A stretch of DNA of 64,000 bases from Daucus carota subsp. sativus. Lineage: Eukaryota > Streptophyta > Magnoliopsida > Apiales > Apiaceae. Made by a program: the position numbers and the translations under genes. The notes beneath the pieces were generated by a model. It was not told the DNA's origin and ran no database searches. It worked only from the letters and a program-made list of their open reading frames with translations. The stretch covers positions 2,198,501 through 2,262,500 of the forward strand of contig NC_030387.2 in NCBI RefSeq assembly GCF_001625215.2, read 5' to 3'. Below, in pieces: positions 1 to 64,000 of this stretch (position 1 is its first letter; every line of letters begins with the position of its first letter).

Positions 1-233
1 ATGTCCATTTTAAGTTTAACTTGTCAAATTGACTATAGTTCGACTGAAATTTATATTTATTATATAATTGAAAAAACTAATAAAAATTATATCATTAGAT
101 TGTCTACTTTAATATGTTATTTTCGGGTTTTAAAAATAATGAATAGGTAATTTAATTGTAATGTTTAGTCAAAAATTGGTCAATTTGACTTCTCGAAAAT
201 CAAAATGGATAGGTAAGAGGGGGACGGAGGTAG
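1..233. mobile_element. Stowaway-type MITE (left end outside window) in intron 3 of EXPB copy 1
   Basis: This is the inner and right part of the insertion seen complete at 14831-15079. It ends in a G-rich terminus (gggacggaggtag) followed by TA, the target dinucleotide used by Tc1/mariner-type Stowaway elements. It shares nearly its whole sequence with the copy in EXPB copy 3, so the insertion predates the duplication that produced copies 1 and 3. Copies 2, 4 and 5 lack it. Confidence 0.7.
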
Positions 234-258
234 TAAAAGATATTGTGGTTTTCAATAC

Positions 259-892
259 CTTTTAAATTGGATATCAACTTGTCCTCGTTGGCGGAGATTA
301 TGTTCTTGTCCAGGTTTAGCCATTGCCCCGAAAGCATGGCCACTCAGGTCAAAATGAAATGGCACATTGTTACAGGCTCCAGGACATTCATCTGTGATAG
401 TCACAGTGATTGGTTGGCCCGAGCATTGTTCAGCTGAGCATTGCACCTGCATATATAATTATTCTGTTCATGTCAATATAATCATGTTGGATTCGATGTA
501 AGAAGAAGAAATTGATGTTAGTTTACCTGAAAACACTGACCACAGCCATGTCCTGAGAGGAAGATCTTGGCATTTCCGGCAGATATCATGCCTGAATATG
601 GGGGTTGTCCGACATCTGTGTCAAATCCGCAGGCTCCTCCTATGTTCATATCATAATTAATAAATAAGCAAAGGGTCTCACAAATATATGTTGATGTTTA
701 AAAATATAGTGTTATTACGAAATTATTGAAATTGAATTTATTACCACTTCCAGGGCCATCAGGAGGTCCGTACCATGTAGCCAAACCAGGTGCAAAACCC
801 TGTCCAAAGCTCAGGGAAATCTGCATACAAATTACTGATAAGTTGATCACTAGAATAGAAATAGGTGTATCATAATAAAGATTAAGGGCCAT
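259..892 (-). CDS. Beta-expansin copy 1, partial (exons 1-3; exon 4 lies beyond the left edge)
   Basis: Beta-expansins are secreted proteins that loosen plant cell walls without hydrolysing them. Exons read 892-745, 639-527 and 446-259 with GT-AG borders and matching phases. Exon 1 holds a signal peptide ending near SFGQG, then the ATWYG segment. Exons 2-3 hold the double-psi beta-barrel domain, with GGACGF, GCGQC, TDECPGACN and the HFDLSG motif typical of expansins. The missing exon 4 would encode the C-terminal wall-binding domain (CBM63). The ATG at 892 is chosen because it is conserved in all five copies; the longer frame upstream has only GTG. No break is visible in the three exons present. 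The third intron carries a Stowaway MITE. Nearest relative is copy 3. Confidence 0.88.
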
Positions 893-1130
893 TGTTTTAT
901 GTATCCGATCCACTTATAACTAGGCTTGAGTTGCAAAATGAGTAAAAATAGCCAAACTCAAGTGGAGCGATGAGTTGATATTGTGATATTGGATGATGAC
1001 ATTTGTATGCAAATATGAATACATATATATAGAGTTTATTTCGTTAAAAAGTAAATGCATACGGTTACAGCATTTTAGGATAATGCTAGTAATATTAATT
1101 AATAGGTATATTATTCAATTGAAATTTTAA
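893..1130 (-). promoter_or_regulatory. EXPB copy 1 promoter region
   Basis: On the minus strand a TATA-like run (CTATATATATA) lies near 1022-1032, about 130 bp before the ATG. Between it and the gene is a conserved ATTTGCATAC/ATGCAAAT-like motif and a stretch (ACTCAAGTGGAGCGATGA on the plus strand near 957-975) found before all five copies. Retention in every copy suggests function or simply recent duplication. Confidence 0.45.
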
Positions 1131-1530
1131 AAGATTTTTATTTATGAAATCTAAATGTATTCAATTCGGATTTTAAAAAATTTATGAGGATCTTGAGATA
1201 TTCAATTACGATTTTAAATTATACTACAAAATCTGGTAAAATCCGTTGATATTCAATATGGATATTAAAAATCTATCAAATGTTGACTGAAATTTTTAGT
1301 ACTTTACAAAAATTAAAATGAAGGATTTTATGAGATTGTAGAGTGTATTTTAAGATATTTGAAATCCCACCGAAATCAATGAGATTTTAAAATATTTTGT
1401 TTAAGTCCTAAACGCTCATCAACTCTGCTACATTTTATCAAGAATTTATGTAATATCAAAATCAGATACAAGTCATTAAAATTTATATACTATATAAAAT
1501 TTATTAAAATATCAGTTGAATATATAAATT
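1131..1530. repeat. AT-rich dispersed repeat of the EXPB blocks
   Basis: A ~400-bp AT-rich block that recurs upstream of EXPB copies 3 (about 15970-16360), 2 (9236-9970, broken up) and 5 (44975-45390), and in inverted orientation beside copy 4 (23215-23590). Its ends are rich in ATTCAATT...GATTTTAA motifs. It may be a degenerate non-autonomous DNA element; no target duplication is clear. Confidence 0.5.
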
Positions 1531-3855
1531 ATAACTCATATTTAAATTAGATAGCTATAGATCTGGATTAGTTAGGGGATAACCGGATAAGTGGTTACAA
1601 ATCAATGCGGTAATAATTAACTAGAGATTGAGCATAATTAATGAAAGGACTTTTTGTTTACGTGCCTCGGATAAATATAATGAATGGTATTTAAATTTCA
1701 AAGATTAGTGCATCACCAGCTAAATTAAAATTTTAATTGAAAACATATACAAAAATACTAATTAAAAATTATAAGGTTCACCTCCAACTATATATACATT
1801 TTTCTTTGCTACTACATTTGTCAAAACTAGAGAGGTTATCTTATCTCTTACCACATAATATATGTCATTCAAATTTTTTTAAATGATATATATATATATA
1901 GCTTCTCTTTCAGGATCCAACTAAAAAATAACCTAGTAACTCTTATAAGAGTTAAAAAAGACAAGGCACGAAAGACGGATGCATGAGCTAGCCAAAAAAA
2001 AAAACACGGCTATTTAGACACGACTATTAAAGTGTCTTTGTGATGAAATTGTAAGAATTTTTATTGATAAGTTTGTGAGAATCTGATTCAAAGAATCTGG
2101 AAAGTAAAATTGAATATATGAAATGTGGGAGCAATATTTTTTCTTAAAGATAGAAAATTCAAAAGTCGATGCTAGTAAATTTTGTAAAGAAATTATGAAT
2201 AGAAATTTGTTGACATATTATATGTGCAAGTGGTCGGAATTTCGATAATTTTTGTGTGTAATCGATTGACGTGACTTAACATATTTAGTGAGGCTTGTAA
2301 CGAGATAAGGTAAAAAATTATTATGATGAGCTTGAAGAGTACATTATATAAATTAGTTAGTAGGCAGACATGCCTTAATTTATTGATTAATATGGTTTAG
2401 GTATCAAAGATGCTACTAATAATTTAATTTGGGGAAATCAGTTTAATTTTGTTGAAATTGAAAGTAAGAGGAAAATGTGAAAAATGATTTTTCACTAGTG
2501 TTATGCTTAAATGTTTTTGACGAAAAATAGATTCGTACAACTAATTACTGTGACTTAAAATATCAACTGATGAAAATTCGAACACTACTCGGGTAACAAG
2601 TAGTAGATTTAAATTGGAGAAATTAAATAGACCATGTGAAAGGTGGGAGTTGTAAAATAGATATTTGATAATGAAAAAAGTCAAATGGGAGATGTTGTAT
2701 TTGACTTATTTTTATCAAATATAATATTAGAATCAAATACACTATAATGTATTTATAAGTTACAAATAGTTATATTTTATATATTTATTTATCTTGTGAG
2801 TTACATATCAAATGAGTTAATAACATTGATTTTCATTTAAGCAGAATTATTTTGGGCAGTTATGTTTGGGGGTGGAGATAATCTCCATAAGAAAGGAGCA
2901 CTAGGTAAGATAAATGGTTGCTTGTTCAATATCTTTCCAGAACTCCGAAAATATCTTCATCCGTTTTATTCTAAATATTATTCACACTTGTAAGTATATA
3001 ATATATATATTCAGTTTCCAACAAAAATTTATTAGAGAGAATTACACGATAGTTAGTGATATATCATTACAGTTATAAGATATACGGTCCTCCAAATGGA
3101 TTACACTATTGTTATAATTAATAAAAGAAAATAAATTTTTTTTCATCAACCAACTTGTTAGATTTTGTAAAACCTACCACTTAACTAGAATTAGAACAAT
3201 AATCTCTTATAAATTTAGCTATTACTATCTCACAAATTTAGTAACTAGACTATTCAGATTAATTCCTATATCTCAGGAGTTGAATAAAACTATACTATTC
3301 AAAATCCATTATTCCTTGAGGAGTTTAATAACTATAATATGCACTATCCATAGATTATATTAAATATCTTCATGATTATATTAAAAATCTTCATGATATA
3401 CATTTAACAAGAATGATATTAATTATTAATTTCAGCTGAGCACATAATATCAATTTAAGAGAATATATATTAGACAAAATAGTATTTTGTAATATACATG
3501 TTGTGCTAATGCAAAAGATATAAATTATGAATATATATATGTGTGTGTGTTTGTTTGTGTGTCGCGCAACCGATTATTTGCTTAATAAAATTAATATAAT
3601 CCTTTACATTACATACACACACATATAAGAAAATTTAATGAAATTGGTGTGATTTCAAATTTATTCAATTGTTGGAATATTTCCTTGATGCATGAATAGC
3701 TAACTTCATGTATTTAGAAGTTTCATGTGTCATAAATTAATTATTGTGATTGGAAAAATGCTTGGTGCACGTAAATGTGTACAAAATTTTGTACACATGT
3801 AGTGGGTTTTGAATATTGGAAAGGCCCCCTTATTTACACCAACAACTCTAATTAA
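1531..3855. other. Intergenic region between EXPB copies 1 and 2
   Basis: No gene seen. 1531-1910 matches the far upstream flank of copies 3 and 5. About 2030-2500 matches 41575-42055 (flank of copy 5), and looks like decayed retrotransposon sequence. About 3180-3660 is the 3' flank shared with copies 3 (13640-14200) and 4 (20515-20800). A TG/TA microsatellite lies at 3530-3560. Confidence 0.6.
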
Positions 3856-3865
3856 AACTCACCAC

Positions 3866-4262
3866 TAGTGCTGTAATCCGATCCGGGCAGCTCGCGAGCT
3901 CGCCCGGCTCGAACTCGTTTTGATGGGTTCGGCTCGGCTCATTTAGTTAAACGAGCTCGAGTCCGGGCAGACGTTTTGGCTCGTTTCGTTAAATGAGCTG
4001 GCTCGGCTCGATTCGTGAAAATTAACGAGTCGGATTCGGGTAGCGTTTTAGGCTCGATTTAGTGTTAAATTAAACGAGCCGGCTCGCCCGACTCGTTAAA
4101 CTCGGCTCGTTTAGCTAAACGAGCCAGCTCGACTCGACTCGTGAAAATAAACGAGTCGAGTTCGGGCAAAGATTTAGGCTCGTTTCTTAAAGGAGTCGGC
4201 TCGGCTCGACTAAATAACACTCGGCTCGAAACTCGGCTCGCCCGGACCGAATAACAGCCCTA
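3866..4262. mobile_element. hAT-type MITE, GCTCG-rich family
   Basis: A 397-bp element with terminal inverted repeats (TAGTGCTGTAATCCG at the left, TAGGGCTGTTATTCGG on the opposite strand at the right). It is flanked by a perfect 8-bp target duplication CTCACCAC (3858-3865 and 4263-4270), the hallmark of hAT insertion. The interior is a strikingly repetitive series of GGCTCG / GAGCCG / AACGAG words that can fold on itself. It carries no coding sequence. It is related in style to the element at 63041-63638. Confidence 0.85.
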
Positions 4263-4270
4263 CTCACCAC

Positions 4271-4515
4271 ATCAATTCATTATGTACAAATTTTCTCTGT
4301 ACATAATTTTGTGCACTTTGAGTACGAGTTGGGGAAAATCGCAAAAACACAGAGAAAAGTAAATTCATCGGACTTAAAACTTAAAAGAAAGATCAATCAG
4401 CTTCATCTTTTTTTTTTAATGAATTTAATAATGTCGTAACAATGTTTTAATCGTGCCATAAATATGGGATCCTATTCCTAACTGGGCATTAGGGGATCAT
4501 AAGCTAATCAGAAAC
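4271..4515. other. EXPB copy 2 3' flank
   Basis: AT-rich 3' flank and presumed 3' UTR, similar to the segments just downstream of copies 3, 4 and 5. No gene seen. Confidence 0.5.
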
Positions 4516-5489
4516 TCAAAAATTGGCATTTGAAATATATCGTGCCCCCTTAACCCATTTCGCTGGAACTGCGTTATCAACTTCAATAGATTTCCCGGAC
4601 GAGGTAGTAATTCTGAAGGAGAGTGGGCCTTGAGTTGCACGGTTAATGTTAGCACTCCATGTTGCACCCCAGGATTGTTTCATTGGAATCCAGCCAGAAT
4701 TTGCGGGTTTGAGCTGCATAGAGCCAATGTCACCGTCTCCATTGATGCTTTCAACTGCACACGCAAAATAGTTTGGGTTGATACCTTTGTCGATTTTGAA
4801 TGCGATTTTTGCACCCTGATAATTGCATGGCACCCTGAAAAAACATTAAAAAAATTAGACAAAACTGAAAAAATATTTACAAATTAAAAGATATTGTGGT
4901 TTTCGATACCTTCTGAATTGGATATCGACTCGTCCTCCACTACACCAAAATTGACTAAAAGCGACCAACTAAAAGCCACCAACAATAAAAGCCACCATTA
5001 TAGGTCGCTTTTAGTAAGAATACAAATTTTAATTGACTGAGTAGTAAAAGCGACCGTTAATGGTAGCTTTTGTGTGTGGTAGCTTTTGTTTGGTCGCTTT
5101 TAAATACAAAAGCGACCAATAATGTTCTGCGGTCGCTTTTAATTTTTTTTAGTAAAAGCGGGAAGATTCCCGCCAACCAATAACACTAATTTCTGTATGT
5201 GGTAGCTTTTGTTTGGTCGCTTTTAAATACAAAAGCGACCAACAATTGTATGTGGTGACTTTTAATTTTCTGAATAGTAATTATAATATAAATATGATAA
5301 TTCTACTTTAGTCATTTACGATGATTTTCAGATTGATTTCAGTTACAACTAAAATAATAATTAATGAAATATAAATTATTTTTAAAAATTGAGATAAAAT
5401 TGTGATTTAAATTGTGAAAATTGTGCATATGTTTTTTAAAATAAATATCAAAAACTATTTTTTTATTCTTTGTAAGAAAAAAAATTCAA

Positions 5490-6400
5490 GATACATTTAA
5501 AATTTATTGAAATTTTAGAAATATGACTAAAATATATCGATCTTGACATCTATATGTTAAGATCACTGATAATTATTTCAAAAAATTCAAACTGCCAAAT
5601 CAAGAGTATACACCATTTCTACGTAATAGTCAAATTATCATTTGACTGTTAAAATCTCAAATCATATAAATTTAATATTTGTTGAAATTTTAAGAATATG
5701 ACTAATTAAAATATGTCGAATCTTGACATCTATAAGGTTGGATCGTCGATAATTATTTTTTAAAAATTAAAACTATCAAATCAGGAGTATACACCATTCA
5801 GATGCAATAATCAAATTATCAGCTTATTGTTAAAATCTCAAATCTTATAAATTTAAGATTTATTGAAATTTTAGAAATATGACTAAAATATATACATATT
5901 CACATCTATAAGGTTGGATGATTGATAATTATTTTTAATAAAACATAAACTACCAAATCACGAGTATACACCATCTAGATGTACAATAGTCAAATTATCA
6001 GTTAACTGTTAAAATTTAATATCATATAAATTTAATATTTATTGAAATTTTTGGATGACTAAAATATATGGACCTTCACATCTATAAGGCTCGATCATCA
6101 ATAATTATTGTTAAAAAAATTCAAACTATTAGAGAAGGAGTATACACATTTTAGATGTAATAGTCAAATTATCAGTTGATAGTTAATATTTCAAATCATA
6201 TAAATTTGCTATTTATTGAAATATTAAGAGTATGACTAAAATATATAGATCTTAACATTTATAATGTTGGAAGATCGATAATTTATTTTTTTTTAAAATT
6301 CAAACTAGCAAACTAGAAATATAAGTATACACAATTTAGATGTAATAGTCAAATTATCAGTAGTTGACATTTTTAATAAATTTGAAAATTTAAGTAAAAT
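5490..6400. repeat. Tandem array, ~177-bp unit, about five copies
   Basis: Units begin with TTGAAATTTTAGAAATATGAC-like words at about 5509, 5684, 5865, 6044 and 6218, giving periods of 174-181 bp. Each unit repeats GACATCTATAAGGTTGGATC, GAGTATACACCATT and CAAATTATCAG-like words in the same order. Units have diverged, so the array is not very recent. It lies inside the CACTA element. Confidence 0.8.
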
Positions 6401-7522
6401 ATATTAATCTAGTCATCCATCTTTAGATCCGGGGACTAAACAGTAGTTAGAATCAATTGTTAAATCAAAAATTATATATCAAATCTTGTGATAATTGATT
6501 AAAATTTCATGAAATATATGAATATTTTGGGTATTCAAAAGAAGTTAAACTTTTTTTTATTAAAGATAACTTATTTATAAACATTGTGTTGGAGTTATTA
6601 AAATATTAATATAAAAAGTTTGCCATTTTTTAAAATATTATATTAGTGGGGTTCTAAAAGTACTCAAGAAAACTTTAAGATTCATAAAAATCTTCAACTC
6701 AAAAACACAACAACTTTTATATCCCTTATATTTCTCAGAATTTCTCTTACAATATCTCTCTCGCTCTCTGTCTCAGAACCTCTCAGACAAAAACACATTC
6801 TCCATCCCGCCTATGGCACCCGCAGACGTCACCCCCCATCGTCCTCCGCCTCCTCTTCCAATCTGAACTCTTCTCTCTCCCTATGCTCCTCCTATGCCCT
6901 TAAAACTCACCAAAACGAAATCGTCATCCCCAAAATCGACCGTCCCGTTTTTAATGAATCCTCCACGGCTGCGATTTTAGTTTCTAGAAGTAGGGTTTGA
7001 GATGGGTATAGCCGTAGATTGTTTTCAGTAAGCAATTTATAGGCTGCAACCTGTTCGATGTTTTGTCTCAGAGAATCAGGGGTTTAAATTGGGGCGTTTT
7101 CAGAATTAGGGTTTTATTCCGCTTTTATCTGGTATGACTTCGATTTTAGGCTTTGATTGGTCGATTTACATGATTTTATAAGTTATGTGGCTTCGATTAT
7201 GATGTTTTTACAATTAGGGTTTCGTATGTTTTATACGGGTTTCATGTTCATGTTTCGATTTGTTGATTTCTTATTTTCGTGTTTGTCAAATTGTTATTTG
7301 TGTGGATTTCGTATTTGTAGATTGTGTGTCAGAATGTGTATGTGTGTATGTAATCCCCTGTTTTTTTTCTTCATTTTTTAAGGTTTGAATTTCAAAATTA
7401 CACCTTACAAGAAGGTCTATGTTTAATGTTGAGTTCTTGAGGTCAAATTGTGATAATTTTTACTTTTTATACAAGTATTGTTGTTTGTATTAGAATTTAA
7501 TTTGGGATTAATCTTATTGCAG

Positions 7523-7645
7523 GGGCTGCTTAATTCACTTGACTTTATAATTAACACTGCATCCGGAGATATTCCTTTCGATCAGTGCTTATCTCTTCTC
7601 AAGACAGGGGGTGTGCTTTCCTTAGTGGGTTTCCCAAGTGACTAA
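7523..7645 (+). pseudogene. Captured cinnamyl-alcohol-dehydrogenase exon fragment
   Basis: After a good splice acceptor (TTATTGCAG at 7514-7522) a short frame from 7535 reads SLDFIINTASGDIPF, then DQCLSLLKTGG and VLSLVGFPSD before a stop. This matches the NADP-binding (Rossmann) half of plant cinnamyl alcohol dehydrogenases of the CAD1 type, a zinc alcohol dehydrogenase family of lignin and related pathways. Only one exon is seen, far too little for an enzyme. It sits inside a CACTA element, so it is a transduplicated host fragment. About 200 bp after the stop look like UTR-type sequence. Confidence 0.72.
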
Positions 7646-8781
7646 GTTGTCTAAAGCTAATAATAAAGCAAAGGAGGAAACTGTGTTATTACTGTGAATT
7701 ATTTACGGATTATGACAACTTCCCCTCCCCAGTATATGGATATATGGCTTATTTGAATGGTTGGATGATTTGTATGAGTTGTGCACTAAACTAAACAGGG
7801 GTAGGAACAACGAGAAAATTCTGGTTTTTTTTTCAAAAATAGCCATATAAAAGCGACCGAAAAGAATTGTGGTCGCTTTTCAAATTCCACCAATATTGGT
7901 AGAATTTATTTTGAAAGGGCGGGAAATTCAAAATAAGGCCAAAAATTTGAACTGGTTTAAAGTAATTTATTTTTTAACAAAAACGACCAGCAAAGTGGTA
8001 GCTTTTATATAAAAGCGACCGAAATCAATAAAAGCGACCCTCTTCAAAGCTACCAACCATTTCCGGTCGCTTTTGCTTAAAAACGACCATATATGGTCGC
8101 TTTTAAATAAAAGCTACCAAATTTCGTTGGTCGCTTTTAGTCATTTTTCTTGTAGTGCTCGTTGGCGGAGATTATTTTCTTGTCCAGGTTTAGCCATTGC
8201 CCCGAAAGCATGTCCACTCAAGTCGAAATGAAATGGTACATCGTCACAATGTCCAGGACATTCATCTGTGATGGTTACAGTGATTGGTTTGCCCGAGCAT
8301 AGGTCAGCTGAGCATTGCATCTGCATATATAATTAATATGTCCTTGTCAATTAATATAAATAATTAATAATAATGCTGGATTCGATATAAGAAGAAGAAA
8401 TTGATGTTAGTTTACCTGAAAACACTGACCACAGCCATGTCCTTTGAGGAAGATCTTGGCATTGCCGGCAGATATCATGCCTGAGTATGGAGGTTGTCCC
8501 ACATCTGTGTCAAATCCGCAAGCTCCTCCTATATTCATATCATAATTAATAAAAAAACAAAGGGTTTCACACAAATATGTCGATGTTTAAAAACATAGTG
8601 TTATTACGAAATTATTAAAATTCAGTTTATTACCACTTCCAGGGCCATTAGCAGGTCCATACCATGTAGCCAAACCAGGTGCAAAACCCTGTCCAAAGCT
8701 CAGGGAAATCTGCATAAAAATTACTGATAAGTTGATCACTAGAATAGAAATGGGTATATCATATTTGAGATTAAGGGCCAT

Positions 8782-8950
8782 TGTTTTATGTATCTGATCC
8801 GCTTATAACTAAGCTTGAGTTGCAAAATGAGTAAAAACAGCCAAACTCAAGTGGAGCGATGAATTGATAATGTGGTATTGGATGATGAAGCAATTTGCAT
8901 GCAAATATGAATGATATATATAGAGTTTATTTGGTTAACAAGTAAATGCA
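8782..8950 (-). promoter_or_regulatory. EXPB copy 2 promoter region
   Basis: On the minus strand a TATA-like CTATATATATC lies near 8907-8920, about 130 bp before the start codon, preceded by the minisatellite at 8960-9520. Same arrangement as copy 5. Confidence 0.4.
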
Positions 8951-9520
8951 TACAGTTACCATATTTTAGGAATTTTAGGATTATGCTAGTAGTATTAATT
9001 AATTGGGAATTTATGCGGTGATCACATTTTAAGAATTTTAGGATTTTTATATTAGGTAATTGGAATTTTAGGATTTTGCAGTCACCACATTTTAGGAATT
9101 TTAGGATTGTGCTAGTAGTATTAATTAATTGGGATTTTATGCAGTTACCACATTTTAAGAATTTTAGGGTTTTATATTGGGTAATTGGAATTTTCGGATT
9201 ATGCAGTTACCACATTTTAGGAATTTTAGGATTTTATATTTTATTTATGAAATGCAAGTGTGTTCAATTCAGATTTGAAAAAAATTATGACAATCTTGAG
9301 ATATTCAATTATGATTTTAAAGTATGTTGCAAAATTTGGTACTATTTAAACATGATTTTAAATTATATTTTAAAATTGGATATTTTAGGATTTTTATATT
9401 GGGTAATTGGAATTTTAGGATTATGTAGTCACCACATTTTTGAAATTTTAGGATTGTGCTAGTAGTATTAATTAATTGGGATTTTATGCAGTTACCACAA
9501 TTTAGGAATTTTAGGATTAT
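8951..9520. repeat. Minisatellite of TTTTAGGAATTTTAGGAT units, upstream of EXPB copy 2
   Basis: Irregular tandem copies of a composite unit: GCAGTTACCACATTTTAGG, AATTTTAGGATT, then GTAGTATTAATTAATTGGG or TATTGGGTAATTGGAATT. A 128-aa open frame across it (9076-9462) is repeat translation, not a gene. A shorter version lies upstream of copy 5 (43795-44061). Copies 1, 3 and 4 have only the AGGATAATGCTAGTAATATTAATTAAT seed, so the expansion happened in the common ancestor of the copy 2 and copy 5 blocks. Confidence 0.75.
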
Positions 9521-9668
9521 TTATGAAATGCAAGTGTATTCAATTCAGATTTGAAAAAATTTATGACAATCTTGAGATATTCAATTATGATTTTAAATTA
9601 TGTTGCAAAATTTGGTACTATTTAAACATGATTTTAAATTATATTTTAAAATTGGATGATATTCAGTT

Positions 9669-9748
9669 CAGGGTGAGCGAGGGTCGAACCCAGGACCTGG
9701 GACGACAGGGGATAAGTTCTTAACCACTGAGTTATGCAACCGTGCTCA
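9669..9748 (-). repeat. tRNA-derived sequence (SINE head-like)
   Basis: On the minus strand it reads GAGCACGGTTGCATAACTCA and onward, with an A-box-like TAACTCAGTGGTTA (9721-9734) and a B-box-like GGTTCGACCCTCG (9678-9690), the two internal RNA polymerase III promoter elements of tRNA genes. The outer stem pairs poorly, so it is not a convincing functional tRNA. No poly(A) or T-run tail is obvious. It replaces about 35 bp present at the same place in the copy 5 block. Confidence 0.55.
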
Positions 9749-9978
9749 ATGATTTTTTTTAGACTTCATAAAATGATGATTTCGTGAGATTGTTGAGTGT
9801 ATTTTAAAATATTTGAAATTCCACCAAAATCTATGAGATCTTAAGACATTGTGTTTAAGTTGACTATCATCAACCTGAGACATTTTATGACATAAAATCA
9901 AAACTAGATACAATTCATCGAAATCCTTAAATTATATAAAATCTATTAAAATCTCAATTGAACTCTCATAGAATTAAA

Positions 9979-10964
9979 CTATTTGAGAAACCGCGCGTTG
10001 CGGCGGTCTATAGAAATTATATTGGTAACTTAAATTAATATTTGTATAATGAAAAAGAATATACCTGAGACTATATCTGTGATTAATTCGAACACCAATC
10101 ATGTGTTGTATGAATAATATTTTCATGTATACAAAGTGAACTATATAAAAATTAATAACAACAAACATGTTTGATAAAGAAAGCAAATATTATAAAAAAT
10201 AACCAACAAACATATATCAATAACCGTTAATTTATTGATTTTTTTATCCATCAATATCATATACAGACTATATTGTTCTCCAGTTTTTCGATTTGTCGAT
10301 TTGTCGACTCCAACATCCGACAAACTCTTACTTTTGTTGGCCAATCATCTCTATCGCATAGTGTAACTCATTATTATATTAGATGGAGAAGACAAATAAG
10401 CTCAAAAAAATTGTGTGTGTTAAATTTTATGATGTTTAACCTCAATTTATAGCGGTTGATTTGAGAAAAAGACCGGCTTACCAAATTTTTTTTGGTTTTT
10501 GATATACACCTTTTCCTAAAATATGATGATATGTTCAAATTTTGATTTGATTTTCATATATTAAAAAAGGTAGTTTTGAAACTTTCTTCCAATATATCTG
10601 AAACTAAAAAGGTAATTTTTAAATTTGATATTTTTTTTCATCCAAAAATTCCAGATAATTAAATAATCTGAAATAAAATCAGATTGTAATTGAAATATGT
10701 GCATAGAGACTTGTATGCTACTCTTTCCCATAATTAAATAAAATGAAACAAAATCAAATTAAAACTTTCAAGCTACTATATTCCATAAATAATCTGAAAC
10801 AAAATCAGATTCTGAAACTTGCTTCTCATATACCTGAAACTAAAAAAGGTAGTTCTAATTTTTGATACATTTCATCCAAAAATTCCAGAAAATTAGAAAA
10901 ATATAACGGAACGATGTGAAAGGCGCCACCTACACGCCCCTCGCTTCTCCTTTATATAAGTATA
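9979..10964 (-). mobile_element. Non-autonomous Helitron-like element A
   Basis: Read on the minus strand, the 3' end has the hairpin word CCGCCGCAACGCGCGG followed by TTTCTCAAATAG and a T, a slightly decayed form of the Helitron 3' end (hairpin, then CTAG, next to T). The 5' end starts near TATACTTATATAAAGGAG. No terminal inverted repeats or target duplication. No coding sequence. Copy 5 has the uninterrupted site (near 45385). Confidence 0.6.
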
Positions 10965-12115
10965 CTAGTTGAAAAGCCGCGCGTTGCGGCGGCTTTTAAA
11001 AATTATATTAATGATTCAATATTAATATTTCTAGAATAAAATAATTTGTGGTTGTCCATAAAAAGTATATTAATGTTTCAAAATTAATATTTGTAGGATA
11101 AGATAAATTTTATATTATCAAAATCTTGATGTAATATATAAAATTGCAAAATTGGACTATAATTCATGGTGAGAAAATGAAAATAAATTTATACACGTAA
11201 TTAACAATTTAAAACACGACGAATCTTAATTTTATTTGTGTTTTTTTTATAAGTAATCATGTTCTTACATTGTCCCCTTACTCTAAATTTTTTTGGATTG
11301 ATTGTGCACAAAAACATCTAACTTAAATCAGTGAGATAGCGGTCTATAACTACCCTTGCTTGTAACAACCTTTATATTTTAATAATGTATAAACAGTCTT
11401 TACTTAAAAGTTGCTTGAACGGAACAAACAGATGATGCATGAATAATTTTTTTTCCTGCATACAATGTAAATCATATAAAAATTAACAACTAAAAACATG
11501 TCCGAAGAACAAATTCAAATATTATAAAATAATAACCAACAAACATACATCACTAACAGTTAATTTATTGATATCATCCATCAATATCATGTCAAGACTA
11601 TATTCTTTTCCCGTGTTTGGATTTGTCGACTCCAACATAGTTATCTATAACTACCTTTGCTTTCGACAACCTTTATTTTTTTTAATACTGTATAAACAGC
11701 CTTCACTTATCGTTGCAGAAGAATGACACCACCGAGTTAGAAATCAAGCAAGAGAACTATCACCAGAGAGAGGTACGTTTCTGGTATTAAGAGAGAGGAA
11801 TTTGTGTTTAGATGGTCCAGAACCCTACAATCTTAGGGGTATTTATAGGTGGAGAGAGACTTGTCTACTACTCTTTCCCATAATTAAACAATCTGAAACA
11901 AAATCAAATTAAAACTTTCAAGCTACTATATTCCATAAATAATGTGAAACAAAATCAGATTCTAAAAACTTTTTTCTAATATACCCGAAACTAAAAAAGG
12001 TAGTTTTAATTTTTGATATTTTTCATCCAAAAATTCCAGAAAATTAGAAAAATAGAATGGAACGATGTGGGAGGCGCCACCTACACGCCCCTCGCTTCTG
12101 CTTTATATTGATATA
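10965..12115 (-). mobile_element. Non-autonomous Helitron-like element B, abutting A
   Basis: The minus-strand 3' end is GCCGCCGCAACGCGCGGC, TTTTCAACTAG, then T: a textbook Helitron terminus. The 5' third (about 11840-12115) closely matches that of element A (about 10690-10964), including GGCGCCACCTACACGCCCC. A and B lie head to tail with nothing between them. A frame-like A+T-rich interior encodes nothing recognisable. Confidence 0.65.
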
Positions 12116-12404
12116 TTGATGATCGATGATTGGTATGGATCTGGATTAGGTAGGGGATAAGTGGTTACAAATGAATGCGATATTAATTAACTAAAGATTT
12201 AGCATAATTAATGAAAGGACTTTTTGTTTACGTGCCTCGGAAAAATAGTATGAACGGTATTTAAATTTCAAAGACGAGTCAACTAATTGAATTTTTTTTT
12301 TTTAAAAACGGATACAAGAATACTAATTAAATATTATAAAGGTTCATCTCCAACTATTGTATATATACATTTTTCTTTGCTATACATTTGTTGAAACTAG
12401 AGAG
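12116..12404. other. Far upstream flank of EXPB copy 2
   Basis: Matches the distal upstream flanks of copies 1, 3 and 5 (GGATAAGTGGTTACAAAT, GACTTTTTGTTTACGTGCC). No gene seen. Confidence 0.55.
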
Positions 12405-12979
12405 CACTAATGGAGCCAGGAAGATTTTTTAGGGGACCGGAATATTAATGTTATTTAAATTAAAAAATATTATATATCATATTTTATAGTAGGATTAGTG
12501 ATAAAAATCTATTTATTTTAGATTATTAATAAAAAGCTTAATCATTTCATTAAAAATTTTAATTATTTAACTACCAAATCGTCGATGACAGAGATTTGAA
12601 AGAACGAATTGCAAACAGGGAGACTCGTAGATACGACAGAGAAAGTAAAAAGATATTATCCAACATCAAAGTCTATATTATTAAAATTTATAACAAATGA
12701 TATAATTTTATTTTATAAATAAAATAAATTTAAATAATATAGTATTATATGTAATGCTCATTTACAAAATAGGATACAAAATGATATGATAATTAAACTG
12801 AATATTTTAATTGATGCTATTTAATGTATATACATTCATTATAATCAAAACTCAACCCTTTTAACTGATTTTATACCTAATTTTGTGAATCAAATATATT
12901 TCTAATAATATATAAACAAAAAAAACCAAAAATCTAGGAGGGGTCAGGGCTCCTCCAGCCCTCCCTCCCTCCATCTCTA
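12405..12979. mobile_element. hAT-type MITE, GGAGCCAGG family
   Basis: Left end CACTAATGGAGCCAGGAAG; right end on the opposite strand TAGAGATGGAGGGAGGG, an imperfect inverted repeat. Flanked by a perfect 8-bp target duplication CTAGAGAG (12397-12404, 12980-12987). The empty site ACTAGAGAGG is seen upstream of copy 1. The interior is AT-rich and non-coding. Confidence 0.75.
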
Positions 12980-12987
12980 CTAGAGAG

Positions 12988-14460
12988 GTTATCTAATAGG
13001 TCACTACCTTTTAGGATAATTGCATGGCATACTTAATTTATCATATTAAAACAATATATTTTATTTGAAAATTTTAAAATAATATATATAGAGAGAGAGT
13101 TAAGTTCTATAGAGTAAACAAAAACATTGGAGTATTGAAGTAGAAGTTCGGAAAAATCTAATATAATCATCTAAATTTAATTTATTTTGTCCTACTATAT
13201 TTGTAAACATTCGAGGCAGATTATGTTCTACCATGCAATCAAAACGTAAAATAATTACTTTTATAAAAAAAAGGGTACATCCTATCAATTTTTATTTTTA
13301 GATTATTTCTGGTTTGGTTTTAATTTTAAGTAGAAACTACCTTGTTAAAGACATTTTTAACACAACAATTTTAAGCCCAAGCAAATATCCTCCAAAATGT
13401 GTAATACCCATTACTCAGTGATGTATTAATGTTAATATAATTTTTATTATAATTTGTTTATCAAGTTAAAATTATTCATTTATATTTGAAGGAGAACAAC
13501 TAGAATTTTATTATTTATTAATACTATAAAATATATATCTAGAATTCTAAAAATGAATAAACAGGTCATACAATTAATCTATGTATATAATGGAAATATT
13601 TATACGAAATCCAAATACTTGATTCATTATGTAATTTGTTATCAATTTAGTTAGTACTATCTCACAAATCTAGTAATTTAGTAACTAGATTATTCAGATT
13701 TATTTCAATATCTAAACTGAATAAACTATACTATCCGAAATTCATTATTTTTTGAGGACTTTAATAACTATAATTTAATTGCATAATCCACATATCATAA
13801 ATAAATATCTTCATAGATTATATAAAAATCTTATAGATTGCATTTAACAAAATTAATGATTTTTAATCATTAATTTCAGCTGAGCATATAATATAAATTT
13901 AATAAGAGAATATACATTAGACAAAATAATGTTTAGTAATATTTCATTTTGTGCTAATGTAAAAATTATAAATTATGAAATATAATAACTTAAATTCCCC
14001 CCCCCCCCTCTCTCTATATATATATGTATATCATGTATGTATATGTATATGTTTATGTATATACCTAACCGATTATTTAATTAATAAAATTAATATAATC
14101 CTTTGAGTTACATGCACACATACATTATAAGAAAATTTAATGATATTGGCGTGATTTATAATTTATTTAATTTGTTCAAAATTAATATAATTGTCTTCAT
14201 GCATGAATGCTAACTTCATGTATTTTGTCATAAATTAATTATCGTGATTGAGTACGAGTTGTTGAAAATTGTAGAATCACGAAAAAAGTAAATTCACGGG
14301 ACTAAAAACTCAAAATAAGGATCAATCAGCTTCATCCTTTTACTCAAAAAATCAGCTTCATCTTTTTTCTGAATATTAATAATGTTGTAACAATGTGTTT
14401 ATCATCCCATAAATATAGGATCCTAATTGGGCATTAGGGGATCATAGGCTAATCAGAAAC
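12988..14460. other. Intergenic region between EXPB copies 2 and 3
   Basis: No gene seen. About 13640-14200 is the 3' flank block shared with copies 2 and 4. A C-run followed by TC and TA simple repeats lies at 13997-14030. Short open frames here have no recognisable content. Confidence 0.5.
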
Positions 14461-15742
14461 TCAAAAATTGGCATTTGAAATGTATTTTGCCCCGGCAGCC
14501 CATTTCGCTGGAACTGCGTTAGCAACTTCAATAGATTTTCCGGATGAGGTAGTAATTCTGAAGGAAAGTGGGCCTTGAGTTTCAGGGTTGATGTTAGCAC
14601 TCCATGTTGCACCCCAGGATTGTTGCATTGGAATCCAGTCAGAGTTTGCAGGTTTGAGCTGCATAGAGCCAATGTCACCGTCTCCATTGATGCTTTCAAT
14701 TGCACAAGCAAAATAGTTTGGATTGATATGTTGGTCGATTTTGAACGCAATGTTTGCACCTTGATAGTTGCATGGCACCCTAGAAAAATCTTAAAAGATT
14801 AGAGAAAACTGAAAAAATATTTGCAAATTACTCTCTCTGTCCCCTTTTATATGTCCATTTTAACTTTAACTTGTCAAATTGACTATATTTCGACTGAAAT
14901 TTACATTTATTATATAATTGAAAAAACTAATAAAAATTATATCATTAGATTGTCTACTTTAATATGTTATTTTCGGGTTTTAAAAAAAATGAATAGGTTA
15001 TTTGTAATGTTTAGTCAAAAATTGGTCAATTTGACTTCTCGAAAATCAAAATGGACAAGTAAGAGGGGGACGGGGGTAGTAAAAGATATTGTGGTTTTCG
15101 ATACCTTCTAAATTGGATATCAACTTGTCCTCGTTGGCGGAGATTATGTTCTTGTCCAGGTTTAGCCATTGCCCCGAAAGCATGGCCACTCAGGTCAAAA
15201 TGAAATGGCACATTGTTACAGGCTCCAGGACATTCATCTGTGATAGTCACAGTGATTGGTTGGCCCGAGCATTGTTCAGCTGAGCATTGCACCTGCATAT
15301 ATAATTATTCTGTTCATGTCAATATAATCATGTTGGATTCGATGTAAGAAGAAGAAATTGATGTTAGTTTACCTGAAAACACTGACCACAGCCATGTCCT
15401 GAGAGGAAGATCGATCTTGGCATTTCCGGCAGATATCATGCCTGAATATGGGGGTTGTCCGACATCTGTGTCAAATCCGCAGGCTCCTCCTATGTTCATA
15501 TCATAATTAATAAATTAGCAAAGGGTCTCACAAATATATGTCGATGTTTAAAAATATAGTGTTATTACGAAATTATTGAAACTGAATTTATTACCACTTC
15601 CAGGGCCATCAGGAGGTCCATACCATGTAGCCAAACCAGGTGCAAAACCCTGTCCAAAGCTCAGGGAAATCTGCATAAAAATTACTGATAAGTTGATCAC
15701 TAGAATAGAAATAGGTGTATCATAATGAAGATTAAGGGCCAT
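14461..15742 (-). pseudogene. Beta-expansin copy 3, frameshifted by a 4-bp duplication
   Basis: Exons 15742-15595, 15489-15373, 15292-15105 and 14779-14461 have correct splice borders. Exon 2 is 117 nt instead of 113 because GATC is repeated (15409-15416: GATCGATC), where every other copy has one GATC. The shift changes the frame from AGNAKI onward, before the HFD catalytic motif, so the product would be truncated and the phase at the next intron no longer fits. Everything else, including the HFDLSG motif and the wall-binding exon, is conserved, so the lesion is young. Sequencing or assembly error is the main alternative. Intron 3 contains a Stowaway MITE shared with copy 1. Confidence 0.85.
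14831..15079. mobile_element. Stowaway-type MITE in intron 3 of EXPB copy 3
   Basis: A 249-bp insertion with ends CTCTCTCTGTCCCC and, inverted, CTACCCCCGTCCCC. It is flanked by the TA target dinucleotide (14829-14830, 15080-15081). Copy 5 shows the empty site with a single TA (near 42975). The ends resemble the CTCCCTCCGTCCC terminus of plant Stowaway (Tc1/mariner) elements. Confidence 0.85.
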
Positions 15743-16717
15743 TGTTTTATGTATCCGATCCACTTATAACTAGGCTTGAGTTGCAAAATGAGTAAAAATA
15801 GCCAAACTCAAGTGGAGCGATGAGTTGATATTGTGATATTGGATGATGACATTTGTATGCAAATATGAATACATATATAGAGTTTATTTCGTTAAAAAGT
15901 AAATGCATACGCATTGAAGGATAATGCTAGTAATATTAATTAATAGGTATATTATTCAATTGAAATTTTAAAAGATTTTTATATTTTTATTTATAAAATC
16001 CAAATGTATTCAATTCGGATTTTAAAAAATTTATGAGGATCTTGAGATATTCAATTATGATTTTAAATTATACTACAAAATCTTATAAAATCCGGTGATA
16101 TTCAATATGGATATTAAAAATCTATCAAATGCTGATTGAATTTTTTAGTACTGCACAAAAATTAAAATGATGGATTTTATGAGATTGTAGAGTGTATTTT
16201 AAGATATTTGAAATCCCACCGAAATCAATGAGATTTTAAAATATTTTGTTTAAGTCCTAAACGCTCATCAACTCTGCTACATTTTATGAAGAATTTATGT
16301 AACATCAAAATCAGATACAAGTCATTAAAATTTATTAAAATCTCAGTTGAATATGTAAATTATAGCTCATATGTAAATTAGATAGCTATAGATCTGGATT
16401 AGATTAGTTAGGGGATAACCGGATAAGTGGTTACAAATCAATGCGGTAATAATTAATTAGAGATTTAGCATAATTAATGAAAGGACTTTTTGTTTACGTG
16501 CCTCGGATAAATAGTATGAACGGTATTTAAATTTCAAAGATTAGTGCATCACCAGCTAAATTGAAAATTTTAATTGAAAACATATACAAAAATACTAATT
16601 AAAAATTATAAGGTTCACCTCCAACTATATATACATTTTTCTTTGCTACATTTGTTGAAACTATAGAGGTTATCTTATCCGTTACCACATAATATATGTC
16701 ATTCAAATTTTTTTAAA

Positions 16718-16727
<10 letters not shown>
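15743..16727. other. Upstream block of EXPB copy 3
   Basis: Promoter plus AT-rich flank collinear with 893-1890 upstream of copy 1. TATA-like TATATATG on the plus strand lies near 15870-15885. The 400-bp dispersed AT-rich repeat is at about 15970-16360. Confidence 0.55.

Positions 16728-16770
<43 letters not shown>
16720..16770. repeat. (TA)n microsatellite
   Basis: About 25 uninterrupted TA units. It marks the end of the block shared by copies 1 and 3; copy 1 has a shorter TA run at 1889-1901. Confidence 0.9.
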
Positions 16771-16773
<3 letters not shown>

Positions 16774-17995
16774 AGTTAATTGGAGTCCCTGTATATTTGG
16801 AGTGTTGGAGTATTTATAAATTGTGATTCTGTGAATTTTTATGAATATCATTCTAAATTAAACTAAAATTTTCGAGTAACACTATTTTGCATTTTTGCTT
16901 TCTTGCAAGTTTGTTTTGACTGTCTCGGGACACTATAAGCACCTCATCATTTTGAAACTAATGGCTTGCGTGACAAACTTTCTCCCGCTAACTCATCGAT
17001 GATCGAATATTGCCAAGACAGAGACCAGTCTATATTTTGTTTGGTGGATATAATTACTTGCATCGGTCCATAGAACATAAAAAATTTATGTACTACTATT
17101 CACGAGATCCTGACATCGTGTTAATCCTTTCTTCCCGCAAGTAAATCAGTACGCTCTGCATAAATTTTGGATTATGCATCAAATGCGAATGTTAGCAACT
17201 GCCTGTTCAAGGAGCAATATGAGAATAGCGGTTACAGGATGATTTCGTGGCCCTTTTTTTCATCTTCCTAACGAGTGAAACAGATAGGAATGATAAAACA
17301 GAGAATGGATTTAGCAAATAGGGATATTAGGATTTGAGTAATACAGTCAATTTCTTAACATATTGAAGTTGAGGGGTGTTGTAGTATCTTGAATATTTGT
17401 GCGGGGCGGTGGAGAAACATTCAGTGAACTTCGTGGCGTCAATGGTGCTGTATAACTTGGCGAATCAGGGATGAATTTCTTGGTGAAGATGAGGGTAAAG
17501 GTTCCGAGGAAGAGGGTGAATGGGTTGTGAGTATTTGTCTGGGGCATCAATGGAGGACATCCACCGGTGCGTATTAATGGATCATCATGGATGTTGGTTC
17601 GTCGAAGGATTTGGTAAGATGGATCATCACGGCTGTTGGTTTGTCGAAGGATTTGATACTAATGGATCATCACGGATGTTGGTTCGTCGAAGGATTTGAT
17701 AAGGTTTAGTGCGTACTAATGGATTATCACAGATGTTGTTTCATCGAAGGATTTGATGAAGCAGAATCGACATAAATGGATTACACAAGAAGAAATCAAG
17801 TTAATTAAAAAAAGTGTGTAAATAGTGGTAATTCTTATCCAGTTTGATATCTCCGTTTCAGATCATTGTCACCGTTTCAGATCATTGTCACCCATCATCG
17901 ACAAACAGGAACTTTTTAGGTAAGTCCCATGTGAAAAAGACCATGGGCTAAAGTATATTAATATTATATCACACACTATATTATTTATTGGGCAC
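16771..17995. other. Region without a recognised gene
   Basis: No gene recognised. Base composition is less AT-rich than the surroundings. A short minus-strand frame (17347-17550) has no recognisable motif. It holds the tandem repeat listed separately and a short direct repeat of TTTCAGATCATTGTCACC near 17860-17893. Confidence 0.4.
17572..17762. repeat. Tandem repeat, 42-57-bp spacing, four copies
   Basis: Four copies of ATGGATCATCACGGATGTTG followed by GTTCGTCGAAGGATTTGAT, starting near 17577, 17620, 17663 and 17720, with variable spacers. Confidence 0.75.
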
Positions 17996-17996
17996 T

Positions 17997-18112
17997 AAGC
18001 CGGGGGTCTTCACGGAAACAGCCTCTCTGCTTTAATGGCAGGGGCAAGGCTGCGTACATCTTACCCTCCTCAGACCCTGCTCTAAGCGGGATATACTGAG
18101 TATGTATGGTTT
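17997..18112 (+). mobile_element. SINE-like remnant, Au-type body
   Basis: The run GGAAACAGCCTCTCTGC, GCAGGGGCAAGGCTGCGTAC, then CAGACCCTGCTCTAAGCGGG resembles the body of plant Au-type SINEs. The tRNA-like head is missing, so it is 5' truncated. It lies just before the hAT transposase relic. Confidence 0.5.
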
Positions 18113-18179
18113 GGTATTCTAAATTAAACTACCTAATCAATTAGGAGGACACTAATCTGTATAATTTCTTGTTACTGCA

Positions 18180-20225
18180 GTTGGGGAAAAAAATTTATGT
18201 GAGTTGTTGGAGTTTTGGTTCGTTGATTTGCTAATGGATAGATATTTTGCTCGAACTACGGTTGAATCAAGTGAAAAGAGAGCCAGAATTGATAGTAATG
18301 TGGCATCTGATGATGTTGTTAGTGATCCAGCTTTGCGCAAATCCATCAATGATTATGAGCCTTTTGTTTTTGGTGTTATCTTTTCGGAAATCAGGCGTTT
18401 ACAAAAAATGGATTTCGAAATTGGAAGAAGGCAATAGAAAAGTTCAGAGATCATATAGTAAATGAAGGAAGTATACAAAACAATGCTAAGACATTATATC
18501 TTGGTTTCAAAGATCAGAGGCAAAGTGTGACGAGAAAGTTGAGAATGAGAAATGAGGTATTGGGGGCTGCCTACTGTATGCGCTTAACAACAAGTTTGGA
18601 TGTTGCCAGATTGCTTCTTGGATTAGGATTGGCTTTTCGTGGAAATGACGAATCTGCAATGTCAATACGGAGGGGTAATTTTCTTGAAATACTCACCTGG
18701 TATAGCTTGCATAATGTTGATGTTAGAAATGTTAATAAAGAAAATACACCTGCTAATCATCAACTTGCATCTCCTGATATTCAAAAACAAATTATTAGTG
18801 CTTGTGCATCTGAGACAACGAAAGCTATCATTTCTGATATTGGAGAGAAGTAGTTTGCTTTATTACTTGACGAGGCACGTGATAACTCGATTAAAGAGCA
18901 AATGGCTGTTGTCATAAGATACGCAAATAATAGTGGGGAAGTTTTAGAGCGATTTGTTGGAGTTGTTCATGTCAAAGATACTATTGCAGTTTCTTTAAAA
19001 AGTGCCATTGATGATTTCTTTTCTAAACAAGAACTGTCAATCTCAAAAGTCAGGGGTCAAGGGTACGGCGGAGCTTCAAACATGGGGGGAGAGCTTGATG
19101 AACTAAAGACTTTGATTTTAAATGAGAATCCATATGCTAGGTACGTGCATTGCTTTGCCCATCAGCTCCAATTAGTTGTCGTAGCTGTAGCAGAAGGAAA
19201 TCAATTTGTGAGTGACTTTTTTGATTACATGTCTTTGGTTACTGATGTAGTTGGTGATTCTTGTAAAAGAAAGGATGAACTTCGACAAAAACAACATGAA
19301 GTTATGGTTGAGCAGCTAGAGACCAGACATGTTAATTACTACTGGTTGAGGGTTGAATCAGGAGACTAGTTTAACTCGGCCAGGTGATACTCGCTGGGGA
19401 TCACACTATAAAACCATAATCCGTCTTCTCTCTATGTGGTCTTCAGTTACTAATGTTCTTACAAATATATATGAAGATGGGAGTGAGAGGAAGAGTAGCG
19501 GAAAGGTAGTTGGCCTGCTTGATAAAATGGAAAAACATGAGTTCGTTTTTATTGCACATTTGATGAAAGTAGTATTGGGCATAACAAATGGTTTATCACA
19601 GTTCTTGTAACAAAAAGATCAGAATATTATTGGAGCTAAGAATTTGGTTGCAAATGTTAAAAGACAATTACAAGATTTTAGAGATAACATGTGGGATGAA
19701 CTCCTTGAAGAAGTTTCTGTTTTTTGCTCAAGAGACAATATTGTTCTTCCTGATATGGAAGAAAATGTGTCTGGTCGCTTTCGTTCCAAACAAGCTACAA
19801 CATATTATCATCATTTTAGAGTTGGAATTTTTTGTCAGGTAGTTGATCGTGTTGGGCAAGAGATGGTGAATCGCTTCTCAGATTCAAGTACATAATTGCT
19901 AATGTGTATAGCATGTCTTGATCCTAAAAGTTTGTTCTCAAACTTTAGTCTTTCTAAAGTACTTCGCTTAGCAGAATTGTACCCATTGGAATTTTCATCA
20001 TCCCATTTAATGGAGCTTAAGGAGGAATTAAAGACCTAGATTTCTGAAATGAGGATGAACGACATATTTTCTAAGTTGCAAAATATCGGAGATCTTGCAA
20101 AAAATATGGTTGAAATGGGTTATCATAGAATTTTTCCGCTGATATATCTTTTGATTGAGTTCATTTTATTTCTGCCGGTTGCAACTGCTACAGTGGAACG
20201 AGCCTTTTCTGCCATGAATATAATC
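18180..20225 (+). pseudogene. hAT transposase relic (zf-MYM/DUF4371 type)
   Basis: Pieces in several frames, in order, match plant hAT transposases of the zinc-finger MYM-type/DUF4371 family: NDYEPFVFGV (about 18340), RRGNFLEILTWY (18665), DEARDNSIKEQMAVVIRY (18865), CFAHQLQLVVVAVA (19150), TRWGSHYKTI (19390) and the dimerisation-domain words PVATATVERAFSAM (20175). At least five in-frame stops or shifts separate them (for example after DIGEK at 18853, after SQFL at 19610 and after RFSDSST at 19895). The N-terminal zinc finger and the end of the dimerisation domain are missing. The right end runs into MITE sequence. Not functional. Confidence 0.85.
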
Positions 20226-20515
20226 ATTTCACACATATTTATTGTGTTGACTTCTTATTGTAGTATTAGCCTTTTGCTCATTTCACACATTTTAAGAAGT
20301 ATTAAATGGTTGTTTCTTTTTCCATCTTTGCCCATATTTATTGTGTTGACTTCTTATTGTAGTATTAGCTAGTGGTATATTGGAATAATAAATATGAGAG
20401 GGTAAAGATGGAAGATGGTTGATAAACATGCATTGAAAAGAGAGAAGCTCAACTATTTTGGGACAAATTTTTTTCCCAAAAGGCTCATCTAATTTGGGAT
20501 GGAGGGAGTATTAGT
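20226..20515. repeat. MITE-like sequence with an internal direct repeat
   Basis: ATATTTATTGTGTTGACTTC followed by TTATTGTAGTATTAGC occurs twice, about 100 bp apart (near 20237 and 20336). The right end, GGGATGGAGGGAGTA at about 20498-20512, looks like a Stowaway terminus with its TA. The left end is not clear. Confidence 0.5.
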
Positions 20516-21009
20516 TATCAATTTCAGTTTAACATATGATATAAATTTTATTAGAGAAAATATATTAGATAAAATAATATTTAACAATATACCACGTTGT
20601 GCTAATGCAAAAATTATGAATTATGGAACGATGGTAAATGAGAAGTCGTAATATATGTGTGTATATGTATGTATAATTATTATAAAATTAATATTATCTT
20701 CTTTAATGAAATAGGAATGATTTAGAAAAAATTATTCGTTTGAATTTTATAAGCTTTCATGCTTGAATCGCTAACTTCATGTATTTACAATTTCGATTTT
20801 CTCATAAATAAATTATTGTGCATGAGTGCGAGTTGTTGAAAATGACAAAAATACAGAGAAAAGTAAAATTCATGGGACTTAAAAGAAAGATCCATTAGCT
20901 TCTTTTCTCTGCATTTTAATGTTGTAACAATGTTTTAATCATGCAATAAATATGGTCCCCTAACTGGATAAACAAGCCACCATTAAGGGATTATAGGCTA
21001 ATCAGAAAC
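20516..21009. other. EXPB copy 4 3' flank
   Basis: Matches 3' flanks of copies 2 and 3 (ATATCACATTGTGC-type words, CTTCATGTATTT). No gene seen. Confidence 0.5.
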
Positions 21010-21980
21010 TCAAAAATTGGTATTTGAAACATATTTTGCCCCAGCAGCCCAATTCGCTGGAACTGCGTTAACAACTTCAATAGATTTTCCGGATGAGGTA
21101 GTAATTCTGAAGGAAAGTGGGCCTTGAGTTGAAGGGTTGATGTTAGCACTCCATGTTGCACCCCAGGATTGTTGCATTGGAATCCAGTCAGAGTTTGCAG
21201 GTTTGAGCTGCATAGAGCCAATGTCACCGTCTCCATTGATGCTTTCAATTGCACAAGCAAAATAGTTTGGATTGATATGTTGGTCGATTTTGAACGCAAT
21301 GTTTGCACCTTGATAGTTGCATGGCACCCTGGAAATTAAACACAGTAAAAGATCAGAAAACCTGATGAAACAGGTACAAATTGATGGAAATTGTACTTTT
21401 TAGTACCTTCTGAATTGGATATCAACTTGCCCTAGTTGGCGGAGATTATTTTCCTGTCCAGGTTTAGCCATTGCCCCGAAAGCATGGCCACTCAAGTCGA
21501 AATGGAATGGGACATTGTTACAGGCTCCAGGACATTCATCTGTGATGGTCACAGTGATTGGGTGGCCCGAGCATTGTTCAGCTGAACATTGCACCTGAAA
21601 ACACTGACCACAGCCATGTCCTTTGAGGAAGATCTTGGCATTTCCGGCAGATATCATGCTTGAGAATGGAGGTTGTGCGACATCTGTGTCAAATCCGCAG
21701 GCTCCTCCTATATTCATATCATAATTAATAAATAATCGTGGCAAAAAAAAATAAAAATCAAGGGGCCTCACAAATATGTCGATGTTTAAAAATATAGTTA
21801 TATTACAAAATTATTGAAATTGAGTTTATTACCACTTCCAGGACCATCAGGGGGTCCATACCATGTAGCCAGAGCAGGTGTAAACCCCTGCCCAAAGCTC
21901 AGGGAAATCTGCATAAAAATTACTGATAAATTGATCACTAGAATAGAAATAGGTATATCATTTTTAAGATTAAGGGCCAT
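21010..21980 (-). CDS. Beta-expansin copy 4, intact, lacking intron 2
   Basis: Exons 21980-21833, 21707-21407 and 21328-21010 join to a 255-aa protein. It has a signal peptide (first ~35 residues, hydrophobic SILVINLSVIFMQ), then GGACGF, GCGQCFQVQC, TDECPGACN and the HFDLSG motif of the double-psi barrel, then the C-terminal wall-binding domain with NYFACAIES and SWGATWSAN. It acts in the cell wall. The middle exon is exactly the sum of exons 2 and 3 of the other copies (113 + 188 nt): the 70-95-bp intron seen elsewhere between CFQ and VQC is absent without loss of a base. No break is visible. TATA-like TATATATA lies near 22111. Length is typical for EXPB. Confidence 0.93.
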
Positions 21981-22316
21981 TGTTTTATGTATCCACTTAA
22001 TTTATTACTACGCTTGAGTTGCGAAATGAGTAAGAACAGCCAAACTCAAGTGGAGCGATGAATCGGAAATGTGATATTGGATGATGAACTTTGCATGCAA
22101 ATATGAATGATATATATAGAGTTCATTTCGTTAAAAAGTAAATGCATACAGTTACCACTTTTTAGGATCATGCTAGTTGTATTAATTAGAAGTAGTTTGC
22201 TTGCTATGAATCTGGATTTTGGTAGGGGATAAGTGGTTACAATGAATGCGGTATATATAGGAGAGATTTACCGTAATTAATGAAGGGATTTTTTGTTTAT
22301 ATATGTACCTCGGATA
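21981..22316 (-). promoter_or_regulatory. EXPB copy 4 promoter region
   Basis: Minus-strand TATA-like CTATATATATC near 22109-22120, about 130 bp before the ATG, followed towards the gene by TTTGCATGCAAA (near 22090-22102), a palindrome with an RY-type CATGCA core. The same arrangement is kept in copies 2 and 5. Confidence 0.45.
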
Positions 22317-23029
22317 AAGCCTGGATCGGATATCCGATCTGATTCAATCTGATCCGTGGTTAAATAAATGGATACAACACTTATTAAAAAAATCCGATCC
22401 GTTAATAATTTGATCCGATAATAATCTGGTAGGATGGATATTGATATGATCAAATCCGATCTGTTAATGATCCGGTCCGATCCACGCTTAACTATATTTT
22501 ATATTGTATTGTTTTATATTATATTATATATATTATATTAATATATCACATACAAAAAAAATTCTAAAAATACAAGACAAAACCCTAGCTAAGTATAATG
22601 TTAAACAATTTATTTATTATTTTTCTATTTACTTAACACATACTATGGGGAAGGTTTTATGAGAATATCCAACAAAGTTTTTCAGTTGCATCTTTGTTAC
22701 TAACAAGAAACTATAGACTTTATTTTACTGATTTATTAGTTCATTTTTGTACTTGTTAAGTTAAAATTCATGAATTAATATAGTTAAAAAATATGACTTC
22801 GTTTCTTTATGGAAGGTTAATACATTGTTCACGGTGCAAAAATATATTTCATAAATTTTAGTGGATCGGATCTCCGATCCGATTATCCACGATCCAAGTG
22901 GACTGGACATGGATTGACTTGTAGAATATCCGACTAATTAATGATCTGATCTGAATCCGATTAAATTAAATGGATAAAGATATGGATTTAACAAGATCCG
23001 ATCCAAATCCGATCCGTTTACGGACCTAT
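22317..23029. mobile_element. hAT-type MITE, ATCCGATCC family
   Basis: A 713-bp element. The right end on the opposite strand is ATAGGTCCGTAAACGGATCGG; the left end is AAGCCTGGATCGGATATCC with a short internal loss. Flanked by 8-bp target duplications differing at one base (CTCGGATA 22309-22316; CACGGATA 23030-23037). Both ends are packed with GATCCGAT words. Non-coding. Same family as 44062-44944. Confidence 0.75.
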
Positions 23030-23690
23030 CACGGATAGAATAGTATGAACGGTAATTAAATTTCAAAGATGAGTGCATCAAGTACTATAATTGAAATTTT
23101 TAATTTAAAAATGATGCAAAATTATTAATAAAAAGTTATAAATGTTAATCTCCAACCATATATACATTTCTCTTTATAACATTTGTTGAAAGTAGAGAAC
23201 TTATCTAAACACCAGACTTTTTCATGTGTATTGAACTCGAATTTTAATAGATTTTATATTATTTAAGAATTTTAATAAATTGTATCAGATTATTATTTTA
23301 TGCTGATTCTAGATAAAATGTCGCAGAGTTGATTAGAGTCTTTAAGATTTAGACACAATGTTTCAAACTCTCATAATTTTGGTGGGATTTAAAATATTTT
23401 AAATTACACCAAAACATCCCACAAAATCCATCATTTCATGAAGTTCGAAATAATATATCAAAATTTGTATACCACAAGATTTTAATGGATTTTAAATAAT
23501 CCCAATTAAATATCATTGGATTTTTAAGTATAATTTAAAATCTTGATTGAATATCACAAGATTTTATAAAAATAATTTAATAAATAAAAAATAAGGTTTC
23601 ATCATTTTTATCCTAAAAAATCAATGAAAATTAATCATAATATCTCAATTCGTTCTACTGTACAATCATATTTTCCTAAAGTGAGTCTGC
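23030..23690. other. Upstream flank of EXPB copy 4, with an inverted copy of the AT-rich repeat
   Basis: No gene. About 23215-23590 is the reverse complement of the AT-rich repeat found upstream of the other copies (words such as CCACCAAAATTAT and GATTTTAATGGATTT in mirror order). Confidence 0.5.
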
Positions 23691-23842
23691 AGTAGAACCA
23701 AATGGTTTTCCATTGCACTATGTACAAGATGAATCTCCATGGAATAATGGTGTGAGTGTAGACACGCACACCATTTTTTCATGGAGATAATATATGTATA
23801 TAGGATCCTACTCTACTACAAACCAAATTAAAATACAAACCT

Positions 23843-24130
23843 TGTTAAACAGTGAATAACTTCTTTAGTTAATAAATAAAATACAGGTTTATATTCATTA
23901 AATATAAACCTTTAACAATAAAGGCTGTAAACCAATATAAATAACAGCCACCAATATAAGTGGTGGTATAGGTATAAGTTTACTATATTTATATTCAACC
24001 CAACAATATAAATAGGATTGTATAATTTGTAATCAATTAAGTAGAAGAGTTATATCTTTTATAAACACATTTTATTCTCTTTTATCTTCTCTGCACTATC
24101 AGCACAATTATCTGAAATATCTAGCTAACA
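23843..24130 (+). repeat. 5' LTR of the Copia element
   Basis: 288 bp beginning TG and ending CA, with the 5-bp duplication AACCT directly before it. Confidence 0.95.
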
Positions 24131-24132
24131 TT

Positions 24133-24144
24133 TGGTATCAGAGC
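24133..24144 (+). other. Primer binding site of the Copia element
   Basis: TGGTATCAGAGC, complementary to the 3' end of plant initiator methionine tRNA, two bases after the LTR. Confidence 0.93.
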
Positions 24145-25379
24145 TCTAAGTTCAAAAGGGCCAATATCTTATTTCCACAGAAAAATAAAATAATGGCGTA
24201 TTCTGGTTCAAATCAGCAACAAATCATTCCCATTTTTAATGGAGAAAACTATAAATTCTGGAACATTAAAATGAAGGTTGTTCTCCAAGCAACCCAACAC
24301 TTATGGAATGTCGTGGAAAATGGCATACCTAAAGCTGGGGAGACTGCCACCACATCTACAGCAACATCAACACAGATTGATTGGCCACAAAGAGATGCAG
24401 AAGCACTAGCCAAAATTCATCTTGCAGTCACCGATACAATATTTCCAAGAATCATGAATGCAACTTCAGCAAAACAAGCACGGGACATCTTGAAAGCTGA
24501 ATTTGAAGGAAACGAGAAAACGACAAAAATAAGGCTTCAGAATTTGAGACGAGAATTTGAGAACTTGAAAATGAAAGAAGGAGAAACAATCAAAGATTAC
24601 TCTTCCAGAGTAATTAAGCTGGTTAATGAACTGAAGTCAAATGGAGAAAGTATATCTGACCAACGGGTTATAGAAAAAATGTTGGTTAGTTTATCTGAAA
24701 AATTTGATACAGTTGTAACTGTGATAGAAGAATCGAAAGATCTCACACAGTTAAGTATCTCCGAGTTGATAGTATCCCTACAAATTCATGAAGACAGAAT
24801 GTCTCGAAGAAATGAAGTATCTGGAGAAGGAGCTTTCCAATCTAAGCATAAAATATCTCCTTTTAAACGGAATAATAAAGGATGCACATCAAATCAATGT
24901 AGTCCTATCTATACCAAAAATGCTGAGAAAAAGAGTAAATTTCCTCCATGTTCTATATGCAAGAAGACAAACCATGCAGAAAAGAATTGCTGGCACAAAG
25001 GAAAACGCCAGTGCAATTATTGCAAAAAATTCAATCATCATGAAAATGAGTGTAGACTTAAAAACCAACAAGCAGGAAGATCCGAAACAATTGATGATGA
25101 AAATCATCTATTCTATGCTTGTCAGAATGGAAATAGTCAGAAGGATGCTTGGCTCATTGACAGTGGTTGCACAAACCATATGACCAAACATTCACATGTT
25201 TTCACCAAAATAGACTCATCTATTAAGATACCGGTAATAATGGGCAATGGAGAAATGGTGAAGTCTGAAGGTAAAGGTACTGTTGCCGTGAAAACAAAGA
25301 AAAGAACATATCAAATTAATGATGTTCTTTATGTTCCAAATTTGGATCAAAATTTACTTAGTGTCCACTACTAGAAAAA

Positions 25380-26426
25380 GTGGATTTAACATCACTCATT
25401 TAACATCGGTTGCAAAAGCCACCGATGTTAAATACTTTTATTACATCATAAATATTAGAAACGATGTTAAACAGAATTAACGACATCGGTTACCAAAATG
25501 ACCGTTGTCTAAACTAAATTTTAAAAACAAAAAAAACACGCGCTGCTAATATCTCTACTTCTTTTAACAAAACATCTCCCCCGCCTTTAACATATTTTCA
25601 TTCCCCCCCAATTTTAACACTGTCTCCTCCCTCTCGACACTCCCTCTCCTCTCTCTCGACACTCCCTCTGTCTCACTCTCGACATTCACTCTCTCTCACT
25701 ATCTACAATCTCTTTGCTACCATATCCCCAAATATACCTCTAATCTTAGAACCCTAACTTATCTCACCCAATTCTCAACCACCCAAACCCGATTCCAAAT
25801 TACCCGAACCCTAGGTCAAATTTTTTTGCTCGATTCGTACTTTGTATGCGTGTTGTAGCTGCAGTGGAAGCATAAATCAGTCGGTTCTCTCCCAGATTAG
25901 TAAGATTTAACCTAGTGTTAGTTGATTCGTACTTTATATGCTTGTTTTGTCTTTCAAATTTTAATAGCTCTGTGCTATTTTAACAGATTGAATCAAGGAG
26001 CTTTGTGTTCTTGCGGATTTATTGTAAGTGAGTAGTTTTATATAAATGCATGTTAGTGTTTGTGTTCCTATAGCTCTGTGTTCTTGCCAATGTTAGGTAT
26101 TGTCTGCTTTAACATGTAGTTTACATTTTAATTTTTGAAAAATGTTGGTGTTTGACGGATTCTTGTAAGTGGGTCAGTATAAATATGATATGTATGATGT
26201 TAGTTTTGCAGTTTGGGTGTTAGAAAAATGAACTAGTTGTATGATAATGGCTAATGCTTGATTTATCTTTGTTTTAGAAAGTGTTTTTGCTCTGTGTTTG
26301 ATGGGTTGTTGTAAGTGGGTCTAAATAAATATGATAAGTAATGCTTCAGTTGTATTAATTAGGAAATTTGTAATAAATCTGTTTCTAATATGTTATATGA
26401 CAATCAGGTAGGTTGATTTACGAAAT
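25380..26426 (+). promoter_or_regulatory. CACTA subterminal repeats and TNP2 leader
   Basis: 25380-25510 holds inverted and direct copies of ACATCGGTT / AACCGATGT. 25600-25800 is a CTCT-rich stretch typical of plant 5' leaders. 25850-26420 is intron-like, with T-rich runs and candidate GT-AG sites, and ends just before the TNP2 ATG. Initiation site not determinable by eye. Confidence 0.5.
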
Positions 26427-29400
26427 ATGGACAAGTCTTGGATTTCAAAAGATAGGGATTCTTTAGAATATGAAGTGGGGGTTGAATCTTTCTTGATATT
26501 TGCTGAAGAAAATGCTAAGAATCGTAATAAAATCCCTTGCCCCTGTGCACGTTGTGGGAATTTTAAGAAGCATTCTGTTAAAATAATTAGAGGTCATTTA
26601 TATGAAAAAGGATTTAGTTTGGGGTATGTTGATTGGATATGGCACGGAGAAAAGTGTCCAACTAGCGAGTCAGCACCAAAGTCTTCTTTTGGTAGTAATT
26701 CAGTCGAAATTCCTACATCCGAAAATGTTGACATATGTGAAGCAGCGTATGAGAGGAGTGAATATATTGATGATTCGGGTGAGTTTAGTAGGTTTGTCGC
26801 TGATGCAGAACAACCGTTATACGAGGGTAGCGACAACAGCAAATTAGAGTCGATGTTGAAATTACATAATTGGAAATCTAGGTTTGGCATAAGCGATAGT
26901 GCCTTCACCGATCTTCTTTCTTCTGTAGGGTCTTTACTGCCTAAAGACCATGTGTTACCCGAGAATGCGTATGAAGCAAAAAAAACCCTAACTGATTTAG
27001 GACTTGAGTATATTAAGTTTCACGCGTGTCCAAATGATTGTATACTGTACAGGGGTTTAAATATTGATGCGTCAGAGTGCCCCAAGTGCCATCTGTCTCG
27101 TTGGAAGGTTGGAAAGGACGGTAAACCTAGGATTAATGTTCCAGCCAATGTAATGTGGTATTTTCCGATAATTCCTCGATTTAAACGGATGTTTAAATCT
27201 CCTGCCACAGCTGAACTTATGAGTTGGCATTCGAACAAGCGAATTCAAGATGGCCAAATGCGTCATCCAGCCGACTCTCCTTCTTGGAGGAATATTGACT
27301 ATAGGTGGCCTGAATTTGGTAGTGAGTCGAGAAACATTCGCTTAGCATTAGCTGCTGATGGAATAAACCCGCACAACAATGGCCTTACCAATAGGTACAC
27401 TTGCTGGCCAGTAGTTTTGGTAACTTATAACCTTCCTCCATGGTTATGCATGAAGAGGAAGTTTATGATGCTAACTATACTAGTTTCAGGTCCACATGAA
27501 CCGGGTAATAACATTGACGTGTATTTGCAACCAATGATTGACGATCTGAAAAAGCTTTGGGAAGAAGGTGAACGGAATGTATACGATGCGTATACAAAGT
27601 CTTATTTCACATTAAGAGCTGTTTTAATGTGGACCATAAACGACTTTCCAGCGTATGGGAATTTATCGGGCTGTGTGAATAAAGGTTATATGGCGTGTCC
27701 AATTTGTGGAGATGACACAGTAGCTAAACATTTAAAATATAGCAGAAAACTGTGTTACCAAGGACATCGAAGATATTTGGCACCGCATCATCCCTATAGG
27801 AGGAGTAAGGCAGCTTTTAATGGAGAACAAGACTTTGGATGCGCACGTCAACCCCAATCTGGTGAAGAAGTGCTAAGGCTGCAGGAGCAGATTGAATTTA
27901 CATTTGGGAAGGAGGTGAAAAAAGCAAAAAAAGTGGATTGTCCATGGAAGAAGAAGTCAATTTTCTTCGAGTTGGAGTATTGGAAATTTCATCACGTACG
28001 TCATTGTCTCGATGTTATGCACATTGAGAAAAATGTGTGTGATAATTTAATCGGGACATTGTTGAATCTTCCATTCAAGAGTAAAGATAGCGTGGACTCT
28101 CGTCGTGATATGATTGAAATGGGTGTGAGGCCTGACCTGGCTCCAGAAGTAGGAGAAAAGCGAACCTACCTCCCCCCTGCCCCTTATACTTTGTCAAGAG
28201 CAGAAAAAAGAACGATGTTAGGGTCATTATCGCATATGAAACTTCCTTATGGCCATTCATCGAACATAAAAAATTGTGTTTCCATGTCTGATTTAAAGAT
28301 TTATGGGTTGAAATCCCATGATTGTCACACCCTTCTCCAGCAGCTTCTCCCGATTTCAATTCGTTCGATTCTTCCAAAAAATGTTCGGGTCAGCATAATC
28401 AGACTTTGTTTCTTCTTCAACAGTTTATGTAATAAAGTTGTTGATATATCCAAACTCGATAAGCTACAGTCAGATTTGGTGTTGACTTTGTGTGAGTTAG
28501 AAAAAATCTTCCCGCCTTCATTTTTTGATGTAATGATACACTTAACGGTCCACTTGGTTAGAGAATTACGCTTATGTGGACCTGTATTCTATAGATGGAT
28601 GTTCCCGTTTGAAAGGTTCAACAAAGTGTTAAAGAGTTATGTTCGGAACCGTTACTATCCAGAGGGGTGTATAGCAGAAAGCTACCTAGGAGAAGAGTCG
28701 GTTGAGTTTTGCTCAGAATTTGTTAGGCAAAGCTTCATGACTGCTGGTCTTCCAAAGGATAAGGGCAAACTTTCTGGGCCATTATCGGGTGTAATGGTAA
28801 AGTCTGTGGATGAGAAAGAAAGAGACGAGGCACATTTACATGTCCTGCAGAACAACTCTGAAGTGTATCCTTATATCATGTAAGCTTATCTTTTTTCTGT
28901 TGTCAATTCAAGTCTTGATAAACAATTTTTTCGATTACATAACATATGCATTATCTCAGGAAGCATAAGGAGTTACTAGAACAGCAATACCAAGGCAAAA
29001 AAAAGAGTGTTCAATGGCTAATTGGAGAGCACAACCGTTTATTTGCTAATTGGTTTCAGAAAAGGGTTAGTTTCCCTTTTACTTATTTTGCTGCATCGTT
29101 AGATATACGTGTCTAGTTATTGATTGGTTTTAAAATATGCGCGCAGGTTAGTACTGAAATGGTAGAGAATCCTGAAAATATTTCCGAAACGATTAGATGG
29201 TTGGCAGGCAAACCATCGTTTTCGGTTTTAAGCTATGATGGTTATTTGATTGATGGGGTACGATACTTCACAAAGGAACGTGATGATGCAAGAGTTGTTC
29301 AGAATAGCGGGGTTTCTTTAGTTGCCAGTACAGTACAAGTGTCCAGTGCTAAGGACATGAATCCCGTGGAGTGTGATATGACATTCTACGGGATGATCGA

Positions 29401-29794
29401 AGAGATTTGGGAATTAGATTACTATGCTTTTAAAGCTCCACTTTTCTTATGTAAATGGGCAGACAGTGAGAGAGGTATCAAAGTTGATGATTTAGGCTTC
29501 ACTCTTGTAGATTTCAGTCGGCTTGGTCACAAGAACGATAAGTATGTGTCTGTTGACCACGTGAAACAAGTCTTCTATATTGAAGACCCTGTCGATGCTA
29601 GGTGGTCTGTTGCATTGAACTCTACAAAGGCAGACTATCAAGAGTTGTACAATGATGATGATTTGGGAGACACGACTCTTGAAAATCCTCCATTCTGCAT
29701 AGATATTCCTATGTGTGATCATGACGAAGAACCTGCCGAGCCTAGTGTTAGCAATAAAAGGCAAAATGTTGAGGGGATTTGGATTAAAAAATGA
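26427..29794 (+). CDS. TNP2-type CACTA transposase, 3 exons, 1068 aa, intact
   Basis: Catalyses excision and insertion of the CACTA element in the nucleus. Exons 26427-28879, 28960-29065 and 29147-29794 join in frame. Domain order: transposase-associated zinc domain at residues 1-75 (PCPCARCGN), zinc ribbon-like CPNDCILYRG...CPKC near 202-222, TNP2 core about 220-440 including AADGINPH (309) and IDVYLQP (363), then LDVMHIEKN (532), a DUF4218-like stretch about 620-740 (FPPSFFDVMIHL, RWMFPFERF), SYVRNRYYPEG, and a DUF4216-like exon 3 (FLCKWADSERG). Asp309, Asp363 and Glu533 are plausible catalytic acids by family comparison; this is inference. The ATG at 26427 begins the conserved MDKSWI. Full-length for the family. 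Confidence 0.93.
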
Positions 29795-30052
29795 TGATAT
29801 ATATTAATTTAGAACTAATTTGCATTCCCATTTTGTGATTTGTTTTAATCTGGATGCTTCTTCATTGTAATTGTAATTTGAATTTTGTTTTTCCCATTTT
29901 GTGATTTGTTTTAATCTGCATTCCTAGTTAATATTGTAGCTTCTTCATTTAATTGTAATTTGAATTTGCTTCTTCATTGTAATCCTAATTGTAATTGTAA
30001 TTGCAACTTATAATTGTATACATGTGCTAATGTGTATATTACAGATTCAAGA
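29795..30052 (+). other. Spacer between the two CACTA genes
   Basis: T/A-rich, with a partial direct repeat of CCCATTTTGTGATTTGTTTT (29828 and 29893) and several GTAATTGTAATT words. It probably holds the TNP2 3' end and the leader of the next gene; an acceptor-like ATTACAG ends at 30044. Confidence 0.5.
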
Positions 30053-33000
30053 ATGACAATGAAGAAGCAAAAAGTTGTTAAAGCGTCTAAAAAGGATAAA
30101 AACAATGGTGAAGTGGAGAAGCAATTGTTAGGTGCAAATGAGGTGCCAGAATTTGAAGCTTCAGACCATCAAGATAAAGTGTTGAAAGCTGCAGACTCTC
30201 AAGGTACAGAGCCTAAAAGTGCAGAGGTTCCAGAGGGGACGGTTACTAGTACTGAAACAGCAAAATTAAGGACGTCCGGAGGTAAGCGTAGCATATGTGC
30301 TATGCACAAAGTTGTTGTTAAAAAGGCCCAAGGGAAAAAAATTAAAATTAGATACAATGAGCGCGGGGATCCAGTTGGAGAAACTAGGCACACCTTGCAG
30401 TCCTACATAGGTATGTTGGGTAGGACTATGGTGCCAATTGACATCCCTAGCTGGCCAAAAGTAGATGCAGAAATGAAAGAGAGGTTATGGAATGATGTTC
30501 AGGTAAATTATATCTACCGCTAAATATTACCTTCTTTATCTCATTTTTATTTCTTTTGAATTTTATAGTAGTTGCCTATCTGTTGCAGGCAGCCTTTAAA
30601 GTGGCACCAGAAAGTCGATCTTTAGTGCTGAAGTCTGCAGGGGCAAAATGGAGACAGTTCAAGGCTACATTAACTGCTAACCATGTGATGCCATATGTTG
30701 GCAAGAAGAAAAAACTTAGCAAGCCTCCAAAGAAGTATGCATTTGTCGGTAAAGATTCTTGGAGAGAGTTTGTTGCCCAGCGGACTAGTAAGGAATGGAT
30801 GGTATGAATTTCACCTTAATTTCACCTTAATTTCACCTTTAATTTCACCTTAATTTCACTTTTAATGAATTTTATCATAATTTGTTATGTTTTATGTTTT
30901 TGGTTGTAGTCTATTCATAATAAGCAAAGTGATAGAGTCAAGAAGCGAAAATATCAGCATCGCCTTTCAAGGAAGGGCTACATCGGCCTTCATGAAGAAG
31001 AAGTAAGATTTCACCTTCTTAATTTTTTTTAGAATTGATCAATATTCTGTAATTAAATACTCCACATATTTTAAACAGGTAAAGAAAGGCAATTTTGAGC
31101 CCGGAGAAATTCCTGATCGTGCGATTCTGTGGAAAAAGGCTCGAGTTCGGAAGGATCTTCAAGTCGATAAAGATGTGACTGAGATAAACAAAAAAATTGT
31201 AAGATTAATATCCTCATTATTTAGTATAACTGGGGGTCGAGGAAAATATAATTAAATGCAAATTATAATAAACATTGTAAATTGTAATTAACATTGTAAT
31301 TAAAATTATAAACAAATTGTTGATATATATATTATAATATGTTGACAGGATAATTTGCTAGAAAAGAAAAAAATGGGTGAATTAGAAATGAGTGGGAGCT
31401 GGGATGTGTTGTCTCTGGCTTTGGAAACTCCAGAGCACACAGGAAGGGTTCGAGGGGTGGGGGGTTCTGTCACCCCAAAAGCATTTTTCAATTTGCCAAA
31501 GACAAGGAATCGAGTCACCAAAGCTGAATTAATGGCTCGTGATCGGAAAAGGGATGAGGAGATGGATAAAACAAAGAAAGAACTTGCTGAGCTAAGGGCG
31601 CTAATTACTGCAAACACTCTGCACTCACCAAATTTGTCGGACAAAGGTAGTTTCCAGGCGCAGGTTGAAGGTGAAGGTTTAGGCATGAAGATGAAACCAG
31701 CAGCTGCGAAGGAATTGGTGGTCGATGAGGGTGAGGATTGTGTTGCTATTGATCCTCCACCACCATCTGAGAAAAAGGTAAAACAAACTCTGTCTCTCAT
31801 GTCAGCTTAATCTTATGAGCTTAATCTGCACCTGTAATTTTGCTTAATATTATGAGTTTAGGGTGCCCGGTCGTGTGAGCTTGCTGTGGGAAGCGTCGAC
31901 AACAAAGTTGCATTCGGCATGGCTTTTGAAGGTGAAGACATGAATAACAATATACATGGAAAGCCTATGCAAGCAGGATGCCTTCGCGTGTCGGTGGATG
32001 GAAGCATCGATGGCGATGCACTGGTTCCGGTGCCTGTACCTGGTGAAATAGAGAAAGTCCACCAAGCTGTTGGTTCACATGTAGCTTGGCCTAGGGACTT
32101 GATCATATTTCCAACTGCTATGGTATGCAAATTATTATCTTTTTAATTTTTCACTTCTTTGTGCTTATGTAAAGTATGTTTTGTTATATATGTATTTTAA
32201 AATGCATTGTGTAGAAAAAGAAAACGCAAGTCGCGCCAAAGGGTGATGCTCAACTGTTAAAGATCGTCAGAGCAAAATTTAAAAATGTGGAGCTAAATGA
32301 GAAGGTGCCAAGTCGCTTCAGGTTGTTGTTTAAACATGCATCAATCATGAAGGAGTCTGGCATGTCGATTGATATTCCATGTGATTATCCAGTCTTTGGC
32401 GCTGACAAAAGAATATATGTACTATCGGAAAATATCATCGCCTTATGTACATTTGGGATGATTGGTCAAGCTGCAATAGCAACATACATGTTGTAAGTAA
32501 TTCTTTTAAAATGCTTTTTACAAGTATAGTAAATTTTTGAATATTGCCAGCATAATATGTACTTACAAAAAAAATCTTATTTTTTCGTAGGTACTTGCAT
32601 ACTCTGATTCAGGAGAGAAATTTGGGGGATTCCTTTAGTTTTATTGACCCGTCGGCCTCGTTTAATTTGAATCAGGATTTTGAAGGCTTAATTGTTGGCA
32701 GGCTGAAAGAGAGCCCGGGTCGCATTTTCTTCATGCCACATAATCAAAAGTAAGTGTTTTCAAATAAAAATTATTTAAAAACTATGATTATTCTGATTCT
32801 CGCTTAATTGTAACTTTTTTAAATATATTGATCAGTGTTCATTGGATTTTGGTTGCAATCTGGGAAAGTGACATATACCTTCTTAATCCACTGCCGCAAC
32901 GGCCACATTATCCAGCATTGGAAAAAGCTTTACTAAGGTATTAATATAATAAATAAACTCAAATTACTGGATTCTCGGGTTTAAAAATTTATTAATTTTC

Positions 33001-33436
33001 TTGCAGCGCTGTTAAATCATTCAATGCTCAAACAGGAAGGGGAAATCTTATTCCCAAAATACATAATCTTGCTGTAAGTACTACTTTCTTGGCTTTGGTG
33101 ATAATGCTTATCGCCCTGTTTTAATCTTATTTAGCTGATCGATAACAATAATATTGAAAATAGGGATCACCTAAACAACCGGGTTCTACGGAATGTGGTT
33201 ACGTTGTGATGCGTTATATGCGAGATATAATTCATGATGAGGACATGTACTCTTTTACTACCAAGGTAATAACATTCTGTGAACTTATTCATATATACCA
33301 ACTGATGAGGACATCCATTTTCTGATTTGGACTTGTATATTTGTAGTGGTCATCGAAGAATCGGACAAGTTACATGATGGACGTACTTGATGAGGTGCGT
33401 CTGGAGACTCTCACCCACATTGAAAGTTTCATGTGA
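30053..33436 (+). CDS. TNP1/En-Spm accessory protein with C-terminal Ulp1-type protease, 12 exons, 787 aa
   Basis: Exons 30053-30502, 30589-30801, 30910-31002, 31079-31198, 31349-31777, 31862-32122, 32215-32492, 32591-32749, 32836-32937, 33007-33073, 33164-33265 and 33347-33436; every junction is GT-AG and in phase. N-terminal third is basic (MKKQKVVKASKKDK). Middle matches plant Ptta/En-Spm TNP1-like proteins (LETPEHTGRVRGVG, FFNLPKTRNRVT, then a coiled-coil-like RDRKRDEEMDKTKKELAEL). C-terminal ~250 residues look like a Ulp1 (C48) SUMO-protease fold: VHWILVAIW gives His, LLNPL has Asn where Asp is usual, STECGYVV gives Cys. Likely binds the subterminal repeats; the protease role is unknown. 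An upstream in-frame ATG exists at 30014. Confidence 0.85.
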
Positions 33437-34488
33437 TCGCGGCCGCAAGTAATCAAGTCATGGATGTGTCTTTTTTGGTTGTTGCTGTGTTTCCAAACAG
33501 TTGGTAGATATATTATGAGAATTGCTAGCTCTTTTGTTCATTACTTTTGTTTCATGAGTTTGGTGATCATGCCAAAATAGTTGGTTTGAAATTATGTCAA
33601 AACATATGGATTACGAATTTGGTATCTATGAATCTTGTTTTTATTATTGGATCATATTTTGGTAATTTTCTGGTTGTTTGGTTGTTTGGTATGAAGCTGG
33701 TACACAAAAATCTCATTTGAGATTTTTGGGAAAAATGTATAAACAAATACCTCATGCCAAAAAAGTTAAAAGTAAGACATCATTTTTTTATAAAAAGATG
33801 TTGTTAATTCCCCTATAAAACATCATTTTTCATACAAAAACGTTGTAAATAAATATCTTTTAAATCAGTAGAGGAAATAAAACCGATGTAACTTTCATAC
33901 GAACTCAAATAACAGGGCGATGTAAATTAAACTCAATTAAATCGGAATTATTTTAGAAACCGATGTTATAAACTACTTTTTACATCACCCCTTTCACAGA
34001 TACGATGTAAATACACCTCATTTACATCACCCTTCTCACAGACACGATGTAACACATCTCATTTACATCACCTCCTTTTACAGACACGATGTAATAAACC
34101 ACAATTAAATCAGGCCAGGGAAGAAACCGATGTAATATAGCTCATTTACATCACTTCTTACACGGACACGATGTAAGTAATATATTTTACATCATTTATT
34201 TATCAATATTCGATGTCTTTATCTTCATAAGTCCTACATGGAATGTGTTTAACATGTTATACTACTCAAACTATATAGAATTCCTAAAAGAAATGATGCA
34301 ATAACTGTAAAAAAGCAATGTAAATACATCGTTTTTCTAAAAAAAATTAATGTCTGAGAGAATATAAGACATCGGTTTAAAACCGATGTCTAAACTTGGG
34401 ACCTTTTACATCGGCGGCATATACATCGCTCTGTTTTTTCTCAGACATCGGTTTTTAGCCGATGTCTATTAGCTTTTTTCTAGTAGTG
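33437..34488 (+). repeat. CACTA right subterminal zone with ACATCG repeats
   Basis: After a 3' UTR-like 33437-33760, the stretch 33770-34470 contains many copies of CGATGTAA, TTTACATCA and ACATCGGTTTTTAGCCGATG, direct and inverted. Such arrays are the known binding sites of the accessory protein in Spm-type elements. Confidence 0.8.
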
Positions 34489-37349
34489 GTCCCACAAATG
34501 ATGCAAAATGGATATTCAATTCATTTTGAAGGAGACACATGTGATATACATGATCCAAAGGGAAATAACATCGTTCGTGTCAAAATGCAGCAGAAATGTT
34601 TTCCCATTCAGTGGCAATATAAAGCTGAAGAAAAATCTATGCAGGCCAAAGCAAATGAGCTAACATCGCTCTGGCACAAACGCTACGGGCACTGCAATTC
34701 AAAAAGGTTAAAGTTGCTTTCAGATAAAAATATGGTCAAAGAAATTCCTCTAATCTCTGAAACTACTGATGTATGTGATGCATGTCAGTTGGGAAAAATG
34801 ACAAGAAAGCCTCTCCCTTCTAGTCAAGCATGGAGAACAACAAAGAGATTAGAGTTAATACATACAGATGTATGTGGCCCCATGAGGACTCTTTCACTCG
34901 AAAATAGCAGGTATTTCATCTTATTTATTGATGATTACACCCGCATGACGTGGGTATACTTCATGAAAGAAAAATCAGAAGTATTTAAAATTTTCAATAA
35001 ATTCAAGAATTATGTCGAGAAGAAAAGCGGTTGTCAAATCAAAAATCTAAGAAGTGATAATGGAACGGAATATACCTCATCAGAATTTAACAAGTTCTGT
35101 GAAATGGAAGGTATACATCGTCAACTCACTGTTCCTTATACACCACAACAGAATGGTGTCTGTGAAAGGAAGAACAGAACTGTGATGGAGATGGCGAGGA
35201 CAATGCTAAAAGAAAAAGAATTGCCAAATAAGTTTTGGGCAGAAGCTGTCTATACTGCAGTGTATCTTCAGAATCGGTTATCAACAAAGGCCGTTAAGGA
35301 ACAAACACCTCTTGAAGCATGGTCAGGATGTAAACCATCGGTAAATCACTTGAGAATATTCGGATGCATATGCATGCTACATCCACGTGCCTAGTCAGAA
35401 GCGGCAAAAACTAGATGAGAAAGCCGAAAAAGGAATTTTCCTCGGTTATAGCTCACAGTCCAAGGGTTATCGAGTGTACAATCCACAATCCAATAAATTT
35501 CAAATCAGCAGAGATGTTGTATTTGTTGAGAATGCTTCTTGGAATTGGGAGCATAATGACATTAATGAAAAGTATGTTGTGATGGAAACATTTAATCCTA
35601 AACCTGCAGCACCAGTTGTAGTTGGTCAGCATGAGCAACATTTCCAGGAGGAGTCTGATAGTAGCTCAGACACAGACTCGCCACGATATGAATATGACAG
35701 TTTTTCTGATTCACCTCCCTTAAAAACAAGAAGAATTTCAGATTTATATGAAAATACTGAAAGATTATCCGATCTAGATCCCGAGCAAGTTCAATTCTGT
35801 TAATTACTTTGTCTCGGATGAACCAAATAATTATGAGCAGGCATCTCAACACAAAGAATGGAGAGCTGCAATGAAAGAAGAAATATCTATGATTGAAAAG
35901 AACCATACATGGGTGTTAGTTGATAAACCACCGCACAAGGACACTATTGGTGTAAAGTGGGTATTCAAAATCAATCAAAACCCAGATGGTTCTGTTCAAA
36001 AATACAAAGCAAGATTAGTCGTGAAAGGTTATTCCCAACAATTTGGAGTAGATTATAATGAGACCTTTGCACCTGTTTCAAGACAGGATACAATCAGAAC
36101 AATTCTTGCTCTTGCAGCACATCGTAAGTGGAATATTTACCAGCTCGATGTAAAATCTGCTTTCCTAAATGGATTCCTCGAAGAAGAAATCTATATAGAG
36201 CAACCACCAGGATTCATAATAAAAGGAAAGGAGGACAAAGTCTTGAGATTAAAAAAGGCTTTGTATGGACTGAAGCAAGCTCCACGAGCATGGTATAGCC
36301 GAATCGATAAATATTTTCATCAACAAGGATTTAAGAAAAGTCCGAATGAAGCAACCTTATACATTAAACTGGAAGGACCTGACATACTTATTCTTTCCCT
36401 TTATGTTGATGACCTTATTATTACCAGAAGTAACCTTTCAATGATTACTAAATTTAAGGAACAGATGATGAAGATGTTTGAAATGACAGACCTCGGATTA
36501 ATGAACTATTTTTTAGGAATGGAGATTGATCAAAGAAAAGAAGGCATCTTCATTTGTCAGAAAAGATATGCAAGTAACATCTTGAAGAAGTTTAAGATGG
36601 ATAAATGTAATCCAATTTCAACTCCTCTGGCTCAAAATGACAAATTGAGCAAAGATGATAACTCAGAAGAAGCGGATGTTAAGCGTTATAGAAGTATAAT
36701 CGGTAGTTTACTATATTTAACTGCTACCAGACCAGATTTAATGTTTGCTACAAGTATATTATCCAGATTTATGCAAAACCCAAGGGAAGTACATATGAAA
36801 GCTGTGAAAAGGGTACTACGCTATGTAAATGGTACTACAGACTTTGGAATATGGTTCAAACCTACTGAAAATCCCGAACTGATTAGATATTCAGACAGTG
36901 ATTGGGCGGGATCAGTAGATGATATGAAAAGCACCTCTGGATACGCATTTTCACTTGGTAATTGTGTATTCACATGGCTAAGCCAAAAACAGGATACAAT
37001 TGCACAATCGACAGCCGAAGCAGAGTATATTGCAGCATGTTCGGCAGTAAATCAAGCGATATGGCTTAGAAGGATTCTATCAGAACTGGGTGAAAAACAA
37101 AAGTCAGCAACTAAGATTTATTGCGACAGCACATCGGCAATTGCTATTGCAAAGAACCCGGTTCAACATAGAAAGACAAAGCATATCAAGATAAAATACC
37201 ACTTTGTTCGAGAAGCTGAAAATAAAAGAAAAATCAGCCTAGTTCACTGCAGTACAGAAGATCAACTAGCTGATATTTTTACAAAGCCACTTCCAAAAGC
37301 AAAGTTTGAATCTCTAAGAAATAAGCTTGGCATACAGAAGAAGTTCTTC

Positions 37350-37358
37350 AAGGAGGAG
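37350..37358 (+). other. Polypurine tract of the Copia element
   Basis: AAGGAGGAG directly before the 3' LTR, the primer for plus-strand synthesis in LTR elements. Confidence 0.85.
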
Positions 37359-37646
37359 TGTTAAACAGTGAATAACTTCTTTAGTGAATAAATAAAATAC
37401 AGGTTTATATTCATTAAATATAAAGCTTTAACAATAAAGGCTGTAAACCAATATAAATAACAGCCACCAATATAAGTGGTGGTATAGGTATAAGTTTACT
37501 ATATTTATATTCAACCCAACAATATAAATAGGATTGTATAATTTGTAATCAATTAAGTAGAAGAGTTATATCTTTTATAAACACATTTTATTCTCTTTTA
37601 TCTTCTCTGCACTATCAGCACAATTATCTGAAATATCTAGCTAACA
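37359..37646 (+). repeat. 3' LTR of the Copia element
   Basis: 288 bp, two differences from the 5' LTR, followed by the second AACCT target copy. Confidence 0.95.
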
Positions 37647-37651
37647 AACCT

Positions 37652-38210
37652 ACAAACAAGTGATTAGAACAATTATATTTAGTGATTGCTTCATTTTCTT
37701 CAGTTAAATAAATACATATATACACATTACCTTCTGATCATCACCACCACTATTAATTCCGGCCATCACCAAACTGAACAATTTAGTACAAATAGGGGGC
37801 AATAATTTATTTATTTAAAAATACAATAAAAAGAGCATATATTCGTTTAGAGATTAAATAGATCTAGAGGTGAGAAAAGAGATTAAGGTTAGCAAAGAGG
37901 CTGCCGGAAAACATGAACAAGGATGAAGAGAGAAAGAAGAAGCTATGAGTAGAGGGGTGGAGTAAGCAGCAGTATGTTTGAAGAAGTGGGAGAACAACGA
38001 TGGAGATGGCGATGGGCATAGGGTTGGGGTCGGGGTGGGGGTGGTGGTCAGGGTCGGGTAAGGGTGGCTGAGGTAAAGATGGTGGGTTGCTGGGCAGGAG
38101 TGGGCTTGTTTTATTTAGTGATTAATCGATGTGATTTACTGATTGGGTTTAGTGACTAGGATGGTGTCGTTTTATTTAGTGATTAATCGAAGCAATTTAG
38201 TGATTGCGTT
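37652..38210. other. Interior of the outer inverted-repeat element, with a GC-rich patch
   Basis: 37860-38110 is much richer in G+C than its surroundings and, on the minus strand, is rich in CCACC/CCCCGACCC words like a plant 5' UTR or coding start. No protein is recognised. 38100-38210 repeats TTTTATTTAGTGATTAATCG twice (about 38109 and 38170). Confidence 0.4.
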
Positions 38211-38575
38211 TACTAGAAACGGTCGAAAATATAAATTCGACTACTTCTGATAGAAAATATTTTTCGATCGGAAATGGTCGAATTTATATTTGCGACCTTA
38301 AACGGTAGAATTTATATTTTCGACCAGAAAACCATGAAATTTCTTATAAACCGAATTGCGGGAAAATTTCCACCGCACAGATATTTTGACCGGCTATTAT
38401 TTTCGACCAAGTCCATGGGCGGAAAAATCTGGAGGGTTATTTTCGACCAATTAATTTTGACCGGCCTTAAATTCTTCTGTGTACAGTCAAATATATTATT
38501 TTCGACCGAATTTTTTTTCGACCGTTAACGTTCCAAAATAACGTCCGGTCGAAAATAGCCGTTTTTCTTGTAGTG
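38211..38575. mobile_element. Small CACTA-like non-autonomous element
   Basis: The right end on the opposite strand is CACTACAAGAAAAACGGC, running into TATTTTCGACCGG. The left end TACTAGAAACGGTCG is a decayed mirror of it. The interior repeats TTTCGACC / GGTCGAAA about ten times, like CACTA subterminal arrays. About 365 bp. No clear 3-bp duplication. Confidence 0.6.
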
Positions 38576-38700
38576 TGATTGGGGCTGGTTTGTAGTTTAA
38601 AGGTGGTTTGTATTTGAGCAACTTCCGATATATATACACACCATTTATTTTATGGATAACCATCTTCTATAGGGTCACGTCGAGAATCATTTGGTTCTAC

Positions 38701-39640
38701 TTTAAAAACTCCAATAATATTAAAATTATTCTTAATTAAATTTTGATTACGAAGTTTAATAGTAATCATACATAAAATGTATAAACAATTTAACACATAC
38801 AATCTATGTTAAGAAATTGATTTTTAAATTTCGTTCTTTTCAGAACCACTTTGGAAGACTATGCATGGTTGAACTATAGAACTAGTTTCTCCATTACGAT
38901 TATTTTTCAACATTTTTTGGGGAAAAAATGTTCAAAGAAATACATTCTTAAAAGAAGAACAAAGAAGAAAACGATAGAAGTTTATAAGAAATTTCATGTA
39001 AAATTTGAATTAAAATTACAATTTTAAGTTAATTAACCTTTCACCATCAATAATAATAGCATCCAACATGTTTAATAATAAATATGGATTAAAAATAACA
39101 CATTCTATGTAAAGTTCACCGTGTCAAATATATACATATGACGATTCCATTCTATATTCTATAATATTTCATATTAATAATTTAGATTAATTTTGATGTT
39201 AGATTTCATGTATAAAAATTTAATTGGTGTTATATACTAATTAATAATCTTAAACATCAGTGTGTGTAATAAGCCTAATTAGGGGATAATTTGGTCGCAT
39301 GTTCATGTTAGTATCAAAAGGCTTATCCTCTGTTCGATCATATACAAGATAAATAAGTACCATTAAATTAGAAAACAAATAATAAGTCAACTAAAATCTA
39401 CTTGGATATTTATGATTTATTATCCTAATCCAAAACAAATTTTGTTTTTGACATGTTTATGATTTTTTATATCCAAATTAAATATTACCCACCAATTTTA
39501 ATTCTAGAAGCATATAAATCACACCATTACAAAACTAATTTTATTTTATATATTTGCTTAAAAAACATATTAAACAAAAATAATATTATTCAAAATATAT
39601 ATACTATACTATACTATACTATACTATAATAAGGCAACAT
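38701..39640. other. AT-rich stretch without a recognised feature
   Basis: No gene or clear repeat seen, other than an ACTAT pentamer run at about 39602-39628. Confidence 0.4.
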
Positions 39641-39720
39641 GGGTATAATTTGTCGTCGTCCAAAATTTTGGTTTGGTCATGTGCAAAAACACTACTATAC
39701 TATAAAAAGCCAACATAGGT

Positions 39721-40076
39721 ATAATTTGTAGTCGTACAAATTTTTGGTTTGGTACTCTCCTCTAAAACTAAAAGTCTACAATTGTATTATTAAACAGTTT
39801 CATATACTAAAAACACTCCTTATAAAGAGTTTCATATACTAGAAACATTCCTTATGTATATTAATATCTTTTTATTAAACTGGTTTTCAAATAAATTCAT
39901 AATTTGTAGTCGTACAAATTTTTGGTTTGGTACTCTCCTCTAAAACTAAAAGTCTACAATTGTATTATTAAACAGTTTCATATACTAAAAACACTCCTTA
40001 TAAAGAGTTTCATATACTAAAAACACTCCTTATGTATATTAATATCTTTTTATTAAACTGGTTTTCAAATAAATTT
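39721..40076. repeat. 178-bp tandem duplication
   Basis: 39721-39898 and 39899-40076 are near-identical copies (ATAATTTGTAGTCGTACAAA to GGTTTTCAAATAAATT), differing at only a few bases. A partial third copy starts near 39647. Within each unit AGTTTCATATACTA and ACACTCCTTAT repeat at a ~33-bp spacing. Confidence 0.85.
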
Positions 40077-40900
40077 TTTTGTGCATTATCATATAATATT
40101 TCATATAAAAAATTATAATGACGTTATAAATAAAATTATAAATATATAATTTTGAATATTTTTTTTCTAAAAGACATACAAATAATTAGAGACGCTACTT
40201 TTAATTATAACGTATCCTGCTCGAAATTTAACTCTAACGTGTTCTATTTTATTACAAACACTAGCCATTACGTAACATATGAGCTAGGTTGTTTCTTGTT
40301 CCTTCTCATCTTCAGTGAAGCTGCGTGTTTGAATTGAATTTGACTTTGTAATTTTTGCCTATGCTGTGATCACTTGCATAACATTTCTAAGAGTTTTGGT
40401 TGGTGGTTGATATTTGTGTTCATTGAAAGCTTCTTGGTCAACCGGATATTAAAGTTACTCTTGAAATATATCTTTTTTTTATATGTTCATTATGCTCTCG
40501 ATTTAATTTTTGTTTGTCCTTTTGTGAAACTTGATTTTGTTAAAATTGGAATGTAGAGATTGTTGGTACCACAATCCTAGACCATCGTTGAAATTAATGC
40601 TATTATAATAGAAGATGAGTTGTTTGTGTTTGAATTGAAAAAATTTAAATAATAAATGATATGTGAGAATCTAAAAAGAGAGTATAGGTTATTTTAAAAT
40701 AATCTAAGAAATTGTCATTACGTAAAAACGGATTTGATAGAGTTGGATACTACCATTAAAAAGTACGATATTATACAAAAAGAAATTGTTAATTACGCTC
40801 TGAATATATAGCATGTGATTAATCACTTCGGAATCTTAAATATTTTAGTTGAAGTTGATTATTTGTTAAATAATCATCGTCAAAGATTACCGTGTACTAG
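40077..40900. other. AT-rich stretch without a recognised gene
   Basis: Two short plus-strand frames (40152-40337, 40374-40556) show no motif. Nothing supported. Confidence 0.4.
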
Positions 40901-42055
40901 AAATTTAATCTTGAAGATGAGGGCAAGTGAAATAATTTATTTGTGTGCGTGAATCAAAATTTATCGTTGAAAAAGACGATGTTGTTCTCTAGTAATGCTC
41001 GGTATAGAGAGCAAGTGAAACGTTGATTTATTTGTGTAGTTGAATACAATATTAGTATTTTAATCAATGATATAGATGGATGGTGGTTTGACTTGGGTGC
41101 GACCCTGCATATTGGAAAGTGAAATGAATTGTTTCAAATCATTCGGAAACTGTTTGCGTATTTTGGTTTTAATTTTAAATCTTGTTGATAGATTTAAAAT
41201 GGTATTTATATTGATGTTACGAAATTGAGCTGGTCCATTTTTATATGGAGCCGAAAAATTAATTATTTCAAGACAATATCAAATTATTGTTGAAAATTTG
41301 TGGAAAAGACAATTTTATATCAGAAATTTTGTGACACTCAGAATAGAGTGGATAAATTGAAATGTAAGTAATGTGTATAAATGAATTATTATTTGAGATA
41401 TGGATGATTATTTGAGATATGTATTTGATTAAATCCGATCAAAATAATGAATCAAATCTGAATATTGAGAATGTACCACTGTATGTGGTTAGAAATAATT
41501 TAGAGATTGAGAATTTTATCAGAGTGAATGGAAGGGTATTATGTTTGAAGATATTTTTACATATTTTGACACGAATATTGAAATGTTTTTGTGATAAAAT
41601 TGTAAGAATTTTTATTGATGAGTTTGTGAGAATCTGATTCAGAGAATCTTAAAAGTAAAATTGAATATATGAAATGTGGGAGCTATATGTTTTTCTTAAA
41701 GATATAAAATTCAGAAGTTGCTAGTAAATTTTGGAAAGAAATTATGAATAGAAATTTGTTAACATATGATATGTGCAAGTGGTTGGAATTTCGATAATTT
41801 TTGTATGTAATCCATTGACGTGACTTGACATATTTAGTGAGACTTGTAAGTAAAATTGTAAGACGAGCGAGTTAAGGTAAAAATTATTATGATGAAGTAC
41901 TTGATGAGTACATTATATAAATTAGTTATTAGGCAGACATGCCTTAACTTATTGATTAATATGGTTCATATATCAAAGATGATACTAATAAATTAATTTC
42001 GAGAAATCAATTTAATTTTGTTGAAACTGAAAGTAAGAGAAAAATGTGAACCAAT
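40900..42055 (+). mobile_element. Very old Copia-like relic
   Basis: Near 41085-41120 one frame reads WWFDLGATLHI, close to the WWLDSGATRHI protease signature of Copia elements. Surroundings are heavily decayed, with many breaks. 41575-42055 also occurs near 2030-2500, so the relic was copied along with the EXPB blocks. No LTRs found. Far older than the Copia at 23843. Confidence 0.4.
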
Positions 42056-42606
42056 CAACCAATCAAAACATACATGTAGTTAATCTCCTTATCGGTCAAA
42101 AAACCCCAAGCTAGTACAAAATTATAATTGTTGTCTAGCGTCGCGATTGTCGTGTTAGTACTCTGAAATTTGTCAAGAATCTTGAAGGATAATGGTTAGC
42201 GCGATTATCTTGTAGGGATGAGGTACTTTAGAAGGGGACACTGGTGCATACGAGCCTGTTTATCTTGGGTGGATTAGGTTTTGGTTTTAACTTTTTTAAT
42301 TAAAATGGAGCTTTAATTTGGAACCTTTGATTAGACTATCATCCAATGGTTAAGACTTAAGTCTCTAATGACTCCAATTATATATGTCCTCAAGGAGCCC
42401 AACTCTTCTGTAATATATATGTTGCTAATGCAAAAGATATAAATTATGAATATTTATATATATATCATGGGACTTCAAACTTAAAAGAAAGATCAATCAG
42501 CTTCATCTTTTTTTACTGAATTTAATAATGTCGTAACAATGTTTTAATCGTCCCATAAATATGGGATCCTAACTGGACATTAGGGGATCATAAGCTAATC
42601 AGAAAC
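42056..42606. other. EXPB copy 5 3' flank
   Basis: 42300-42420 resembles the terminus of the elements at 45752-47003 (GTCTCTAATGACTCC, GAGCCCAACTC). 42480-42606 is the 3' flank shared with copy 2. No gene seen. Confidence 0.45.
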
Positions 42607-43645
42607 TCAAAAATTGGCATTTGAAATATATCTTGCCCCCTTAACCCATTTCGCTGGAACTGCGTTATCAACTTCAATAGATTTCCCGGACGAGGTAGTA
42701 ATTCTGAAGGAGAGTGGGCCTTGAGTTGCACGGTTAATGTTAGCACTCCATGTTGCACCCCAGGATTGTTTCATTGGAATCCAGCCAGAATTTGCGGGTT
42801 TGAGCTGCATAGAGCCAATGTCACCGTCTCCATTGATGCTTTCAACTGCACACGCAAAATAGTTGGGATTGATACCTTTGTCAATTTTGAACGCGATTTT
42901 TGCACCCTGATAATTGCATGGCACCCTGGAAAAACATTAAAAAGATTAGACAAAACTGAAAAAATAATTACAAATTAAAAGATACTGTGGTTTTCGATAC
43001 CTTCTGAATTGGATATCGACTCGTCCTCGTTGGCGGAGATTATTTTCTTGTCCAGGTTTAGCCATTGCCCCGAAAGCATGTCCACTCAAGTCGAAATGAA
43101 ATGGTACATCGTCACAATGTCCAGGACATTCATCTGTGATGGTTACAGTGATTGGTTTGCCCGAGCATAGGTCAGCTGAGCATTGCATCTGCATATATAG
43201 TTAATTTGTCCATGTCAATATATATATTAATAATAATGCTGGATTCGATATAAGAAGAAGAAATCGATGTTAGTTTACCTGAAAACACTGACCACAGCCA
43301 TGTCCTTTGAGGAAGATCTTGGCATTTCCGGCAGATATCATGCCTGAGTATGGAGGTTGTCCGACATCTGTGTCAAATCCGCAAGCTCCTCCTATATTCA
43401 TATCATAATTAATAAAAAAAACAAAGGGTTTCACACAAATATGTCGATGTTTAAAAACATAGTGTTATTACGAAATTATTAAAATTCAGTTTATTACCAC
43501 TTCCAGGGCCATTAGCAGGTCCATACCATGTAGCCAAACCAGGTGCAAAACCCTGTCCAAAGCTCAGGGAAATCTGCATAAAAATTACTGATAAGTTGAT
43601 CAGTAGAATAGAAATAGGTATATCATATTTGAGATTAAAGGCCAT
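42607..43645 (-). CDS. Beta-expansin copy 5, intact, four exons, 255 aa
   Basis: Exons 43645-43498, 43391-43279, 43188-43001 and 42925-42607, lengths 148, 113, 188 and 319 nt. The product has a signal peptide (MAFNLKYD then SILLINLSVIFMQ), the six-cysteine double-psi barrel with GGACGF, GCGQC and HFDLSG, and the C-terminal wall-binding domain with NYFACAVES and SWGATWSAN. Secreted; loosens cell walls. This is the intact sister of broken copy 2, with the same last-exon translation. The start codon is the one conserved in all copies. It is probably the main working gene of its pair. EXPB rather than EXPA is indicated by the TWYG start and the ICxR-free GGACGF context; confidence in the family is high. 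Confidence 0.94.
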
Positions 43646-43790
43646 TGTTTTATGTATCCGATCCACTTATAACTAAGCTTGAGTTGCAAAATGAGTAAAA
43701 ACAGTCAAACTCAAGTGGAGCGATGAATTGGTATTGGATGATGAAATTTGCATGCAAATATGAATGATATATATAGAGTTTATTTGGTTA
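43646..43790 (-). promoter_or_regulatory. EXPB copy 5 promoter
   Basis: Minus-strand TATA-like CTATATATATC at about 43766-43777, then TTTGCATGCAAA (43748-43759), about 120 and 105 bp before the ATG. Upstream lie a minisatellite and an 883-bp hAT MITE, which may affect expression; that is inference. Confidence 0.45.
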
Positions 43791-43794
43791 ACAA

Positions 43795-44061
43795 GTAAAT
43801 GCACACAGTTACCACTTTTAAGGAATTTTAGGATTATGCTAATAGTATTAATTAATTGGAATTCTATCCAGTTACCATATTTTAGGAATTTTAGGATTTT
43901 TATATTGGGTAATTGGAATTTTAGGATTATGCAGTTACCATATTTTAGGAATTTTAGGATTATGCTAGTAGTATTAATTAATTAAGATTTTATGCAGTTA
44001 CCACATTTTAGGAATTTTAGGATTTTTATATTGAGTAATTGGAATTTTAGGATTATGCAGT
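43795..44061. repeat. Minisatellite of AATTTTAGGATT units, upstream of EXPB copy 5
   Basis: Composite unit GCAGTTACCACATTTTAGG plus AATTTTAGGATT in about five irregular copies, the shorter partner of the array upstream of copy 2. Confidence 0.75.
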
Positions 44062-44944
44062 TAGGCATCGGATTTGGATCGGATCTAGCTAATTCCATAT
44101 CCTAATCCATTTAAATTTATCGGATTCGGATCGGATCGGATCAGGAGTCGGATATTTTACAAGTCAATCCATATCCGGTCCACTCGGATCATGGATAATC
44201 AGATCGGAGCCCCGATCCACTAAAAATTATGAAATATATTTTTTCAACGTGAACGATGTTTTAACTTCCATACAAAAAAAGTAATATTTTCTAGTTATAT
44301 TAATTCATAAACTTTAGCGTAATAAGTAAAAAAAAACTAATAAAGCAGTATTTAATAAAAACTTTGTAGGTTGTTCCTATAAAAACTTCAACACAGAATT
44401 TATCAACTAAATAGAATAATAATAAATAAGTTGCTTAATACTTTTGGAGGAAGCAAATTATGATTTGCTCCTCTATTAATAAGGATTAAAATCGATAAAT
44501 ATGTTTTAAATACAGAACCAGGTGATTGAGGAGGTTTTAAGTGGAAGAGTTAGCTCTTGTGTTTATACTCACTCTACATTAAAAAGAGTGATTATTAGAT
44601 TAACCGGATAACAAGAGTGAGAGCCATGTCAAGAATTAGGAGCGGCTGATTGATTATAAGAAAATATGATTTAGGATTTTGTCTTGTATCTTTAGAAATT
44701 TTTTATTTTATATATAATATATTAATAATAATATATTATATTATAATACATTATAAATTATATAATATAGTTAAGCATGAATGGGGTCGGATCGTTAACA
44801 AATCGGATTTGACCATATCCATATCAATTTTTTATCGGATCGGATTATTAGCAGATCGGATTGTTTTGATAAGGATCCATAGCCATTTATTTAACCACGG
44901 ATCGGATCGGGTCGGATCGGATATCCGATCCATTTACAGGCCTA
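44062..44944. mobile_element. hAT-type MITE, ATCCGATCC family (883 bp)
   Basis: The right end on the opposite strand is TAGGCCTGTAAATGGATCGG; the left end is TAGGCATCGGATTTGGATCGG with a short internal loss. 8-bp flanks TATGCAGT (44054-44061) and TACGCACT (44945-44952) match at six positions, a decayed duplication. Ends carry dense GGATCGGAT words. It interrupts the minisatellite. Non-coding; the open frame at 44650-45015 is chance. Confidence 0.75.
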
Positions 44945-44952
44945 TACGCACT

Positions 44953-45750
44953 TACCACATTTTAGTAATTTATATTTTTATCTATGAAATCCAAGTGTAT
45001 TCAATTCAGATTTGAAAAAATATATGAGAATATTGAGATATTCAATTACGATTTTAAATTATGGGGCAAAAACTGGTTCTATTTAAACATGATTTTAAAT
45101 TATATTTTAAAATTGGATGATATTCAATTGGGATATTTAAAATCTATCAAATGTTGACTGATTTTTTTTAGACTTCATAAAATGATAATTTTGTGAGATT
45201 GTTGAGTGTATTTTAAAATATTTGAAATTCCACCAAAATATATGAGATCTTAAAACATTGTGTTTAAGTCGACTATCATCAACTTTGCAACATTTTATAA
45301 CATAAAATCAAAATCAGATACAATTCATTAAAATCCTTAAACTAAAATCTATTAAAATCTCAATTGAATATCTCATAGAATTAAATTGGTATGGATCTGG
45401 GGATAAGTGGTTACAAATTAATGTGGTAATAATTAACTAGAGATTTAGCATAATTAATGAAAGGACTTTTTGTTTACGTGCCTCGGATAAATAGTATAAA
45501 CGGTATTTAAATTTCAAAGATTAGTGCATCACCAGCTAAATTAAAAATTTTAATTAAAAACATATAAAAATACTAATTAAAAATTATAAGGTTCGCCTCC
45601 AACTATATATACATTTTTATTTGCTACATTTGTTGAAACTACAGAGGTTATCTTATCTGTTACCACCTTTTAGGATAATTGCGTGTCATATTTTATCATA
45701 TATATTAAAATAATATATGCCCAACTCTATGTATTTTTTATATATAGAAA
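44953..45750. other. Distal upstream block of EXPB copy 5
   Basis: Collinear with blocks upstream of copies 1, 2 and 3: AT-rich repeat at about 44975-45390, then the GGATAAGTGGTTACAAAT segment. No gene seen. Confidence 0.55.
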
Positions 45751-45751
45751 A

Positions 45752-46424
45752 AACTTCTATGGAGATTATATATTTTGGAGGCTTTAGAGACTTAATCACA
45801 ACCATCCATTTTTTACACATCCAACGGCTGCAGATATTTGTCCACACATTCTTTTCAATCCCTATCCTGTCATGCAATTCTAAATCGCTAAACAACAAGC
45901 AGTACTTCTAAATCCTGCGGAACATAAAATAATAATTCCATAATATTGGTGTTCAATCATCTAAATCCTAACAAATAAAAATAAAAATTGCATACCAAAC
46001 AAAGATGTAGTTGGACATTGTTATGATTGGCACTGAACTCGTCGTCATTATCCTGCAACGAATTGAATTTGTTGCAAAACAAAATAACACTTATATATAT
46101 CACAAATATGGGGGACAAATTATTAATATTACAATATTACTAGAAATGCAGGACAAAAATTGTGTAAATTATAAAGATAGTTTTGAATTAAAACTAAAAC
46201 TCATGTCGATGATCTTGCAACAATTGAAGCCATGATATCTCAAGAATCTAATCTACAAACTACAATGGTCTGCAATTGTTGTTTACTAGAAATGCAGGAA
46301 AAAATATTACTAGAAATGCAGGACAAGAATATTTAATCATGTACATTAATTACCAGATTTTTTAACGGTAGATCCTGTAGTCTCTAAGTACTCCAAATTT
46401 TGTGGTCTCCATTGAGCCCAACTC
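45752..46424. mobile_element. Inverted-repeat element, twin A
   Basis: Left AACTTCTATGGAGATTATATATTTTGGAGGC...TTAGAGACT mirrors the right end TAGTCTCTAAGTACTCC...GGTCTCCATTGAG, an imperfect ~40-bp inverted repeat. The interior repeats CTAGAAATGCAGGACAA several times. Non-coding. Confidence 0.5.
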
Positions 46425-46430
46425 ATAGAA

Positions 46431-47003
46431 AAGTTCTATGGAGACTGATTTTTGTGGAGGCTTTAGAGACTTTATCTTGTCCTGCACTTCTAAATCGGTG
46501 AACAACAAGCAAAATTTCTAAATCATGCATAACATAAAATAATAATTTCATAATATTGGTGTACAATCACCGAAATCCTAATAAATAAAAATAATAATTG
46601 CATACAAAACAAAGATGTAGTTGGACATTGCTATGATTGGCACTGAACTCATTTTCATTGTCCTACAACGAACTGAATTTGTTGCAAGACAAAATAACAC
46701 TTAGATATATCACAAATATGCGAGACAAATTACTAATATTACATTATTAGAAATGCAGGATAAGAATAGTGTAAATTATAAAGATAGTTTTGAATTAAAA
46801 CTAAAACAAGAAATGTAGGACAAGAATATTGATAATACATTACTAGAAATGCAGGATAAAAATAATATAAATTATAAATGTTACATTGCCAGAAATGCAG
46901 GACAAAAAATATTTAATCATGTCCACTAATTAAAAAATTATTTTAACAGTAGATCTTATAGTTTCTAAGGACTTTAAAGTTTTTGGTCTCCATTGAGCCA
47001 ACT
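46431..47003. mobile_element. Inverted-repeat element, twin B
   Basis: Starts AAGTTCTATGGAGACTG and ends TTTGGTCTCCATTGAGCC; the interior matches twin A (ACAACGAACTGAATTTGTTGC, TAGAAATGCAGGA repeats). It lies right beside twin A in the same orientation. Confidence 0.5.
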
Positions 47004-47044
47004 CCAGACACACACAAGAAAAGAGTGGTATTCCTCCCTATATT

Positions 47045-47742
47045 TTATAATAAAATACTCTTTCTGGTCCAATTTGTTAAACGTTTGACTTTTTACACGT
47101 ATTTTTAGGAGGATTGACCACATATCTAGCATTAATATTCTTAAAATTTTCTTTTTTTGCATAAAAATATTTATTTATATTTTTAGTCATAAAAGAGAAA
47201 TTACAAGAACATTCAACGTGTTCGACATTTCCGATGAAATTGATTTCCGAAAAACGTAACTCATATACATTATGTTTCGTAATTTCGAAGTATAATGTAG
47301 CCGACACCAAAACCGTAGAACACATGTGGAGGTGGATTTATTTCCGTTGTACCGGCAAAACCCAAAGGCCATAATCGTACACCCTTGTCTTACTAATTTT
47401 TCTTAAAATGTTTTTCACTTATTGACGTATTCTCTGTATATAAAATATAATTTATAATTTATTTTTAAAATTTTATTTTTGAACAAACATATAATTTTTA
47501 AAATATAAATTTTAAGAAAAAATCTAAAGTAATTTGTGAAACTATTGCAATTGTTTTCACTTGACGCATATTTGGTGCATATAAAATATAACTTCTCAAT
47601 GTATTTTTAAATTTTTTATTTTCTAAACAAGTATATAAATATTTAAATATAATTCACAAGAAGAAAAGTAAAATATTTAGTAAAATTATATTTTGCAGTA
47701 AACCTGAAAAAATCTAACGGGAGTCTAGTGAGGGAGTAATTT
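47045..47742. repeat. Possible MITE with internal tandem repeat
   Basis: Left end TACTCTTTCTGGTCC and right end GTGAGGGAGTA loosely resemble Stowaway-like termini. 47410-47640 contains two units of about 130 bp (GCATATAAAATATAA, AACAAACATATAA...). Weak evidence. The stretch 47743-48111 holds nothing recognised beyond AT-rich sequence. Confidence 0.35.
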
Positions 47743-48111
47743 AAAACTACTTGTATAATGTACCCGTTTGGCTTCATATATAGAGAAAACAAGTCCTTTT
47801 TTTTTTCGAAAAATAATATCTTTAAAAGTTTTTTGTATATAAATATAAAAAGGGGTTTGATATCCCTATTTGTCAAAAAAAAATTATTTAAAAAAATTAA
47901 TTTTTTTTAGAAATAAATACTTATTTCTTGAAAAACAAGATTAGTCAAACGACTCCATACTATATGCTTTTGATGGCAGATTATGTTACACGTATCACCC
48001 ACTCAGTGGTCAATTTTGCTAGCATGCATGGCACAATCCATAAGGATAAGGTATATAACATAGTTGCAAATTGCAATGTGAGTTGCCAACCTTTCATGCC
48101 TTATCTCTCAA

Positions 48112-49968
48112 ATGGCAACCATGCCCAATTCTCCAGATTGGTCACTAGCTTGTGTTCACTGCAATCAAAGAATTCATCATCACTTGATCCCCTTCAATTC
48201 ATCTTCAATAATCAAATCAAAATCTTTTCTCTTTCTCTCTTTCCTCAGCTCAACTTCAAGGCTTTTAGTTTCAAGTACCTCATCTAGCTGCAAACAACCA
48301 ATTCTTGAAGATGCATCCTCTCATTCTCCTCCTGTGGCTGAACTTGAGCTCAAGTTACAGGATTTGGAGCTCCCGAAGACGACGAAAATAGAGGACTCAA
48401 ATGGGTTGATTTGCACTATGTTTAAAGACCCCAAGAATCATCAACTTGGGTTTGAGTATTATCAAAAGGCTAAAGAATTGCCAGAGTTTAGACCACAGAA
48501 TGCCACCATAAAGCATCTGGTCAGGTACTTGATACGTTCGAAATCTTGGAATTCTATATGGTCATTATGCGAAGATTTTGAGAAATTTCATGTGTATCCT
48601 GACAGTTCTACATGTTGTAAATTAATTAGTAGCTGCATTAGAGCTAGAAAATTTAAACTTGTAAATAAAATTATTGATCTACTGAAATGTGGTGATGGTA
48701 CTCAAGGGATTGTTGTTTTGGCATTCGAGACGGCGATGAGAGGCTATAACAAACTTCATATGTATAAATCCACAATTGAAATGTATGAAGATATGAAATC
48801 AGCTGGCATTTTGTTAGACCCTGGATGTTATTGCCAGATAATGGAAGCTTATATGAAAATAGGGAATAATGATAGAGTTGTGGCATTGTTTCAAGAATTC
48901 GAGATGAAAGTAGACTGGACACCTTTTCTGCCTCAAATTTATCGAATTCTATGTGAATCATTAGGTAGATCTGGAAGGGCTTTTGAGGCTCTTGAGTTCT
49001 TTAGAGACATGACTAAGAAGGGGTTTCCTGAGGATTCTTCGTTTTACTCGACATTGATTTGTGCATTTGCGGATATTAAAGATGTGAAGATGGCTGAGGA
49101 GCTAATGATCGAAGCCGAGGGAAAGAAAATGTTGAAGGATCCAGCTACATATTTGAAGCTTGTTTTAATGTACATTGAGCAGGGGATGATGGAGAAAACT
49201 CTTGATGTAGCTGCGGTGATGAGACGTATGAATATTAAGGTATCCGACTGCATATTATGCGCTATTGTGAATGGATACTCAAAGAAGAGAGGGCTAAGTC
49301 ACACAGTTAAGGTTTATGAAGACCTTATATCAGAGGGATGTGAGCCTGGCCAAGTGACTTATGCTTCGATTATAAATGTCTATTGTAGACTTGGATTACA
49401 TTCCAGGGCAGAGGAAGTATTTTCGGAGATGGAGCAAAAAGGGATTTACAAATGCATGGTGGCCTATTCTAGTATAATTGCAATGTATGGTAAAACTGAT
49501 AGGATAAGGGATGCCATGAGGCTTGTTGCTAAGATGAAAGAAAGGGGCTGTGCACCAAATGTATGGATATACAATTCTCTGTTGGATATGCATGGGAAAG
49601 TTGTTAATTTGAGACAAGTCGAAAAAATTTGGAAGGAAATGAAGCGAAGGAAGGTTGTGCCAGACAGGGTTAGTTATACGAGCATTATAAACGCCTACAA
49701 TAAAGCTAAAGAGTTGGAAAAGTGTGTGGAATATTTTGAAGAATACAGGCTTAATGGCGGTGGCATTGATAAGGCAATGGCTGCTATAATGGTTGGTGTT
49801 TTCTCTAAGACAAACAACGTAAATGAGTTAGTCAAGCTTTTGCAGGACTTGAATGCAGAAGGGATTCAATTAGATGGAAGGCTGTATAGATCATCTTTAA
49901 ATGCCTTGAGGGATTCCGGGATGCAAGCTCAAGCCAAATGGTTGTTGCAGAGCTTTGAAGCAAGATAA
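48112..49968 (+). CDS. P-class pentatricopeptide-repeat protein, 618 aa, single exon
   Basis: PPR proteins bind organelle RNA and act in its processing, stability or translation. The N-terminal ~60 residues are rich in Ser and hydrophobic residues with few acidic ones, fitting a chloroplast transit peptide. From about residue 165 to the end run roughly a dozen 35-residue helical repeats, for example YASIINVYCRLGLHSRAEEV, YSSIIAMYGKTDRIRDAMRL and YNSLLDMHGKVVNLRQVEKI. There is no E, DYW or SMR domain, so it is P class. The segment LICTMFKDPKNHQLGFEYY followed by KAKELPEFRP recalls the Arabidopsis At5g13770-type protein; that match is from memory. No intron, as usual for PPR genes. Convergent with the peroxidase downstream. 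Confidence 0.93.
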   Translation: MATMPNSPDWSLACVHCNQRIHHHLIPFNSSSIIKSKSFLFLSFLSSTSRLLVSSTSSSCKQPILEDASSHSPPVAELELKLQDLELPKTTKIEDSNGLICTMFKDPKNHQLGFEYYQKAKELPEFRPQNATIKHLVRYLIRSKSWNSIWSLCEDFEKFHVYPDSSTCCKLISSCIRARKFKLVNKIIDLLKCGDGTQGIVVLAFETAMRGYNKLHMYKSTIEMYEDMKSAGILLDPGCYCQIMEAYMKIGNNDRVVALFQEFEMKVDWTPFLPQIYRILCESLGRSGRAFEALEFFRDMTKKGFPEDSSFYSTLICAFADIKDVKMAEELMIEAEGKKMLKDPATYLKLVLMYIEQGMMEKTLDVAAVMRRMNIKVSDCILCAIVNGYSKKRGLSHTVKVYEDLISEGCEPGQVTYASIINVYCRLGLHSRAEEVFSEMEQKGIYKCMVAYSSIIAMYGKTDRIRDAMRLVAKMKERGCAPNVWIYNSLLDMHGKVVNLRQVEKIWKEMKRRKVVPDRVSYTSIINAYNKAKELEKCVEYFEEYRLNGGGIDKAMAAIMVGVFSKTNNVNELVKLLQDLNAEGIQLDGRLYRSSLNALRDSGMQAQAKWLLQSFEAR

Positions 49969-51036
49969 GTTCTACTTGATCACATGTTTTTAAACGTCGT
50001 ATGTAGTAATCAAGACTCTCGCGTCAACAAGATCCCTGAGTTTGTACTTCATTGAACATGATGATCAGAGTTTAAAGGTGTAATATATTTTGAGGCATGG
50101 CTCTGCGGCCTGAAGGTTTAGTTATAATGTCAAAAATTTTGTAGCTGAATGTATCAGACACATTTGAGTACAAGTTCAAACAGAGTAGTTTATCTATTCA
50201 TTTCTGACAAAGCAATCAGTCAATTGGAATTAAAGATTTTGATTATCCTCTCAAGCATCCTAACCGCGTTTATGTTTCTAAAAATTTCCCAGAGTTGAAT
50301 AAAAATGGTAAAATGTTTCGTAAATATGGTTCAAAATTACTATGTGGAATACAAAGCATCTCAAAATCGAACTTTCTTTATAGAATGGAAGTACATAACA
50401 GAGAGTCACAGCAAACACGCGCTTATTGCAGACGCTTGCAGCTGGATCAAGCCAAATGCTTGCAGTAGAACTTTGAAACAAGTTACATTGAACCTCAGTT
50501 TACAAGACTCTCGTATAAGTTGCATCCAATTTAGACGAGAATTAAAATATATGATTTCAGGCCATGACTTTAGTTCGGATTATTTGAGGTGTTGACATAA
50601 CTTGATATTGATAGCTAGGGCTATTGTTGATTTGATCATAGTTGTCTCCTCCAAGCATCCTTGCCGCGTATGTCGTTTTAAAAGAGATCTGAACATAAAG
50701 GTCAAGGTAAATGACATTAAAAACTCTTCTCAACTAAGTTGATTACTTCAAGCCTTCAAGTGCACCTGCTATTGTTTAAGTTGACATTTTTGGTTTAGAT
50801 TGCTTCTTTTACTGTCCATGCATCAAGATAACAATAATTTAACTTTTAGATGACTAGTAACAGAATTAAAATTTTGAAAATTTCAAGATATGAGTTACAA
50901 TACAATACAAAAGAAAGAAAGAATATGTAGATGAATGAATGAAGTGAACTTCAGATGAATGAATGAAGTGAACTTCTATCTACTTGTACAATTTATTTCA
51001 TATCTTCCTGACAAATAGTACGCGGAGAAATTCCGT
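49969..51036. other. Convergent intergenic region between PPR gene and peroxidase
   Basis: Presumed 3' UTRs of both genes. 50640-50870 and 50880-51036 are the peroxidase 3' flank, repeated downstream of the second peroxidase copy (62835-63015 and 63755-63890). The word ATGAATGAATGAAGTGAACTTC is duplicated at 50931-50975. No gene seen. Confidence 0.6.
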
Positions 51037-52287
<1,251 letters not shown>

Positions 52288-52440
52288 TTTCTTAACAATA
52301 TCAATCAAGTTTTGGAGATAGCTAGCTAGGAGATGGTTGTATGTGTAGTTTGTAGTAACTAGTACGTAGTAGTGAAGAATGAAGATGGTTTATGAAATGT
52401 TGCTGCATGCACCATCCTTTTATAGCCTCTTGTATATACG
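52288..52440 (-). promoter_or_regulatory. Peroxidase promoter with TATA box
   Basis: On the minus strand CTATAAAAGG lies at about 52415-52425, about 130 bp before the ATG, with GCATGCAGC downstream of it. Confidence 0.6.
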
Positions 52441-53665
52441 CGTTTTCTAGTGCAAGGCAGACTTGCTCTCCTATTCTCCTCTGCCAGCTGCAAATAGAAT
52501 AGAGATGGATTCATAGAATATTAGAATAGTAAGCGTTACTTTCTTTGAAACACTTGTTTATAGAAAAGTCAAAACTGCAACAATTAAAGTGATTTATATT
52601 AGTACTAGTTTTCTTTCATGGAAAACATGTAATGTTTCCTTCATTGAACACATGTAAAGTAGTTAAATCTAAAATTTGACCGTAGCTAGTGCCCGGAGGT
52701 ACACCTGCGGTGTCATTATATTAGCTAGAGAAGCTTAACTAATTAATTTAGAAGTTCCAAAATCAAAGAAACACTAATAAATTTTATTTTAAAAAAGGAG
52801 AGAATTAGATCTCTCAACACAATTATTTAAAAATTAAAAATATAAAGTTGCAACTAGAGTCTGCTTCAAAACCTCTCTAACTAGCTCTTCTTTTCCTAGC
52901 CGTCGCTGGAGATTTAATCAGTTTTCACTTATAAAAAACTCCGAATCGGTAATATTTTTTTTGATTTGTTCTTATTTTTTCAATAATGCCCTCCACCCGG
53001 ATTTGTTCCTAGAAGTTAGATTTATTCGTTTCTCAATATTTTGATTCAATGATAAGTCAAATGGCGAGTTAGACGACTGCGATTCTGTTTTAACCATACT
53101 CGGTATGTACTTATATTTATATTCCGTAAAGTAAGGATAGTATGAATTGACCCCACGACAATGGTATGAGTTCAAAATCTTTTGTTTTAGTACTTTTAAA
53201 CATATTTGTTGTATATATCCTTTGTTATTGGTTATATATTTCGTAATTGAATTTTGTGATTCATTTTTAAGCTGGATATAAAAGACTTTATATTGCAATT
53301 TGTGTTTTAGGCTTGTTTTATCTTTAATTTTAATTATTGTGTCCCTTTCGAGGGAGTGCCATAGTTGATGACTTTTTGATCGTATATTGCGATTTTGTTT
53401 GTCGTTTAATAATGATTGTGTGACTTGTGTCATTTTGATGATTTTGTTTCGGTGACATATTCTTTTGTGCCTTATTCTTTCTTTCTTTCCTCCTTTTTTT
53501 TCTCTCCCTCTTTATTTTCTTCTTTTCTGCGGATTTTTGCTTTCATTTGAGATTTCTTTACAGTCATCAAAATTTTATTGACTAAATTTCTTTTCATTTG
53601 TGCCTTAATTTTATTAAACTACTTGATTCTAAAAACACTCAATTACAAGAAACGTGACTCGTGAG
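52441..53665. other. Upstream region of the peroxidase
   Basis: AT-rich. A minus-strand open frame of 153 codons (52972-53433) has no recognisable motif and a lysine/asparagine-rich composition expected of AT-rich DNA, so it is not called. A pyrimidine run lies at 53465-53530. Confidence 0.45.
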
Positions 53666-54322
53666 TAGGGATGGGCGCGGGGGCACTTCGGGGTCGGGGA
53701 GTATTACCCGCCCCCGATTCTCATATTCAAAACACATCCCCGCCCCCGCCCCGAACCCAGAATGGGGATTCTTTTCCTCCCCGATCCCCGCCCCGAACGG
53801 GGATGCCCGCGGAGATTAAGGAGGAATTTATTTTTTAATAAAAAAATAATAACTTTATAATATATAATATATGTTTTAATAAAAAACAAAATACTAACTT
53901 CTAATATACCTATAAAATGATATTATCTCATATTTCAACATCAAATCATATTAAAATTGATTTATAATATAAATAAAAGATAATTTTATAATTATAAAAT
54001 ATATTATATTACAATATAATTATAATCGACCAATAAAAATATATATTATTTTTTAATTTTAATAATATTATAAAAGGTATCTATTTTTAATAATTTATTT
54101 TGTATAATATATATAAACATATTATATATCTATATATATATAGGCAACTGGGGTCGGGGATCTGAGCGGGGAGACACCAATCCCCCGATCTCGCCCCGAT
54201 ACCCGAATTTTTTTATAAAATTTTCCCCGATCTCCGCCTCGCCCCCAAAAAATTCTCCGAATCCCCGACCCGAGGGGGGTCCGGATCGGTGTCGAGCGGG
54301 ACCGGGTGAATGCCCATCCATA
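53666..54322. mobile_element. hAT-type MITE, GGGGATCGGGG family
   Basis: Ends TAGGGATGGGCGCGGG and, inverted, TATGGATGGGCATTCACC. Perfect 8-bp target duplication CTCGTGAG (53658-53665, 54323-54330). Both ends are built of CCCCGAT / CGGGGATC words; the middle is extremely AT-rich. 657 bp. Non-coding. Confidence 0.85.
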
Positions 54323-55045
54323 CTCGTGAGGGGTACTTTGGTATATTCACAGTGCACGGGAAATTTTGTTAATGCACTACACCATAAAAGGCTTATAGCA
54401 ACGCGGAGAAACCATTGCGCAAAGTGCTATATATGTTGCAATAGGTTCAATAGCAACAAAAGTGCCAAATTTAGGCGTTGCATCTGACCGCGTTGCAATT
54501 GGTGGATTTAGCAACAAATATATCCCCATACAGCAATGAAATTAGTTTATTGCAATAAATCGATATAGTAACAAATGTTTGTCTACAGCAACGCATTCCT
54601 TGTATTGCATTAGCTTAATTTTGTTTCATTTGGATGACTTTAAGGCAACAAATATTAGACCAATTGCAATGAATTTTAACCAAGATTTTCGCCTGTATTG
54701 TAATATTTTAATATATTTTTGTGCAACAGATTTCGATGCAATAGCAACAAATTTTTTTAAAAAAAAATGAAAAGGTCATTGCTGCAAATACAAATAGCCA
54801 GGCATATAGCCACAAATTTCAATTGTCACAAATTTCCACAGTCAATTCAGAATTCTAATTAGCATCAAGTAGCTGCCAACAATCCAAAAGCGGTACCATG
54901 ACCGTGACAATATAGTCTAGACATAATTCTAAGTCGCATACTTAAATAAGCCATATAAGACATAATTTAAACAAAAGACTTAGTCTAAGCTAGACGGAGC
55001 TAGATAATTGCTAAGTTAATGATATACGACATAACAGAGGATCAG

Positions 55046-58000
55046 CTAGGCAGAGCCATCTCCATCATCTGAACCGATCTCATCATCTCCGTAATTGGCA
55101 GATCCATCCCCATCGCCTACATCGTCATCATCTTTGTCACTGGCAGATCCTTCCCCTTCTTTTCCATCGTCCTCGTCATCTGATCCATCAGTTTGGCCAC
55201 ACAATTCTTCTACATTGACATTTAAAGTGGGATTCATTTCTGCAAGTCTCCCCAAAATTTTCCCGAGTTTCTTATTCATCTTGTCATCCATTTCAGCAGC
55301 TATTTCTTTCCTCATCTTTTCCAGGTCTGCAAAATCTGTGTGACCAATATTTTCCGGTTGTTTCTTTGCAGATTTCCTTGTTCTGCCGGTTCTTCCTACC
55401 AACCAGTTTGGCCCATGAGCTTCAAAATCAATCTCAGCTTCATCCTCATCATGATCAGATGGACGTTCTTCCAAATTTTCATCATTTTCCTTTTCTTTTT
55501 CCTTTTCCTTTTCCTAAAAGTATGCCAATGCATTAGTAGAGTTGTAGACACATAATCGGACAAAAAAACTGAATATATATATATATATATATATACACAC
55601 TATTTAATTAATACCCTCTTTTTATGACCCTCGCGTGTTTTTGTATACAACTCACGCTTGGCAGAACCTTCACCATCCAACTGAGCAATTTTCTATGATA
55701 AAAGAACATGCATGAGTATTTGTACAGAAATGAAATAGAATGCAGAAGAAATATTCTAGTGACTTAACATACCAATTCACTACGAAGCTGGGCAAAACTC
55801 TTACGACCAGCAGTATGAGTATCAATCACCTTCTTCCGATTTGCTATATTTTTTCCAGCTTTTTCCTCGACAAAATCATCATTCCAGTACCTCAGCAGAG
55901 CCATGAACTGTTCCAATGGAATATTTGCAGGCTTGCTTTTGATACGGTCCCTGTCATTGTTGAACTTCTTAAAGCATCGAGACTTAATTCGGCTTTTGTA
56001 TACCCTCCAGTTGTCATCAAGCGTCCTCAATACCCAATCTTTCCCTTCGTCAGGAATAATGTACTTTGTCTAGTGAAGTCATTGATTAAAAATTTTAATT
56101 AATCATGTATTAAATAACTAGCAATTAGTTCATTTAACAAATATAGTGAAAAAGAACAAGACAATTATAAGAAAAATTATAGCTTTTTACCCTGACATAT
56201 TCCCACCAGCCAGTTTTTTCTTCCTCTGGAACTTTAGACCAATTAACAAAATCAAGTGGAATATATAATCTTGCTATTGTCCCCAAGAAACTGCTCAATT
56301 CAGTAACTACTTTATCTTTCCTTGAGTATGGCTGAAAGTCAGAATTTAAGGAAACTACTGGCCTATCTTCGAGCTTCCTTGTGAACACATGATTCATCTT
56401 TGTAGGTCCTCTGTGCCTTTGATTTTTATTACTACTTTCACCTATATAAAAGAAGACACAAATAATTAGTTCAAGAGATCATTATTTATACTTGAGTGAA
56501 ACCATTATTTAAATATGACAATAAACCTGTCTCAAATACACTTTCGATGATGGGCGCATTAGCCCCCTGATGACCCTCCACAATAGTCGCAGCCTTGTCA
56601 TTTGTTTTTTGCTTTTTCACACCCCTTTTCTTTTCTGCTTGCATTGATAAGTATGTATCCATCGTACCAATTCCCTGATTGTTAGGAACCCTAATCAGCG
56701 TGGTAAGATCAACCGGTAGTGGAGGGGGTGGAGGGAGTATTGGATGGGGGAGTACTGGTGGTATATTCTCCCCATCAGCAGCCTAGAAAAAACACAAAAA
56801 AATAGGTAACCTCAAAATACAATCCAGAAATATATTAAAAAAACAAGAAAGTTAAATAAAACTAGCCATGTACCTTTTCAACATTGTTAACTGATGAACG
56901 GGTCACTCGTTTGACCGTGACCTCCTCCTTTAGAACTTTCTTTTTTTCCTACAAAATGAAAAATGGTCAAACATTAAAACTACGATTCCATATATGATAT
57001 TATTTATGGAAAAAAAACAATGTCATACACTGAAAAGAATAACATGCACATCTTCCTCTTCACTTAAACTGTCATGTCCAGAAACATACGGCCTATCAAA
57101 GTTCAGTTCCAGATCTGACCATACCTCTACAACCTTTTTTCTTTTATTCTTTTTTAAATTTGCAGCTTCAGCCAGATCAGCAGCCTTCTCCTTCAGTTTA
57201 AGTCTTTCTGCTTCTTTCCGGACTTCTTCCACCCTCATCCTTCTCTTCAATTCATAATCTGCAACTTTTTCCTACAAATGAAGCAACAAATTATAAACTG
57301 AAAAATATGTGTGATATCTTATGATATTATGAGATGAAAAGAACCAATTACCGTGCCACTTTCTTTTTCCTTCTCATTCTGAGTTAAATGATCTGCCTTC
57401 TCCTTTTCAGTTGATTTCATTTTCTCCTGAGGCTCACTTGCATTTTTCTTCTCATTTTCACTATCTTTTTTCCTTTTTCTGTTACTCTGTTGATCTGCGG
57501 ATTTCTTTTCAGTATTTCTTTTCTTCTCAAGCTCATATGCATCCCTGGCCAACTTGTTTTTTTCTACTTGTTGTTGTTTAAGATCCTGAACTGTCACAAA
57601 CTTTCGTTTCACCTGGGAATCAACACCTGGAACAAGAGTACAAGAAAGAAAAGATATAAATGCAGAAGCAATTTAAAAATTATTCACAAAATAAGAAATG
57701 TAGCAAAGTACAGTTTAATTACCTTCAAAAAATGAAGTCCTTGGCCTTACAATTACATGGGGTTGGGTCTGCCTTAAAGGCTCAATCGACTTGTCAATAA
57801 CCGTGTCGACATACAGATCTAAGTAAGAACCATTGCTCATACCTTTTCCAAGACGAATTGCATCTGCATCCGTATCAATTAATTTCCAGCCACCGCCTTG
57901 TTTCTTTACATATACTCCTCCAATTTCATTATATCCAAGATCATCTTTTACATATTCCATGATTACCGTGTAGGAAAATTTATCAGGGTCAACAGCTTCA

Positions 58001-58089
58001 GCAATGGTGAAACAGCTTCCACGAGAGTACTTGTTTTTCTGAAACTCTCCCTTGTGGTAGAACCTGAGAAAAAAATAGTTGTCTGCCAT
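55046..58089 (-). CDS. CACTA accessory protein: PB1-like N-terminus, TNP1-like C-terminus, about ten exons
   Basis: Exon 1 (58089 to about 57722) encodes MADNYFFLRFYHKGEF and onward, matching the PB1-like domain found at the start of many plant transposon-encoded proteins. Next come Lys/Glu-rich exons (about 57627-57352, 57272-57000) likely to be coiled coil. A proline-rich exon follows near 56780-56530 (ILPPPPPLPVDL). The exons near 56430-56190 (LYIPLDFVNWSKVPEEEK) and 56070-55775 (DWVLRTLDDNWRVYKSRIK) resemble the TNP1/En-Spm middle domain. The last exons end in an acidic Asp/Glu tail (DGSDDEDDGKEGEG) at 55046. No protease domain is seen. Probably a DNA-binding partner of TNP2. Exon ends are approximate; I did not verify every phase. 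Confidence 0.7.
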
Positions 58090-58312
58090 TTCCTGAAAAT
58101 AAGATAAACAACACAAGGTCATTAGTCCACATATTTTTCTTATATAAACAGAGCATGAGTTAACAAGTAAATCAGTAATCACTACAAGAAGAAATCATTA
58201 CAAACAAAGCATTCATTACAAACAAAAGTATTCATTACAAACAAAAGTATTCATTGAATTACAAGAAAAGGAAAATGACATAGCAAAAACTAGGAACATT
58301 AATCAGTCTAAT
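58090..58312 (-). other. Spacer between the two CACTA genes
   Basis: Contains three copies of CATTACAAACAAA-type words at 58196-58250. Presumed leader of the accessory gene. Confidence 0.5.
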
Positions 58313-61300
58313 TCATTCAATATCTTCATCATCAGCTTTATCTCCACTAAACGATTCACGGCACATTTCACCCGGCATGTCATCCCTGCACCAACTAACA
58401 TCATCACGCTGGTTCTGCATTTTAAAGTTCAATCCTGTATCATGCACAGTGGGTCCATAAACATCCTCCAAGACATCAGTTTCGATGCCTATATTATCGT
58501 ACTCCTTAGGTAATTTCTTTACAACAAAATGCAGATTATTTTCAATACAATCTTGAATATAGAAAATTTGTTGTACTTGAGTAGCTAGAACAAAAGGATC
58601 ATCCTTTTGAATATTTTTTGAGAAATTGACGCGTGTAAGGCCATAACAGTCCTTATCCTTTTCATACCAACAACATCTGAATAGAACTACTGTGATTGCT
58701 CCCCAATAATCTACTTCAATAATTTCTTCGATTGCTCCAAAGTAAGTAACATCCCCAATTGTTGGATTTTTATCTTTAGAACTCGCAAAACAGGTGGTTA
58801 GTGCTGTCAAAATGACACCGCTATTTTGTGTAGTACACTTGGCATCTCTTTTCTTGGTATGGAATCTGAACCCATTTACGACATGGGCAGAATACTTTTT
58901 AGCTGCGCGTTGAGGGCCCCTTGACAAATTTAACAATTCTGATGAAGGTTCTTTCAATTTCTGCACCTCATCTTTCAACCACTGGTGAAATTCTACTGTA
59001 TGTGATTTTTCTCTTGCATATTTCTTTGACTTCCCATGACTTTCAATTAAGGTATGATGTTCCCTATTATTTAGACAACAAATTTTAATACAACATTGTA
59101 CTAGTTTAAGGAATAACTACTTTATTTACTTAAATAAATACTAGGAACATATATATAAGAACGTACCCAAGTAGCTTTTCAATTTCTATGTTTCCACAGT
59201 TGAAAAGCACATATAGATGAACCTTAATCCAATCCTTGTCTTCCAACTCTACTGATTTACCATCTTTGTTTCTTCTTGACCCAATTGAGTATCCAACATG
59301 TATGTTTTGTTCATTCTTAGTTTTGATAGTATCATTTAGAAATCTAGAACAAAACGTGATACACTCATCTGCCAAATACCCTTCAGCCATGGACCCCTCC
59401 GGTTTACTCCTATTGCGGACATAATTAAGATTTCAATTTGCACAGGTATCGCTCAATTCCGAACATCCATCTAAGGTGCACTGGTCCTCCAAATTCCAGT
59501 TCCTTACACAAATGAACTGGAAGGTGAACCATGATGTCGAAAAAGGCAGGTGGAAAGATTGTTTCTAACTGACAGAGGATTTCAATTATTTCCTCTTGCA
59601 ACTTAGGAATATCCTCCAGGTCAATCACTTTGCCGCATAAACCCCTAAAAAAAGCACTCAATCTCAGCAAAGCCACTGCAACCTCTGGTTTTGAGGTCTT
59701 TACGACAGCAAATTGTAGTAAATACTGAAGCATAAAGTGTGCATCGTGACTTTTATACCCAAATATCTTTCTTTCAGCAATATGTACGCAGCGACTAATA
59801 TTAGATGCAGTTCCATGTGGAAGCTTTGCATTCTTGAAAACTGAGCAGAAAAGCTTCTTTTCTTTTTTAGTCATGTCAAAAATTGCGGCCCTGATTTCAT
59901 ATTGATTGGTATCACCAATTCTGATAGGGTGAAGAGCCTTACGAATACCCATTTCCTGTAGATCTTTTCGAGCACTGAGATGATCTTTCGTCCTACCGCC
60001 AAGATTCAACAGAGTCCCTAATATTTTATCACAAATATTTTTTTCTATGTGCATTAGATCTAGATTATGCCTAACCAGGTTTTCCCTCCAATATGGTAAT
60101 TCAAAAAATATGGACTTCTTTTTAAAGGGACACCCTGTCTCTCGTTTCCTTTTCTTTAAATCTCGCTTTCCGAAACAATTCTCATATCCAAATAATAGTT
60201 CTTCAATGTCCATTCCAGACAATGGAGGTGGAGAAACATCTGTTTCGACCATACCATTGAATCTTTTATAGTCGTACCTAAGCTTGTGGCCAGGAGGAAG
60301 GAACTTTCTATGATTCATGTAGACAACTTTTCGACTATGTTTCAAATAGGTTGAAGAAGTACAATAGTGGCAATTGGGACAACCTAACTTACCTTTCGTG
60401 CTCCACCCCGATAAAACTGCATACCCCGGAAAATCACTGATGGTCCATAATAGACTCGCGTGCAACGTAAAGGTCTGGTCAGCGTGGGAATCATAAGTTT
60501 CTAAACCTATGTCCCATAATTCTTTTAACTCTGCAACCAGTGGCTGCAAATACACATCTATGTCGTTACCAGGGTACTCAGGACCCGGGATTAGTGTTGA
60601 TAAAATCAAATTTTCTGGTTTCATAATCAACCAAGGAGGAAGATTATAATTGACCAGAACAACTGGCCAGGTGGAGTGACTTATATTCATTGATCGGTAA
60701 GGATTGACACCATCTGCAGCTAATCCTAACCTCACATTTCGAATTTCTGCTGCAAATTTTGGATGACTAGCATCCATTGACCTCCACCCCTCTGCATCCG
60801 CTGGATGCCTTAACTTTCCGTCTTTTGTTCGCCCCACTGCATGCCACTTCATGAGTTCAGAATACTCTTTACACATGAAAAGCCGTTGCAACCTTGGTTT
60901 TAGTGGAAAGTATCTCAAGACTTTTGCGGGAATCTTAGAGCTGTTTTCTTGTACTTTAGTGGAAAAAGGTGCACGGTTATCTTTCTTAGAGACTACCCAC
61001 CTTGACGCCCCACAAAATTTACACTTAATTTCATCTTTGTTTTCAGACCAATATAACATGCAATCGTTCGGACAAGCATGTATCTTTTCATAATCAAGGC
61101 CTAAATCTCTAATCATTTTTTTGGCAACACTAAAATAAGAAGGCAGGTTTACATTCGGGAAAGCTTCCTTCAACAATTGTAAAATACCGCTGAATGCAGA
61201 CTCGGTAAAACCATGACTGCACTTTAATTGGTAAAGTCTGACTATGAAGCCTAATTGCGTGAAATTTTCAGACCCGGGAAACAGAGGTTGTTTCCCTTCC

Positions 61301-61671
61301 TGAACAAGCTTATAGAAGTCTTTTGCAGCTTTATTCATTCCATTTCTAGCTCTACCTTCATTGCGAATCATTTCATCAAAATCATCACCTAGGCCTATAC
61401 ACATATCAGAATCATCCATCCCTACATCATCAGGCTTTCTAAACTTGTCGGTTGACACTTCAAATATCCAATTACTAAATGATGGACAAGGACCATTAAA
61501 CACGAGATGTTCATATACATTGTCCGGAGAAATCCAGAAACGGTTACTGCAATCTTTGCAAGGGCAGCGTAATTCATTTCCTATGGAGAAATTATCAAAC
61601 GCATTCCTAACAAAATGTGTGGCACCATTACTATAACCCTCACTGTGCTTTGGCAGTGAAATCCAAGTCAT
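58313..61671 (-). pseudogene. TNP2-type CACTA transposase with one 4-bp insertion
   Basis: Exon 1 runs 61671 to about 59167 and exon 2 59063-58313. Domain order: transposase-associated zinc segment (RCPCKDCSNRF), CPNDCMLYW...CKFCGASRW, TNP2 core with AADGVNPY and IDVYLQPL, LDLMHIEKN, a DUF4218-like IFPPAFFDIMVHLPVHL, then KLKS followed by four extra bases (about 59421-59428) that shift the frame; the expected continuation YVRNRSKPEG is present in the next frame. Exon 2 encodes the DUF4216-like end (VLFRCCWYEKDKD). Apart from that insertion no stop was noticed. Similar in plan to the transposase at 26427 but clearly a different family member. Low-level sequencing error is an alternative explanation. 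Confidence 0.85.
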
Positions 61672-62529
61672 GATTATTTTGCAATTTCACAAACCTATTT
61701 TCTACACAAGAAATCAAGCAAAATATATACATAAAAACAGAGTTCTCAAAACATAAATATTTATATACACAACACAAAATAACATATCATATATATCTCA
61801 ACACAAACAACATATATATGCACAACACAAACGCCATTAACATATGAACACAAGTAATTTTTAAATAATAACAGTCACAAATGAAGCCCTAATCAACAAA
61901 TTAACAAGCCCTGATTGAAGCCCTAATCAACAAACATGCACTAATTGAAACACCCATTTCGATTTACTAACAAATAAACATCGATTGAAGGTGTATGATT
62001 GATTTGGGGAAGAAAATCGACTTATACAGTTCAGTTATTTACCTGGTAGCTACGAGCTTCTGTTGTCCGAGCTTGAATATTCGAGCTTGATACTTTCTCT
62101 AGCTTGAATCTTCGAGCTTGAATCTCCCAGATAACCTAGCTTGAATCCCCTCTTTCTCTCTTGCCTTCTCGATCGTCTCTCTCTCCCTGAGCTGCTTGTA
62201 TAATGTATCTATGTAATATTATTACAAGTGTTAGTACAATAATGTATCTGTGTTGACTGGGGTGGAAAATAGCCCGGTAAAAAAAAATAAAGAAACCCCG
62301 CTTATTTTTTGAACCCGGGAAAGTTTGGGCCCAAAATTTTGAACTCTATTGCAACAACTTTAGAAATCCGTTGCAATTGTTATAGATTTTTCGAAAAGTT
62401 ACACTCAGTTGTAACATTTTTAAAAAATATTGCAACAGCTATTGGTTTGTCAAAATTTGTTAAGAAATAGCAACAATTTATGATCAAATTTCAGACTTGG
62501 CGTTGCTATAGCCCTTTTATGGTGTAGTG
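61672..62529 (-). promoter_or_regulatory. CACTA leader and subterminal zone
   Basis: 61700-62030 is intron- or leader-like; 62040-62200 is CTCT-rich when read on the plus strand with GAGCTTGAAT-type repeats (CGAGCTTGAAT occurs about four times at 62060-62150). 62330-62529 has the TTGCAAC / GCAACAA subterminal words. Confidence 0.5.
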
Positions 62530-63040
62530 TATGACTAGCTATTATCATTTATCAGCTAATACGTCCATCACTTGTCTGAATATAAGAATAGATTTAGATG
62601 TACAGGTTCAGTTATGTTTTTCATGCACATTTCTAGAAATCTTCCTCTCAGGTTGATATAGTTCTAGTTTGAAAATCTCTCTAATGGAGAAGTTGTACAC
62701 ACAGTTTTAATACATTTTTCATTCGTCTATCTTGTTATCAGCTTTAGCGACAAGCATGTATCATAAAGAACAGCGAGTATTCCTTTTGTTCGATTTGTGT
62801 TGATTACTTCAGAAGCTGACTTGTAGCAGTATCCTTGCCGGGTATGTCGTTTTTAAAGAGATATGAACATAAAGGTCAAGGTAAATGACATTAAAAACTC
62901 TTCTCAACTAATTTGATTACTTCAAGCCTTCGACTGCCCCTGTTATTGCTTAAGTTGACATTTCGATTTGATTGCTTCTTTTACTGTCCATGCATCAAGA
63001 TAACAATAAATTAACAATTGCTAAAGAATGGATGTTCTAT
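62530..63040. other. 3' flank of the second peroxidase, left part
   Basis: 62835-63015 matches 50650-50840 downstream of the first peroxidase. 62530-62834 has no recognised feature. Confidence 0.55.
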
Positions 63041-63638
63041 TAGAGCTGTTCGCGAACAAGCTCGAGCTCGGCTCGATAAAAGCTTGGTTCGGCTCGGTTC
63101 GTTAAAAACTCGAGCTCGAGCTCGAACACATAAATGTGTTCGTTAAAAAAACGAGCTCGAGCCGAGCTTTTAGTGTGTTCGGCTCGAGCTCGGCTCGTTA
63201 AAACTCGAAAAAATGTAATTTTTTATGATAATTTCGTAATATATATGTGTTATTGAACGCCAAATTCAACATATAATATATCAAATCCATCAGGAGAATA
63301 TTAATTATAACATGGTACCATCAAAACACACTAAAAATTTTATTTGGCTTGCTATTTTAAGAGTAAAGTAGCGGTTTGACCTTATTTTTCTCTTGCTCGG
63401 CTCGGCTCGGCTCGGCTAGTATTTGTTCGTGAACAAGCTCGTGTTCGGCTCGTTAGTTAACGAGCTCGAGCTCGAACACACTTTTTTGTTCGATAAGAAA
63501 GCTCGGCTCGGTTCGATAGGAAAAAACTTAAAGCTCGGCTCGGCTCCGTTAAAATTCAGCTCGGCTCGGTTCGATAGGAAAAAACTTAAAGCTCGGCTCG
63601 GCCAAAATTCGGCTCGGCTCGGTTCGTGAACAGCCCTA
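63041..63638. mobile_element. hAT-type MITE, GCTCG-rich family (598 bp)
   Basis: Ends TAGAGCTGTTCGCGAAC and, inverted, TAGGGCTGTTCACGAACC. 8-bp flanks TGTTCTAT (63033-63040) and TTTTCTAT (63639-63646) differ at one base. Both arms are long runs of GCTCGAGCTCG / GGCTCG words around an AT-rich core. It splits the duplicated peroxidase 3' flank. Confidence 0.82.
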
Positions 63639-63899
63639 TTTTCTATACTGCTTGCGCAACCTGCAATCGAATAGGTTTACCAAAATACTATTTCATTGCT
63701 TCAGAAAACTTTACTAGAGTCTACAGAGAAATATAGTAAAAGAGAGAGTTTTAATAACACTTGAAACTTGATATGAGTTACAATACAATACAAAAGAAAT
63801 AAAGAAAGAATATGTAGATGAATGAATGAAGTGAACTTCTATCTACTTGTACAATTTATTTCATATCTTCCTGACAAATAGTATGCGGAGAAATTCTGT
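63639..63899. other. 3' flank of the second peroxidase, right part
   Basis: 63755-63899 matches 50890-51036, including ATGAATGAATGAAGTGAACTTC, here in a single copy. Presumed 3' UTR. Confidence 0.55.
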
Positions 63900-64000
63900 T
63901 TATGCGAGGGAACTGCAAATTCTCCTAATCACACCAGATTGACCTGTAAGGGGGCTGAGATCACTCATTTTGGCCATGGCAGCTGCAAAATCACTTTTGA
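63900..64000 (-). CDS. Class III peroxidase, second copy, 3' end only
   Basis: The last 33 codons of a peroxidase, continuing past the right edge: [20 protein letters not shown], then [13 protein letters not shown] and a stop. Near-identical to the end of the peroxidase at 51037-52287 (final residue Ala instead of Thr). A tandem duplicate whose 3' flank is also conserved. Completeness cannot be judged from this window. Confidence 0.88.
   Translation of the reverse strand, partial: KSDFAAAMAKMSDLSPLTGQSGVIRRICSSLA

Follow-up and report, generated by a model that had tools for sequence, protein, structure and literature searches.

The second gene of a CACTA transposon in the carrot genome, which we call ORF2, is predicted to join a Transposase_24-type half and a C48-type half in one gene plan, and its protease half is, as judged from silent and replacement changes, constrained as a protein on the lineages tested. 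That CACTA elements can carry this pair of domains is already known, from the CACTA-ULPs of 2008 and the CDA Type 4 elements of 2022 as presented in the parts of those reports consulted here; what the carrot sequences appear to add is one exon plan, an asparagine at the position of the active-site aspartate, and purifying selection.

The window, i.e., the whole 64,000-nucleotide stretch of Daucus carota subsp. sativus DNA that was analyzed (NC_030387.2, positions 2,198,501 to 2,262,500), contains the following features, given in window positions.

23843 to 37646, plus strand: Copia-like retrotransposon hosting the CACTA element, with LTRs at 23843-24130 and 37359-37646
25363 to 25365 (left) and 34489 to 34491 (right): target-site duplication GTC, bordering the CACTA element at 25366-34488
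25366 to 34488, plus strand: CACTA (En/Spm) element of 9123 bp, read directly, with terminal inverted repeats CACTACTAGAAAAA and TTTTTCTAGTAGTG
26427 to 29794, plus strand: tnpD transposase gene, three inferred exons (26427-28879, 28960-29065, 29147-29794), 1068 aa, open
30053 to 33436, plus strand: ORF2 (tnpA-like, ULP fusion), 12 inferred exons, 787 aa, open
30751 to 31477, plus strand: region equivalent to the Transposase_24 domain of family C (aa 205-335), placed by alignment transfer of the family C Pfam match
32727 to 33250, plus strand: sub-threshold Peptidase_C48 match, aa 661-753, a weak profile alignment to Ulp1/SENP
33736 to 34488, strand unassigned: 3′ subterminal region containing repeats of the ACATCGG type, which are candidate binding sites
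54375 to 62529, minus strand: a CACTA element of a different family, the second in the window; its TNP2 frame stops prematurely within DUF4218, at 59425

With CACTA termini that form an inverted repeat, a 3-bp target duplication, and a TNP2-type transposase (Transposase_21, E=3.2e-87; the tnpD product also matches DUF4218, Transpos_assoc, and DUF4216 in Pfam), the element belongs to the CACTA superfamily. Its host was labeled Copia-like by eye, from the open frames on either side of the CACTA insertion. Since the host LTRs are mismatched at 2 of 288 positions and the CACTA element is nested inside, the latter is younger than an already young retrotransposon, in agreement with the recent insertion proposed in an earlier reading of this DNA that used the letters alone (the sequence-only reading). 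Long direct and inverted repeats at ~15080-23200 and 42500-45000, mostly ~80-93% identical, flank the nested Copia/CACTA block and probably represent another repeat family. A separate observation concerns the stretch 5′ of tnpD (window ~26353-26356, element position ~988), where five other copies examined carry ~280 to 820 extra bases of varied length that are absent from the window copy.

As the second gene of a CACTA element, ORF2 takes the place of maize En/Spm TNPA; to our knowledge, classical TNPA has no C48 domain. A possible splice acceptor lies within ~20 bases 5′ of the ORF2 start in the window's family (A) and in two related families (C and F), and there is an AG just 5′ of the tnpD start in the window element. 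Together these would fit an En/Spm-like leader that is shared by the two genes and spliced to either of them; Spm is described as producing tnpD and tnpA transcripts that overlap and arise by alternative splicing (PMC8195511, part consulted). The motif ACATCGG is clustered at the element ends, as TNPA binding sites would be, with 11 of its 12 occurrences on both strands falling within the first 300 or the last 753 bp.

Splicing of ORF2, deduced from the DNA sequence, combines the twelve exons into 2364 nt that encode 787 aa plus a stop codon, with zero internal stops and GT-AG borders at 11/11 introns, just as the sequence-only reading had it. Its domain labels, a TNP1/En-Spm domain followed by an Ulp1-like one, held up in part. 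The window protein matches Peptidase_C48 (PF02902) with E=0.0027 and 18.0 bits, i.e., below the cut-off of 20.7, and shows no Pfam match to Transposase_24 (PF03004) at E≤10; the proposed TNP1/En-Spm domain likewise has no Pfam match. In contrast, the ORF2 proteins of families C and D exceed the curated Pfam cut-offs for both Transposase_24 (3.8e-10 and 2.2e-08, respectively) and Peptidase_C48 (1.3e-06 and 1.9e-04), and the Transposase_24 region of the relatives aligns with the window protein. Family F, whose exon 8 is damaged, stays under both cut-offs. With two of three same-plan relatives above both cut-offs, we consider the predicted fusion to be real.

A DNA search of the genome returned at least 74 matches. 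Compared exon by exon, the ORF2 exons occur in the same order in five CACTA families, the window's own (A) plus B, C, D, and F, and C48 exons were also found in twelve further loci. Complete open twelve-exon models were obtained for family C (C3:14592300-14598077) and family D (C9:8107102-8112900), their exon lengths being close to those of the window with the exception of exon 1 of D; the family C protein has 787 aa, and that of D has 846 aa from the first in-frame ATG or 784 aa from the methionine that aligns with the others. Given that the ORF2 proteins of C, D, and F are 52-56% identical to that of the window, the shared order of the exons and their nearly equal lengths exclude chance. In families B, C, and D, ORF2 is preceded by a tnpD tail with 65-73% identity, which identifies these elements as CACTAs too; none was seen near the family F ORF2 in the stretch taken. 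Within the window's own family, we compared ten other ORF2 stretches, including one duplicate pair. Of these, the C1 copy (L039) alone matches the window in having a complete, uninterrupted reading frame through all twelve exons; the tnpD of this copy carries a frameshift. We infer from the exon plan common to both halves in diverged CACTA families that they go back to a single old fusion.

Turning to the protease half, the His and Cys of the sequence-only reading, and its Asn at the usual Asp position, are indeed found in the window protein, at H670 (32840-32842), C735 (33194-33196), and N685 (32885-32887), respectively, and Q729 (33176-33178) completes the tetrad. The Gln and Cys are spaced by six residues, and a profile search of solved structures aligned both of them, together with the His and the Asp/Asn, with Ulp1/SENP chains in a weak match (E=0.12). 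When two genomic C48 stretches were compared by profile, the Gln-Cys pair aligned in both and the His in one, at low probabilities of 31.6 and 28.7 (E of 5e-4 and 6e-4). The window domain is thus like the Ulp1/SENP SUMO proteases over these four positions, yet differs from them in having Asn instead of Asp, and the similarity is weak. While the active-site His, Gln, and Cys are present in the window, C, and D, the canonical Asp is replaced by Asn685 in the window, and on this sequence the domain is named C48-like, not a canonical C48 peptidase.

His and Asn recur in families A, C, D, and F and in 4/4 family-B loci having exon 9; one family-B locus has its Cys replaced by Tyr. Among eight further distinct copies of the window's family with exon 9, Asn was read in frame in seven, the remaining one (L042) being frameshifted there. 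A search for the Gln-Cys exon motif found 97 places, as opposed to 0 in a reversed control; these are sequence matches, which need not each lie in a CACTA gene. Twelve of the 97 were picked for sequence diversity, with Gln and Cys present by construction, and showed Asn in 12/12 and His in 11/12, the His of L054 missing from that frame. By comparison, the best eight Pfam C48 loci of the genome have Asp in 8/8 cases under a pattern that allowed Asp or Asn. With Asn at every locus that has an in-frame exon 9 and Asp at these eight other C48 loci, the Asn is, as far as the sequences tell, a mark of this transposon clade and not the decay of a single copy. Two of the C48 loci with the canonical Asp, L001 and L005, are adjacent on C2 (about 29.80 Mb) and perhaps form a tandem cluster of ULP-like genes.

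The sequence-only reading had taken the full frame in a very young insertion as a sign of selection. This argument falls away, because an open frame is expected in such an insertion without selection; that the protein is under selection is instead evident from other copies. Over the C48 exons (8 to 12), dN/dS between subfamilies is 0.08-0.23, a range that holds for 11 of the 14 pairs compared, all 14 being hand-chosen from a larger number of possible pairs. Values near 1, as expected of drifting copies, were confined to two very recent pairs (0.90 and 1.04), and the remaining pair is saturated. Two unsaturated comparisons illustrate the range, L053-L057 (dS 0.415, ratio 0.128) and B-D (dS 0.651, ratio 0.212). 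In this set, L056 and L063 have stops in exon 7, and the pair L054-C covers exons 9-12 only. From the low ratios between subfamilies, the protease half probably does something for the transposon.

The whole of ORF2 gives a second line of evidence. Changes fixed between subfamilies A1 and A2 number 23 silent to 27 replacement (ratio 0.32), whereas changes private to five broken copies number 31 to 97 (ratio 0.86), a significant difference (Fisher p=0.006). The comparison excludes seven private stops, L043 (a duplicate of L042), and L047, and it uses L045 and L048 for their own exons only. For the C-terminal part of ORF2 alone, fixed versus private changes (6:7 versus 9:25) do not differ significantly (p=0.29). 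Window and C1 copy are separated by six silent and two replacement changes. Copies that are recent or broken show near-neutral drift. Between distant families, the whole-gene silent distance runs from 1.7 to infinite, i.e., near or beyond saturation, so selection is argued here from the closer pairs.

How does the carrot fusion relate to what has been described before? The closest match is the Chenopodium CACTA 'CDA Type 4' (Jozin), which in the part consulted of Belyayev et al. 2022 (PMC8978399) has Transposase_21, DUF4218, and DUF4216 in ORF1 and, in ORF2, Transposase_24 with Peptidase_C48 after it; Vitis vinifera (without TAD) and Citrus (without DUF4216) are listed there as having near-complete sets, and Daucus carota is placed under Type 3. 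A literature search for both domain names led to this paper only. The window element corresponds to this set in part: TAD (taken as Transpos_assoc), Transposase_21, DUF4218, and DUF4216 are present, and for Transposase_24 and Peptidase_C48 it is just the relatives C and D that exceed the cut-offs. The authors of that paper suppose stochastic domain gain. In contrast, the twelve-exon plan, the clade-wide Asn, and the purifying selection in carrot would point to an old, retained fusion and argue against repeated stochastic gain, at least with respect to what the part consulted says. The grapevine families Cactavine-2, -3, -4, -5, and -13 and rice proteins, described as CACTA-ULP by Benjak et al. 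2008 (PMC2528002, part consulted), resemble the window element in combining a ULP domain with Tnp2 in a CACTA; their ULP is described as a transduplicated domain, and neither an exon plan nor a catalytic set or selection is mentioned in the part consulted. Another transposon-borne C48 domain is found in KIU, the Kaonashi ULP-like proteases of non-TIR MULEs (PMC13317346, PMC6117577), which the former review, in the part consulted, links to hypomethylation of related elements. KIU differs from ORF2 in superfamily and partner protein, a distinction drawn from the published descriptions, and the window element is a TIR-bearing CACTA and not a non-TIR MULE. ULP goes unmentioned in the main text of the VANC paper (PMC5735166). 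The parts of the cited literature consulted contain no statement of a twelve-exon plan common to several families, of the Asn, or of a CACTA C48 half under selection, and we do not claim its absence from print.

The second CACTA of the window has an accessory gene with Transposase_24, and neither a search of four pieces nor comparison with the C48 exons returned a C48 match. A stretch of 40 kb thus appears to contain CACTAs of both types, and the protease may not be needed by every CACTA. Elsewhere in the window, a long open frame at 48082-49968 (plus strand) resembles a pentatricopeptide-repeat gene, and ~52060-52290 (minus strand) resembles the coding start of a class III peroxidase, both by eye.

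Our preferred reading, held with slightly less than even confidence, is that ORF2 is a TNPA-type helper that would take its C48-type peptidase, a putative deconjugase, to the transposon ends, and that it is kept by purifying selection. The N-terminal half, with its Transposase_24 region, would be expected to bind the subterminal repeats of the element, as TnpA does (PMC8195511), and the C-terminal half would act as a C48-type cysteine peptidase through the His-Asn-Gln-Cys set. At the ends of the element, the SUMO- or ubiquitin-like deconjugase so delivered would strip modifiers off silencing or transposition proteins. This role would resemble the demethylating, activating one of Spm TnpA, which activates Spm with DNA demethylation (PMC10398659, part consulted). 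It is counted against this role that MULE ULP-like proteins are considered unlikely to act on SUMO in the part consulted of one review (PMC6117577). A bolder version, which we regard as rather unlikely, is that a whole clade of plant CACTAs depends on such a His-Asn-Gln-Cys peptidase of C48 descent, tethered to the transposon ends via TNPA and stripping a ubiquitin-like modifier from silencing complexes, i.e., on a transposon-encoded, sequence-targeted deSUMOylating anti-silencing factor.

A possible though doubtful alternative is that peptidase activity of the C48 domain is needed for transposition itself, maturing the element's own proteins or trimming SUMO from those of tnpD or tnpA, and has no anti-silencing role. 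Active-site residues and selection would be expected equally here, and ORF2 does stay beside the tnpD tail in B, C, and D. However, self-processing at a conserved Gly-Gly found no support: ORF2 has none that is shared by A, C, and D, and the window tnpD is without any Gly-Gly. This mildly disfavors Ulp-like self-cleavage and is only mildly informative, other cleavage rules being possible. The apparent lack of C48 in the second CACTA of the window, itself partly broken, also speaks against a need in transposition.

That the domain is instead a non-catalytic module, which binds ubiquitin-like proteins or DNA and in which Asn for Asp reflects lost catalysis, strikes us as quite improbable. It would agree with the Asn wherever exon 9 was read in frame and with the weak resemblance of the window protein to Pfam and PDB entries. 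Yet A, C, and D all keep His, Gln, and Cys despite an exon 8 identity of just 37-42% among them, and a cysteine peptidase can work with Asn, which fills the equivalent role in papain.

Given that the exons were joined on paper, ORF2 could also be two adjacent genes, one for a TNPA and one for a ULP protein; the exon phases run through the junction in A, C, and D to give complete open models, and PMC8978399, in the part consulted, predicts both domains inside ORF2, so that we reject this as very unlikely. A captured host fragment, carried passively and open merely because the insertion is recent, would suit the young insertion and the transduplication of gene fragments by CACTA elements (PMC2528002, part consulted), but is hardly credible against one exon plan in five families and the dN/dS of the C48 exons between subfamilies, which rules against it.

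Returning to the tethered deconjugase that we favor, its interest lies in how the protease half has been treated by evolution. Earlier descriptions treat ULP domains in transposons as fragments that were captured or as stochastic gains, whereas the protease half of this CACTA fusion keeps a catalytic signature of its own and is under purifying selection in the subfamily pairs tested. A link between ubiquitin-like modifiers and the control of plant transposons would thereby become testable via one protein and one residue, Cys735.
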